A DNA stretch of 64,000 nucleotides from Stenocarpella maydis (lineage: Eukaryota; Ascomycota; Sordariomycetes; Diaporthales; Diaporthaceae): NCBI GenBank assembly GCA_002270565.1, contig NQMI01000087.1, forward strand, positions 62,001 to 126,000. Reading direction: 5' to 3'. Below, in pieces: positions 1 to 64,000 of the stretch. The notes under the pieces were generated by a model. It worked only from the letters and a program-made list of their open reading frames with translations, did no database searches and had not been told where the DNA came from. Every line of letters begins with the position of its first letter. Within the stretch, counting starts at the first letter, position 1. Made by a program: the position numbers and the translations under genes.

Positions 1-509
1 TAGAACTCCTCCAGCTATCGTCGATGCAAACCATGTAAAGAAACAATGACAGATAAGAGGTGAGCTCTCTCAGCGAGAGGTCTATAACTGCATCACAGGG
101 TATTCCTGTGGGGAATTCCAGTGGCAGGTTCATGAAATCATCGAAGTAAGAATAATAAATAACATAGAATCCGAGTCCTATCACCTTGGTAGGCTCGGGA
201 AGCATTTGATTTCAAGGCTTTGGGGGGTATCATGAGCCCGAGACTGGAGAGAATCTGGAACGAGGCCTAAAGTTGGCCAGGGTCACGTCAAATTGGTGGC
301 GAACTTCGTAGAATTCTCCAGGGTTCTATTCGATGTTTCTGGTGGGGGAGCAGCTCCCCACGCCGAAGTAGAGCCCGGAACAACACAATGATAGATATTA
401 ATCTCCCATGCGTTAGCTACCTACGGCATGGTACAATGCCAAATCGACCATCAATTCTCATCACTCAAAACAAATACTTTTCCTCCAGGTTGCCTCCTGA
501 TGCAGTGGA
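1..509. other. Intergenic 3' flank, no gene seen
   Basis: I see no convincing coding frame, RNA gene or repeat here. It is the downstream flank of the minus-strand SRPBCC gene, so its near part probably holds that gene's 3' UTR and polyadenylation region. Confidence 0.5.
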
Positions 510-1122
510 TTAAGCCTTGATGGCAGCCTTCTCCAGGTCGCCCAGCGCCTCGATGCGCTTGTACTTGGCATCGGAGATCACCTCTGTCAGTGCGAGTCAG
601 TATCGTGAGACGTAGGAGACGGGAAGGCGTGGGGAAGACTGACCTGCGGTGGCATCGCTGGAGAAGTTGGCGCTCCACTCGACATAGGTGCTTCCGGCGT
701 GGGCACCGGCGGTGACGGCGTGCAAGCGGATGGTGCTCAAGACGCTCGAGTAGGTGAGCTCCGGGCTGGAGGTAATGATGCTGTAGGTGATGGAGTGGTT
801 GATGGACTGGGTGATGCGGTTAGCGGGGGTGGGCTGAGAGGACCTGGGGGACGAAGGCTAGCAGGGTTGGGGAATTGATCGACGACGAGAGACGACGTAC
901 CGAGTGCTCCTCCTGCTTGACCTCGTAGACGCTGCCGTCCTTGAAGGTCCACCGGACAAGGTCGGCCTCCTCGTTGGCGCTCTTGACGAACTCGGATTTG
1001 GAGAGGGCGGTCCAGAACTTGGAGAAGTCCTGAAGCTTGATAAAGTGCCAGACGTGGGAGAGGGGTGCCTTGATGACGACGCTCTCGAGAACAGAGGTGG
1101 AGGTGGGGATGGTGGACGACAT
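510..1122 (-). CDS. SRPBCC (Bet v1-like / START-like) superfamily protein
   Basis: Small soluble protein of 161 residues in three exons: 1122-901, 833-644 and 583-510. The start MSSTIPTSTS was chosen because it opens the frame that aligns with the fold; the frame upstream of it is low complexity. Both introns are GT-AG (67 and 60 bases) and the phases join without a stop. The N-terminal stretch (VVIKAPLSHVWHFIKLQDFSKFW, split here as VVIKAPLSHVWHF and IKLQDFSKFW) is the typical beta1-alpha1 start of polyketide cyclase/dehydrase-like SRPBCC proteins, and the middle (RITQSINHSITYSI, later STYVEWSANFSSD) fits the strands lining their hydrophobic pocket. Such proteins bind lipids or other hydrophobic ligands, or act as cyclases/aromatases; nothing here fixes a substrate. 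It is divergent from SPO11, 634 bases away. A role with the NRPS is possible but unsupported, since SPO11 and a transporter lie between. Confidence 0.8.
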
Positions 1123-1756
1123 CTTGTGTGGGGGATTGTGGAGGTTTGATTCCTTGGTGGACAGGAAAGAACTGGGTATTCTGTTGGGAGGCTGGCTGGC
1201 TGGCTGGCTGATGAGAGATTGTGTCGGGATGGAATGCACCGCGTGGGATTGAGGAGGATGGAAGAAGATGGTTCAAGTAGCTCAAATTCTGTTTGTTTGG
1301 TGACCCGCCCGTTTGTAGCCGTCACAAGCAGAGGTTGTGAGAGAGTGAGGCGAATAAACGTCATATGGGGTAATCTCTAAGCAGACGCCCCAGGGTGGAC
1401 ATAGTGAAGCCGCCCCTGCCGTTTCCCAAACAGGACGAATGTCAATAAACAACTGCTCTGGAGGCAGGAACGGTGTGCAGGGTACCATTCTGTGACGCAG
1501 TTTCTTTGACGTACTGACTAAAAGGAACAGAACAAGGTTATAGGATGTGGAAGGTACGGTCTTTCGCAGAAGCTGATGCAGGCAGTCCAAGAGCTCGCAG
1601 GCAGCTGAGACGCCGCACATGCCACAGGTAGGGACTGACATTTGAGGGCCAGTCCCATATCGAAACACCATCTTTACGACAAAGAATTCCACACACCATC
1701 TGGCTCTTGCCATATACCTACTTTCAGTAGTCGCATCTGTCATTCCAGGGTCTGCT
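1123..1756. promoter_or_regulatory. Divergent promoter region between SRPBCC gene and SPO11
   Basis: 634 bases between two start codons that face apart, so it must carry both promoters. Near the SRPBCC gene is a short tandem CTGG run at about 1191-1210. I recognise no specific factor-binding site. Confidence 0.5.
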
Positions 1757-3446
1757 ATGTCTCACGATCTGCCCTCCGAGGTCGACCTGTTCCCATCTAC
1801 ACCCAGCGCACCCTCCACCTCGCCTCCCTCCTCAGACAACATCGACAATGGCGACTTCGACATCTCGCAGTCTTCAAACTCTTCTCAAATTGTCACCTTC
1901 CATGAAAGTGACTCTGGTCATGCCCAGAAAAATCATGTCATCGGCAAGATCGAGGAAGTCTTCTCAACCATGGTGGATGTTCTTGTCGAAGGTGGCGATG
2001 TACTCGTCATCCCTCACCGCAGACGATTCCCACCGAGAGCACGAGGGGTGCTAAGATTCCCCGGAGGCACAGTCCAGGAAGCCATCAAGTTCAGTTGGTT
2101 ATTCTTGTACCTCACCCTGAGGAGAAAGGTCCTGACAATCCCGCCCGCGCAGCCAGGATGATGCGGATCATGGAGCTGGCCCGCGAGGCGCTGGTGTCTG
2201 GCCATCTCATCAGCAAGAGGTATTTTCACTGTCCTCATATGTCAACACTATCCTCACAATTATCTTCAGGAACATCTACTATCAGGACCCCGATCTCTTC
2301 AAGAGCCAGAGAAACGTTGATGAACTAGTCGACGATCTTGCCTTCACCCTTGGTATAGGCCGTAATGACTTGCATATTGTGTGCATCTTCGTCGAGCATG
2401 CCACAGTACTTGACTGACAACTGCAGGTTGCCGCATCAAAGGGCCTCATCGCAGGGCCACTGAGGCTGGCCATGAAGGACGACACAGTCTTGTCCTGCTC
2501 ATTCGACCAAGACCCTGGCGCCACCATCCCTCCGGTCAGCATGGTCAGGCAGATCGACTTTGGGGACACGAGGTGGATTCTTGTCATTGAAAAAGAGGTA
2601 CTTGGCTGGGCTTGCTAACCTTGATACTGTACCCTGATGGCGGTTCGGGTTGTGATTGACTGACACTGAGCCAGGCAACCTTCCGCACTCTGTCAGCATC
2701 GCAGTACTGGAGACACTGCGTCCATGGCCAAGGCACTCTTGTAACCGTCAGTATTGCCAGATAACCGTCGATACTGGACGCTTATAATCTTTTAGGGGAA
2801 AGGCTACGCAGACCTGGCCACTCTCGAGTTCCTCAACCTCATCCACTCCGCACGACCGCTCATGCCCATCTTGGTTGTTGTAGACTGCGACCCCCACGGC
2901 ATGGACATCATGAGGACATACAAGTATGGGAGCCAAAAGCTGAGCCACGAGCGAAGCGCTCGTGTTCCGGGGCTGCAATGGCTCGGTATCAAGATGGATG
3001 ACGTCCTGGGCGCCGCCACCGACGAAGACGACTCTCGGAGCTCCCAAGCACAATCAAGCGAGTCCAGCCAGTCATTGTTTTTTCAATCCAGCCAAGGATC
3101 ACAAGGATCTGCGCATCTAGGCAAGCAATAAGACGAGCTGACGGGCAGGATGACTCTTTGCTGACAGTTTCGCACCGCAGGACCACAGCCAGGCCGAAAT
3201 CATCGACTCCGGGGCCGACGGAAACCCGCCGAATCTGTGATTCCCTTGACTTTGAATGACCGGAAGACAGCCCAAAGAATATTCGGTGCCATGCTGGCGA
3301 ACGGTGGAGAACTCGACCACGAGGAGGTAGAACAGCTACGGGAGATACAGGTGATGCTGATGCTAAATGTGAAGGCGGAGATCCAAGCAATTGACGACAT
3401 GGGTGACCTGAGCCATTGGCTGGACGAGAAGATTGGGCTGGCTTGA
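1757..3446 (+). CDS. SPO11: Meiotic recombination protein Spo11 (TopoVIA-like)
   Basis: Spo11 makes the programmed DNA double-strand breaks that start meiotic recombination, acting in the nucleus as a dimeric topoisomerase VI A-like transesterase. I read seven exons: 1757-2093, 2153-2219, 2270-2378, 2427-2597, 2675-2746, 2796-3120 and 3181-3446, giving 448 residues, a usual length. The winged-helix part holds KRNIYYQDPDLF; the second Tyr (about residue 139) is the catalytic one by family alignment. The Toprim part shows the metal-binding Glu in LVIEKEATF and the DCDPHG motif (about 282-284), followed by GMDIMRTYKYGS, all Spo11 hallmarks. The last intron (3121-3180) starts with GC, as AG|GCAAGC, a known minor donor type; using it restores the frame into VIPLTLNDRKTA. 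Residues about 320-360 are a Ser/Gln-rich insert. The gene converges with the ABC transporter, whose stop is 254 bases away. Confidence 0.9.
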
Positions 3447-3700
3447 TCTTGTCCGAGGTATAATTGACCAGGTTGTTGTTGGGACCTGGGTCCGGGCATT
3501 TTCGCTCTATTTTGCAGCCACACATTTTCTTGCTGAGCATGTAGCACAGAGCACGTTCAGTCATGCGCAAGTATGAAGTACCGGGGTCTCAACATGTTCT
3601 GCAATGTCCACAAAGTGGCACATTGTTTTGACAGGCAGAAGGCCAGACGAGCTGACTGGCTGCAATTCATTATCGTACTAGTAAATACTAAGGTAGCTAA

Positions 3701-6700
3701 CTATAGCCTAGTGACCTGACTTTTGTAGAGAGCAGCAAAAGCCGACGCCTCAGCCCCCTTTTCCAGAAGCTGTCGCGGAGGTCCGAACTCCTGCAGCTTG
3801 CCTGCATCAAGAACAGCCACCATGTCGAACACATCAAGAGCCGACTCGAGCTTATGCACAATGGCAATCACTGTGCGGTTCTCAAATCGCTCGCGCAGGA
3901 CACGCTGGACGAGCTCCTCGGTGTGCGAGTCCACGCTGGCGGCCCATATTAGCACCTGGATATCGGGGTGGCAAAGACGGAAGGGGCATGTCATACCTGC
4001 TTGTGGCCTCGTCAAGGACAACAATGGGCGAGGGGCGCAGGATGGCTCGCGCAATGCAAAAGAGCTGCTTCTGGCCGTGCGAGAGGTGCAGCTCCTGGAT
4101 GGGCACGCCGAGCCCGCCCTTGTCGGCCACGATGTCCCACAGCTCGACTGCCCTCAGGGAGTCCTCGATGGCAGCGTCGGCGAGCTGCGCGGCGGGGTCG
4201 GCGTTGAGCCGCACGCTGCCGCCGTCAATGAGGAAGGCGTCCTGCGGGACGCCGACAAGCCGCGCGCGAACCTGCTCGCGGGGCAGGGTGCTGATGTCGA
4301 GCCCGTCGATGGTTATGCGGCCGCCGTGGAGATCTACCATGCGGAAGAGACACGAGACCATGGAGCTCTTGCCGCTGTTGGGGGGCGATATGGGTTAGCC
4401 AAGGGGGGATGAGAAGTGGGGAGCATAACGGGGGTTTGGGATGTTATCACCTTCCAGTCCTTCCGCAGATGCCGACTTTCTGTCCTGGCTCGATGGATAG
4501 GGATATGTTTTTCAGGACGTCTTCTGATTTTCTATACCATGATCGTGTTAGCGAGCTTCTGTGGATTGGGGGGGGGGGGGAGGATAGGCTGTTAACGGAC
4601 CTATATCCAGCCGAGACATTCTCAAACGCAATGGCTCCCTTGAACGGCCACGCAGGCGGTGGCTGTTCCTTCTCCTGCGGTTCGTGCTCCGAAGCTGTGC
4701 TAGACGTAAAGGATCTGATCCTGGAGATGGCACCAATCTGGGTCTCCAGGTTCGTCCAGAAGGTCATGAGCAGCTTGAGGTGCTGGCTGAAGAGGATGAT
4801 GTTGACGAGAGCAACGCCGATAAACCCGGCCGGAAGCACGGCCTTGAGCTGCGTGACTATGACCATGACCAGCACGGCGATGAAGGCGACAAACATGTCG
4901 AGGACAAACGTCAGCCATCGCTGGACAGCGTACAGGAGGTAAAACGGCCTCTGTGACCGGTCGAGCAGCTCGTGGTGCCGCTGCTCGAGGGCGCCGCGCC
5001 AGCCGAAGGCGCGCAGCGTGGCCACGCCCGCGACGGACTCGGTGAAGAGCGCGTAGAGCGGGCTCTTGGCCTCGAGGTCGAGGAACCGGAGCTGGCGCGA
5101 GGTGCGGAGGTAGGCGTGCTGGACGGCCCACAGCCCCGCGAAGAGGAACGGGAAGGCGACGGCCGTGTAGTAGGAGCCGACGGCGATGAGGACCATCTCG
5201 GCGACGCACAGCACGAGGGTGGCGAAGGTGTTGAGGGCCGAGAGGGGCAGGTCCATGTCGATGAGCTGGAGGTCCTGGCTGAAGCGGTTGATGGTGACGC
5301 CGGCGTCGGTGGCGGCGAAGAAGGACATGGGCGCGTCGAGGACGGTCCGCAGCAGGCTGCGGTGGAAGTTGTTGCCCGACAGCGGCACCATAGTCACGAT
5401 CATCTGCCAGGTGCTCAGGACCAGGAAGAGCATGGCCAGCCCGCCCAGCATGCCGTAGATGCCCAGATAGTAGCCGAGCCGCGCGAAGGCCTCGACGGCG
5501 TTGGCGGCCGCCCACCAGCCCAGCCAGATGGTGGGGAAGGCCTGGCAGAAGATGAAGGCGCAGATGCAAAAGACAAAGACGAGCGTCGGAAAGATGCCGA
5601 TGGCGCGGATGTAGTACGTGTAGACTGCCATGTCCCCGCTGCGGCGGCTCCTGGCGTCCCCGGCGTCGTCGAGGAGGGCTGCCTCTGAGCTCACCAGGGC
5701 ATCAGCCGGGGAGTCTGTGGCGGCGACGGCGGCTGTGGGGGCCGGGGCTGGCTCGTGTTTCCCGTCGCCCGAGGAGACGAGCGTGCGGGACACGTAGCCG
5801 CCCGTGTTGGCCAGCTTGTCCAGGCTCCCCTGCTCGCAGCCCACGCCGGTGCCGTCGAGGCTGATGATGTGGTCGGCAAAGGGCAGCCGGTTAGCTGTAC
5901 CAGTCACGGTCAGTCTGGGGGGAGGTGGTTCTTGTGGGATATTCAAGGACAGCACGCACCGCGAGAAGAGGCCATGACGACGGTCGCCTTGGCCTGCCGC
6001 AGGATGCCGTGGGTGCCGAGGAGGCTGTGGAAGACGGCGTTCTCCGTGTGCGCGTCCAGGCCGCTGAAGACGTCATCCAGGAAGACGACATCCTTCTGCG
6101 CGTACACGGCTCTCGCCAGGCTGATGCGCTGGCTCTGGCCGCCGCTGAGCACGATCCCCTTGCTCCCTATCGTGGTGAGGTCCCCCCTGGGGAGCTGGGC
6201 GAGGTCCTCCCGCAGGGCGCAGGCGTCTAGCACCTGCTGGTACCAGCGCTCGTCTACGGGCGAGAAGGCGATGATGCTGTCGCGCACCGTGCCGTTCATG
6301 AGCCACGGGGTCTGGTCGCAGTAGGAGACCCCGGAGCTCGAGATGTTTACGGACCCGGCCAGGATGGCCACCTCCCCGAGGAATGCTCTCAGGAGGGTCG
6401 ACTTTCCGCTGCCGACCGGCCCCACAACAAGGGTGAGCTTTCCCAGGGGCACCTGGACATTGATTTCACGCAGGACGGGCTTCTTGGTAACATCATAGGC
6501 AAAGGAGCCGGCATCTACAACGACCGCGTTGTCACCTAGCGAGTCTCTGGGCGGCACATCATGCAGCAGTTTGGGCTCCTCCTCGGGCGAGGGGGACTTC
6601 TCGTCGTGGCCGCTGCTAGACGATCTGGAGTCCAGACGGCTGGCGCTCTTGGAGTCGTCATGCTGGATGATCCTGCCGTCGACGCGGACGTCGGTGCTGA

Positions 6701-8729
6701 GGAAAGACTGGATGCGCGCAAAGCTTCCGATAGACCCCATCAGGGAGGACAGGGATGTGACAAACTGGGTCAGGGGCTCCTGAAGAAGCGCAAACAGCGA
6801 CAGCGACGTAAAGATGCGGTTTGTGTCGAGGTTGGCATCTCCACGCGACCTGGCGATCAGGCTGTAGGCGGTGAAGGTCAGGATGGGGGCAAAGGTAGGA
6901 GCAAAATAGGCTGTGCGTCGACATCAGGGTTAGCAATGCAGCTACGAGCTGACTGCATGCGGTCGCCTTGAAGCACTCACCCAGGCCCATGTTCCAGATC
7001 AACAACCTGCGAAATTTGCCGGAGATTCGGAGCTCCTCCATCCGCATGGCCTGGATGTGAGCGCCGAGCACGTCGGTCAGACCACACATCTTGACGCCCT
7101 TCATGGACCCCAGCATCTGTGATGTCACTGCTATTCTCCTCTCAATCGCCTCGAGCCACATGGCTTGGCGTGCCATGACAAAGCTGACGGCAATTACAGA
7201 TCCGACAATGGAGACTGGGGTTGATCAATCCACCGGTCAGCACGCTAATTTTATGCTGTCACCCCAGATTTCGCGGAACTCACAGATTGCCGCGCCGACG
7301 GGGATGAGGCATGAGACCCCGAGCTGGCGCTCCAGCAGGAAGATTGCAATGGCGATCTCAACCAGGTTGGCCCAGACGTCGTGGGCGGTGCGCCACCCCG
7401 TGTCGATCCTCTCAATGTCAGCACTCATCAGGGTCAGGGCTGCCGTGGGATCCGCAGCCGTTATGCTGATGTCTGTGGCCTTGTCGTAGAGCATCGAGAT
7501 GAGCTCGCCGCGCGCCATGGTGATGGCGCGGAACGTCAGGTGCTGGTACTGGCCAGTCGACACCTGTCAACGTCGGGGGTCAGTGAGAGGCGATTAGCCA
7601 CCCGGGTATCATGTGCCGGTTGGGCCGGGGACCTACTGCTATGCCGACGAAGACGAGGAACCAAGCGCCGATGAGGCCATACCCCTCGTCTGCATTTTCC
7701 TGATTGCTGGGTGCCTCGGCCCATGATAGCGTCGCTGAGATGAGCAGCGGCTGGCAGAAGGTGAAGGCGGCGAAGAGCAGGCGCGGGAAGACAACGGATA
7801 GAACAGGCCACTTGAGTGTGTCCAGGACCGCCAAGAGTAAAGCGTGAGCCCCCTCTCTCGATGCTGTGTAAGTGTCAGCATCATATAAAATCACATGTAT
7901 ACATGCGCAATGATGTAAGCGGACAGGACGACATACACTTGGCCCATCTTGTCTGTATGGAGCTCTGCAGGTATGCGGACTCGAAGTGCTTCTCGAGCGG
8001 GAACAGAGTTTCAACCTCGAGGTTCTGGGAGTAGCCAGCGCGGAACAGAGGGAGCTGCCACCAAAAGGCCCATCGCGAAAAGATGCCGCTCGTGACCTCC
8101 GGGGCTAATGCGCGGTATCGGGGACGCAGGAAACCCCGCTTCTCAGTTGCCTCAACGGCAAGAATGACGATCTTCAGCACCGTCGCCACAAGTGCAGCAA
8201 TTGCGATGGGCCGATTGTAACGTTGTAGCCATAGTGTCCGCGTCCGCGTAGCGTCGAATAGGATTGAGAAGAGCAGGAAAAGATTGATCACGGTTGACGG
8301 CCGACATGAGTAGACATGCTCGGTGTAAGACAGGCCCAGCAGGCCAACACATGCAGCAAAGGATAGGGCGGCAGCTGGCAGGGAGGCTCTGGTGGTGACC
8401 GCTGACGTCTTTGTGCATAGCACGAGGAACACAATTTGGGACACGACCAGCAGGGTGGACAAGATCTAGGGAAAAGTAGGTTAGAGGGTGGGATAGAGAA
8501 GGCCTCGGAACAGCAGACTTGCAACTTTGCAGTACAGCCAGTGGTTTTTCTCAACCTTGACCGCACTCTTGCGCACGAGGTAGAGAGCTCGGCACGGGGC
8601 CGCGAGGAGCAAAAGGGCATTGATGGGCACGATGAGTATGGCCTCCTCGAACAAGAGGGTCAGGTCGAAGCCACCCCTACAGTCACCGATATGGGGCCCG
8701 AACGAGTCGTCGCACAAGGATGAGGCCAT
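3701..8729 (-). CDS. ABC-C (MRP-like) full-size multidrug transporter
   Basis: An integral membrane exporter of 1,470 residues. Ten exons: 8729-8526, 8465-7937, 7863-7637, 7563-7284, 7214-6981, 6910-5960, 5894-4601, 4531-4451, 4374-3997 and 3935-3701; all phases agree. The start MASSLCDDSFGP is preferred over a Met seven codons upstream because fungal ABC-C relatives begin this way. Layout: N-terminal membrane segments (about 20-240), first transmembrane domain, first nucleotide-binding domain with Walker A GPVGSGKST (about 656), signature LSGGQSQR (about 745) and Walker B VVFLDD (about 770), second transmembrane domain (about 880-1180), second nucleotide-binding domain with Walker A GRTGSGKSS (about 1260), signature LSHGQKQ and Walker B IVVLDEATS. 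The Asp in place of Glu after Walker B of the first site is usual for ABC-C asymmetry. It is divergent from the NRPS, so it probably exports or gives self-protection against the peptide; that link is inferred. Confidence 0.9.
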
Positions 8730-10736
8730 TGTGACCGCTGCTGGCGTCAAAAATTCCTTTTATTTGTTTTTTTTAACCAGCCTTCATACCCGCAGAGCCG
8801 ACAGCATTCGGCGCACTTAAAAAGTGGAAGGGGGTCGGTCAGCAGATAGGCAAAATTTGCCACATGCACACCCCGCTGAAGAAAACAAGAAACCGGTCGG
8901 GAATGATGACAGGCGTGAGAAGAAGGAAGACAAGAAAACTAAAAACAAGAAAAATCCACACCGGAAAGGTTCCGGGTATCCCGACGCTTTTCGGCAACAA
9001 ATGTTCCGTCCCTAATCTCGGAAAACGAAGTCCCACAGCCTGATCGCTAATGCACAACACCCGACTCAGTATAGCCCCCGCCTCACTCCAGCTTTCAGCC
9101 CAGCTGAATGGCTACATAGGTTCTAGGCAGCCACGTAGCCTCGGCGGGAAGCATGTGTGGGGTGCCCGGTTGTCATCCCATAACCAAACTTGGCAACTCG
9201 TGCCCCGGACGGGACGGGACGGGACGGATGGAACGTGTTAGCGCTCTGACAATGGGGCTTGAATGCGGCTGATCAGGAGACGCCGCATTAGCGCATGCTC
9301 ATCTGGCGAATAGAGATGGACGGAAAAGTGGCCGGTCAAGGCTTGCGTCAATCGCCACCGGCCTCGACTCTGTCACCCGCTGGCCCGGATGCGGGCTCGG
9401 CTCCATACCCTGTCTGTTGGGAATACACTATATGACCAGCCCTGACTCGGACCCAGATATAATTTAGATTGCTGCACTGTGTGCTCCCACTTCCCCGATA
9501 ACATGCGGCCGCGCTTGCTCGGAACCAAACACTTCCCGCTAACCCCTGTTCTTGTGAGGCGCGACGCCAGTACGATTCGTGATCATGAAGGATTCCTGCA
9601 AGCAACCACCCGCTCCACCCGCCGGTCAGATGAGATACGAGCTGTTATCTAGTTAAGTAAGAATTATGGGAACAGAAAACTGGATTTTGGCAGGCCACGG
9701 GACGCCGCAGGTGCAGGCCTATGTACCATATACTTACTTTGAACGTGAGCATCAATAAATCCCAACACATCTTTCCGCGTTTATTTATCAGCATAGTTCA
9801 TAATATACATCTGTATATAAATAATATGAGTATCAACCTTTATTTATACTCTTAATTATTACCAGTTATATTATATCTATAAGTTAGTTATATATAAAAA
9901 TTATATATTTTTAAATCTTTATATTTATTTACTTTAATACTTATATTTAAATATTTAAGGAAATATAGATATATAATTGCATTTTGTTAATGATGAATAA
10001 TAAACTTTTGTTCTGTTTATATTATTTAGGGTATTAGTAATTGTTTCTGAATATAAGACTTAGACGAATACAAATCATTTATTTATAATAAGAGGGTTAT
10101 ATATTTGTTATATCTGTGCGTGGTTCATTAGAAACATGTATTTCATACATTGAATTGACACTGACTCGGCAGGGTGACTTGCCCCGAAGCGGTGTAGGGG
10201 AATCAATCAACAGAGTCGCCGGGGGTCTAGAACTGGATGGAGCATGCAATAAACATTCGCGTCGGATGCGTCTATCATAAGTGTGCGTGGAGACTGATTG
10301 GGCGGGCGACAGAGGCGGCGATGTCATGTCGGCTGGTCAAAGCCAAGATATTTGCGTGCGTGCCCGTGAGGAACAAGATATCATCTCCCGTGAGGTTAGT
10401 CCGTCAGGTTAGGCGCTTATCTAGGCACATGATGACAACAGGATGAAATGTACATTTTACTTTGGGAATCACGCCTCTTATTGGGTCTCCACTGGTAATT
10501 CTATTTTCAAATGGTCCATCCTGTTTGCCATCCTATGGGCGTGGGTTTTAATCGGGTCAGAAGTATATCTGGCTCATTATCCGTCTAGAACATTGCTATA
10601 CGTAGTATGCTTGCTATTATCTCTTACACCGAAACTCTTAATTCAGCTCGATTTGTTCGGCCATTTCTTTCAGTTCCTTCAGCACACCGTATTTCCGCAT
10701 ACAGCTTCCGAAGTATCTTGCGGAGTAGTCAAAGCC
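8730..10736. promoter_or_regulatory. Divergent intergenic region between ABC transporter and NRPS
   Basis: About 2 kb with no supported gene. It must hold the promoters of both the transporter (minus) and the NRPS (plus). Notable content: a short GGGAC tandem run near 9207-9226 and an AT-rich block at about 9770-10115. An open frame runs from 10443 into the NRPS, but its first 98 codons look like chance hydrophobic sequence, so I treat 10443-10736 as leader or promoter. Confidence 0.5.
9770..10115. other. Strongly AT-rich block in the NRPS/transporter promoter
   Basis: About 350 bases made almost wholly of A and T (runs such as tatatataaaaattatata), in sharp contrast to the flanks. It has no coding frame. 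It could be a RIP-degraded transposon remnant, or an AT-rich regulatory spacer; the sequence alone does not decide. Confidence 0.6.
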
Positions 10737-11454
10737 ATGGACCCGCTTCCTTGCGGCTGTGCCATGATAGCCAGCCGATCTCTGCAAGATCTGGAGCCCA
10801 CCATCTTCCCGGCATTCGGCGGCGGGGAGAACAGTCAATGCGGTGTCATGCGTTACACCAGCCGTTTGGGGTGTGTTGTGCATGAGAGCCTTCCCGAGAA
10901 ATGCAATGTGCTACGCGCAGCTTGGGGAGTCCTTCTGGGATGTTTCACTGGACTGGAGAAAGTCTGCTTTGCATTTGAGCATAATGGTACCACAAGCTCG
11001 GGACATGCAGATGGATCTACGACAATAGCACAGCTGACTGTGCCCGCCGATCACAAAGTTCGAAGTCTATTGACCGGGAGCTTTTCCGCCCTGCTCTCTG
11101 TTCCACACAGCAACGCAGAGACACTGCTCAACACTGCGCTTTGCATCTGCAGCTTTTCCCACGAGCCGAGCGATGATGATGACCGGGCTGAAACAAAACG
11201 CCATGACTCTGTGTCATGGTGCAAGGTCCGCATGTTCGTGGACCCTGACACCCTTGACACGGTCATTTCGTGGCATCCTGGCTTCATGACCCAAGAACAG
11301 GCAGAGAACATCAGCGATACCTACCACAAGATCATCAGTGAAATTACCATCCACCCTGAGACTCTGATATCGAACCTGAACTACTTCGGTGAGAAGAATC
11401 AGCGCCAAGCCATTGCGTGGAACAGCGACGCGCCGAGTAATGTACAGAAGTGTA
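10737..11454 (+). other. NRPS: N-terminal partial condensation-like domain
   Basis: Residues about 20-235 resemble only the C-terminal half of a condensation domain (LRAAWGVLLGCFTGLEKVCF, later ISDTYHKIISEI). There is no HHxxxDG motif, so it should not make a peptide bond. Truncated C-like starts of this kind occur in other fungal NRPSs. Confidence 0.75.
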
Positions 11455-14400
11455 TACACCAAGCCGTGTCGGAGCAGAGGGCGTTGCGGCCCTATGCAGA
11501 GGCGGTTTGCGCCTGGGACGGCAGCTTCTCATACGAACAACTCATCTCTCTTTCGGATTACCTTGCCTCTCGGCTACAGATCTCTGGTGTCGGTCCTGAG
11601 ATCTTTGTTCCTATCTGCTTTGACAAGTCTAAATGGACGGTCGTTGCAATGTTGGCCGTGCTCAAGGCAGGTGGCATATTTGTGCCACTTGATCCTACAC
11701 ACCCTTTGTCGCGCCTTCGCGCCCTCGCAAGCAAGGTGCAAGCAAAGACCATCCTGTGTTCTCCCCAACACCAGGATATGCTACAGAGCGTGGCAACCGA
11801 GTTGATCGCCGTGGACGACCGGTTGTTCGTAAACCAACCAAAACACCACGAAGTCATCAACTCCGTCTCTTCCAAAAACGGTGCCTACATGATCTTTACA
11901 AGTGGCACAACTGGCGAGCCCAAGGGCGCCTTGATTGAACACGGGGCATTGTTGTCGAGCGCACTTGCCCATGGACCTGCCATGATGATGGACCACAACA
12001 CAAGATCACTACATTTTGCTGCGTCTACCTTTGATGTCAGCATCACGGAGATCCTCACATGTCTGATTCTTGGCGGCTGCGTCTGCATACCAAGCGAAGA
12101 CGCCCGGCTAAATGCCATCGAGGACGCCATTACTCAGCTCCAAGCCAACTGGGCGCTGTTAACGCCGACATTCGTCAAGTTCATCAACCCCTGCAATGTA
12201 CCATCTTTGAAGACACTAGTCACTGGCGGGGAGGCCATGACTCAGGCTGTTATCCATTCGTGGTCTCACATCAACCTCATCAACTGCTACGGCCCTGCAG
12301 AGACATCTGTTGTGTCACATGTACACAGAGGCATGAGGAAAGGAAAGAACCCGTTGAATATCGGCCATCAAGTCGGAGTTCATTGTTGGGTTGTTGATCG
12401 ATACAATCACGACCGACTGGTACCCGTTGGGGCAGTCGGTGAGTTGGTAATCGAAGGCCATACTCTTGCGCGGGAGTACTACCAAGAGCCCGAGAAAACG
12501 AGCGAGGCCTTTATTGTCGACCCATTATGGACACGAGACCAGCCACCGCGAAATGGCCCTAGAAGAATGTATAAGACGGGCGACCTGGTCAGGTACAACC
12601 ATGACGGGACATTTCACATCCGAGGACGCAAGGACTCACAAATCAAGTTCCACGGACAACGCATAGAGCTGGGGGAGATTGAACACCATGTTAACGCCAG
12701 TTCTGATATCAAGCACGGCATGGTGGTCCTGCCCAAGGATGGCTTCTGCAAGGGTCGACTCTTGGCCATTGTTCAGCTGGCCAATGATATGAACCAGGAC
12801 CTCGTACCCAAGGGTCAGCCGTATAAGCTGATTGGTGGTCACCTTGAGAACACCGCCCGAGAAAAAGTCGCCAGAGTGAAGCAGTTGCTTACTGAGAGGC
12901 TACCGCCGTACATGGTCCCTTCAATGTGGCTCGCCGTCGAGTTTATCCCTCGTCTTCAGTCTGGGAAGCTCGACCGCAAGCAGACCGCGAAGTGGGTTGA
13001 CGACATGAGTGAAGACCTGTACCGACAGCTAAACCCTGCAACGGCCACTGGGCCCTCTGAGGATCTCGTCTTCTCCAGCGAGACCGAGCAGGACTTACAC
13101 AAGATCTGGACCCACGTTCTGAACCTCAAGGCCGAACAGCTTGGCCTCCGACAGTCCTTCTTGAGCGTCGGCGGTGATTCCATCTCTGCGATGCAAGTCA
13201 TGAGCGAATGCAGAAAACGAGGCCTCGGCCTGAGCGTTTCACAAATAATTGGTTGCAGATCAATTAAAGCGCTAGCATTACAAGTCAAGGACATCGGCAG
13301 GCAATCATTCCACCAGGAGGTTCTTGAACGGCCGTTCGGGCTCTCGCCGATCCAGAAGCTCTACTTCTCCAGACCCGACCATGCCCGAGGCCACTACAAC
13401 CAGAGCTTTCTCCTTCGCACGAGCCAGCGCATTCCTGAGTCGGATCTGCGCAGGGCCATTGAGACTGTTGTACGGAGAAGGTCGATGCTCCGTGCCAGGT
13501 TCTCCCAGGACACCGCAGGTGAATGGCAGCAGCGTGTCACTAACGAGGTTGAATCTTCGTATCGGTTACGGGCCATCAACTTGGATTCGATCGACGAGGT
13601 TGACCACGCCCTTGTCGACAGCCAGACATGCCTTGAGGTGACTCACGGTCCACTCTTTGCCGCAGACCTCATCAGCGTAAAGGGGGGAGAGGAGCTATTG
13701 TTCGTCGTGGCGCACCACCTGGTGATTGACCTTGTTTCATGGCGCATCATCCTCCAGGAGCTGGAGGAGCTTCTGCTACAACCTGATGCCCCACTCCCTG
13801 ATACACGGTCAATATTGCCCTACCAGATATGGTGCAAGATGCAGTCGGAACATGCCCAGAGTCAGACGCCGGAGCAAGTTCTGCCAATCCAGGGCATCCC
13901 TGATGGGAACATCGAGTATTGGGGAATGGAGGACGTGCCGAACGTCTACGGGCAGATGGCCCGCGAAGGTTTTGATATTGGCCCTGCGCAAACCAACCTG
14001 CTGTTATCAAAATGTCACGAATCGCTGCGCACCGAGATTCCTGATGTTCTCATGGCAGCTATGATCTTCTCGTTTGGCCAGACGTTTACGGACCGTTCGA
14101 TCCCAGCCGTGTTCGCCGAAGGGCACGGCCGGGAATCATGGGATCCTTCCATCGACCTTTCCAACGTGGTTGGGTGGTTCACAACCATTTATCCTGTCTT
14201 CTCAGGATCTACATCACAGACTAGTCTTGTTGACACCGCCAAGATGGTCAAAGATGGACGACGCAAAGTTCTCGACAACGGAAGGCCTTACTTTGCGAGC
14301 CGCTGGCTGACAAAGGCGGGCGAGGACGCCTTTTCCCGTCACTGGCCGCTGGAGATTACGTTCAACTACCTTGGCCAGTACCAGCAGCTGGAACGTGAGG

Positions 14401-17400
14401 GTGCTCTCTTTACTCCGTTAGGTGATATTGCCGGAGAAGTGAAGGGTGCCGCCGACGGTGCAGACATCGGTCCTTTGACACCTTGCATATCTCTTTTCGA
14501 GGTCTCTGCCGTCATTCTCAAGGGATCCCTCCGGTTCTCTTTTGGGTTCAATCAGAATATGAGGCACCAGCCCAAGATCCGCCAGTGGATTAATTCCTGC
14601 CAACACAGCCTTGGCGCCCTGATCGAAACTTTGAGCAACATGACCCCTGAACCCACCTTGAGCGACTTCTCACTCCTCTCCCTTACATACGACCACCTTC
14701 GACTACTGACGGAACAAAAGCTCCCCAAGGCTGGGGTTAATTCTATGGATTTAGTCGAGGACATCTACCCTTGCTCTCCTATGCAGTCAGGACTCCTAAT
14801 CAGCACCACCAAAAACAGCGCATTTTACGCTGCGTATACACTCCACGAGGTTAAGACTAGAAGCGGTCTGCCGGTGGACGTCGAGAGACTTGCCAGTGCT
14901 TGGAAACAAATGATTGAGTACCACCCTATACTCAGGACCATTTTCGTTGAGAGTGTGGCCCAGCAAGACTCTCTGTACGATCAGGTAGTCCTAAAAGAAG
15001 TCAACTGTCCTCTCAACGTGTCTGAGAAGGATACAGAAGAAGAGGCACTCACAGCCCTGAGCTCACCCCCTCTGCATCAAAAAGAGAACTCGAATCTGTT
15101 GCACCACTTCGAAATTTGCACATCCAAGAGCGGCAAGGTATTTTGCAGACTTGATATCAGTCACGTCATTATGGACGGCACTTCTATGTCGATTCTCTTC
15201 CGTGACCTTTCCATGGCGTACGAAGGGACCATGGAGCCGCGCGAAGGTCCTCTCTACCGAAATTACATTGAGCACCTTCAAGGCCAGGCTATCCAACCTG
15301 GCATCGACTATTGGAAGTCACATCTTGCGGGGGTTGAGCCGTGCCACTTCCCCGTCCTCGACGATGGTGATGTTGTGGAACTCAAGGAGCTCAGACACCT
15401 GAGGGTCACCTTTGACGAGCTTGCAGACCTGCAGCGGTTGTGTGACGCTCGGGGGGTCACCATTGTTAACGCCATCTATACAGCCTGGGCACTGACACTC
15501 CGTCTTTATACCGCCTCGGAGGAGGTCTGCTTCGGGTACCTCACATCTGCTCGGGACTCGCAGATTGAGGGCATCCAGGATCTAGTCGGACCGGTGATTA
15601 ACATGGTTTCATGCCGCGTCAATGTCTCCAGCTCAACAACCTTGGGGGAAATCATGAGCCTCGTGCAGAGAGACTACCTGGATAGCCTGGAATACCGCCA
15701 CATTTCCTTGGCTGAAGTCCATCACGCACTGCATCTCTCCGATGCCGCTCTGTTCAACACAGCCCTGTCGTACAGAAAGCTCCCGCATACTCCAGAGAAC
15801 CCTCCGGACCTCTTGTTTCAGGAGTGCCGCCCCACTTATGATCCCGACGAGTATAATGTGTCCATCAACATCGAGGCGGACGACAACAACATGGCCATTG
15901 ACTTGATGTATTGGTCGGATACCCTATCAGATGGCCAAGCCGCGAATGTCGCCAGCACATTCACCCAGGCGCTCAGCAATGTGCTTCACCACTGCGATCA
16001 ACCCATTGCTCAGGTTGAGCACCTCGGATCCTGGCACAGACAGCAGCTCTGCCAGTGGAACCAGCAAATTCCCGAAGCCATCGAGAGCTGCCTACACGAC
16101 CTGTTCAAGCAGCAGGCAATATCTCGCCCTGAAGCTCCCGCGATTACATCATGGGACATGGACTTCACATTTGCTGAGCTCGATAATGCCTCTACCAAGC
16201 TCGCCCTTCATATCAGTTCCTTGGGTGTTGGCCTGGAAGACTTTGTGCTCGTTTGCTTCGATAAGTCTCCTTTCGCTATAGTCGCCATGCTGGCCATCAT
16301 GAAGGCTGGCGGCGCATGCGTACCCCTGGATCCAGCGCATCCAGATGCTGCGCTGCAGCTACGTGCAGAGGACACAGGCGCCTCTGTAGCGCTCGTGTCG
16401 CCTTCATTCGCGTCCAGGATCAGTACCATGGTCAAGACGACAGTGGCTGTGGACGCTCAGCTACTCCAGACCATTTCTGTTATGCCGGAACTTCCTCTCC
16501 CCCAAGTCACACCCCATAATGCCTGCTTCGTCATCTACACCTCGGGCAGCACGGGTAGACCTAAGGGTGTGGTTCTGGAGCACAGGGGGATTGCTACCAA
16601 TGCTGAATACTCGGGTCCCAAGCTGGGCTACGAGAGCGACTCGAGGGTCCTGCAGTTTGCTTCGCACACTTTCGACAATAGCATTGCCGAGATCTTCACC
16701 ACACTCACTCGTGGAGGCTGCGTATGTGTGCCTTCGGACCACGAGAGGCTGAACGACTTGGCCGGTGCGATCAACCGCTACGGAGTCACCTTGGCCGATA
16801 TCACCCCAACTGTTGCTTGCCTTCTCCCGCCAACAGAAGTCCCGACGCTGAAGACTTTGGCTCTTGGCGGCGAAGCTGTGACCAACACATGTGTTGACAT
16901 GTGGCGCGACTTTGTGAGTTTGCAATGTTGCTACGGGCCTTCAGAATGCTCCGTCAACTCAACCTACTGTGGAGATATCTCCCAGCCAGGGAAGGCTACA
17001 AACATTGGCCGCGCCATCGGTTGCGTTGCTTGGGTTGTCGATACTGCCGATCACAACTCTCTGCTTCCAATCGGTTGCGTGGGCGAGCTCCTCATCGACG
17101 GCCCCATCGTCTCTCGTGGGTATCTGAATCTTCCAGAAAGGATGGCGCAGTCCTTTGTACTTCCACCTACCTTTCTGGAAAGGATTAAGGTTCAAGGAGG
17201 AGGCCTGGATCGGAAACTATACAAGACTGGCGACCTGGTACGCTACAACTCCGATGGCACTCTGACCTACTTGGGAAGAAAGGACCACCAAGTCAAGCTT
17301 AACGGCCAACGCATTGAGCTGGGTGAGATTGAGCACCACATCCAAAAACACCTCCCCGAGGGCTGGATATCTGCTGTTGAGCTAGTCTTCTCCGAGGGCA

Positions 17401-20400
17401 AGAAATCGCTAGCCTGCTTCGTTTGTGCCGATGCAGACGCCTCCCTCGCCGACAGCAGCAACGAGATCACGATTGTGGGCATGAACAAAGAGTATAGGGC
17501 TCGGTTCAAAGACATGGAGGTGCTTCTGTCTACCCTCATTCCTACCTACATGGTCCCATCCGTTTGGTTGCCCATAAACAAGATGCCCTTGACTGCATCT
17601 GGCAAGCTGAACCGGGGCAGCCTCCGACTGCTTGCACAAATGGTTCCTGCACCACTCATGGCCTCTTACAAGCTCGCCTTGAAGTCCGGCAGGGTTCCAT
17701 CAAGTGAGGAAGAGAAACAAATGGCTGCCATTTGGGCTTCTGTACTTGGCATCGACGCGGGGTCCATCGGAGTTGAAGATCATTTCTTCAGACTTGGAGG
17801 CGACTCTATTGGTGCCATGAGATTGGTCACACTAGCACGACAGCACGATATCAATCTGACCGTGGCTAGCATCTTCGAAAAGCCGTCCTTGTTGGACATG
17901 GTCCACTCAGCACACCCCTTGACCAAGGAAATCGCCACGACCGTCCAGCCGTTTTCGCTGTTATCCAATGTGGCTTCCGTGGATGTGCTGCAGCGAGAGG
18001 TTGCGGCCCTTGCTCGCATAGATGCTGAAGCCATTCAGGATTTGTACCCTTGTACCCCAACACAAGAGGGCCTTGTGGCCCTCTCGATGAAAGAGCCAGG
18101 GGCATATGTTGCCCAGCTCGTCTACCGCCTGCCAGATGGAATAGACGTCATGAAATTCAAGAGAGCTTGCGAACTCGTAGTCCAAGCCGAACCGACACTG
18201 AGAACTAGAATTGTCCATACCGAAGATATCGGGTTCGTGCAGGTTGTGGTAGCTGTGGATGCGCCTCAGTGGTCCACGGTGGCAAGTGTCGACGAGGTGG
18301 AACAGTTCCGGCGTCAGCTTCCTCTCCACAATGGCGGGAGACTGACTAACTATAACCTTGTTGATACTGGCTCCACTGGAGTCCTATTCGTCTGGGATAT
18401 TCACCATGCACTCTACGACGGCTGGTGTTTGCCTCTCATGTTGGAAAAGATTAAGCGATGCTACGAGGATGTGCCGAGTCCCGCAGAGCTCAGCGGCCCT
18501 TCATATTCCAAATTCATCCAATATCTTACAGAAATTGACGCGGATCAATCACACGAGTTCTGGGAGTCATACCTATCCAACATCTCGACCCAACACTTTC
18601 CACGCCTGCCCAGCCCTGGTTATCAGTCAAGCGCGAGTAGTCTCTTGATTCACAAGGCAGAGTTGAGCCGCCGTCAGGTCGGATCCGAGATCACTACGGC
18701 TACGAGAATCCGTGCAGCTTGGGCACTGACCATTTCCACTTACTCGACGACAAACGATGTCGTGTTTTGGGAAACTCTTACGGGGCGGGACGCTCCTGTA
18801 GATGGAATCGAGGAAATGGTGGGCGCGACGTTGGCAACTGTACCGACACGAATGGTAATTGATTCTTCGCATACAGTTGCTGGGCTTCTTGGCTACGTCC
18901 AAGAAAAGTCAGCAGCTGTGAGGCGCCATCAATATACCGGCATACAGCAAATCAAACGCATCAACGCTGATACTGCCCTTGCGTGTGGCGCCCAGAACCT
19001 CATAGCCATCAACCACGGGCCACGAGAGTTGACGGATACTTTCTGGGACGAGCAGACCAACGAGATGGCTGGCACAAACTTCTACTCGTATCCCCTCATG
19101 CTCTCATGCCACATTGGAGATTCTGAGCTTGAGACCGTTGTGCATTTTGACCACAACGTCATCTCAGAATCACACATGCGGCGCGTCATGGACCAGTTCG
19201 AATTGATGTTGCAATCCGTATCATCCCCTGAGCTGCGGGATGAAAAGATTGGGAACCTGGCCATGCTGACCCCCAACGATATCCGGACGCTGCAGGAGCT
19301 CAATAGTTCAGCAACGCCTCCTGTCAATCGACTCATACACGAGGTCATCCTGGATCAGGCTCTTACCAAAGCACAGGACAAGCTGGCCGTCTGCGCGTGG
19401 GATCACAGCCTCACCTATTCGGAACTGGATGATCAATCTACGCGTCTCGCATGTTTGCTCGTCGAGAACGGCGTTCAAGCCAATTCCATCGTTCCAATTT
19501 GCATGGAAAAGTCATCTCTCGTCGTCATCTCCATCATGGCAATCCTCAAGTCGGGTGCTGCCTTTGTCTCCCTGGACCCTGCCCATCCTGATGTCCGGAT
19601 CAACGGCATTCTCGGTGATGTTGAGGCCAGCGTTCTCCTCTCCTCCCCGCAGTATGCTGAGCGTCTGGGACATCTCGGACCAAAGGTGATCCAGGTGTCA
19701 CAAGACTTCGTCAATAGCATCGCACAGCGCCAGAAGCCGACTGTTTCTCTTTCCGTCGACAGCCCGGCCTATGTCATCTTTACCTCCGGCACAACTGGGA
19801 AACCCAAGGGGACAATCGTCAGTCACTCAGCCTTTTGCACAGGTGCAACAGCCCATGGTCGCGCTCTGGGCATGACCGAGTCGTCTCGTGTCTTGCAGTT
19901 TGCATCCTATACTTTTGACGCTAGCATTATGGAGATCTTGACCACTCTTATTCACGGTGGCGTTGTCTGTGTGCCCAGTGACGAGGAACGCATTAATAAT
20001 ATCGCGAGCGCTATCAATCGAATGCAAGTCAATTGGACATTGCTGACACCCTCAGTTGCCCAGCTGATCTCACCGTCCCTGACACCTGGGCTCAAGACAC
20101 TGGTGCTTGGAGGCGAGGCCATGTCCTCTGCTCACATCTCTACCTGGGCGCCATCGGTCCAGCTGATGAACGCGTATGGACCTAGTGAGACTGCCGTCAT
20201 CGCTACCGTTAACTCCAACGTCACGCTTGAATCGGGTCCTTCTGATATTGGTCATGCAGTGGGAGGCATCTGCTGGGTCGTCGATGCGAACAACCACAAC
20301 AGACTGATGCCAATTGGCGCCGTCGGTGAGCTCGTGGTGGAGGGCCCAACCCTCGCCCAAGGCTATCTCAAGAATGCCCACAAGACGGCAGAATCATTCA

Positions 20401-23400
20401 TCACCAACCCGAAGTGGTGCAGCGAGTTTCCTAGCACTGCTGGGGGCAACGAGCGCAGGATGTACAAGACTGGAGACCTGGTCAAGGTCGGCGACGATGG
20501 GACCATTCTCTTCCAGAACAGAAAAGATGACCAAGTTAAAGTCAACGGTCAGAGACTCGAGCTGGCTGAAGTCGAGCACCACCTCGGCGGAGATCCTCTG
20601 ATCCAGCATTGTCTAGCGGCTGTTCCGTCGTCTGGTGCTTTCAAGGGGCGTCTCGTCGCCGTCCTATGTTTGCAGTCACAAGCCACGACGAGAAATACCA
20701 CGCAGAATGAAGAGATGCAGGTCCTCGGGGAATATTCCTTCTCCGAAATAAAAAGTATCCGTGAGAATTTAGCTGGACACCTGCCAGCTTACATGATTCC
20801 GACCGCGTGGATTGTCGTCGGCCGCATCCATCTCCTCCCGTCTGGTAAGCTTGACCGCAGGCGTGTGACGAACTGCGTCGAGAGGATGACTGCCGAACAT
20901 TACCAACTTGTTCTCAACGCACAGGAGAAGACCACTGCTCTAGACAGAGAGGCGTCAGAGGTGGAGGTCAAGCTTCGGTCTGCCTGGGCCAAGGTCCTCA
21001 ACGTCAAGGTGGACTCGGTGCCATTCAACCAATCTTTCCTTCATCTGGGAGGCGATTCAATCTCGGCAATGCAGTTGATGGCTGTCTGCAGGTCCTCAAA
21101 CATGGGCGTGTCGGTTGGTCAAATCATGAAGAGCAAGTCAATCATCGAGCTTGCGTCTTGTGTCGCCGCTGTCGAGCAGGTTGTGCATGAGCAGGAGCAG
21201 GAGAATGTGTCTTTTGACTTGTCTCCCATCCAAAAGGTGTACTTCGAATGTTTCGGTACCGACTCTACTCATTTCAACCAGAGCCTGCTTCTGGAAACTA
21301 CACGCACAATCACTTCCCGGGAGCTCGCGTCAGCCTTGGAAACCATCATCAGAACACACAGCATGCTGCGCGCTCGCTACTCGCAGGCCAATGGCAACTG
21401 GTATCAGCGTATAACTAGCGAAGTCACCGGATCGTACACTCTCCATACACACGACAAAGTCGACCAGAGTCATCTCGTTGCATTGGTCGAAGAGAGCCAG
21501 AAGTCTTTGAACATCATCGAGGGACCTCTACTAGCCGCGGACATTTTTGAGATGAGTTCAACCGGCCATCAAATTGTTTCCATCGTCGCCCACCACCTTG
21601 TCGTCGATGTTGTTTCTTGGAATATTATCCTGCAAGACCTGAATGGACTCTTGTCGTCAGCCGCCTACAGACCCGCGAAACCACTTTCATTCCAAGCATG
21701 GCTCTCTCTGCAACATGAGGAAGTTCGCAAAACGGCACTCGAACAGGTTTTCCACGGCATTCCGGCACCTCCGCAAGATCTCTCATACTGGGGGATGCAA
21801 GGCGTACCCAATGTCCACGGCGACTCACTCAGCGAGACAATAGAGCTGGCCACGGATGACTCGCTTCTACTCTTGGGGCCTTGTCACGACGCTTTTAACA
21901 CCGAAGTTGTCGATGTCTTGTTAGCCTCGCTGTTGGTATCCTTCCGCCAAATCTTTTCAGACCGCCCCGCTGTCCCATCAATATTCAATGAAGGTCATGG
22001 CAGAGAGCCCTGGGAGCATGAACTAGACTTATCACGCACCGTTGGGTGGTTTACCACTCTCTCCCCAGTCTACTTGCCCGAAAGCTTGCCCTCCAAGCTA
22101 GACATTCTCAATGCTGTGCTATGGGTGAGGGACTTCAGACAAAAGCTCCCCGGAAAGGGCCGTCCTTACTTTGCTCACAAAATGCTGTCTGATCACAGCC
22201 AGATGACTCCCCGTGAATGGCCCGTGGAAGTGGCATTCAACTTTCTCGGCCACACAGACCTAATAAAGTCTGAAGACTCGGTATTCACGGCTGTCAATGG
22301 GAGCATATCGGACTCTGTGAGTTCAAAAACCGACATTGGGGCCAACGTCCCTCGCCTCGCACTCGTTGAGATCTCAGCTGCCTTCTCTGGTCAAAGATTA
22401 AGCTTGAGCTTCTCGTTCAATCATCAAATGAATCGCCAATCATATATCCCAAAGTGGATGGCGGCTTGCAAGGCGTCAATTCAACAGGCTATTCAGAAGC
22501 TATCTGAAATCAGACATGAACGGCCAACCGCTGACCTGTCTCTTCTTCCCCTTGCTTTTGGGACCGGATCCCGGGTCGGGGATAAGCTCACTGAAATGGG
22601 CGTTTCTCATCTCGAAGAGGTCGAAGCTGCATACCCATGCTCTCCGGTACAGCAGGGTATTCTCCTGGCACAGATAAGGCACCCCGAATGCTATTCGTAC
22701 TCGATCACCTTTTCGATGAAGTCCAAGCAACCGGGCGATGCCGTGGACGTACAGCGCCTAGCTGATGCCTGGCAACGCGTAGTGCAACGGCATTCGACCC
22801 TGCGAACCGTGTTTGTGGACAGTTTACTCCAGGAAGGAGTAATGGACCAAGTAGTCCTGCGGGAGCACCGTGCTGATATTGCTTTCCACGGTTACTCCGA
22901 CAGCGGGCCAGCTCAAATACTTGGTCTACATTCGCCACTAGGTCTTCCCACCGATCGACCACCCCATCGCCTCAATATTTTCAAGGATCCAGAAGGAACG
23001 GTGTTCTGTGTTCTAGAGATGAGCCATGCGCTTGCCGACGGATCATCGATGCCCATTCTGTTCCATGACCTGGCCTTGGCGTACGAAGGTGCCCTCGCCA
23101 CCACAGGTCTTTCTGTATACAGAGACTACGTCGCTTACTTGCAGCGAAGCCGGGGCTCCCAAGACATCGATTACTGGAAAGAATACCTCTCTGGGGCTGA
23201 GCCTTGTTATCTACCTTCACGAACTGGTGGAGCCGAAGTGCCCAAGACTTTGCGAGCGCTGAACTGGCATATCTCCCATGTGGCTGAACTTCAACGGTTC
23301 TGCATCGAAAAAGGTTTCACGCTCTCCAACGTGCTTCAGTTGGCCTGGGCACTAGTCCTTCAAGCATATACAGGCCTTGACGACGTCCTGTTTGGATATC

Positions 23401-26400
23401 TGGTTGCCGGGAGGGACATCCCCGTGTCTGATATTGAGCAGGCAGTCGGGGTCTATATCAACATGCTGGTATGCCGAGTGCGTCTCAGCTCGTCTATCAG
23501 CCTGGGCGATGTCCTCAATTCCGTCCAGGAAGACCTCGCAGCGGCGATGAATCACAAGCACGTCTCACTTGCTGATTTGCAACACTCTATGGGTGCTGGC
23601 AACGAGCCTCTGTTCAACACTGCCTACTCCTTCCAGAGAAGATCTGTCTCCAAGTCAATGGCCACGGAAGCCGTTTCGTTCGACATTAGTGACGCGCATG
23701 ATCCTAGTGAATACGATTTGACCGTCAACGTCGAAGTTTGGGACACGAGCGTGGAGCTGCAGCTGTGCTACTGGACAGACAAGATTCTAGATTCACAGGC
23801 CAGCAATCTTGCTTCCACGCTGGACCAAATCTTGACTTCGATCGTGACGTGTGACCTGGTGGCGCCGACAGGAGAACTTCATATGCTCAGTGCCCACTGC
23901 TCGAGACAGCTGCTATCATGGAACAATACCGAACCGGAGTACTTGGACGAGTGCGTTCACCACGTCTTTGAGCAAAACGTCCGACAACAACCAGATGAGA
24001 CACCGGCTGTTGAGGCATGGGATGGAAAGTTCACCTACCTGCAGCTAGACGTGGCGGCTTCACAGCTCGCCCAGCACCTGGTATCTCTCGGGGTCAGGCC
24101 CGATACATACGTCCCTCTTTGCTTCCAAAAGTCGGCATGGACAGTCGTCGCCATGTTGGCTGTTCTCAAGGCTGGCGGCGCTTTCGTCCCTCTGGACCCT
24201 ACTTACCCACCTGAGCGAGTCCATTTTATCGTCCACAACGTCGATGCTAAAATAATTCTTTGCTCGCCTTCTTTGACGAACAAGTTTGATGCTTTGGATA
24301 TCCCGACATTTGCTGTCGCTCCGGAGACTGTATCGCTATTACCTCAGGTACAGGAAGTATCCCTTGGAGCCCAGGTTAGACCGAACAATGCGGCCTACAT
24401 CATCTTCACCTCGGGCACCACTGGTCTTCCCAAAGGCACAATTATTGAGCACGGTCCCTTCACAACCGGGGCCACGGCCCATGCCAAGGCCATAAAGATG
24501 AACTCTACCTCTCGTGTGCTGCAGTTCGCATCATACACGTTCGATGCTAGCGTCATGGAGATCCTGTCTACCTTGTTAGTCGGCGGCTGCGTCTGCATTC
24601 CCAGTGATCAGGAACGCATGAACGACCTGGCTGCTGTGATGACCAAGTTGAATGTCAACTGGACCCTTCTTACACCAGCCGTGGCAAGCGTGTTAAAGCC
24701 AGACAGCATGCCAACCCTCAAGGTGCTCGTTACCGGTGGTGAAGCAATGTCGACAGATCATATTGCCAAGTGGGCGAGCCACGCGGCCCTCATCAACGCC
24801 TATGGGCCGAGCGAGGCATGTGTCATCGCTGCTACAAGCACAAAAGTTGAACATCACGGTACGGTCCTAAACTCAGACCCCGCCACAATTGGGCGTGCTG
24901 TCGGCTGTCGTTGCTGGATCGTTGATCCACGCAACCATAACCGCCTCATGCCCATCGGAAGCATCGGTGAGCTCTTGATTGAAGGGCCCATTGTTGCGAG
25001 GGGGTACCTGGGCAATGACGCCAAGACAAGGGAGGCTTTCATAGAGCATCCGTCATGGCGTACAGGTATGGACCTCGCTGGCGGCCGCATAGACCGTATG
25101 TACAAGACTGGTGATCTAGTCGCGTACAACCCGGACGGCTCCCTCAGCTATATCGCACGCCTCGACACCCAGGTCAAGCTCAACGGACAGCGTATCGAAG
25201 TCGGCGAGATCGAACATCACGTCAGAGCCAACTTACCAGCTGACGTCCAGTCAGCTGTTGACCTTGTGGTTCCCCAGAGCAAGACATCTACAAAGGCACT
25301 GGCAGTGTTCTTCACCATTAGTGGAAGTGCCGGAGATACTGCATCCGGGGAGACGGATGCAATTCTCTTACCCCCGTCAAGTGGTTCCGCCAAACTTGGC
25401 CAGTCGCTCAAGACGGCACTTCGGGGTGCTCTGCCCTCACACATGGTGCCAACTATTTACATCCCGGTGAACAGGATGCCCTGGACGCTGGCTGGGAAAC
25501 TAGACCGCAAGAGGCTCAAGACAATTGCTCAGTCTATAGCGCCCCAGCACATGGCCTCCTACAAGCTCGCAGGGGTCAGCACAAGCCGAGCTGTTACCAC
25601 GTCGATGCAACGCAGAATGCAGAAAATCTGGGCAAAGGTTCTGAACATCAAACCAGAAAGCATAAGCAGAGATGATAGCTTTTTCAGGCTAGGCGGTGAT
25701 TCAATTGGGGCCATGAAGCTTGTCTCTGCTGCGAGAACGGAGGACGTTATAATCACCGCCAAGAACGTCTTTGAGAACCCCGTCCTGTCGGATATGGCAG
25801 CGTCGTGCAAACTCTCCAATGGGGCTTCCGCCACTAATGTGGAGCGCCTTTCTCTGCTACGAGACGTTGCGTCTCCGTCTCTGCTTCTCGGCGAGCTTGC
25901 AGAACGCTGTGGTATCCAGAAGGGCCAGATCCAAGACGTGTACCCGTGTAGCTCCCTCCAAGAAGGGCTCATGGCTGCGTCTATGCAGAGTCCAGGTGCA
26001 TATGTCGCCAGAAATGTATTTGAACTGGCTTCGAGTGTCGAAATTGACCGTTTGAAGCTGGCGTGGCAAAAGACCGTTGACCAAGTCGACATCCTGAGAT
26101 CACGCGTTGTCAACAGCCAGTCCCTCAAGTCATACCAGGTCGTTCTCGAGTCGCATAAGATCGAGTGGGAAACCTACACCAGCCTTGAATCTGCCATTGA
26201 GAACATCAGAACAGTTCCAGAACACAATGGAGGGATCCTGGCCCGTTACGCAATTGTCAACCCGGCTGGTTCAGGCCCCAGCCACCTGGTGTGGACCATC
26301 CATCATGCGCTATACGATGCTTGGAGTATGCCCCCTGTCCTGAATATGGTTTCGGAATTCTACCACGGAGATGGCTGTGCGGAACTGAGGCCGGCCGTTT

Positions 26401-29400
26401 CATTTGCAAATTTCGCAAAATACTTGGCCGAGATCGATAGACAAGCATCTGACCAGTTCTGGAAGACCAGGTTCCAAGGCACTTCTCCTGCGACTCATTT
26501 CCCGACCATGTCCTCTACACCAGGCGCTGAATCATCCAGGACTTCACTGAAGCATACGATCCAGTACGAAAAAGACAACCTTGGAGTGGACGTAACTAAC
26601 TCGTCGGTCGTCCGTGCAGCCTGGGCGCTTGTTTTGGCTTCTCAAGCCGGCTCCGACGACATTGTCTTCGGCGAGACCTTGTCTGGACGTGACATTGATC
26701 TTGATTATGTAGAAGACATCATTGGCCCAACCTTGACCACCGTGCCCTCGAGGATTCAGATCAATCGGGATGCTACCGTTGGCCAGTTCTTGAGGACCAT
26801 TCATGATCAAGCAACCGCGGTGATTCCTTATCAGCATGCTGGTCTTCAACACATCAAGCGTCTGGGCAACGCCATTGCAGTTGCCTGCGACTTCAGGAAT
26901 CTGCTGGTTATCCAGTCTGCCGACGACACAACTAGCCAAGAGGACATATTGAAGCCATTGGAAGACGGAGCCGATCAGTCAAACTTCTTCACGTACCCGC
27001 TGGTCGTCGAGTGCTTTATTGAAGCCCATGATCTAGTCCTGGTAATCCACCATGATGAGTCAGTTATTCAAAGCTGGCAAGTCGAGCGCATCGCTCTTCA
27101 ATTCCAGAATCTGGTAGAGCAGCTCATCCATCTGTCGCGAGACCCAACCAGCAAAGTCTCCGACCTTCAACTCTACGGCCAAGAAGATGTCGACATGATC
27201 AGAGGGTGGAATCACTCGACTTTTAGGCCTGTCCAAGAAAGCATCGCCAGCTTGTTCTGGCGTTCAGCCATCACACAGCCGAATGCTCCGGCCATTCGAG
27301 CTTGGGATGGTCATCTCAGTTACGATGCCGTCGCCCAGTACGCCGGCCGCCTCGCCAAGCTACTCGTGCAGAAAGGAGTACGAGCTGAGGCGCTGGTTCC
27401 ATGCTGTATGGACAAGTCTCTCTGGACCACGGTCTCGATGCTCGCCGTGATACTCGCTGGTGGTGCTATCGTTCCCATGGACCCTGCGCAACCCCCTGCT
27501 CGCCATGCAGAAATTATCCGCGACTGCGGGGCCCTTGTTGCTCTCTGTTCACCACAGTATCAGGACCGCTTGAGTGGCCTCGTTGAGTCTGTGGTCCTGG
27601 TCAACGCCGAATTGTTCGAGGCTCATCTGTTCACCTATAGTATCGGACCGCAGGATCTGCCGACCGTCGCCAGTCGAGATGCTGCATTTGTCATCTATAC
27701 CTCCGGTAGCACCGGAAGCCCAAAAGGCGTCGTGATTGACCATGGGTCGTTCTCTGCGAGTTCTGAGGGATTCATGCGCCGCTTGAGCCTTACTTCGGCG
27801 TCCAGAATCTTCCACTTCACTTCTTATGCATTCGACATCGCAATGGCAGAGACCTTTATCGCCCTCGCCAGCGGCGCCTGCCTTTGCGTTCCCAGTGAGG
27901 ATATGAGGGTGGCAGATCTGGCAGGGGCCATGAATACCCTCGGGGCCACTTGGGCCTTCTTGACGCCCTCGGTTGCTAATATCCAGGATCCCTCTCGGTT
28001 CACAACACTGCAAACACTCGTCTGCGGAGGCGAAGCGCTGACACCCGAGACGATCAGCACTTGGGGAGACAGGCTTGAGCTGATGAACGGCTACGGGCCA
28101 GCCGAGTGTACTTTTCTTGCCGTTGCCAACACGGACCTCTCAGTCACCAAGGAACACACAAATATCGGCCGCGCCCTGGACGGGTGTCACACGTGGGTTG
28201 TCGACCCCAAAGACCACAACTGCCTCTTGCCGGTGGGCTGTACAGGTGAATTGCTCATTAGCGGCCCTATCGTTTCGCGTGGTTACTTGAACGATGGTGC
28301 AAAAACGGCTGAATCATTTATCGAAAACCCTGCGTGGATGCACTATTTCGTCAGTGGAGAGCATCATCAACAGAATTTGCGTCTATACAAGACGGGCGAC
28401 CTAGTCAAGTACAACCATGACGGAACCTTGGAATACAAGGGGCGCAAAGATCACCAGGTTAAGCTCAACGGCCAGCGTATGGAGCTCGGGGAGATTGAAG
28501 CTCGTCTTGAGTCTGACCAGCACATTTGCCAGGCCGTTGTCACTCTACCAAAGTCTGGAGTCTTCATGGGTCGTCTCGTGGCCACTGTCTCTCTTGGAGA
28601 TGCTTTGCCACAGACGTCAAGACTTGCATACCCAGAACTCATCCCAGTCTCTGCGTCTGAGATGCAAATTGCTCGAACCCAGGTTTCCGCGTTTCAGAAT
28701 CATCTTTCCGACACTCTCCCACGCTACATGGTTCCATCGGCTTGGTTTGTGGTTGAGTCCATTCCCCTCTTGCTCTCTGGCAAGGTCGATAGGACTAGTG
28801 TTCAGTCATGGCTCGCCAACATGGACACTGAGACGTCTGTACTTGCCATCAATTCAGAGAGCAGCGACGATGTTGCGGTATCTGACATGACGTCGATTGG
28901 ACAGCAACTCAGACGTATCTGGGCGTCAGTCCTAAACATCGCCGAGGAAAAGATGCCCACGAACCGCTCTTTAATCGTTCTCGGCGGTGACTCTATCTCA
29001 GCGATTCAGATTTTGACTCGTTGCCGCGATCAATCTATCAGATTATCCATGCAGGAAGTGATGAGTGATAGGTCGATCAATGACCTAGCCAGGCTCATAG
29101 AGGCAGAAGATCGGCAAATGCGGAATGACGGCCCTGAGCTTGAAGAACAGACCAATGTCGAATTTGAGCTGTCACCAATCCAGCACTTGTTCTTCAATAA
29201 CAGCTCCAATAGCGACTACGGAGACCGCTTCAATCAAAGCCAGCTCCTCTCGATCAAGGGCCAATTCGATGTATCCAGGTTCAAGCATGCTGTCAACGCA
29301 CTCGTCACGAGACACCCAATGCTTCGAGCCCGCTTCAAGAAATCCCCCGATGGACGGTGGACCCAGAAGATTGTTTCAGAGATCGAAACTGCATATGCCT

Positions 29401-32400
29401 TCCACTTCCACAACTTGGTTGAGACATCTGACATGATTTCAATCCTCACCGCTAGCCAAAAAAGCGTCCATATTTCCGGCCCCGTCTTCGTCGTGGATCT
29501 CTTTCAACGGCCCGATGGCTCTCAAGCAGTGTCACTAATAGCCCATCATCTGGTTGTTGACATCGTCTCCTGGATCAACATCGTTCGTGACCTTGAGATA
29601 TTTCTTTCATCTGCCAGCCCGACATACTCCAAGCCCTTCTCGTTTCGGGATTGGAATACAGCGCAGATTGAACATGCCAGATCTCTTGAGAGACATGGAG
29701 ATAACCTGCTGTCGTTCCCTGTGCAGGCTGCCGATTTCAACTTCTGGGGCATGTCAAGCACCGGCAACGTCTATGGAGATGTTATTAAGCAGGACTTTAC
29801 TGTCTCTGATTCCAACATTGTCTCTCTGATGCTGGGTAACGCCAACACGGCACTCAGGACGGAGCCTCTGGATCTGCTCATCTCGGCTCTTCTCAAGTCA
29901 TTTGGGAACATCTTCAGAGAGCGAGAGTTCCCAACATTGTTCAACGAAGGTCATGGCCGTGAGCCTTGGGACGACACCATTGACCTCTCCCAAACTGTCG
30001 GATGGTTTACCTCACTTTTCCCCGTCCATGTGTCTCGACGCGACCTCGATCCCAATGGCGTCATCGACTGTGTTCGCAAGGTCAAGGACATGCGACGCAG
30101 CGTCCCAAGTAACGGTCGGCCTTACTTCGCCTACCGGTACCTGACCGAGTCGGGGAAGCACCAGTTCGGCAATCATGAGCCCATGGAGATTTTGGTGAAT
30201 TTCCTAGGCCGCACTCAACAGACAAGCAAGAGTGATTCTCTCTTGAGCTCATTTGATCTACCATTGACTGAAACTGATATGGCGGCCATTTCTGATGTCG
30301 CGCCTGAGACTCGCCGTCTAGCCTTGTTCGAGGTTTCGATATCGATCCTTGACGAGGGCGTGGAGTTCATCTTCATGTATAATAAGCACATGCTCCACCA
30401 AGAACGCATCGCGGAGTGGGTATTCAACTGCGAGGAGGTACTCGTCGACACTGCAAAACGACTTAGCGAGGCCCTGCCCACTCCCACGCTCAGCGACTTC
30501 CCTCTCATTCCCGTCGGCTACACAGAGCTACAGGAGCTCGTCACAAGATCTCTTCCTGCTGCCCACGTTCAGTTTGACAAGGTCGAGGATATGTATCCCT
30601 GCTCACCAATGCAGACAGGTATATTACTCAGTCAGCTCCTGGATCCGTCTCAGTACCTGTTCCATACTGTCATTGAGGTGACCTCTTCCAGCGCCTCAAC
30701 CGTTGACGCCGTGAGACTATCACAAGCTTGCTATCAAGTCATTTGTCGCCATCCTGCTTTGCGAACTATCTTTATTGAGAGCACTTACCGTGGCGGTTTG
30801 TTCGACCAGGTCGTGCTGAAACCCCAGGAGGCTCGGATCACCGTCATTGAGTGTCGGGAAATCGACGTGATGGCAAAACTGAACGCCATATCGCTTCACG
30901 AGACCAACCAGAGGCATGATGACCCGACTCTTCCCTACCAGATCACTATCTGCCAGACACCGAAGGGCAAAGTGTTTATGAAGTTGGAGTTGAACCATGC
31001 GGTCACAGATGGTGCTTCAACATCGATCATCCTGCGCGACATTTCGAACGCATACATCAACAACTTGCCTCCAACCAAGGCCCCTTCGTATAAGGAGTAC
31101 ATCAAGTATATTTCCAGTCAGCCCACTGCCTCAAGCCTCGGTTTCTGGTCTGGCTACCTTGACGGGGCGCGGTACACCGAGTTTCCAACCATCAATCCTG
31201 ATATCATGGCTCACCGCAGCCTAGGATCCGTCGAGGTCCGGTTTGATCGGTTTTCCGAGCTGCAATCTATGGCCCGCGGAATTGGAGTGACATTGCCCAA
31301 CATGATCGTTGTCGCATGGGCCCTCGTGCTTCGGGGGTACACGAAGTCCGACGATGTCAGTTTCGGCTATCTCGCCTCTGGGCGTGATGCCCTCATTGGT
31401 GGCGTTGACGAAATAGTTGGCCCCCTAATTAACATGCTCGTGTTCCGCTTTCGGTTCGCGGCCGACGTGCCCCTCAAGAGGCTTTTCGTCAATGCCCAAC
31501 AAGACTATCTTTCCAGCCTGCCGCACCAGCACGTTTCCCTGGCTCGTGTTAGCCATGAACTGGGGCAGAAACGAGGCTTCTTCAACACTGCCGTCTCTAT
31601 CCAAAATTCCAGTTCGTCCAGCGGTTCAGATTTGCACGCTCTCACATACGAATCAGTCGAGGCCTTCGACCCAAGCGAATATGCAGTTACCCTCAATGCC
31701 AACACCGCTCGCGGCGATGAAGGCGTTTTATTCCGCTATTGGACTGATGTTCTGTCAGATTCGCAAGCCCAGGATCTCGCTCTCAATATGTCGGTGTTGC
31801 TAGGCGACTTTGTCGATCACAGCGAAGATGCTGTATCCCATTTACGACTCTCCCGGGACCCGCAGCTCCTTACCAATGGCGATACGGACACAGACGAACT
31901 TGGTCTCTGGTCACTACAAGGTGACGATCCAAAGTGTGCCGCGCTTGTCCATAGCTTGACAAGCAGCGATTCCTGGACAGATCTAGGTGGTTCAGTGTCT
32001 TCCCCGCCCACTGCATCTCGTCCCTGTACCCCTCGCAAGAATAACCTCCACCACAAGCTGTCGGCATTATGGAGAGACACTCTCAGTTTAGAAAGTGCTT
32101 CACTTTCATATGAAGACAGCTTTTTCGAGCTTGGTGGTGACTCTATTATAGCCATGTCAATGGTGGGCAATGCTCGGGAGATGGGCATCCAGCTCACCGT
32201 GGCAGACATCTTCCACAACCCCAGATTTGGCTCAATGCTTGATTGTCTCATGGATCAATCACCCAAGGATTCCGGCACGGCGTCAGGGGTTGACAAATCG
32301 TCCTCCTTGGATTCAAAGAAGAAGGGGGCCGTGATCGGTGAACCAGTATATCAGCCCTTCTCCATGCTTGGCCAGGAGAACGCCGAGCAATTCGTCCGAG

Positions 32401-33686
32401 ACCACATCTGCAGCATCATAGGCGTGTCCCGAGCCAGCATCGTTGACGTCCTCCCCACAACCGACTTTCAGACCCAGGCCGTTGGGGGGAACCTACTCCC
32501 GTCGCGCTGGATGCTAAATTACTTCCACCTGGACTCGACAGGCCATCTCGACACTGACCTGTTACGAGAAAGCATCACGAATGTCGTGGCGTGTCATGAT
32601 GTGTTGCGCACTGTCTTCATACCCCACCAGGAGAGATACCTCCAAGTTATCCTCCGCCAAGTGGAAACCCCACTAACCGTCCATGATGTCGACGATATTG
32701 AGCGGTTCACCTCAGAGCTCTGGTCCATCCATCAACATGAAAGCCGGCGGCCTGAGCAGCCATCCCTCCGCTTCATTGTGGCGAGACAAAAGTCATCGCT
32801 ACTACACAGGATTTTCATTCGAATATCGCATGCTCAGTATGACGGTGTCTGTTTCCCAGCTATCCTCGGGGCGTTGAAGGCCTGCTATGAGGGAGAGCCC
32901 ATCCTTCCGACGCCTTCGTATGCAACTTATATTCGCGGCGCGCTGGGTAAGATCACCCCGGACCATTACGCGTACTGGACGGCGCTCCTCAAGGATTCCG
33001 CCCCGACCAATATCATCCCACGAGAGCGCAGCTCGCTACACACGGCTCCTACCCAGGTCCTAAAGGCCGTCGTGTCCACGCCGTCGCTCGCATCCGTCAA
33101 CATTACCACGGCTACCGTCATCAAGGCTGCCTGGTCGGTGGTCTTGGCAAAGGCCACGGGCAAGACGGACGTCGTCTTCGGCCACCTCATCAGCGGGCGC
33201 AACGTAGCCGGCGTGGCAGGCATTGAATCCGTCGTCGGCCCCTGCCTGAACCTGGTTCCAGTGCGCGTCCGGTACGGACCCTCTTGGACCGTGCTGCGCC
33301 TCCTCCAGCACATCCAGAACCAGCAGGTTGACAACATGGCGTACGAGTCGCTCGGCTTCAAGGAGATCATCGACAGGTGCACTGACTGGAATGATGATGG
33401 GGTAAACGGGTTCTCAACCGTCGTCCAGCACCAAAGCATGCCTCAGACGGATGCTCTTACAATCGGAGGGAACACTTACCAAGTTGGTGCCATGGCCTCG
33501 CAGGAGGACACTGCTGATTTCAGCGTCGTCACCACGCCCCGAGATGCGAACAGCACCGAGGTCTGTCTGCTTTATGCCGGGGACGGAGCTATAAACGCGG
33601 GTTCCGCACAGGAGATGTTTGACTCTCTTTGCGTCACTATTACGGAGTTCTCGGAGAACCTGAACGGATTTGTCGGAGTTTATTGA
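10737..33686 (+). CDS. Giant nonribosomal peptide synthetase, five A domains, three epimerases
   Basis: A cytosolic multimodular enzyme that builds a peptide from amino acids activated as adenylates and held on phosphopantetheine arms. Intronless, about 7,649 residues. I start at 10737 (gccATGG context, MDPLPCGC) rather than at an in-frame ATG at 10443, because the extra 98 residues match no NRPS domain. Domain order with approximate residues: partial C 20-235; A1 240-755; T1 782-852; E1 865-1312; C1 1340-1772; A2 1784-2298; T2 2322-2392; C2 2433-2859; A3 2867-3375; T3 3408-3479; E2 3492-3935; C3 3962-4389; A4 4407-4927; T4 4957-5022; C4 5065-5492; A5 5500-6022; T5 6057-6122; E3 6143-6588; C5 6616-7039; T6 7105-7172; terminal C 7218-7649. 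No thioesterase is present; in fungal NRPSs a terminal C domain often releases the product by cyclisation. The product is unknown to me. Confidence 0.95.
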   Translation: MDPLPCGCAMIASRSLQDLEPTIFPAFGGGENSQCGVMRYTSRLGCVVHESLPEKCNVLRAAWGVLLGCFTGLEKVCFAFEHNGTTSSGHADGSTTIAQLTVPADHKVRSLLTGSFSALLSVPHSNAETLLNTALCICSFSHEPSDDDDRAETKRHDSVSWCKVRMFVDPDTLDTVISWHPGFMTQEQAENISDTYHKIISEITIHPETLISNLNYFGEKNQRQAIAWNSDAPSNVQKCIHQAVSEQRALRPYAEAVCAWDGSFSYEQLISLSDYLASRLQISGVGPEIFVPICFDKSKWTVVAMLAVLKAGGIFVPLDPTHPLSRLRALASKVQAKTILCSPQHQDMLQSVATELIAVDDRLFVNQPKHHEVINSVSSKNGAYMIFTSGTTGEPKGALIEHGALLSSALAHGPAMMMDHNTRSLHFAASTFDVSITEILTCLILGGCVCIPSEDARLNAIEDAITQLQANWALLTPTFVKFINPCNVPSLKTLVTGGEAMTQAVIHSWSHINLINCYGPAETSVVSHVHRGMRKGKNPLNIGHQVGVHCWVVDRYNHDRLVPVGAVGELVIEGHTLAREYYQEPEKTSEAFIVDPLWTRDQPPRNGPRRMYKTGDLVRYNHDGTFHIRGRKDSQIKFHGQRIELGEIEHHVNASSDIKHGMVVLPKDGFCKGRLLAIVQLANDMNQDLVPKGQPYKLIGGHLENTAREKVARVKQLLTERLPPYMVPSMWLAVEFIPRLQSGKLDRKQTAKWVDDMSEDLYRQLNPATATGPSEDLVFSSETEQDLHKIWTHVLNLKAEQLGLRQSFLSVGGDSISAMQVMSECRKRGLGLSVSQIIGCRSIKALALQVKDIGRQSFHQEVLERPFGLSPIQKLYFSRPDHARGHYNQSFLLRTSQRIPESDLRRAIETVVRRRSMLRARFSQDTAGEWQQRVTNEVESSYRLRAINLDSIDEVDHALVDSQTCLEVTHGPLFAADLISVKGGEELLFVVAHHLVIDLVSWRIILQELEELLLQPDAPLPDTRSILPYQIWCKMQSEHAQSQTPEQVLPIQGIPDGNIEYWGMEDVPNVYGQMAREGFDIGPAQTNLLLSKCHESLRTEIPDVLMAAMIFSFGQTFTDRSIPAVFAEGHGRESWDPSIDLSNVVGWFTTIYPVFSGSTSQTSLVDTAKMVKDGRRKVLDNGRPYFASRWLTKAGEDAFSRHWPLEITFNYLGQYQQLEREGALFTPLGDIAGEVKGAADGADIGPLTPCISLFEVSAVILKGSLRFSFGFNQNMRHQPKIRQWINSCQHSLGALIETLSNMTPEPTLSDFSLLSLTYDHLRLLTEQKLPKAGVNSMDLVEDIYPCSPMQSGLLISTTKNSAFYAAYTLHEVKTRSGLPVDVERLASAWKQMIEYHPILRTIFVESVAQQDSLYDQVVLKEVNCPLNVSEKDTEEEALTALSSPPLHQKENSNLLHHFEICTSKSGKVFCRLDISHVIMDGTSMSILFRDLSMAYEGTMEPREGPLYRNYIEHLQGQAIQPGIDYWKSHLAGVEPCHFPVLDDGDVVELKELRHLRVTFDELADLQRLCDARGVTIVNAIYTAWALTLRLYTASEEVCFGYLTSARDSQIEGIQDLVGPVINMVSCRVNVSSSTTLGEIMSLVQRDYLDSLEYRHISLAEVHHALHLSDAALFNTALSYRKLPHTPENPPDLLFQECRPTYDPDEYNVSINIEADDNNMAIDLMYWSDTLSDGQAANVASTFTQALSNVLHHCDQPIAQVEHLGSWHRQQLCQWNQQIPEAIESCLHDLFKQQAISRPEAPAITSWDMDFTFAELDNASTKLALHISSLGVGLEDFVLVCFDKSPFAIVAMLAIMKAGGACVPLDPAHPDAALQLRAEDTGASVALVSPSFASRISTMVKTTVAVDAQLLQTISVMPELPLPQVTPHNACFVIYTSGSTGRPKGVVLEHRGIATNAEYSGPKLGYESDSRVLQFASHTFDNSIAEIFTTLTRGGCVCVPSDHERLNDLAGAINRYGVTLADITPTVACLLPPTEVPTLKTLALGGEAVTNTCVDMWRDFVSLQCCYGPSECSVNSTYCGDISQPGKATNIGRAIGCVAWVVDTADHNSLLPIGCVGELLIDGPIVSRGYLNLPERMAQSFVLPPTFLERIKVQGGGLDRKLYKTGDLVRYNSDGTLTYLGRKDHQVKLNGQRIELGEIEHHIQKHLPEGWISAVELVFSEGKKSLACFVCADADASLADSSNEITIVGMNKEYRARFKDMEVLLSTLIPTYMVPSVWLPINKMPLTASGKLNRGSLRLLAQMVPAPLMASYKLALKSGRVPSSEEEKQMAAIWASVLGIDAGSIGVEDHFFRLGGDSIGAMRLVTLARQHDINLTVASIFEKPSLLDMVHSAHPLTKEIATTVQPFSLLSNVASVDVLQREVAALARIDAEAIQDLYPCTPTQEGLVALSMKEPGAYVAQLVYRLPDGIDVMKFKRACELVVQAEPTLRTRIVHTEDIGFVQVVVAVDAPQWSTVASVDEVEQFRRQLPLHNGGRLTNYNLVDTGSTGVLFVWDIHHALYDGWCLPLMLEKIKRCYEDVPSPAELSGPSYSKFIQYLTEIDADQSHEFWESYLSNISTQHFPRLPSPGYQSSASSLLIHKAELSRRQVGSEITTATRIRAAWALTISTYSTTNDVVFWETLTGRDAPVDGIEEMVGATLATVPTRMVIDSSHTVAGLLGYVQEKSAAVRRHQYTGIQQIKRINADTALACGAQNLIAINHGPRELTDTFWDEQTNEMAGTNFYSYPLMLSCHIGDSELETVVHFDHNVISESHMRRVMDQFELMLQSVSSPELRDEKIGNLAMLTPNDIRTLQELNSSATPPVNRLIHEVILDQALTKAQDKLAVCAWDHSLTYSELDDQSTRLACLLVENGVQANSIVPICMEKSSLVVISIMAILKSGAAFVSLDPAHPDVRINGILGDVEASVLLSSPQYAERLGHLGPKVIQVSQDFVNSIAQRQKPTVSLSVDSPAYVIFTSGTTGKPKGTIVSHSAFCTGATAHGRALGMTESSRVLQFASYTFDASIMEILTTLIHGGVVCVPSDEERINNIASAINRMQVNWTLLTPSVAQLISPSLTPGLKTLVLGGEAMSSAHISTWAPSVQLMNAYGPSETAVIATVNSNVTLESGPSDIGHAVGGICWVVDANNHNRLMPIGAVGELVVEGPTLAQGYLKNAHKTAESFITNPKWCSEFPSTAGGNERRMYKTGDLVKVGDDGTILFQNRKDDQVKVNGQRLELAEVEHHLGGDPLIQHCLAAVPSSGAFKGRLVAVLCLQSQATTRNTTQNEEMQVLGEYSFSEIKSIRENLAGHLPAYMIPTAWIVVGRIHLLPSGKLDRRRVTNCVERMTAEHYQLVLNAQEKTTALDREASEVEVKLRSAWAKVLNVKVDSVPFNQSFLHLGGDSISAMQLMAVCRSSNMGVSVGQIMKSKSIIELASCVAAVEQVVHEQEQENVSFDLSPIQKVYFECFGTDSTHFNQSLLLETTRTITSRELASALETIIRTHSMLRARYSQANGNWYQRITSEVTGSYTLHTHDKVDQSHLVALVEESQKSLNIIEGPLLAADIFEMSSTGHQIVSIVAHHLVVDVVSWNIILQDLNGLLSSAAYRPAKPLSFQAWLSLQHEEVRKTALEQVFHGIPAPPQDLSYWGMQGVPNVHGDSLSETIELATDDSLLLLGPCHDAFNTEVVDVLLASLLVSFRQIFSDRPAVPSIFNEGHGREPWEHELDLSRTVGWFTTLSPVYLPESLPSKLDILNAVLWVRDFRQKLPGKGRPYFAHKMLSDHSQMTPREWPVEVAFNFLGHTDLIKSEDSVFTAVNGSISDSVSSKTDIGANVPRLALVEISAAFSGQRLSLSFSFNHQMNRQSYIPKWMAACKASIQQAIQKLSEIRHERPTADLSLLPLAFGTGSRVGDKLTEMGVSHLEEVEAAYPCSPVQQGILLAQIRHPECYSYSITFSMKSKQPGDAVDVQRLADAWQRVVQRHSTLRTVFVDSLLQEGVMDQVVLREHRADIAFHGYSDSGPAQILGLHSPLGLPTDRPPHRLNIFKDPEGTVFCVLEMSHALADGSSMPILFHDLALAYEGALATTGLSVYRDYVAYLQRSRGSQDIDYWKEYLSGAEPCYLPSRTGGAEVPKTLRALNWHISHVAELQRFCIEKGFTLSNVLQLAWALVLQAYTGLDDVLFGYLVAGRDIPVSDIEQAVGVYINMLVCRVRLSSSISLGDVLNSVQEDLAAAMNHKHVSLADLQHSMGAGNEPLFNTAYSFQRRSVSKSMATEAVSFDISDAHDPSEYDLTVNVEVWDTSVELQLCYWTDKILDSQASNLASTLDQILTSIVTCDLVAPTGELHMLSAHCSRQLLSWNNTEPEYLDECVHHVFEQNVRQQPDETPAVEAWDGKFTYLQLDVAASQLAQHLVSLGVRPDTYVPLCFQKSAWTVVAMLAVLKAGGAFVPLDPTYPPERVHFIVHNVDAKIILCSPSLTNKFDALDIPTFAVAPETVSLLPQVQEVSLGAQVRPNNAAYIIFTSGTTGLPKGTIIEHGPFTTGATAHAKAIKMNSTSRVLQFASYTFDASVMEILSTLLVGGCVCIPSDQERMNDLAAVMTKLNVNWTLLTPAVASVLKPDSMPTLKVLVTGGEAMSTDHIAKWASHAALINAYGPSEACVIAATSTKVEHHGTVLNSDPATIGRAVGCRCWIVDPRNHNRLMPIGSIGELLIEGPIVARGYLGNDAKTREAFIEHPSWRTGMDLAGGRIDRMYKTGDLVAYNPDGSLSYIARLDTQVKLNGQRIEVGEIEHHVRANLPADVQSAVDLVVPQSKTSTKALAVFFTISGSAGDTASGETDAILLPPSSGSAKLGQSLKTALRGALPSHMVPTIYIPVNRMPWTLAGKLDRKRLKTIAQSIAPQHMASYKLAGVSTSRAVTTSMQRRMQKIWAKVLNIKPESISRDDSFFRLGGDSIGAMKLVSAARTEDVIITAKNVFENPVLSDMAASCKLSNGASATNVERLSLLRDVASPSLLLGELAERCGIQKGQIQDVYPCSSLQEGLMAASMQSPGAYVARNVFELASSVEIDRLKLAWQKTVDQVDILRSRVVNSQSLKSYQVVLESHKIEWETYTSLESAIENIRTVPEHNGGILARYAIVNPAGSGPSHLVWTIHHALYDAWSMPPVLNMVSEFYHGDGCAELRPAVSFANFAKYLAEIDRQASDQFWKTRFQGTSPATHFPTMSSTPGAESSRTSLKHTIQYEKDNLGVDVTNSSVVRAAWALVLASQAGSDDIVFGETLSGRDIDLDYVEDIIGPTLTTVPSRIQINRDATVGQFLRTIHDQATAVIPYQHAGLQHIKRLGNAIAVACDFRNLLVIQSADDTTSQEDILKPLEDGADQSNFFTYPLVVECFIEAHDLVLVIHHDESVIQSWQVERIALQFQNLVEQLIHLSRDPTSKVSDLQLYGQEDVDMIRGWNHSTFRPVQESIASLFWRSAITQPNAPAIRAWDGHLSYDAVAQYAGRLAKLLVQKGVRAEALVPCCMDKSLWTTVSMLAVILAGGAIVPMDPAQPPARHAEIIRDCGALVALCSPQYQDRLSGLVESVVLVNAELFEAHLFTYSIGPQDLPTVASRDAAFVIYTSGSTGSPKGVVIDHGSFSASSEGFMRRLSLTSASRIFHFTSYAFDIAMAETFIALASGACLCVPSEDMRVADLAGAMNTLGATWAFLTPSVANIQDPSRFTTLQTLVCGGEALTPETISTWGDRLELMNGYGPAECTFLAVANTDLSVTKEHTNIGRALDGCHTWVVDPKDHNCLLPVGCTGELLISGPIVSRGYLNDGAKTAESFIENPAWMHYFVSGEHHQQNLRLYKTGDLVKYNHDGTLEYKGRKDHQVKLNGQRMELGEIEARLESDQHICQAVVTLPKSGVFMGRLVATVSLGDALPQTSRLAYPELIPVSASEMQIARTQVSAFQNHLSDTLPRYMVPSAWFVVESIPLLLSGKVDRTSVQSWLANMDTETSVLAINSESSDDVAVSDMTSIGQQLRRIWASVLNIAEEKMPTNRSLIVLGGDSISAIQILTRCRDQSIRLSMQEVMSDRSINDLARLIEAEDRQMRNDGPELEEQTNVEFELSPIQHLFFNNSSNSDYGDRFNQSQLLSIKGQFDVSRFKHAVNALVTRHPMLRARFKKSPDGRWTQKIVSEIETAYAFHFHNLVETSDMISILTASQKSVHISGPVFVVDLFQRPDGSQAVSLIAHHLVVDIVSWINIVRDLEIFLSSASPTYSKPFSFRDWNTAQIEHARSLERHGDNLLSFPVQAADFNFWGMSSTGNVYGDVIKQDFTVSDSNIVSLMLGNANTALRTEPLDLLISALLKSFGNIFREREFPTLFNEGHGREPWDDTIDLSQTVGWFTSLFPVHVSRRDLDPNGVIDCVRKVKDMRRSVPSNGRPYFAYRYLTESGKHQFGNHEPMEILVNFLGRTQQTSKSDSLLSSFDLPLTETDMAAISDVAPETRRLALFEVSISILDEGVEFIFMYNKHMLHQERIAEWVFNCEEVLVDTAKRLSEALPTPTLSDFPLIPVGYTELQELVTRSLPAAHVQFDKVEDMYPCSPMQTGILLSQLLDPSQYLFHTVIEVTSSSASTVDAVRLSQACYQVICRHPALRTIFIESTYRGGLFDQVVLKPQEARITVIECREIDVMAKLNAISLHETNQRHDDPTLPYQITICQTPKGKVFMKLELNHAVTDGASTSIILRDISNAYINNLPPTKAPSYKEYIKYISSQPTASSLGFWSGYLDGARYTEFPTINPDIMAHRSLGSVEVRFDRFSELQSMARGIGVTLPNMIVVAWALVLRGYTKSDDVSFGYLASGRDALIGGVDEIVGPLINMLVFRFRFAADVPLKRLFVNAQQDYLSSLPHQHVSLARVSHELGQKRGFFNTAVSIQNSSSSSGSDLHALTYESVEAFDPSEYAVTLNANTARGDEGVLFRYWTDVLSDSQAQDLALNMSVLLGDFVDHSEDAVSHLRLSRDPQLLTNGDTDTDELGLWSLQGDDPKCAALVHSLTSSDSWTDLGGSVSSPPTASRPCTPRKNNLHHKLSALWRDTLSLESASLSYEDSFFELGGDSIIAMSMVGNAREMGIQLTVADIFHNPRFGSMLDCLMDQSPKDSGTASGVDKSSSLDSKKKGAVIGEPVYQPFSMLGQENAEQFVRDHICSIIGVSRASIVDVLPTTDFQTQAVGGNLLPSRWMLNYFHLDSTGHLDTDLLRESITNVVACHDVLRTVFIPHQERYLQVILRQVETPLTVHDVDDIERFTSELWSIHQHESRRPEQPSLRFIVARQKSSLLHRIFIRISHAQYDGVCFPAILGALKACYEGEPILPTPSYATYIRGALGKITPDHYAYWTALLKDSAPTNIIPRERSSLHTAPTQVLKAVVSTPSLASVNITTATVIKAAWSVVLAKATGKTDVVFGHLISGRNVAGVAGIESVVGPCLNLVPVRVRYGPSWTVLRLLQHIQNQQVDNMAYESLGFKEIIDRCTDWNDDGVNGFSTVVQHQSMPQTDALTIGGNTYQVGAMASQEDTADFSVVTTPRDANSTEVCLLYAGDGAINAGSAQEMFDSLCVTITEFSENLNGFVGVY
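11455..19334 (+). other. NRPS block 1: A1-T1-E1-C1-A2-T2-C2
   Basis: A1 has IFTSGTTGEPKG, NCYGPAE, YKTGDL and SGKLDR. A hand-read pocket code is D-V-T-L-V-G-C-V-V. T1 carries GGDSISAM. E1 has the epimerase-type HHLVIDLVSW motif (about 13711-13745) and EGHGRE, so residue 1 should leave as D. C1 has SHVIMDG in place of HHxxxDG, a form often seen in C domains placed after an epimerase. A2 has IYTSGSTGRPKG and code D-N-A-D-A-G-C-V-N; T2 has GGDSIGAM; C2 has HHALYDG. Codes were aligned by eye to the GrsA positions and are approximate; I cannot name the substrates from them. Confidence 0.85.
19335..27234 (+). other. NRPS block 2: A3-T3-E2-C3-A4-T4-C4
   Basis: The same domain order as block 1. A3 and A4 give the same hand-read pocket code, D-A-M-L-V-G-A-V-I, so they probably load the same, likely aliphatic, residue; epimerase E2 (HHLVVDVVSW, about 21591-21620) would make the first of the two D. 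T3 reads GGDSISAM and T4 GGDSIGAM, repeating the T1/T2 difference. C3 has SHALADG. C4 reads HHALYDA, with Ala where the motif's last Gly is expected. Confidence 0.85.
27235..33686 (+). other. NRPS block 3: A5-T5-E3-C5-(no A)-T6-terminal C
   Basis: A5 has IYTSGSTGSPKG and hand-read code D-I-A-F-V-G-G-F-L. T5 (GGDSISAI) and E3 (HHLVVDIVSW, about 29543-29572) follow, then C5 with NHAVTDG. Where blocks 1 and 2 next have an adenylation domain, there is only a Ser/Thr/Asp-rich linker of about 60-70 residues (about 31860-32045). T6 (ELGGDSIIAM, about 32130) is of the T2/T4 type, and the C-terminal condensation domain has SHAQYDG (about 32826-32846). It ends FVGVY just before the stop. Confidence 0.85.
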
Positions 33687-35181
33687 TGATTGGTTTTTTT
33701 TAGCTGGTTGATTTTCCTTTTACATTTGCGTGTATTTCCTATTCAGTAGTATGTAGCCTGCAAATTTTACTGTTCCTCGCCATACCAACCCTCCATTCTA
33801 ATGACCACGGAACGAAATTATTCATCAAGTAATCACCCGCGTCGTAACTTTAGAAGTATATAATCACCTCAGATTCATTTCCCCGGCACAATGTAACGAA
33901 GCGGATAGCGGCTGTGGCGAGATTAATGCGACTGTATTCGTAAAGTGAAACCGTGGTATTCGTAAAAGACTTTTCTGGCGGGCCGAGGTACGTGTGCAAT
34001 GATGTGCACTGTCTGATCAGGGAGTCAAGTGGTGGGCGGACTCCAATGTGCTCACAGGCCTGATGACAACAGACTTAACACCAGTGACTGCGCAGTGAGC
34101 TTGTTGGGGAGACTTCAGGATGTAACAGAGAGACACCGATCCCTCATCATGTGGAGGGATAGAAATGGAATACACAGTCCGGTCAGAAACTGAATGTCGA
34201 GCATGCGAGGACTCATTATTGTAATATGCACTGCATTACAAGCGCCACATATAGGTATAGTTATCATTCGCTCGGTAATGGACATGCGCCACAGTGACAG
34301 TAACATATACCTGCTCTGCAAATGCCACCGTCAGGATTATGTGCAAGATAATATAACCCGTGGACCTGACGATTTAGCCTGTTCCTACATTGAAGTGAAC
34401 AAATCCTTCAGCTTGGCTTCTCTCTTCGACTTGGCATTCTTTTTACTACCTAGGTAGGTGCCTTAATGTTCTCTTACTGCCTGCCTTCGAAGAGAGAAAA
34501 AAGAGAAGAATAGAAAGTGGCAGACTCTAAGAAAGACGGTTACCACGACAGTTGGTGACCACGAGGTGGACACATTGGGTAGAGACGTTATCGAAAATCA
34601 GCTCAAGGGTGGGCAGACAGAGATGCTGCAACCAGCAGCTTGCAGAGGAGGAATACGGGAACGTTGGGGACAGAAAAACGGTGAGGATGGAGAGACGGTG
34701 TGGTGACAAGCAGCACTTATCCGCCAGCAGGCTGCACAAGCTGCTGGATAGAGCGTTTGCCTGCTTAGTATGGACCCATGGTGCGTGGAAACTCCGGAAC
34801 CAACTAACGAGGCAGACTGCCATGATGATTGTGGTCGGATCAAAAACGAACACGGTGCCAAGGACTGTGTAGTGCATCTGAGAATGGGGGCTCCCGCACT
34901 CCGCCTTCGGGCTGGGCAGGGGGTGCGGGACGCAACCCCTGTACGGATAGTGCCAGCCCAGCGTTGTTCCATTGGCCAATCACGACCAGCATTCATTTGC
35001 ATAACATCCGAGCAACACGTCCATCCCTTCTCCATGATGGGCTGGTCCAATCCGACCATACTAGACAAACCCTAACTTGAAAAGTCTGGCCGCTCTGGAG
35101 GCTCAATGAGCTCTTGACGGACCTAAGCCTCTCCTTTTGAGTTGTTCCATTGCCCATAGATTGCAAATTGTTTCGACGAAA
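33687..35181. other. Intergenic region, NRPS to cyclase
   Basis: About 1.5 kb with only short chance frames. It should hold the NRPS 3' UTR and the cyclase promoter. An imperfect inverted repeat around CCCGCAC / GTGCGGG lies at about 34890-34932. I see no RNA gene or mobile element. Confidence 0.5.
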
Positions 35182-37677
35182 ATGGTGACGACGCGAAGCA
35201 GTGCCCGCAAGACGCCGTCGACTGAGTCCCCACCCCTCAACGGCCACGCGGATGCGGATTCCAATGGGAACGGGTATAGCGAGGTCAACGGCAGCAGCAA
35301 GAAGCGACACCCCAATGGAAATGGCGTCAATGGCTCGGCTGGCGAGCACGACTCGAAGCGGCAGAAGGTCGCGGAGCCGGTCGACAGGACCAGGTGGCGC
35401 ATGAAGTCGGACGACGGCCGCCACACCTGGCACTACCTCGACGACGACCAGGCTGCTGAGAAGTGGCCACAGAGCTATGCGGACAAGTGGTACCTCGGCC
35501 TCCCTCTTGTCCGTCTGCCCATCCTTCCCCCAGCATCCGCCTGTACCTACTGACCTGCCCGTCCAAACCCACAGAACCTCCCTTCCCTCGACCCGCCCAA
35601 CGCCCCAATCGACGCCGTGCGCAACGGCCTCACCTTCTTCGAGCACCTGCAGCTGCCGAGCGGCCACTGGGGCTGCGAGTATGGTGGGCCGACCTTCCTA
35701 CTCCCGGGCTACACCATCACATGGTACGCCACAAAGCAGCACATTCCCGACATCTACAAGAAGGAGATGAAGAACTACCTCTTTGCCCGCGCCCACCCCG
35801 AGGACGGCGGGTGGGGGCTGCACATCGAGGGCGACTCGACCGTGCTGGGGACGTCGCTTAATTACATTGCGCTGAGGATCTTGGGCGTCGAGGCGGACCA
35901 CCCCGTCATGACCAAGGCGAGGGCTACACTCCACAAGCTGGGCGGTGCGACCCATGCACCGCACTGGGCAAAGTTCTGGATGGCCGTGCTTGGCGTGTGC
36001 AAGTACGACATCGTGAACCCTGCGCCGCCCGAGCTGTGGTTACTGCCGGACTGGGTCCCCATCGCCCCCTGGCGCTGGTGGGTGCACATACGACAGGTCT
36101 TCCTTGCCATGTCCTACATCTCGTCCAAGCGGTGGTCCTGCGAGGAGGACGACCTGATCCGCTCCCTGCGAAACGAGGTGTTTGTCGAGCCGTGGGAGAG
36201 CATCGACTGGGGTGGGAACCGCAACACCATCTGCCCCAGAGACAATTACCTCCCAAAGAGCTGGCTCCTGAACACGGCCAACTGGTTCCTGACGGGCATC
36301 TGGAACCCGTATCTGCGGCCCAACGCCCTCAAGAACAAGGCGGAGGCATGGGTGTCGGACCTGATCGACATGGAGATGGCCAACACGGACTTCGCATGTC
36401 TTGCCCCGGTCAACCAGCCCATGTCGCTTGTCTGCTGCTACATCCGGGACGGCCCCGACTCGTACACTGTACGCCGCCTGCGGGAGCGCATGGAGGACGG
36501 CATCTTCGTCAACTCGGACGGCATGATGGTCTGCGGCACAAACGGCGTGCAGTCCTGGGACACGGCATTCGCGATCCAGGCCGTGGTCAGCTCGGGCCTG
36601 GCGGACGACCCGAGGTGGCGGCCCATGCTCAACAAGGCCCTCGAGTTCCTGGACAACCAGCAGATCCGGGAGGAGGTCAAGGAAATGGACAGGTGCTACC
36701 GGCACCCGCGCAAGGGCGCGTGGGCCTTCAGCACAAAGGTGCAGGGCTACGCGGTCAGCGACTGCGTGTCGGAGGCGCTCAAGAGCGTCATCCTCCTGCA
36801 GAAGGAGGCCAGGGGGTACCCACAGAGGCTGGACGACCGGCGCATCTTCGACGCGGTGGACACGCTGCTGACGTACCAGGACCCCAAGACGGGCGGGTGC
36901 GCGTCGTACGAGCGGCCGCGGGGCGGGCAGTGGATGGAGATGCTAAACGCGGCCGAGATCTTTGGCAACATCATGGTCGAGTACCTGTACCCCGAGTGCA
37001 CGACGGCGGCGGTCACGACGCTCTCGCTGTTCCGGAAGCACTGGCCCGACTACCGGGCCAAGGACGTGTCGACCTTTATCGAGCGGGCGGTGCGCTGGAT
37101 CAAGACGGCGCAGTATGACCACGGCGGGTGGTATGGCAGCTGGGCCATCTGTTTCACCTACGCGACCATGTTTGGACTCGAGAGCCTTGCCACCGTCGGG
37201 GAGACGTACGAGAACAGCGAGTCCTCAAGGCGGGGCTGTGAGTTCCTCATCTCGAAGCAGCGTGAGGACGGCGGCTGGAGTGAGCATTATCGGGTGAGTT
37301 GTCAGCCCTGATGTCCCGTTCGGCCCACCATCACAATCACCACGCTGGTGTCTGTGAGTGAGAGAAACTAACGCAACGTCTGCTGCCAGTCATGCGAGGA
37401 GATGCGCTACATCGAGCACCCCAGCGGAAGCCAGGTGGTCATGACGGCGTGGGCGCTGATCGGCCTGATGCTGGCCAAGTACCCAGACGTAGAACCCCTC
37501 AGGAGGGGCGTAGCATTCATCGCCGGGCGGCAGCAGGTCGACGGCGAGTGGAAGCAGGAGGCGGTCGAGGGCGTGTTCAACAAGAGCTGCTGCATCGGGT
37601 ACCCCAACTACAAGTTCACCTTCACCATCAAGGCCCTGGGCATGTTTGCCCAGCGGTACCCGGGCGTCAAGCTATAA
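35182..37677 (+). CDS. ERG7: Oxidosqualene cyclase, lanosterol synthase type
   Basis: Cyclises 2,3-oxidosqualene to lanosterol, the first sterol of the ergosterol pathway, at the ER or lipid-droplet surface. Three exons (35182-35508, 35575-37293, 37390-37677) give 777 residues, close to the family norm. The first 70 or so residues are a polar Asn/Ser/Lys-rich tail, then DKWYLGLPLNLPSL starts the conserved fold. Several QW-type repeats are visible, such as DGGWGLHIEG, PKTGGCASYERPRGGQW and DHGGWYGSW. The catalytic acid region reads VSDCVSEALKS (Asp about 505) where DCTAE is the textbook form; the proton-donating Asp and the Cys are kept. The C-terminal NKSC (746-749) is the lanosterol-synthase form, unlike the APPGGMR reported for protostadienol synthase of Aspergillus fumigatus. 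So sterol synthesis is most likely; a cluster-specific triterpene role is less likely. The start at 35182 is preferred over an in-frame ATG at 35137. Confidence 0.9.
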
Positions 37678-38476
37678 AAAGCGTTGGTGTAGTCCCGGGG
37701 GGAGGTGATAGACGTGAACGTAATAATATGCTAATGGTAATATACAGCATTCCTGCGGTTCTGCTCTACTCAACCTGCATGGGAGGAAGTCTTTATTTCG
37801 GACGAAAGGGCACAGAGGTACATACAGCCCTGAGTATCTCAATTCCCATGGTTGCTGTCACCCAAATCACATCATCTAATCAGGGGAGGTGTCGGTGTGT
37901 AGGTGGTGGTGCACTAGATATAGATTGACTCTGGGTGAAGTGGTCGAGTTGCCCTTGGTGGTGCGCTTCGAAACCTACGTCTGTACATACCTACTACAGT
38001 TTGGAGCATGAACAGCTTCCTCTTTTCAAATACTATTCGAGTTTCTCAGTGCACCCCACACATTGGTAAGCTGTAGGGATTTAGCACTGTATACGCCCGG
38101 AGTCACGGACAATTGAATTTGCATCTGCTACTAGACGTGGTGTCATGAGACTTACGTAATAAGTCCTTGGGTTTTAGTCGCGAAAAGAATATAATAGAAT
38201 CTACCGGAAGGATTTAAGGCATAAGCTATAAAGTAAGCTGCCCCCCCCCCAGGCCCATCTTATGTCACGCTATGAGGAAAAATAATAAGATTAATACAGT
38301 AGGAAGTAATGTCTGTAATTGGGTTCCTAAATTTCTTAAGGATCACACCTATAAATCTAAAATAGACCTTGGGGCCGCTGGCTCAATTGTCAGCCCTAGT
38401 ATCTACATTCTATTGCCAGCCCGAAGCAATCGTCAACTCGCCAATCGTCAACTCGCACACCCGACGGCCCAGGGAT

Positions 38477-38553
38477 CAGCGGAGCGGGACGTGTATCTCG
38501 CACGCGAAGCGTGCGAGATATGCTGGCCCACTCCGCTTGCGGCGTAGCGTTCT
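38477..38553 (+). repeat. Small hairpin repeat, copy 1
   Basis: Begins CAGCGGAGCGGGACGTGTAT and ends GCGTAGCGTTCT. Its core is a perfect inverted repeat: ATCTCGCACGC (38495-38505), loop GAA, GCGTGCGAGAT (38509-38519). A related copy lies inverted at 38976-39039. Confidence 0.8.
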
Positions 38554-38734
38554 GCTTATCCCCATGCCTCTGCAGCCCCTGGCTGACTAAGCAACCCAAG
38601 CACGCTCCACGCCCAATATTAACCATGCTTCTTCATTATCAACACCATAGAAACCGCTAAACGATATGAATTAACTGTTTTAAAGCAACTTGGTGATAGA
38701 TTAAGTCTGTTCTGAAGGCGTCCTATTGTTGTTT

Positions 38735-38753
38735 CTAGGGGGGAACCCCCTAG
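38735..38753. repeat. GAA-loop palindrome
   Basis: CTAGGGGG, loop GAA, CCCCCTAG: perfect 8-base arms. It is unrelated in arm sequence to the other hairpins of this region but has the same three-base loop. Confidence 0.6.
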
Positions 38754-38883
38754 GACCCTGCCTGCGGCGCTGAGCCTGCGGCGCCTCACCACGCCCCCTT
38801 CCGGCCCGCGCCTTCCTCTTCAACAACGGACCATGATTTTCAACGACATGTCTTCTTAACAATTTCCTCTCGGCTAAATACTT

Positions 38884-41800
38884 TCAGAGGTACATCGTTA
38901 TTGACCAATCCAGACTCGAGGATTCTGAACAGACCAATCCAGACTCAGATAACTTTCGGGTGATTACGCTGGGTAAGAACGCTACGCGGGCCGCATATCT
39001 CGCACGCTTCGCATGCTCGATACACGTCCCGCTCCGCTGAATAAACCAACATATACAGCCTGAAGTGGAGCCAATGCAAAGTATTGAGTCTCTGATAGCT
39101 AATGCCGTTGGTCTGTATTCTCGGGGGAGCAAGATAATATTCTTGTTGTCTTTCCTAATCCAGTCCTTGTCGTAGCTCAGGCCGATTCCGTCAATAACTA
39201 GCTGTGCTGTTGATTCCTCAGGGGTGGGCGCTTTACTTGATGGGGACCCTGGGGGTAAGTTGATTATTCCAAAATCAGTAACCAGTTTTTCACTAGATAA
39301 TGGCTTAAACGTGAGACTGGTAGTAAAGCCCTCGAGCGTCTGCTTCTTGGCGCCCGTGGCCACATCCCAGAGCCGGACCTTCCTATCGCGAGACCCTGCT
39401 GCTAGCGTCTGCCCGTCGGGCGAGAAGGCTACTGACGTTAGCCAGCCTTCATGGCCCTTGAATATCTGCTTCTGGGTACCCGTGGCTACATCCCAGAGCC
39501 GGACCGTCTTGTCTTCAGACCCTGATGCCAGCGTTTGCCCGTCGGGCGAGAAGGCTACTGAGAAGACCCAGCTATTATGGCTCTCGAGCGTCTGCCGGTG
39601 TGAGTGCCAGTGAGTTTTCACACCTTTAATAGTAGCGAGGTTCGGCATGCGTTGATCCCAAAACCTTTGTAGCACTTGGCTCTGGACCGGAGAGAACAAA
39701 AGCAGAGTGCTATATGTCTAGAGAGGCGCGCATTTAACAACAGATCCAAGACTCGTGATGACCCTAGTAGCATCCTCGAGAAAGTCACCCAGCTCTGAAT
39801 TCATCTTGGGAAAGTGCTATACAAGTTAGCCGAAGAATGCTTTTAGATCGACTTTACTGACCTCTATTATCTCACGGAGCATCCTTAGCGCTATGGCGCC
39901 ATCTGAAATCCTTCCTAGAAGTGAGAGAGCCTCGAGCCAGTGAAGAAAGTGCTCGTAGAGAAATGTAATGACGTCGTTGTGCATCGCCCGACCGCTGCGC
40001 TGTAAGTGATATACCCAGCAGAGGCAGGCGTACTTGAGGTCAGCGGGGATATGTTTATCTATGTCCTGCCTGTCAATCTCGTTTATATATATGCCCGGCT
40101 CGCGAAGGTCGCAGATATCCCGCTTCAGCCCTGCTTGCATATGCTGAATGTATTTTGTTGCCAGCATGAAGTGTGTCTCTGCGGCATCCACTCGATAGTC
40201 TCTGGGTTCAGAGCCTTCTTTGCTGAGAAGGAAGTCGCTGAATGACTTATGAAGAAGCTGCACGGGAGTATCGGGGTCAAGGGGAACGCTCAGGACTGCA
40301 TGAAGATTTCGAAGCCGCAAGTTAACCCGTCGTGTTGGTATGCTGAGGAGGGATGCGATTGCGTGGCAGGAGAGAGGACTAGCGACAAGGACAACAGCTC
40401 CTAGGATATGAAGCAGTTCCGCCCGATGGCTTTCGCCTAGTGGCTTTGGCTTCTCAAGTATGTTGTAGCTGCCGAACAGGACGTAGTGAAGGATCGGGAT
40501 GTAGATCTGATCAAGCTGAGGAGCGTTGCTGTCGCATTGCTGGAGCCATAGATCCAACTGGTCCATTGGATCTTCTCTTCCATCTGGATCATCGATAAAA
40601 CGGCAAAGAGTCGCTGCATAAATGAACAGAGGCGAGGGTGTTGTAGATAAAGTGATCAGGCGAGCCAGTTGCTGATGTTCCGGCCAGGCCTCCTCTATAT
40701 ACCATTTGGTCCTGATGTTGGCGAATCTCTGTTTGAGAAAGGTAGCAATGTCGGCTCGCGTTTCGTCTTGGTGCTCCTTCACTAGATCCAATTCTCGATG
40801 ATAAACGTCGCGGAAGCTGTCTATGATGGCAGGGGTAGGCCTGCTTGTGAGCAACACGCGCAAGCATAGTACTGTGGTGCTAGTACAGAGCTTAGATAGC
40901 AGGGCCAGAACCTGCGGGAGGTGTTCAGGGCGCTCGTACTCGTCCAATGCGTCGATGACGATCAACCTCGGCAGTTGGCTTTCATCGGTAGAGACTAGAT
41001 CTGCCATAGGGAGAAATAGGAGGTCCTTGAATTGGAATTTAAGACCCTTCTTCTCCACCGACTTTTTATCGAGACTCTCAAGAGATTTTTGAAGACAGCG
41101 TCTGAAGGAGGGAATGGCCTCAGCCAGCTGCGTGGCAAGAGTAGGGAAAAGCCGAGTAGTGTCATTACGGCCCTGCTTTCCTCTCTTGAAGAAGTAGCCA
41201 GCAATAAGTTGCTTCGATCTGGCGAAGGAGTCGGCAATAGTGCGCGCGATGGTAGACTTGCCAGTTCCTGCAGGGCCGATGAGCCAGAGTAGAGGTTCAG
41301 CGGAGTCTCCTCTTGCCCATTGTGTAATCGTTTCCTGGACGCGGATTCGAGTGCCATCCTTACACTTTAAGCTGCCTTAAACGTCCGCACTGTCGTATCA
41401 TGCTTTATGGATAGTAGGGAGGCCTAGAGGGCGATTTTCAAGTATTTGGCTGCTTTACTGTTATTTTAGGTATATAATTGGGATGGCGAAACATACTTTG
41501 CGCGTTTCTGCTTGGCGAGCTGCGCAGATGAAATGTCTCTATGGTCCATAGAGACTAGCAGCTGCTTCTTTGTGACTGACAGGAGGGACTGCATGCTATG
41601 ATAGTGTGCTTTTGCTGTCTCATGGATGTCTCCTAGACTTTTTTGGGACGCAATGGTATTTAATATGCTTGATTCTTCCCGGATGATCTATTCCAGGTCC
41701 TTTATCTTAGAGACCATCCCACTCCAATTATTATAATGGATTATATCCCGACCCATATTAGCAACCTACGTCTGATAGAACCGTAGAACAGTCTTAAACT

Positions 41801-42723
41801 GGAACTCGAGGATATGCTGGTAGAGTTCGATAATTTAATGCTCAAACTGCTCCTTTAAATCTTGGCGTTTAAGATTCTCCGGCCACAAGAGATGTTCAAG
41901 CTCGATATAGCAGCGGATGCGAGAGGTCACATATGATAATCCGTCACGGTTCGCTTCCTCTACCGCGCTTGGGCTCGTTAAGACCGGAAGGAGGACGCAA
42001 ATGCCGGCCCAGGCGAGAGATGCCTCAGGAGACACCTTGACAGCCTCATCAACAAGGCCCTTCACAGCTTTGATAATCTGAGCTGCTTGTGCAGCCTGGT
42101 CTTTCAGAACAAACTCATGGCCGAATATAGTACCTATATCTGGTCTGCTTTTCGTCAGCTCGGTACATGCCCTGATTGGTGATCTTCATGAGCTGGGCTC
42201 GGCGAGTGTCAGGGTCGGTCTTGATGTAGTTCTCGGCACGATCCAAGTCCGATTCGCCAGGAATGTCTTGTGAAGCAGCTGCGGCGGTGGCTGCGAAAAC
42301 GTTAGCTAGAAAGAAAAGACAGGGCCATAATGAAGGCGTACCATGCTCTGCTAGTTCTCTTGAAAGTAGTTTCTCATACCGGCCCAGCAACTGTGCATCA
42401 TCTTCGCGGAGGGCTTCATAGGCACGGTTCCACGACGACTGCGCCGCTTCTGGCCGTGATATTATCGTTTGAGGGAGCGGCGAGGAGGCAGGCCCTGTTG
42501 GGCTCGGAGCTTGATCGGGCGTGAACGGGGAGGTTAATCTTGTAGGTTGAGACTGTTCGGCCCTAGATCGTGGGGTTCTCAGTTCGGCGGGAGACGGTGG
42601 GCTTTGAGACAAATTAGCTACAGAGAAGCTGGTATCTTCAAGAGGCATAGGTGTCCTCCTGCGTTGCAGGTGTCCTTTGCGTTGCAAGAAGTCTTTGAAG
42701 CGTTTAGAGTTAAAAGATAACAT
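38884..42723 (-). pseudogene. NOD-like receptor pseudogene: NACHT_N, NACHT, WD40
   Basis: STAND-type NTPases of this build act in fungal self/non-self recognition and programmed cell death. Pieces in order: first exon 42723-42342 (Pro/Ser-rich, then SSWNRAYEALREDDAQLL of the NACHT N-terminal family); exon from 42290; the family block ASLAWAGICVLLPVL (about 42010); P-loop GPAGTGKST (about 41270); Walker B LIVIDALDE (about 40960); then two WD40 repeats (SVAFSPDGQTLASGS with VRLWDVATG). Introns fit at 42341-42291, 41496-41372 and 39861-39817. It is broken: a one-base frameshift near 42123 and in-frame stops at 41837-41835, 41768-41766, 41690-41688 and 39720-39718, each explained by CAA or CAG turned to TAA or TAG. 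These are CpA-to-TpA changes, as RIP makes. The frame ends at 38884 after running into a hairpin repeat. A product is unlikely, although parts could still be transcribed. Confidence 0.8.
38976..39039 (-). repeat. Small hairpin repeat, inverted copy 2
   Basis: Reverse complement shares CAGCGGAGCGGGACGTGTATC, GCGAAGCGTGCGAGATATGC and GCGTAGCGTTCT with the copy at 38477-38553; the arms are no longer perfect. It lies at the 3' end of the WD40 part of the NOD-like pseudogene, and the reading frame runs into it, adding a tail starting RSGTCIEHAKRARYA that is not part of a WD40 fold. Confidence 0.75.
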
Positions 42724-44635
42724 AACGTCAACAAAATAACACAGCTGATGGTGTTGATGGATTCTGAAGGCAGTTCTTGTGTGTTGTTTTCCAGCTGAAC
42801 TGGGGATGCCTTGTGGTGAGGGGCTGGCGAGGGCATGGCCATTCAGGCTGACTGCTCACCGGCGCCTACTGGGCCAATCGCGCAGCACAAGCTCCATATT
42901 ACTGTGTAACAACATTATGGTCACAACTCAACGTCGTTCTCTTTCAAAGTACTAATTTCATGGTGAGTAAATAAAGACTGCATAGCAACTTTTAGACTTC
43001 CATGCTCTGTATATACAGTAACTCGGATGGCTGTAGTTACGCTAGTAGGTAAGTAAAGCATGGGAGAAGATAAGAAGATAGCTCAAGGGCATTTGAGAAT
43101 GGCACAGATTGAGGTTCAAGAGCCTTAGGTAGGAATTCAATTAGACCCGTTACCCTTATCTTTTCATATGCTCTCGTATGGCTCGCGCTGTGCTAAAAAC
43201 GACTTGATATCACAGACATAACTAGCGCCAGGCAACGCCTGCAGGTATCCCATGCCGCATATAGAATTGATACATCCGTTCCTGATTGGCTACCAATATG
43301 TCCAAGTCATAACAATGCGTCAAGGTCAGTTCTTGGAGCGTATTGTAGTGCTCTTTCTGCTCAGCTGTGCTCACTTGGGACTGTTGCCACATGTGCAGGT
43401 ACTGTAAGCCCTGACAGCATCTTCCCTGGGCATGTTCAATTCCAGCAAGGGAGGCGATGGGAACAACATCAATGGGAGATGTTGCAGGGCTCTTTGCACA
43501 CTGAGGGCATTGGACAACCATTTCATCAGACGGTGAGTCGAATCACGCCGCCTGCGCTTGCATTGCCGCGCCCTTTCTGATTCTCTGCGCACCCTTTCCC
43601 CCGCTCGGGATCATCATCTAGAACGAGGCAACGGAACTTCTCTGGAACATCATTATCCTTATTTAATGGTCTGCTAGCCTGCAGGTGATTGGTAAGCATC
43701 CTAATATGGTGTGGTAGGAGACGGTAATGTTTGCCCTCATTCTGCTAGTAGTGGTCTCCTTTTGTATATAGCCGGCCAGGATGATGCATAAGAAGGTAGG
43801 CCTTCCTGATGCATGTGTCTGGCCCAAGCCGGTAGATTAAGCTTCTAAGTCTGATTCCTGATTGGCTATAGCCCCTCTTTTGCTAAACTTGTTACTCTCT
43901 ACCCGCTGGTAATAAAATGTAATGGTAATGCTGATCTTCTTGCCGTTATTAAGAAGCTAGCTCTAATCCTGAAGCTGTCTCTTGATTAACGGCTAGTTGA
44001 TATTTAGTTTAGGAAATTGCTTCATTATATTGCTTATCTTGTGGTTGGCGATAGATATGATAAGCTTTGCAGCATCCTCCTTCTAAGGTTTGTCTGCACT
44101 TGTGTTGGCTACCTTTGGTTGGAGAATGTGCTTTTAGAACTTGCGTGGCGAAATGACAACGTTAAGGCCCAGATGCTCGACGAAAGCCAGTGTGGTGTGG
44201 TAATCGAACGGGTTGTATTCCGGTGTAGATATCCTCTTGGCGAGCACCCTATTCCTAAATTAGCAGTAGTTCTCGCCCACGGGTGGAATTCTCTACTTAT
44301 ACACGGCCACACTGGGTCTTAGCAGGTACCTCTCGGCCCACCGTAATTTCCCTACTGGCCGTAACTACTTCGGGAGAAGATCGCCACGTATTCTGCCGCT
44401 AGACTGGTGTTTTGGCTAGTATACAGACTGGCTAATGAAAGCCAGTGTGCACACTATACTGGCTTCCATTGCCTGTAGCCGCAATAGCAGATAAATACTG
44501 AAATAGAGTCTAACGGGCATATATGGTTATAGCTGTTTCTATGATAATACGCCGCTATAGATGTATATGAGTATCTTAGCTAGATACAGTCTTTATTATC
44601 GCTAGATGTTGTTATTATCAGAGAGAGAATAATTC
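42724..44635. other. Gene-poor region with transposon relics
   Basis: No confident gene. A 99-codon frame at 43222-43521 (minus) is listed separately. Around 44160-44200 (plus) a short stretch encoding AQMLDESQCGV matches a frame in the 2.1-kb repeats further right, so this is probably another decayed copy of the same element. Confidence 0.5.
43222..43521 (-). CDS. Uncertain small open reading frame
   Basis: A frame of 99 codons with a CPQC motif near its start (MVVQCPQCAKS) and a mixed-composition body ending QFYMRHGIPAGVAWR. I recognise no family. It lies in a repeat-rich region, so it may be an exon of a decayed gene or a chance frame. The composition is plausible for protein, which is the only support. 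Confidence 0.2.
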   Translation of the reverse strand: MVVQCPQCAKSPATSPIDVVPIASLAGIEHAQGRCCQGLQYLHMWQQSQVSTAEQKEHYNTLQELTLTHCYDLDILVANQERMYQFYMRHGIPAGVAWR

Positions 44636-45064
44636 AGCTAGGGGCTATTCTGATGAATTTGTGCTATAGAATAGCATTCAGTTCAGCGTGTGTTTCGGCA
44701 GGGTCGCAGTGTGGTGCTCTGAGGCGAATTGGGACGATTGACAATGGTCTGGACAACTTTGTATTGAATTAAGTTGGGCTTCTGTAAGCCCTCCTTATAT
44801 ACCCTCCGACGTCGTCTCACCCCTGGGCACGCTGCGGTCGGCTCTGGTGCAAATTTGCAAATGCCGGAAAATTCGCCCTTCCAACACACCATCTTTGGTT
44901 CCAAGCAACCAGCCAACCATAGCCCTAGCAATNATATACTTTTTGGGTAAGAAATAAGGGTAATGCAGAGGTCTGAATTAAGGTGCAAATGCAGGCCAAA
45001 ATAATCGACTCACGGCCACCAAACTCATCTTGCGTCACGCACGCACTAGGCGTACTTAGCGAAA

Positions 45065-45165
45065 ATCGCCTGACTCGCAAGTCTAGGGTAACTCCTTGCT
45101 AGGAAGTCTAGGGTAACTCCTTACAACGAAGTCTAGGGTAACTCCTTGCACGGAGTACCAACGCC
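45065..45165. repeat. Triple tandem of a 24-27 base motif
   Basis: AAGTCTAGGGTAACTCCTT occurs three times in a row in the inner part of the transposon end (also at 50335-50410, a decayed form at 47460-47535, and inverted at 46755-46820). Subterminal tandem motifs of this kind can be transposase binding sites; that role is inferred. Confidence 0.6.
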
Positions 45166-45444
45166 CTGCTGAGCGGTTCCGTTTAACAAATATGGTGATA
45201 ATTATATTCTTATATATTCTGACTCTTTATTTATTGTTGATAGTATTGATGGTGATTCTGTTAATTGAGTGTTGCTTGATGGAATTGATACTGATTTCAT
45301 TGATTGTAGTGGGTCCCTGACCCTAACCCTGATAAGGTAGCATTACTAATTGGATTAGGCGGGGCGCTCCTTTTGGGGGCTACTTCCCGACCTGCGGGGT
45401 TGTCTTCTGCGGTAGTCAGCCGCCAATGTGTGTTGGTCCATAAC

Positions 45445-45800
45445 AGAAAGCCACTTAACGCAAAGGAGTTGTATAACCTCTGCTATGCTTGGCTTTATAC
45501 TATAGTAGAGTAGGCGTTTAGTCTGCTGAAGAGGAAATAGAAGATAATTAGGGTTTCTGCACCTGAATATGATATTAAGGAGCAGATTGGGTTTGTGTAT
45601 GCCTGTATGGCGCTCTAGAACTTTCTGCTTGGCTTTGGTGAGGAGGAGGAGGATGATGGCCAGTAGAGCTTTGAGCAGGTTATTTTGCGTGCTTGTTGCT
45701 GCAGAGCAAGGCTGACAGTTAGCTAGATGGATCCAAAGGCTCTGAGGAAGGCAATAGCGAGAGAGATGTGGTTAGATTACTGTAGGAAGTATTATCGTTA
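45445..45800 (+). pseudogene. Decayed Harbinger-like transposase fragment
   Basis: Only the C-terminal part of the transposase can be read. Stops replace expected residues in the block around VE-AFSLLKRK and in YACMAL-NFLL. It cannot give an active transposase; the catalytic DDE residues are not visible. Confidence 0.6.
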
Positions 45801-46994
45801 AAGTAGTTGAGGAAAGAAGAAGAAATGGTGGTATTGCTATGAGAAAATGTTGATAATCTGCTAGTTGGGTGCGGGTGGGTGGTTAGCCAGGGGCTTGGAG
45901 CTCAACCTTAGAGCGTATTATGAGCGGTTATATAAATTTAACGTTTTTTAGCCAAAATAGGGTCTTTTAGCTCTGGAAAAGTTTATAAACTATCATTTAA
46001 GTCTTTTTATATATAGAAATGAAGTTAGAATTAAATTTCATTTATTTATTAGAGAGATGCAAGAGTTTTAGTACTTATAATAATAATGTGTCCTAAGGTT
46101 TATAGAGCTTTACTATCTATAGCTAAAAACACCTAAATTTCTTATACACCAGGTAATACTCCTATATATCTTAATATAGGAAGGAGTGGAAAATGAAATA
46201 ATGAAACCTTAATAAAGTAGATTATGGGCTATAAAACGTATATTTTAGAATTCTATATGATTGTTTTGAGTAAATATATATAGATATCAAATATACCCCA
46301 AACTGGCAGGTGCCCCTAACCACCACTACTTGCTGGGCATACGATAGCCACTAATGCTTCTGCCTTAGTTAATACCCTTTTGCCTCGTAAATACCATAAC
46401 TTCTTACGTATAGCGCCATGTTGCATCTTTATTTTTATTTTTATTAATTCTATATTCCTCATAATGGGTATTCCATAATATATATATATATAATATTACT
46501 ATATGTTGGGGTACAGACTAAGCTAACTAACCTTCTCTATAGAAGCTTGTATATAACTAAAGCCATAATGTGCCTTAAGCCCTATATCTATATTAGCTTA
46601 TATTTTTACTTTATTAAAAGTGTTTTAGAGATAGTCCTATATTATAAAGCTCTTCAAAAAATACGGCATATGGAATAAAGAGGAGGAACATGCTTTAATA
46701 AAAAATAATAACTGTTAAACGGAAACCTCAGCAGAGAATTGGTACTCGTGCAGGGAGTTACCTTGAGGTTGTAAGGAGTTACCTTAGACTTGTTGTAAGG
46801 AGGTACCCTAGACTTGTGAGTCTGGCGATTTCGCTAAGTAAGCCCAGTGCGTGCGTGAAGAAAGATGAGTTTGGTGGACGTGAGTCGATTATTTTGGCAT
46901 GCATTTGCACCTTAATTCAGAGCTCTGCATACTTATTTGTTACCCAGAGGGTATTGACTTATGCATTGGATGGCTGATTTCTGAGGTTTGTATG

Positions 46995-47855
46995 TCTGAT
47001 GAATTTGTGCTATAGAATAGCATCCATTCAGCGTGTGTGGTTCGGCAGGGTCACAGTATGGTTCTCTGAGGCGAATTGGGATGAACAAAATGGTTGAACA
47101 AATTTGATTAATTAATTGGCTTCTGTAAGCCCTCCTTATATACCCTCCGACAATGTCTCACCCAAGGGCACGCTGGGTAGCTCTGGAGAAAATTTGATAA
47201 TGCGGAGAATTCGCCCTTCCAAAACATCTTTGGTTCCAAGCCCCGCACCATACCCGGTGGTAATGCCTAAATTAGGTACATACAAACTTCAAAAATCAAG
47301 CTACCTAATGAACTAAGTTATATACTTGGTTGGTAAGAAATAGGGGTAATGCAGAGGTCTGAATTAAGGCGAAAGGGCCAAAATAATGGCTCACGGCGAC
47401 CTAACTCATCTTGCGTCGCGCACGCCCTAGGCGTACTCAGCGAAAAACGCCTGACTCGCAAGAAGACTAGGGTAACTCCTTACTAGAAGTGAGAAGGGTA
47501 ATCCTTACAAGAAGTCTAGGGTAACTCTTGCAGAAGTGCCAACGCCCTGCTGAGCGGTGTTAACATATTAACTTAATTTGGGCATTGTAGGGCTATTGTT
47601 GGCTGACTGCTTGAAACAAGAAAGATGGGATGTAGAAGGGCGAATTTTCGGCATTTGCAAATTAGCACCAGAGCGACCGCAAGCGGGCCAGGGTGAGACG
47701 ACGTCGAGGGTATTTAGAGAGAAAATAAAAGCTTAAAAAAATTATAATACAAATTGTCCAGACCATTGATCAATCGTCCGAATTCGCCTCAGGGCACAAC
47801 ACTGCGACAATGCCGAACACACGCTGAACTGAAAGCTATTTGAAGCAAAATCATA
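46995..47855 (+). mobile_element. MITE-like derivative with long inverted ends, copy 1
   Basis: Starts TCTGATGAATTTGTGCTATA and ends with its reverse complement in decayed form near 47850. Outer arms of about 280 bases (46995-47280 and 47571-47855) flank a 290-base core with the three tandem motifs. No transposase. It is a non-autonomous form of the element at 44636-46991. This copy has many single-base gaps and changes against the copy at 49937. Confidence 0.7.
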
Positions 47856-49534
47856 AGAGTACGAATTCTAGTCTTAAGGCTGGATCTGGGTTACTAAAAT
47901 CTTCCTACTGGCGCGTTTGCACAGGGGCTGTCCTCCTCCTCCTCCTCCTCCACGTTACTAACATCCTTAACATTAGAATCTGCTTGTTGCATTAGCGTTA
48001 GAGCGTTAACTTTATTGTTAAGTGGTTGTTCTTGCTAGAAGACTTCATTATAGACCTCTTTATCCCCAAGCAGTATACTCTGAAGCTACCTTGAGTCGTT
48101 GTATAGGCTCTTTATTGCCTGGAAATTCTCTTCCGAGCCTATAATTATACTAGTTTCCTCATCATACCTAGTGCCAGAATAGTTAAGGAATATAATAAAC
48201 CTTCTATACTTCTTCTTCTTGCCATTATACTTATTTTTTAGTATCTTGGCTAAGTATGTTAGTTGTCTCGGGTTTTCCTCCTTTAGAATATAGCTAATTC
48301 TTTCCTATATAGGTCCCTACTGGTATAGATTTGTTGGGTTGAGTAAACCGTTATTCCTATAGTTTTTAAGCAACTCTATAAAATATTTTGTTTATAGTCT
48401 AGTATGCTTAATAATGGGTGCCTAAACTACTTGGGGGGAAGATGATAGTTAGCTACTTTGACTATGTGGCTGCTTGCGCACAGGTGCCCTTACTATTAAT
48501 GGCATAGCTTTCCGCTTCCTATAGGCTGCCTGGCTTGATAGCAAGATTGGTATGTCTTCTTGCTGGGGAAGAGCTTGACTAATAGGTATTGCAGGGAAGT
48601 TGGGGGCTGGCTCAAAGGGGTTACCATCGTATGGTTCTGGCGGCACCCTCTTATCCTCTGAGAGCACAATACATATTATGGGTTCGGCTTCTGCAAGACT
48701 ATCAGATACAAGAAGGTCCTCCTTAATATTATTGCCAGTGTGGCTAGTAGGGGATCCGGGCTCTATTGTGGTGGCTTGTGGGCAAGTACGCTTGATTGAC
48801 GATATTATGGTTAACTTGCAGTCTATAGTGATAATTACACGAAACTTCTCCTCCCCGACTAACTACACCTAATATGGAAGGCAGTGATGGCTTCCGAGCT
48901 TAGCGAGGTACTTCTCCATTAATACCCGAATGGGTATAGTTACGCGCACGAGCAGCTTGGCAAGAAAGTCACTGGGCAGGGGCTCACACCACACTGGGAA
49001 TCGTCGAGCATCTGGGCCTAAGCTCTGATCCGCTAGCTTGTGCCCTATTCTTGATGAATAGCTTCCACTCCACGTTTTAACATATCGTAGGCTCGCTCTC
49101 GTAGGATTGTTCTGGCTCTCAGTTAGCATATGGCATAAATGTTAAGGCGCTTCTAATGAGTTTCGGTTAGCTCCTTCAAGTTAAGGGGCCAGATCTGAAT
49201 ACTTCGTTTTCGGATAAAGATGTATCAGAGTCTTCGGAGGTTTCCGTGTTGTCAGAAGTTTCAGCAGAATACATGATTCCATTGGCAGGCCATAGAGGCA
49301 TGATCGTGCATGTTCAGAGTTGATGTGACCAACCAGGCAGAAGCGTTGACCGGCAGCCGTCAACATGTACCTTATCCAATCAGCCTAGGTAAATCAGCAA
49401 CTTTGTCGCACTGTAGCTCCGGGATACTGATGATTGGACAAGGGCTCTATACTTGTGTAGATCTTATAGTACTTTCCAAGGCTGGCTTCTATTAATACCT
49501 ACCTCTACTCCGTACTTATTAAGCGTAGCGAGGA

Positions 49535-49561
49535 GGTTTCTTACGTGAAGCGTAAGGAACC
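49535..49561. repeat. GAA-loop hairpin, unit A (also 52429-52455 in unit B)
   Basis: GGTTTCTTACGT, loop GAA, GCGTAAGGAACC. The arms are 12 bases with two C/T differences from a perfect palindrome, both of the C-to-T kind. A partial inverted copy of its left flank (TAAGCGTAGCGAGGAGG) is at about 52911-52937. Confidence 0.7.
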
Positions 49562-49795
49562 AACGAGCTAAGCTTATTCTATTACGACAAACGGACAATA
49601 TGTTTCTCGAATGGGGATTGGTCCAAACCTGAAACGTGCGTGCTAATTAGTAAAATCAAATACAAAATATACAAGATACGTACACATGTAGCTACGTTGT
49701 GTGTTTCATATTATATAATATATATTATAAAATAGGAGAAGTATGGTGTAACCAGTAGGTAACTACCAGCCAGCAGGTAACTAACTAACTAACTA

Positions 49796-49933
<138 letters not shown>

Positions 49934-49936
49934 GAN

Positions 49937-50745
49937 GGACGATTGACAATGGTCTGGACAACTTTGTATTGAATTAAGTTGGGCTTCTGTAAGCCCTCCT
50001 TATATACCCTCCGACGTCGTCTCACCCCTGGGCACGCTGCGGTCGGCTCTGGTGCAAATTTGCAAATGCCGGAAAATTCGCCCTTCCAACACACCATCTT
50101 TGGTTCCAAGCAGCCAGCCAACCATAGCCCTAGCAATGCCCAAATTAAGTACATACAAACTTCAGAAATCAGGCTATCCAATGCACTAAGTCATATACTT
50201 TTTGGGTAAGAAATAAGGGTAATGCAGAGGTCTGAATTAAGGTGCAAATGCAGGCCAAAATAATCGACTCACGGCCACCAAACTCATCTTGCGTCACGCA
50301 CGCACTGGGCGTACTTAGCGAAAATCGCCTGACTCGCAAGTCTAGGGTAACTCCTTGCTAGGAAGTCTAGGGTAACTCCTTACAACGAAGTCTAGGGTAA
50401 CTCCTTGCACGGAGTACCAACGCCCTGCTGAGCGGTTCCGTTTAACAGTATGTACTTAATTTGGGCATTGCTAGGGCTATGGTTGGCTGGCTGCTTGGAA
50501 CCAAAGATGGTGTGTTGGAAGGGCGAATTTTCCGGCATTTGCAAATTTGCACCAGAGCCGACCGCAGCGTGCCCAGGGGTGAGACGACGTCGGAGGGTAT
50601 ATAAGGAGGGCTTACAGAAGCCCAACTTAATTCAATACAAAGTTGTCCAGACCATTGTCAATCGTCCGAATTCGCCTCAGGGCACCACACTGCGACCCTG
50701 CCGAAACACACGCTGAACTGAATGCTATTTTATAGCACAAATTCA
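49937..50745 (+). mobile_element. MITE-like derivative with long inverted ends, copy 2
   Basis: Left arm 49937-50155 (its outer 70 bases lost at the N), core 50156-50447 with three tandem motifs, right arm 50448-50745 ending AATTCATCAGAG. The arms are almost perfect complements. The small frame inside the arms (MYLIWALLGLWLAGCLEPKM...) recurs in each arm only because the DNA repeats; I do not call it a gene. Confidence 0.75.
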
Positions 50746-50759
50746 TCAGAGTAACGAAT

Positions 50760-52695
50760 TACTAGTCTTAAGGCTGAGGTCTGGGTTACTAGAATCTTCC
50801 TGCTGGCGCGTTTGCACAGGGCTGTCCTCCTCCTCCTCCTCCTCCACGTTACTAACATCCTTAACATTAGAATCTGCTTGTTGCATTAGCGTTAGAGCGT
50901 TAACTTTATTGTTAAGTGGTTGTTCTTGCTAGAAGACTTCATTATAGACCTCTTTATCCCCAAGCAGTATACTCTGAAGCTACCTTGAGTCGTTGTATAG
51001 GCTCTTTATTGCCTGGAAATTCTCTTCCGAGCCTATAATTATACTAGTTTCCTCATCATACCTAGTGCCAGAATAGTTAAGGAATGTGATAAACCTCCTA
51101 TACTTCTTCTTCTTGCCATTATACTTATTTTTTAGTATCTTGGCTAAGTATGTTAGTTGTCTCGGGTTTTCCTCCTTTAGAATATAGCTAATTCTTTCCT
51201 ATATAGGTCCCTACTGGTATAGATTTGTTGGGTTGAGTAAACCGTTATTCCTATAGTTTTTAAGCAACTCTATAAAATATTTTGTTTACAGTCTAGTATG
51301 CTTGATGATGGGTGCCTGAACTACTTGGGGGGAAGATGATAGTTGGCTGCTTTGACTGTGTGGCTGCTTGCGCACAGGTGCCCTCGCTGTTAATAGTATA
51401 GCTTTCCGCTTCCTATAGGCTGCCTGGCTTGATAGCAAGATTGGTATGTCTTCTTGCTGGGGAAGAGCTTGACTAATAGGTATTGCAGGGAAGTTGGGGG
51501 CTGGCTCAAAGGGGTTACCATCGTATGGTTCTGGCGGCACCCTCTTATCCTCTGAGAGCACAATACATATTATGGGTTCGGCTTCTGCAAGACTATCAGA
51601 TACAAGAAGGTCCTCCTTAATATTATTGCCAGTGTGGCTAGTAGGGGATCCGGGCTCTATTGTGGTGGCTTGTGGGCAAGTACGCTTGATTGACGATATT
51701 ATGGTTAACTTGCAGTCTATAGTGATAATTACACGAAACTTCTCCTCCCCGACTAACTACACCTAATATGGAAGGCAGTGATGGCTTCCGAGCTTAGCGA
51801 GGTACTTCTCCATTAATACCCGAATGGGTATAGTTACGCGCACGAGCAGCTTGGCAAGAAAGTCACTGGGCAGGGGCTCACACCACACTGGGAATCGTCG
51901 AGCATCTGGGCCTAAGCTCTGATCCGCTAGCTTGTGCCCTATTCTTGATGAATAGCTTCCACTCCACGTTTTAACATATCGTAGGCTCGCTCTCGTAGGA
52001 TTGTTCTGGCTCTCAGTTAGCATATGGCATAAATGTTAAGGCGCTTCTAATGAGTTTCGGTTAGCTCCTTCAAGTTAAGGGGCCAGATCTGAATACTTCG
52101 TTTTCGGATAAAGATGTATCAGAGTCTTCGGAGGTTTCCGTGTTGTCAGAAGTTTCAGCAGAATACATGATTCCATTGGCAGGCCATAGAGGCATGATCG
52201 TGCATGTTCAGAGTTGATGTGACCAACCAGGCAGAAGCGTTGACCGGCAGCCGTCAACATGTACCTTATCCAATCAGCCTAGGTAAATCAGCAACTTTGT
52301 CGCACTGTAGCTCCGGGATACTGATGATTGGACAAGGGCTCTATACTTGTGTAGATCTTATAGTACTTTCCAAGGCTGGCTTCTATTAATACCTACCTCT
52401 ACTCCGTACTTATTAAGCGTAGCGAGGAGGTTTCTTACGTGAAGCGTAAGGAACCAACGAGCTAAGCTTATTCTATTACGACAAACGGACAATATGTTTC
52501 TCGAATGGGGATTGGTCCAAACCTGAAACGTGCGTGCTAATTAGTAAAATCAAATACAAAATATACAAGATACGTACACATGTAGCTACGTTGTGTGTTT
52601 CATATTATATAATATATATTATAAAATAGGAGAAGTATGGTGTAACCAGTAGGTAACTACCAGCCAGCAGGTAACTAACTAACTAACTAACTACA

Positions 52696-52738
<43 letters not shown>

Positions 52739-52743
52739 ATATA

Positions 52744-52798
<55 letters not shown>

Positions 52799-52803
52799 AT
52801 ATA

Positions 52804-52878
<75 letters not shown>

Positions 52879-52880
52879 GA
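50760..52880. repeat. 2.1-kb repeat unit, copy B
   Basis: Direct copy of 47866-49934, offset 2,894. It also carries the GAA-loop hairpin (52429-52455) and a microsatellite tail. It differs from copy A mainly in two small patches (about 51085-51105 and 51285-51405) where it has C or G and copy A has T or A. Confidence 0.75.
52693..52878. repeat. (AAAT)n microsatellite B with 60-base higher order
   Basis: About 46 AAAT units, broken twice by AAATATATAAAT at positions exactly 60 bases apart, so part of the array was copied as a 60-base block. Confidence 0.85.
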
Positions 52881-53488
52881 ATATTATTTATTAATTAAAA
52901 GCTTTGAAGTAAGAATACCTCCTTGCTACGCTTATCCCTTGACTGTTGTGCTTCCCTGGCTAGTAATAAAAGCCCGTCAGTCACATTCTATTTTGTTGCA
53001 ACCATTTATGGACGACTAAGATCTCGCTAAGGTAGACCAATGTAACTTAAGTCCTCCTGACACATTGTTTTTACAAGAGGAAGCTACTTATGCTCCCAAC
53101 TATATGTAGAGTGCACTTGAGTAGGTAGTTTCTACGTAGGACCAAGGTTTCGCCTTCTAGAGGGTTCCACCCCAGTTGGGGGCAGACCAACCAAGTAGGT
53201 GGTGAGATCTTTGGCCCGCTAAATCTGGGCGGTGTAGGGTACCCAGGAACCCCAAGATGGAATGACGGGCAGAACATTGGAGCTATTCCCCGCCATCCTG
53301 GAAGGCAGCAGCAACCGTTGAACTTTAGGGCTAACAAAGCAAACAAACACCCTCTCACCTTCTACTGATAATACTCCTCTTGTTGCCCTTGCCTTTTCAG
53401 AATTAGAAAATTGCCTCCACTTCCACTGCCTGCATCAACACCATTAGTAGCAACGTCTGCAGGGTTCCGAACAAACCATCGATCCATC
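52881..53488. promoter_or_regulatory. Intergenic edge of the repeat region and SGT1 promoter
   Basis: About 600 bases. The first 60 include a partial inverted copy of the unit's hairpin flank. The rest has normal composition and should hold the SGT1 promoter and 5' UTR. No gene seen. Confidence 0.5.
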
Positions 53489-54965
53489 ATGTCCGCTGAC
53501 AAGTTCAGGGAGGCGGGTTTCAAAGCCATCGAGCAGCGCAACTGGCCCGAAGCCATCGAGAACCTGACCAAAGCCATTGACCAGTCCAAGTCCCCCGCAT
53601 GGCTCCTCGCCCGCTCTCAGGCCTTCATGGAGGCTGGCCAGATTGACAAAGCCATTGCCGACGCCGAGTACGCCTACTGCACCGCCGTCGAAAGGGGCAA
53701 CGACAAGAGCCGCAAGCACATGATCGAGGCCCAGTACCGGCGCTCCGTCTGCTTCTTCAGGAAGAAGGAGTACGCCAACGCTGACCTCTGCGCAGTCTGG
53801 TCGCAGCGCCTGGCCAAGGGCGTCTCCGTCAGGGAGGCCAAGTCTGTCCAGCAGGAGGGCGTCAACGACCGGGGTTTCTACTTCGCCACTGTCGAGCAGG
53901 CCTTGGCTGACGACGCTGAAAACAAGAAGACCTCCGGCGCGGGAGGCGACGACCCGATGGCCAAGCTGTCGGCAGTCATGGGAGCTGGCAGCGGCTCGGA
54001 CAAGAAGCCGTACGCGAAAGACTGGAACAAGGCACAGTTCTGGCGAAGTCAGGTGCTGCGTTTCCTTGAGCCGCTACCGGAGGACGACCCTGCGCGCAAG
54101 ATCACTATCCAGTTGACCCCGGCGAAGCCAAGCTTGCAGAGCCACGATGTACAGCCGGCAAAGACCACCGTGGCCACCACGAGCGACGTGGTCAAGCCCA
54201 CAACGGCGCCCGCGCCCGCGCCCGACTACTCGACTTTCCGCACTCAGTTTTACCAGAGTGACTCCAGCATGACGGTTTCGGTGTTGATGAAGTTTGCCAG
54301 CAAGCAAGATATGGACAAGGTGGAGGTGCGCTTCGTGCAGGGTGGAAAATTCGTGAGTCGTCAACCATTTAGCTGTCCCCGCATTTACCAATCGACCTGT
54401 TCCTGACTACTTTCAGGTCATCGCCAAGGGTGTCCCCCGTCAACCTCCCGTACTGTTCATCGAATTCCACGACCACGTATCTGTCGAAAAGTCGACCTAC
54501 CGCGTTGCATCGATGAAGCTGGAACTCACACTCGTCAAGGAGGTGCCCGGAAAGTGGCCGGACTTTGGTACCCAGAGCAGTTCCTTGCCCACTGGCTTGA
54601 CCGACCTGCAGGACCCAGATCTCCTCGCATGGATAGGCACCGAGGTCACTCCATCGTCCGACTCTCAGCCGAAAGAGACACCCTCCTCCGTGCCCCTCCC
54701 TACGACCTCCAAGAAGCCCGCCAAGGCGCCGGCGTACCCTACGTCATCCAAGTCCGGCCCCAAGGATTGGGACAATATCATCAAGGACGACCCTGAGGAC
54801 GACGAGGGCGGGGACGTGGACGACTTCTTTAAGAAGCTGTACAAGAACTCCACGCCGGAGCAGCAGCGCGCCATGCTGAAGAGCTACACCGAGAGCAATG
54901 GCACTACGCTATCTACTGACTGGAACCAAGTCTCGAAGGGCGTTGACACGACGCACAGCCACTAG
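53489..54965 (+). CDS. SGT1: Sgt1 co-chaperone (TPR, CS and SGS domains)
   Basis: Sgt1 links Hsp90 to client proteins, notably kinetochore, SCF ubiquitin-ligase and adenylate cyclase components, and in many organisms helps NOD-like receptors fold. Two exons, 53489-54352 and 54417-54965, give 470 residues. The start MSADKFREAGFKA begins the TPR domain directly; an in-frame ATG 26 codons upstream adds a Pro/Ala-rich stretch that the family lacks. TPR repeats cover about 5-120, the CS (p23-like) domain about 245-350, split by the intron after GGKF, and the SGS domain the last 70 residues with DWDNIIKDDPED and DDFFKKLYKNSTPEQQRAMLKSYTES. A Pro/Ala/Thr-rich linker lies between TPR and CS. All three domains look intact. 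Confidence 0.93.
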
Positions 54966-55652
54966 CCTTGTTATACGGAAGAGGAGCCATCCTGTGTTTT
55001 TTTCTGTGTCTCAGGTGGGGCCGGACATGATCGGCCAGTTGGAAGCAGAGTTGTGCTATTCATTATTGACCATTTGTATGGGTATTCGTGAGCCAGCCAG
55101 GAGTTTCGGGCCGGAATGGAAAAGAGACGAGGGGGCTCTCATAGCTAGGTTAATTGACTGGCTATCTCCAAGTGATCGCATATCCATACCCCCAGAAAGG
55201 TACCTTCAGAAAGGAATGGTATCTGTCCACCGGTACATCACGAGGACAACATCCACACCCGCAACATCAACACCCATAACGCCTGTCTATGCTCCTATAC
55301 TATACTGGATTTCATGTGCTGTAGGTTGCTTGGAAGCGTGTAAGTTGGGTGCGTGGATTTTGGATATAATTGAGCATGCCCTTCCGTGAGCAATAATTCT
55401 TTCCTTGGATATTGCTGCGGTGCCAGTGATATACTGGTATACCATGGGTTTCTGGAGGTGCGAGCGAACTTCATCTTTAATTTTCATCTTTAATTGTATC
55501 CGTCATACTCTGGGCGCGGTAAAGGCGTGTACCTCGCAGTCTGCCTGTTTGACACTCGCCGGTGCTTGGGTTCGGCCATGTCTAAACTGTAATATGGGTA
55601 TGGTGCGCGGATATTTTCATGTCTATTTCCAACCGGGAGCAGGGGTGCGATC
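54966..55652. other. Intergenic, convergent 3' ends
   Basis: 687 bases between the stops of SGT1 (plus) and the ceramide glucosyltransferase (minus). Only small chance frames; it should hold both 3' UTRs. Confidence 0.5.
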
Positions 55653-57489
55653 CTACTCTTTTGCATAGGACCGAGACTTCCTGTGCGTCGCCGTCGGCCG
55701 GCCCTCCCACCGGGGCACATCTTGGTGCATCCCGGCGCTGCCAGCCGCGGTGGCCCTCCCTGCCTCCTGCCGGCTCTTCGAAACATCCGCTACAACGCTA
55801 CCGTTTGCCGCCCCGTTTCTCGAACCGCTGCCGCCGGCCCCATCGAGCGATACGACGCTCATGTCGCTCCGCACGGTAAAGCTCTTCCCCCGCCACGTGA
55901 CGGTCGTCCCCAGCAGCACGGCCCACGTCCAGATCGGCAGCGCGAGCAGCTCCCGCCCCAGCCACGCCGCGAGCCAGCCCGGGAACCCGTCCCCCCGCGC
56001 GGCGGCCACGCCACCCCGCGCAAAGAACGGGACGCCGTCGTTCTCGGCAGGGTCGACGCACGCGCACGAGTGCAGCCGCGCGTGCACGGCGCGGTCGCAC
56101 GCCATCCAGGCCGTCACGCCCGCGGCCCAGAGGATCCCCGCCGCGGCCCACGTCTGAGGGATGCCGAAGGCGGCGTGGAAGGCGGGGATGGTCGTCGCCG
56201 CGTAGGCGAAGTAGGCGTTGCACAGCAGGGACTCGACGCCGGGCTCGACGAGCGTGGCGAGCAGGACGGTCCACTTGCGCACGCGGAGCCAGCGCACGCG
56301 GCGGGCCCAGTAGGCGGGGACGGGGACGCGGCAGACGGGCTGGATGGCGAGGTCGCCCAGGAGGACGGCGTGCTTGCCGTACGGGCGGGACGGCGGTGGC
56401 GGCGGCTCCGTCCCGGCGGCGGGCGCCTCGGGCGGGACCGGGGCGTTCCAGAGCAGGTCGCTGATGAGGTGGTCCTCGCAGATGTAGCTGCTGAAGAAGT
56501 CGACGCCGGTGCCGCGGGCGGCATCGGCGGCGCGGAGGCGCGGGTTGTGGCGCGGCTGCGTGTACGTGTTGAGGTGGGCCTTGCGGAACATGTTGGACTT
56601 GCCGACCACGCAGGGCGCCACGCCGACGGTGTTGATGGCGCTGTAGAACTTGGCGTGCGTCGTCGCCATGAACATCTCGTCCAGGCGGCCGCCCCCGCGG
56701 CCCCACACCCTGGAGAGGAGGTCCGAGCCGTCCTTGTCGCCCGCCGCGGGCCTGTTGCTTCCGCCCTCCTCGGGGGCGGGCGGGATGTCCACGACGAGCG
56801 GCAGCTGGTGGACGAGCTTGTACGGGGTCGCGGTCCGCCCGTCCGGGAGCAGGCCCATCAGCTTGTCGACCATGCGGCCCGCGACGCCTGCCGAGACCCA
56901 CACGTTGCAGTCCATGATCCAGATCAGGGACTCGGGGGACGCCTCGCGGTAGGCGCGGCTGATGTTGCGGATCTTGGGGTTGGGCCCCAGCGGGTCCCCG
57001 TTGCCGCTGCCGCCGTCGAGGCCCGAGATGAGCGGGTCGTACTCCTCGACGAGGAGGCGCACGTCGAAGCCCTCGCCGCCAAAGTCATGGACGATCTTCT
57101 CGAGCACAGGGTAGGCCGGGTCGTCCTCGGAGGACACGCAGAGGTTGACGGTCAGCTTGGAGCGCGGGTAGGACTGGCGGAACGTGGAGGCGAGGCATTC
57201 GTATAGCTGGGGCTCGAGGCCCTTGACTGGGCGGATTATGGTGATGTGGGGGACGAGATGGTCGGGCAGGGAGGGAGAGACTGGTTTGCGGGGAGGGCGA
57301 GAATATCCGCGGAAGCTGTGTGGTAGATGGTTAGTGGCTAAGTAGAAGACACGGGATAAACGACCGGAGGCAGAAACGAGAACACACTTACATCTGGAAT
57401 ATCCCAATGCTCTGAACCAGATACACGACCGAGCTCCAGATCAGAGCAGGATACGCGGCATACACCGCTATGTTGGAAAGGAGGGACAT
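55653..57489 (-). CDS. Ceramide glucosyltransferase (glucosylceramide synthase, GT21)
   Basis: Transfers glucose from UDP-glucose to ceramide on Golgi or ER membranes, giving the glucosylceramides of fungal membranes. Two exons, 57489-57392 and 57315-55653, give 586 residues. The first exon encodes the N-terminal membrane anchor (MSLLSNIAVYAAYPALIW). The GT-A catalytic part shows ITIIRPVKGLEP (57-68), SSEDDPAY with D1 near Asp97, WIMDCNVW with D2 at about Asp168, ICEDHLISDLLW as D3, and RRVRWLRVRKW, the (Q/R)xxRW end motif. Hydrophobic segments follow (LLATLVEPGVESLL, WAAAGILWAAGV, LLALPIWTWAVLL). A Gly/Pro-rich insert lies before the R..RW motif and the last 70 or so residues are a polar tail. 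Very high GC at third positions leaves long antisense frames, which I reject as genes. It converges with SGT1. Confidence 0.92.
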
Positions 57490-58421
57490 GTCGAGGTCAT
57501 GCTATCGTCGAGGAGACTGGTGCAGGAGGAGAGGACAGGCAGTTCGAGAGAGGCGGAGTGGCTATGGTAAACGCATATTTACACTGGCAGACTTCTTTTA
57601 ATGTCTATCCACGTATATAAGCAAGGCAGAGACTGCTGCACGCAGAAATTGGTTGTTGACTTGGGGCCATGGAAGGATCCAAATCTCGGACGAGGCCAGT
57701 CATGGTATTGCTTGTGGATGCAACTCAATTCAGCTAGCTACATCTTGTCTCCTTCCCCCCCCCCGCCCCCCAACTTCTCCCACCTACCTAGTAAAGCGAG
57801 CAACAACCCCAACCCCCAGCCCTAAGAAAGATACGCCGTAGCTAGGTACGTATCTTCATGCCCCGCCTGACTCAGCGGCATTTTCTTGCAAAACTCGAAC
57901 ATTTGTTCCAATTCAATCGCTACAACGTCGGAAGGGAAAAAAAAAGTTCATCTGTTCCAGGAGCATGACAACCACTCGCGTCCTCCCGCCAAGTTGAGCA
58001 ACAGCATAGACTGCAAAACCTCAGCAGTCGACTAATCTCACGATTCCTTCAGCTTTTGCTACCATTCTAGGATCGTTGGATGGCCTGCACACCTCGGTAC
58101 GTGTCGGATCGCCGGGAAGAATGTTCCTCGAAACAGTGAGTGAGCCTCGAGCCCATCTGCCCTTTCGTCCGGCGCGTCTATTTTTTGCTGCACCGTCACC
58201 CTTCTCTTGACCCCTCTCCCTCTCCATCGCGTTGATGACAACCACTATTACGGTGCTTAGAGAGCCTCGCCTCTCGGTGATAGCCCCAAAATTAAGACTA
58301 ACAACGGTATCTGAGCGATATACCCTCACATCTGACCTGTTTCACGACTGCGCTACACCTCCATCACCAGTGAATCTTGGCTAACCGTCTCAAACAAAGT
58401 CCGACATGACCTGAGCAAGAC
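57490..58421. promoter_or_regulatory. Divergent promoter region between ceramide glucosyltransferase and SEN2
   Basis: 932 bases between divergent starts. It contains a pyrimidine-rich CCCCC...GCCCCCC stretch near 57755-57772. No gene or RNA recognised. Confidence 0.5.
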
Positions 58422-60083
58422 ATGGCAGAGATCCAGCAACCTACTACGGCTCCTATGGTTGATGTAGTCCCACCAGCTCCCATATCTGGCGGGACTACTC
58501 CCACAGGCAACATAGTCACGGAAAAGACACGTGCTGTCTCTCCATCACCGTCACCAGCGCCTGCTGGGAATATTCAGCCACGGCCAAATCCGCATCTACT
58601 CTACAAGCAGCCCGTACCACTCAAGGTCTTTCCTTTCCCAAGCCTCACCAGCAACCCAATCTCCTTGTTCCACCTCGCCCTCACCTGGCTGTCCCAGGTC
58701 TTAAGCCCCCCTCCAGCCGAGCCCTCAGTCGTGCATACGGCCTATTGGGACCATGTCGCCAAGACGATCACCGTCACGGATGAGACATCCATGATGGACC
58801 TCTGGCAGCAGGGCTTCTTTGGAAAGGGAAGCCTGAGTCGGAGTGAGCCCAACTGGCTGAAGAGGGAAAAGACGCGGTTGGGGCTCATCAGGGACAAGGT
58901 CTCGGAGGTCGAAACCAACAGGCGTCGTGCTGAGCGCAACCGTCTGAAATGGGACCGCGCCAGGGCCGAGCAGGAAGCCTTGCAACAGAAACGCCTGGAG
59001 GAGGCTGCACTCGAAACGGCACAGCTTGATCATGTCGCTCTCCCAAGCCCTCTCCATGAGGCTGTCGCCAAGATCCCTGCCCCCGTCGCAGCAGCAGCCC
59101 CTGTCGGCCCACTGGAGCTGCTGTCCCTTCCGAATTCGCAGCTCGACCTGCATTCTCTTCACGGCAGCCTAACTCCACCCCCGGAGGACAGCGCCGAGAG
59201 TGCCGAAGTGTCCAAAACTAGTTCAACCTCATCTGGAAATGATGATGCGGACTCAAACACCACGACCTCGGAATCCACGCAGCTGAAGCAAGCTAAGAGT
59301 GTCCGCTTCTCGCCGACCGTGGAGTCTGCTGAGTTCCTGCATAATGATCCTCCTAGCCCGCCTCGTTCAGTGTCATCTTCATCGCTGAAGCCTCAGGGGG
59401 CCAATGGTTACTCTACCATCACCCGGGATGACTCGGCAGCTTCCGATCCGATCGAGGCGGTGAAGGGCCTTGTCGACCCTGGAAAAAGGGTCACTGTCGT
59501 CAACAAGGAACACCTCCAGCTTCTCCCCGAGGAGGCTTTATTCCTAACTTTTGCTTTTGGTGCTCTCAAAGTCGTCGACTCCGCGACCCAGGAGGCGATC
59601 GGTCCGGAAGATCTGCTGAGCCTCCTCCGCCAATACTCCTACTTCCCTCCCCGGCTGACAGCGCAAGACCTTCAGCCGGATGACCCGTTTCTGATTCACT
59701 ATGCCGTGTACCATCACTTCCGCTCCTTAGGCTGGGTCCCCCGTGCCGGTATCAAGTTCGGGGTTGACTGGTTACTGTACACTCGCGGGCCCGTCTTCGA
59801 CCATGCGGAGTACGGTGTACTCGTGCTGCCATCTTATTCGAATCCATATTGGAAGTCTGTGGGGAAACGGGCCCCACAGAAGTCATGGCATTGGCTCATG
59901 GGCGTTAACCGGGTCTTGTCAAAAGTGTTCAAGAGTGTGCTGCTTGTGTACGTGGATGTCCCGCCGCCAAGCGCCTTCCTTGAAGACTCATCACCCAAGG
60001 ATGGCCTGGCGGAGCTGTTGAAAATGTATCGCATTCGCGAGCAGCTGGTCAAGAGGTGGTCTTCGAATCGGAACCGTGACTAG
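58422..60083 (+). CDS. SEN2: tRNA-splicing endonuclease subunit Sen2
   Basis: Catalytic subunit of the Sen endonuclease that cuts the 5' splice site of intron-containing pre-tRNAs. One exon, 553 residues. The N-terminal part (about 55-190) holds the family block HLLYKQPVPLKVFPFPSL and DLWQQGFFGKGSLSRSEPNW. A long low-complexity Ser/Ala/Pro region follows (about 190-340). The C-terminal nuclease domain has EALFLTFAFGALKV and YHHFRSLGWVPRAGIKFGVDWLLY. The catalytic triad can be placed at Tyr453 (WLLY), His461 (VFDH) and Lys504 (VFKSVLLVYVDVP). Filamentous fungal Sen2 proteins are longer than yeast Sen2, mostly through the middle region. It is divergent from the glucosyltransferase, with no functional link implied. 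Confidence 0.92.
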   Translation: MAEIQQPTTAPMVDVVPPAPISGGTTPTGNIVTEKTRAVSPSPSPAPAGNIQPRPNPHLLYKQPVPLKVFPFPSLTSNPISLFHLALTWLSQVLSPPPAEPSVVHTAYWDHVAKTITVTDETSMMDLWQQGFFGKGSLSRSEPNWLKREKTRLGLIRDKVSEVETNRRRAERNRLKWDRARAEQEALQQKRLEEAALETAQLDHVALPSPLHEAVAKIPAPVAAAAPVGPLELLSLPNSQLDLHSLHGSLTPPPEDSAESAEVSKTSSTSSGNDDADSNTTTSESTQLKQAKSVRFSPTVESAEFLHNDPPSPPRSVSSSSLKPQGANGYSTITRDDSAASDPIEAVKGLVDPGKRVTVVNKEHLQLLPEEALFLTFAFGALKVVDSATQEAIGPEDLLSLLRQYSYFPPRLTAQDLQPDDPFLIHYAVYHHFRSLGWVPRAGIKFGVDWLLYTRGPVFDHAEYGVLVLPSYSNPYWKSVGKRAPQKSWHWLMGVNRVLSKVFKSVLLVYVDVPPPSAFLEDSSPKDGLAELLKMYRIREQLVKRWSSNRNRD

Positions 60084-63000
60084 GAAGTCGCTGAGGAATT
60101 TGCTGTTGACGAATGCGTGGACCACTGGGACCCTCACGGCACGCCACTTTTGTCGGGCGATTGTCGCCATTAAAAACTTAGGTACCCGGCCTGCCACCAT
60201 AATAAAATGATAGATTACATGGAGTTATGCCACAGATCCCGGTAAGGTATCAACTCCTGAAAGCCCATCATCAGTACCTCTTCTCTGAGTAGCCGGCAAT
60301 GCTACGGCCGACTATCGAGGGCAACCCAATCCCGGCCACGATACCACGCACGCCATAGTCGAGATACTGGCTCCCTCTGTGGGCCGCTGGCGTCCAGCAT
60401 GCCAAGCCCTTGCACCAGTGTTGGTACACTCCATGACGCGATCCACACGGTCGATGAAGACAGTCGCAGATAGAAGTTGACGGCCCCGGAGGGGGTGGGT
60501 CCCGTCCATGTGGGAAAGATAGACAACCGAGGTCGTCTTTCATTCCGGCGCCGGAGAGAGGTAGTGGCTTTGCGACAGGGCATATAGTGCCCAGGTATGT
60601 TCCAAGAAGACTTAAATCTTTTTCTAGACCACCGTCCACCGTGCCCATCATTGATCCTCGGCGGCGGCCGAGGCGGTGGCACCCGCCAGCCCCGAGACCG
60701 TCGGGTTACAGTACACCATGGACAACGCCACCCACGTCCGAGCGGCGGAGCGCCCCCCTTAGCACACAGAGCCAGCAGCACCGCCACGTCCCAGTCCATC
60801 CCGCGCTCGAACAACGCCCTGCCGCGCCCTACCCTACATCACCCTCCCGCCACCACCTCCTCCTCCTTCTCGTGCGGCAACCACGCCACCGCGCCGACGC
60901 TCTCCTGTAACAGCTGGGCCATGCCCCCCACGGGTCAAGAGGCGGCGGTGGCGGCGCTCCATACGGCGCGCGCTCGCCCACGCCACCGGGCGGGGAGGGG
61001 CTTGGTGAGGAGGGCGGGCGGGCTTTTGGTGCGGGTTGTCCAAAATTGAGCGGTTGGCAGTTCCATGAGTCCTACAGACGGAGAGCACGCCGAGTGCCTT
61101 GTCCACTCTTGAATTGAACCCTGTTGACATGTTTCTCCCACCCGAAGCCGTTTGCGCCCTGCTCACCGAGGACCCTGGCGTGGCATTCTAGCCGGCAGAG
61201 TATTTTGCGGTATGACTCCCGGGGTGACGCTCATCGCGGGTGTGTTGTTGCGGGCTATGGGCAGATTGCTTGCGGCTGCCTAAAGAAGACCATATGCCCC
61301 TCTTGTTAGAAGTATATATACATTTCCTCGCCTGATACATAGACTAAACCATGATATCTGGACATAGTTTTTACGCCAACTGCATGTGAGAGTTTATTTT
61401 TCATGACCAGCAAAGAAGAACACATGGTTGAATGCCAGATAAAGAGGGCTACGCGCTGAAGACTTTCAATGATAGGGAGAACACTGGTCTCTATGTCTCT
61501 CTGTGTCCCCTTGTATTACTATATATCTAGGGGATGGACTATGTCATTGAGAAGGTTAATAAGATGCACAGTGAAGCTTGTATCCTGGCAGGTTTCGTGG
61601 TACTTGTGAGACTGTGATTAGTGGTGATGGTACTTGAGGCGCCTGGCATGCCAATGAGGCTTGCCGCAGCTGCGGCAGCTCCCGAGGGTGGCAGTTTTCC
61701 TCTGAGGCTTCCGGTACATCGAGCTACTGATTTTTTTTTTTTTTCGTAGTCTCATCCTTTGAAGGACCGAATTTGGGATCCCACTGAGTGTACAACGTTT
61801 GAAGGCATGTCTGAATGTGGGGGTTTCCTATTGGCAGGCAATTCCTGGTTTTTGGAAACGAGCTTCCGAGACAGGAACAGGTAGGTTATTTGGGTCACGG
61901 CAACAGCCAACAAATCACGACATGGCATTATCTGCATGACTTGGGAAGCGAAGACCTGGAAATTAATCCAGGTTGATCTATTGTTGATGATGTCGTCAAA
62001 CTACTTGCGGGAAGCCCTCGTACAAACCTAATATGGAGGCCAGTGACATGTTTCAAACAACAGCCTGAGGTAGGTGGGGCAGAGGGGTGAGGGATGCGGG
62101 CCTGCAGCACCGTGGACCTCGTGAACTTATGAAACGATCATGTGCATCCTGCTCTCCTGCCTCTGGCGCCTCCCTGATGCGTCGCCGCCTGAGCATTGCG
62201 GTGGGGGTCTGGTGTGGCATTGACGTGGAGGGCAGGTGCGCTCGGCCCGGGCCGCAGCAGGTGGGGCGTGTTATAAGCTACAGTATAGCGTATGTGCAGG
62301 GACCGGCCAGCGTACCACAGCAGCCACGGCGGGCGCTACTGCCGCTGCGACTTGGCTAAGCAGCCACTGTTCCGCCTTGCTCATGGGGCGACTATACAGG
62401 CAGCGTCAATGAGATAGGCATATGTACAGTAGGTATGCTGCTTAGCAACACTTTTGGGGTTTTAGCCACTCAGCACATGATGATTTTATACCCACCGAGG
62501 TAGTCACCTAGCCCTGGAGCCTGGTTAGTGCAGGCCTGCCAAGAGGGCGGGTGGCAAGGCGTGCACGCGTAGGTCCTCTCAGCTGGAGGGCATACCTTGC
62601 TATTTATCTGTCCGTGATATTTTACGCTAGACTTGGAGACGTCAAGGGCCTTCAATAACACCATGTTACAAATCGACAGAATCAACAATTTCGCCATGAT
62701 CACACAAGGGGAACTATAAAATGCGTCGTTTGTAAACTCAAGGCGACTGCTCCACTCCCGCCCAAGTACCGTTTGCAGAGACAATAATTATCTTCATCAA
62801 TTTCAAGCTTCTCGGCCAAAGGCATCAGTCCATCACCTGAACAGCACTCCTGCCCTCGGCGCTGATGCCTCGCATGACAGCGGGGGCTGAGGGGTCCTAG
62901 GTAAACATGCACGCAAGCGGTAGTGGTGTCTCAGCCGGGTGAATCCGCGCGTATGAGTCCGTATATCCTGTGAGCCAGACCTATCGTTCTAATATCTCCA

Positions 63001-63317
63001 GTACTAACAAAGGAGTTGTGGAAGTAGTACCTCATACGGGTAACTCGCCTAGGTAATGAACAGCTTCCCAGGAATCTCAGAGAGCGCCACACAGTCTACA
63101 AGAAGTACATGTCATGGTTGCCTCGTGAAATAGTAGGGAGCGACCAAAGACGGCGCCAATTCACACATGGCTGGCCTGTTTAATTATAAGCCTTCGATAG
63201 ATACATCATAGGAGCACTGAACAACGCAGCATGTAGTGTATGGACAACAATATGAGCTCCCACCGAGACTACCAGACCCCGTAGGTGCCAACACACCCTT
63301 GGCCAGAGCGGCATGTC
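60084..63317. other. Long intergenic region without supported genes
   Basis: About 3.2 kb. A GC-rich stretch at about 60590-61060 has overlapping open frames on both strands, all rich in Pro, Arg, Ser and Gly, which is what GC-rich non-coding DNA gives. A short plus-strand frame at about 61132-61191 (MFLPPEAVCALLTEDPG) could be a lone exon. A T run of about 15 lies at 61729-61744. I see no tRNA or transposon. Confidence 0.5.
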
Positions 63318-64000
63318 TCAACTGCGCCTCCTGATGCGGCTGCTGACCCTCTGCTTCCACTGCTCCAGGGCGATGGTCGCAAACACAGCCACGCCCTTGT
63401 CCTTCTTCCAGTCCGAATACCGCTGTGCCACGGGCGAGCCGCCCGGCCGCACACCACCCGCCGACGCCGCCAGCCTCAGCGGCCTCAGCCCGGTACTCTG
63501 CTGCCTCACCTGCGTGCTCCCGAAGATGTACCGCGGCGGCACGGGGCTCGGCCGCGGGGTCACCCGGATGCTCCGGACGGGGGGAGCCACAATACTGGCA
63601 CCGATCTGCTCAAGTTTCTGGCCGCGGGAGGCATACACTGCGAGGCAGGCCAGACGGGGGGGCCTTGTCAGCACGGTTCTCTCTCTCACATCGGGGTGTG
63701 TGTGACAGGCGGGCCACCGGCAACAAAACGGCCCACGAAAGTGCTCACACTGACTGACTCACCCTTGCGCGCCCTCGCGGCGCCCGCGAGGAGGCCGGCG
63801 ACGGACCTCCCGGCGAGCCCCGCGCCGCCCCTCATGCAGGCGACGGCGGCGCGGATGGCGGCGTCGATGACAACGCCCGACACAACATCAACGGTGAGCC
63901 CGGCAACCACAGCGGCGGCGCAGGCCACGAGCCCCGCCGCCGCGACGGCCGCGACGGCCCCGATGGCGGCGCCGAGGACAAAGTCGGTGAGGAGCACGCC
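63318..64000 (-). CDS. Partial gene: alanine-rich membrane-type protein, 3' part
   Basis: The gene runs off the right edge, so its start is not in the window. The visible upstream exon (64000-63763) encodes a strongly hydrophobic Ala/Val/Gly stretch (AAIGAVAAVAAAGLVACAAAVVAG) with two or three likely membrane or amphipathic segments, ending AARARK. A GTGAGT donor at 63762 and an AG acceptor ending at 63683 join it in phase to the last exon, 63682-63318. That exon encodes a basic tail with SVRVTP-like and SDWKKDKGVAVFATIALEQW segments and ends RIRRRS. I recognise no family. The acceptor lies in a GAGAGAG run, so it could shift by two bases, but only this choice keeps the frame open. Confidence 0.45.

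Follow-up and report, generated by a model that had tools for sequence, protein, structure and literature searches.

The locus and its genes

The window, by which the whole analysed stretch of 64,000 nucleotides is meant, carries an NRPS reading frame (10425-33686, + strand) that is open throughout its 7753 codons. The gene itself (10737-33686, +) is intronless and encodes 7649 amino acids from the likely start codon, the position of which was set by alignment to the N-terminus of the Diaporthe eres protein. Pfam, run on the protein in two halves, matched AMP-binding five times (3+2), PP-binding six times (3+3) and condensation-type stretches ten times (4+6). These ten correspond to nine domains, since the cut divides E2. 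Profiles derived from the domains of this NRPS gave the order [A-T-E-C-A-T-C]-[A-T-E-C-A-T-C]-[A-T-E-C-T-C]. The initial annotation had proposed this order and its coordinates, and both hold by Pfam and by the own-domain profiles. Domain limits listed below are from the own-domain profiles, joined by the C tree for C1 to C4 and by the T tree for T2, T4 and T5. The A codes were read by motif, and their last lysine is assumed.

3821..8465 (-), ABC transporter gene with introns, from Pfam and a rough splice; outer exons uncertain; MRP-like by its relatives' names
10737..33686 (+), NRPS gene, start likely, frame open from 10425
11469..13013 (+), A1, code DVTLLTCVVK
13074..13286 (+), T1
13317..14657 (+), E1
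14742..16031 (+), C1
16107..17651 (+), A2, code DNADLLCVNK
17700..17912 (+), T2
18021..19289 (+), C2
19350..20894 (+), A3, code DAMILLAVIK
20952..21164 (+), T3
21195..22529 (+), E2
22608..23894 (+), C3
23970..25544 (+), A4, code DAMLLTAVIK
25596..25808 (+), T4
25917..27197 (+), C4
27258..28829 (+), A5, code DIAFLCGFLK, proposed loader of T5 and, by presumed double use, of T6
28887..29099 (+), T5
29148..30488 (+), E3
30570..31859 (+), C5, NHAVTDG active site, C1/C3 type by the C tree and alignment
31860..32036 (+), C5-T6 linker of 59 aa, where a sixth A would stand
32037..32249 (+), T6, carrier without its own A, FELGGDS motif intact (T tree)
32427..33674 (+), terminal C with SHAQYDG, probably cyclising (C_T type), best solved relative TqaA at 4.1e-34

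The linker that takes the place of a sixth A domain had been estimated at about 60-70 residues and measures 59. Its 177 nt are too short for a frameshifted A domain, which needs about 1550 nt; this candidate, named beforehand as something to check, was rejected. The best solved relative of the terminal C is the C_T domain of TqaA, which we take to be the fumiquinazoline synthetase, and SHxxxDG is presumably the C_T form of the active site. The likeness to TqaA is one of sequence comparison only, and on it the terminal C probably cyclises.

Twenty neighbouring ORFs, ten on each side of the NRPS, were scanned with Pfam. In the ABC transporter the membrane and ATPase parts are over the cut-off and TMD0, at 25.5 bits, is below its cut-off of 27. 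No glycoside hydrolase or MFS transporter was matched in the 20 ORFs, a scan that may miss short exons. Directly downstream of the NRPS lies a squalene-hopene cyclase-like gene (35554-37308, +), followed by NACHT-type NTPase ORFs and a WD40-repeat ORF (38887-42855, -), possibly one NOD-like gene. The stretch 46001-50000 is AT-rich (GC 0.39-0.40, the NRPS having about 0.53), lacks ORFs of 300 aa and perhaps consists of decayed repeats.

Register of the carriers and condensation domains

Domain trees were built from samples chosen from 121 proteins, the window protein and its relatives: 12 proteins for the T tree (72 domains), nine each for the C tree (54 domains) and the A tree (45 domains), and 34 for a whole-protein tree. 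In the T tree, T1/T3/T5 separate from T2/T4/T6 at 100/99, as expected from the two carrier types in register that had been claimed. T6 forms a single clade (100/98), and T1, T3 and T4 each do not. The A1/A3/A5 and A2/A4 groups separate at 99 in the A tree, with A3 in two pieces. In the C tree, a short search with SH-aLRT support only and a warning of long branches meeting, C1/C3/C5 (99) stand apart from C2/C4 (99), and the last C is alone (100). Thus T6 groups with T2/T4 and C5 with C1/C3, the two placements for which the initial annotation had asked trees to be built. The A, T and C domains of the window and of F. graminearum pair position by position, the T4 pairing being weak (92/61).

The idea of three repeated two-module blocks is upheld in its register and fails at the last C, which is not of the C2/C4 type; the third block is therefore no plain copy of the first two. 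Placed by these trees, it is a two-module block of the same make minus its even A domain, with a different last C. T6, by the same trees, is an even carrier by descent, kin of T2 and T4. A column scan found T6 nearest to T4 in 25 columns, T2 in 19, T5 in 9, T1 in 9 and T3 in 4. A T5-like make-up of T6 was also considered, and was rejected for want of an overall excess in the scan. The columns Ser+2 and Ser+12 are common to T5 and T6 in the family, and the T5 of the window has serine at Ser+2.

An end without an A domain is the family's normal form

Relatives were the best 120 of 579 candidates that shared most words with the query within the length range, and are 6475-7959 aa long. Exactly the domain string of the window was found in 74 of 121 proteins (the best 120 of 579 plus the window), and 34 more have the same string plus an N-terminal C remnant and/or a terminal T. 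A further 11 match after merging of neighbouring hits of the same type, which were confirmed as fragments of one domain each. The whole order is thus present in 118 of these 120 relatives; P0073 ends alike but has lost an internal part, and P0089 stops after C5. None of the 121 proteins has a sixth A domain, and a more distant six-A version could exist beyond the best 120 of 579. The description of T6 as the carrier of a lost sixth module can be kept for an A-less sixth module in register with T2/T4; the loss of a former sixth A is only putative, no six-A relative being among the best 120. The relatives' names include Diaporthe, Fusarium, Stachybotrys, Clonostachys, Trichophyton, Talaromyces, Cadophora, Zopfia and lichen fungi, which we take to span several classes of the Pezizomycotina. 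In 12 of the 121 proteins an extra carrier follows the terminal C, as in HcpA; the window protein does not have it.

With P0073 and P0089 left out, the T6 serine, the His and Asp of C5 and the active-site His of the terminal C are each kept in 119 of 119 proteins, and C3 has Asn in place of His in 3 of 119. Since the T6 serine and the C5 histidine are invariant, the sixth slot appears to be used; an idle carrier and C domain would hardly stay so conserved.

Orthology to the fusahexin synthetase

Proteins of Diaporthe and Fusarium head the list of relatives, in which three carry the name NRPS4 (P0011, P0054, P0061). The F. graminearum protein P0026, itself without the NRPS4 label, is 65% identical to the window protein over the whole length, and the F. 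solani-melongenae protein 75%, also over the whole length. Compared with P0026, the codes of A1, A2 and A4 are identical; of nine positions, two are changed in A3 and three in A5. The two enzymes are alike in domain order, length, A codes, terminal C type and the neighbouring ABC transporter; they differ in overall identity, from 65% (F. graminearum) to 76% (F. albosuccineum), and in the A3 and A5 codes. On these comparisons, the window protein and the fusahexin synthetase NRPS4 of Fusarium are orthologues. Within the family, P0009 (Diaporthe batatas) has the A2 code DVPVLLCINK instead of the DNADLLCVNK of the window, D. eres and F. graminearum, with A1 and A4 codes unchanged; a substrate change at residue 2 is possible there.

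The original report of fusahexin is said to have appeared in J. Nat. Prod. in 2021. NRPS4 of F. graminearum makes fusahexin (PMC10967133), described as cyclo(D-Ala-L-Leu-D-aThr-L-Pro-D-Leu-L-Leu) (PMC12340964). According to a review, the residues D-Ala, L-Leu, D-allo-Thr and L-Pro come from modules 1-4, module 5 then works twice, for D-Leu and next for L-Leu, and the cluster includes ABC transporter, glycoside hydrolase and MFS transporter genes (PMC10967133). Elsewhere the locus is called a two-gene cluster, and fusahexin is counted in the abstract among metabolites with a role in virulence, an involvement that the text says remains unclear (PMC11677700). The formula given for fusahexin, C30H50N6O7, corresponds by hand calculation to an [M+H]+ of about 607.38. 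The three E domains of the window NRPS fit a D-L-D-L-D-L product.

Members of this characterised synthetase family thus normally lack an A domain in the last module, and the layout is widespread and already described. An A-less end combined with alternating epimerases had been thought not to be known, yet HcpA was published with such an end and the proteins named NRPS4 share the order. Nor is the absence of the A domain particular to one gene: the 118 of the 120 listed relatives with the same whole order lead us to reject a recent loss. Either such a loss or an assembly fault in the S. maydis genome now has next to no probability, and no point in its support was found.

HcpA and other synthetases with A-less ends

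The nearest published parallel is HcpA, the fungisporin synthetase of P. chrysogenum and Aspergillus niger, likened here by its published description. In Penicillium chrysogenum its order is A1-PCP1-E-C2-A4-A2-PCP2-C3-A3-PCP3-E-C4-PCP4-C-PCP, and its products include cyclo(D-Phe-L-Phe-D-Val-L-Val) among ten related tetrapeptides (PMC4041764). It shares with the window NRPS the alternating E domains and the A-less E-C-T-C end, and its main product ends in D-Val-L-Val. It differs in having four residues and modules, an adjacent A4-A2 pair in module 2 and an extra carrier after the last C. In the authors' first model A4 acts on PCP4 in trans; alternatively, A3 loads both PCP3 and PCP4 (PMC4041764). 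Both A3 and A4 take Val before Ile (PMC4041764), and since Ile is also taken, the last two residues need not always match.

The two enzymes with an E-C-T-C end that were found described both have a main product closing with the same residue in D and then L form, as would be predicted if a single A domain charged both carriers. The shared D-X-L-X ending, read from two products, would fit such a use of one A for two carriers. Ferrichrome-type siderophore synthetases of fungi also have terminal T-C units without A, and are not known to have alternating E domains. A literature search found no paper on cyclic hexapeptide synthetases with five A domains.

Loading of T6

We consider it likely that the five A domains serve six carriers, A5 charging both T5 and T6, and that the product, a ring of six residues alternating in D and L form, is fusahexin or closely akin to it. 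Modules 1-4 would add D-, L-, D- and L-residues. A5 would charge T5, and also T6; E3 would turn the residue on T5 to the D form, and C5 would join the D-terminated pentapeptide to a further molecule of this amino acid, left in the L form on T6. Ring closure by the terminal C would follow, giving a cyclic alternating D/L hexapeptide with its last two residues alike (D-X-L-X), which the adjoining ABC transporter may export. We infer that A5 rather than another A domain loads T6, and likewise infer the identity of the product and its export.

The descent of T6 as an even carrier counts against loading by A5, and sequence alone does not settle which A domain loads it. Loading by another A domain of the same protein, across modules, is an unlikely alternative, with A2 (or A4) as the likeliest donor. 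The kinship of T6 to T2/T4 in the T tree speaks for it, as does the fact that residues 2 and 6 of fusahexin are both L-Leu (PMC12340964, PMC10967133), so that A2 could be the loader; moreover, for HcpA the loader preferred by its authors is a remote A domain with no E beside it (PMC4041764). Nevertheless, several further modules of the chain would separate A2 from T6, in the main HcpA product the final residue likewise matches the one preceding the A-less module (PMC4041764), and the review gives the double use to module 5 (PMC10967133). Of the options offered by the initial annotation, loading by the A domain of another module is the one that fares best.

An A domain of a separate protein encoded elsewhere could also charge T6, and the genome does hold other NRPS loci: a search of 53.5 Mb in 312 contigs returned 43 condensation matches on several contigs, those of the window gene included. 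With no A domain in the 20 neighbouring ORFs scanned with Pfam, and with the NRPS4 cluster described in the review without a separate loader (PMC10967133), this is very improbable. Marginally less credible still is a T6 that is never aminoacylated, relaying the pentapeptide from T5 to the terminal C, or a silent C5. Either would suit an A-less C-T-C end on paper, and both had been offered in the initial annotation; the C5 His and Asp and the T6 Ser conserved in 119 of 119 proteins, the grouping of C5 with C1/C3 and the six residues of the orthologue's product, a hexapeptide (PMC10967133, PMC12340964), argue against them. Double use of A5 is thus retained as the preferred reading.

A linker segment in other members of the family

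In the relatives, 48 of the 53 C5-T6 linkers of at least 80 aa match a conserved helix-like segment (profile, E up to 0.01), ten of them by construction because the profile was built from ten of the long linkers; the helix-like character was judged by eye. Among shorter linkers 1 of 66 matches. Elsewhere in the proteins the profile has no match at E up to 0.1, and matches in eight proteins at E up to 1. This small profile replaced a regular expression that missed most lichen sequences. Bearers of the segment are, for example, P0079, P0090 and P0093; it is absent from all 45 named Fusarium and Diaporthe proteins of the set, the window protein being one of the 45. We entertain, as a doubtful proposal, that the A-less slot reflects an ancient arrangement kept by selection, with a single A domain serving two carriers astride an E and a C, that in many relatives outside Fusarium and Diaporthe a conserved helix-like segment resembling LRxIVxECVxEVIEQMFKSG draws A5 and T6 towards each other, and that the window's lineage has a short linker instead.

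Origin of the locus

A single control gene was used for the affinity of the host. It encodes a SEN2-like tRNA endonuclease (58410-60080), whose identity is 73-80% with five named Diaporthe proteins (80-83% with the best others), 65-68% with those of Cytospora and 46-48% with those of Fusarium; the host is therefore Diaporthe-like (order Diaporthales). The NRPS is 82% identical to that of D. eres, 77% to D. batatas and 76% each to F. albosuccineum and Thelonectria. In the whole-protein tree (34 proteins, LG+G4, short search) the Diaporthe clade lies inside the Nectriaceae as sister to a group that includes F. albosuccineum, F. piperis and F. solani-melongenae; Neonectria, Thelonectria and the other Fusarium branch outside. 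A tree holding the Nectriaceae together is rejected (p-AU 1.34e-94), with a constraint that included row lgn10, added after the tree was seen.

The transporter, compared over 771 residues of the rough splice, is 79% identical to that of D. batatas and 78% to those of F. zealandicum, F. decemcellulare and F. solani-melongenae. Its tag adjoins that of the NRPS in at least six other genomes (F66182_4163/4164, FGADI_2224/2223, FIESC28_05919/05918, FGRMN_4636/4635, ACHAPJ_009790/009789, Q9167_000804/000805); the tags lie apart in D. batatas (KVR01_009473, 008948), F. sarcochroum (FSARC_11314, 6132) and F. solani-melongenae (LCI18_014023, 013747). The nesting of the NRPS in the Nectriaceae and the near-equal identity of the transporter to Fusarium and Diaporthe point to horizontal transfer, by which NRPS and transporter seem to have come from a Fusarium-like fungus. 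A literature search on fusahexin, NRPS4 and horizontal gene transfer found nothing naming Diaporthe.

What looks like a striking missing domain is thus the regular state in a synthetase family that has been characterised. With five A domains and six residues, product prediction by counting A domains fails in a regular way, and the last two residues of the product are probably alike. Since NRPS and transporter have likely moved together from one fungal order to another, the pair is also a small and convenient example for work on cluster transfer.
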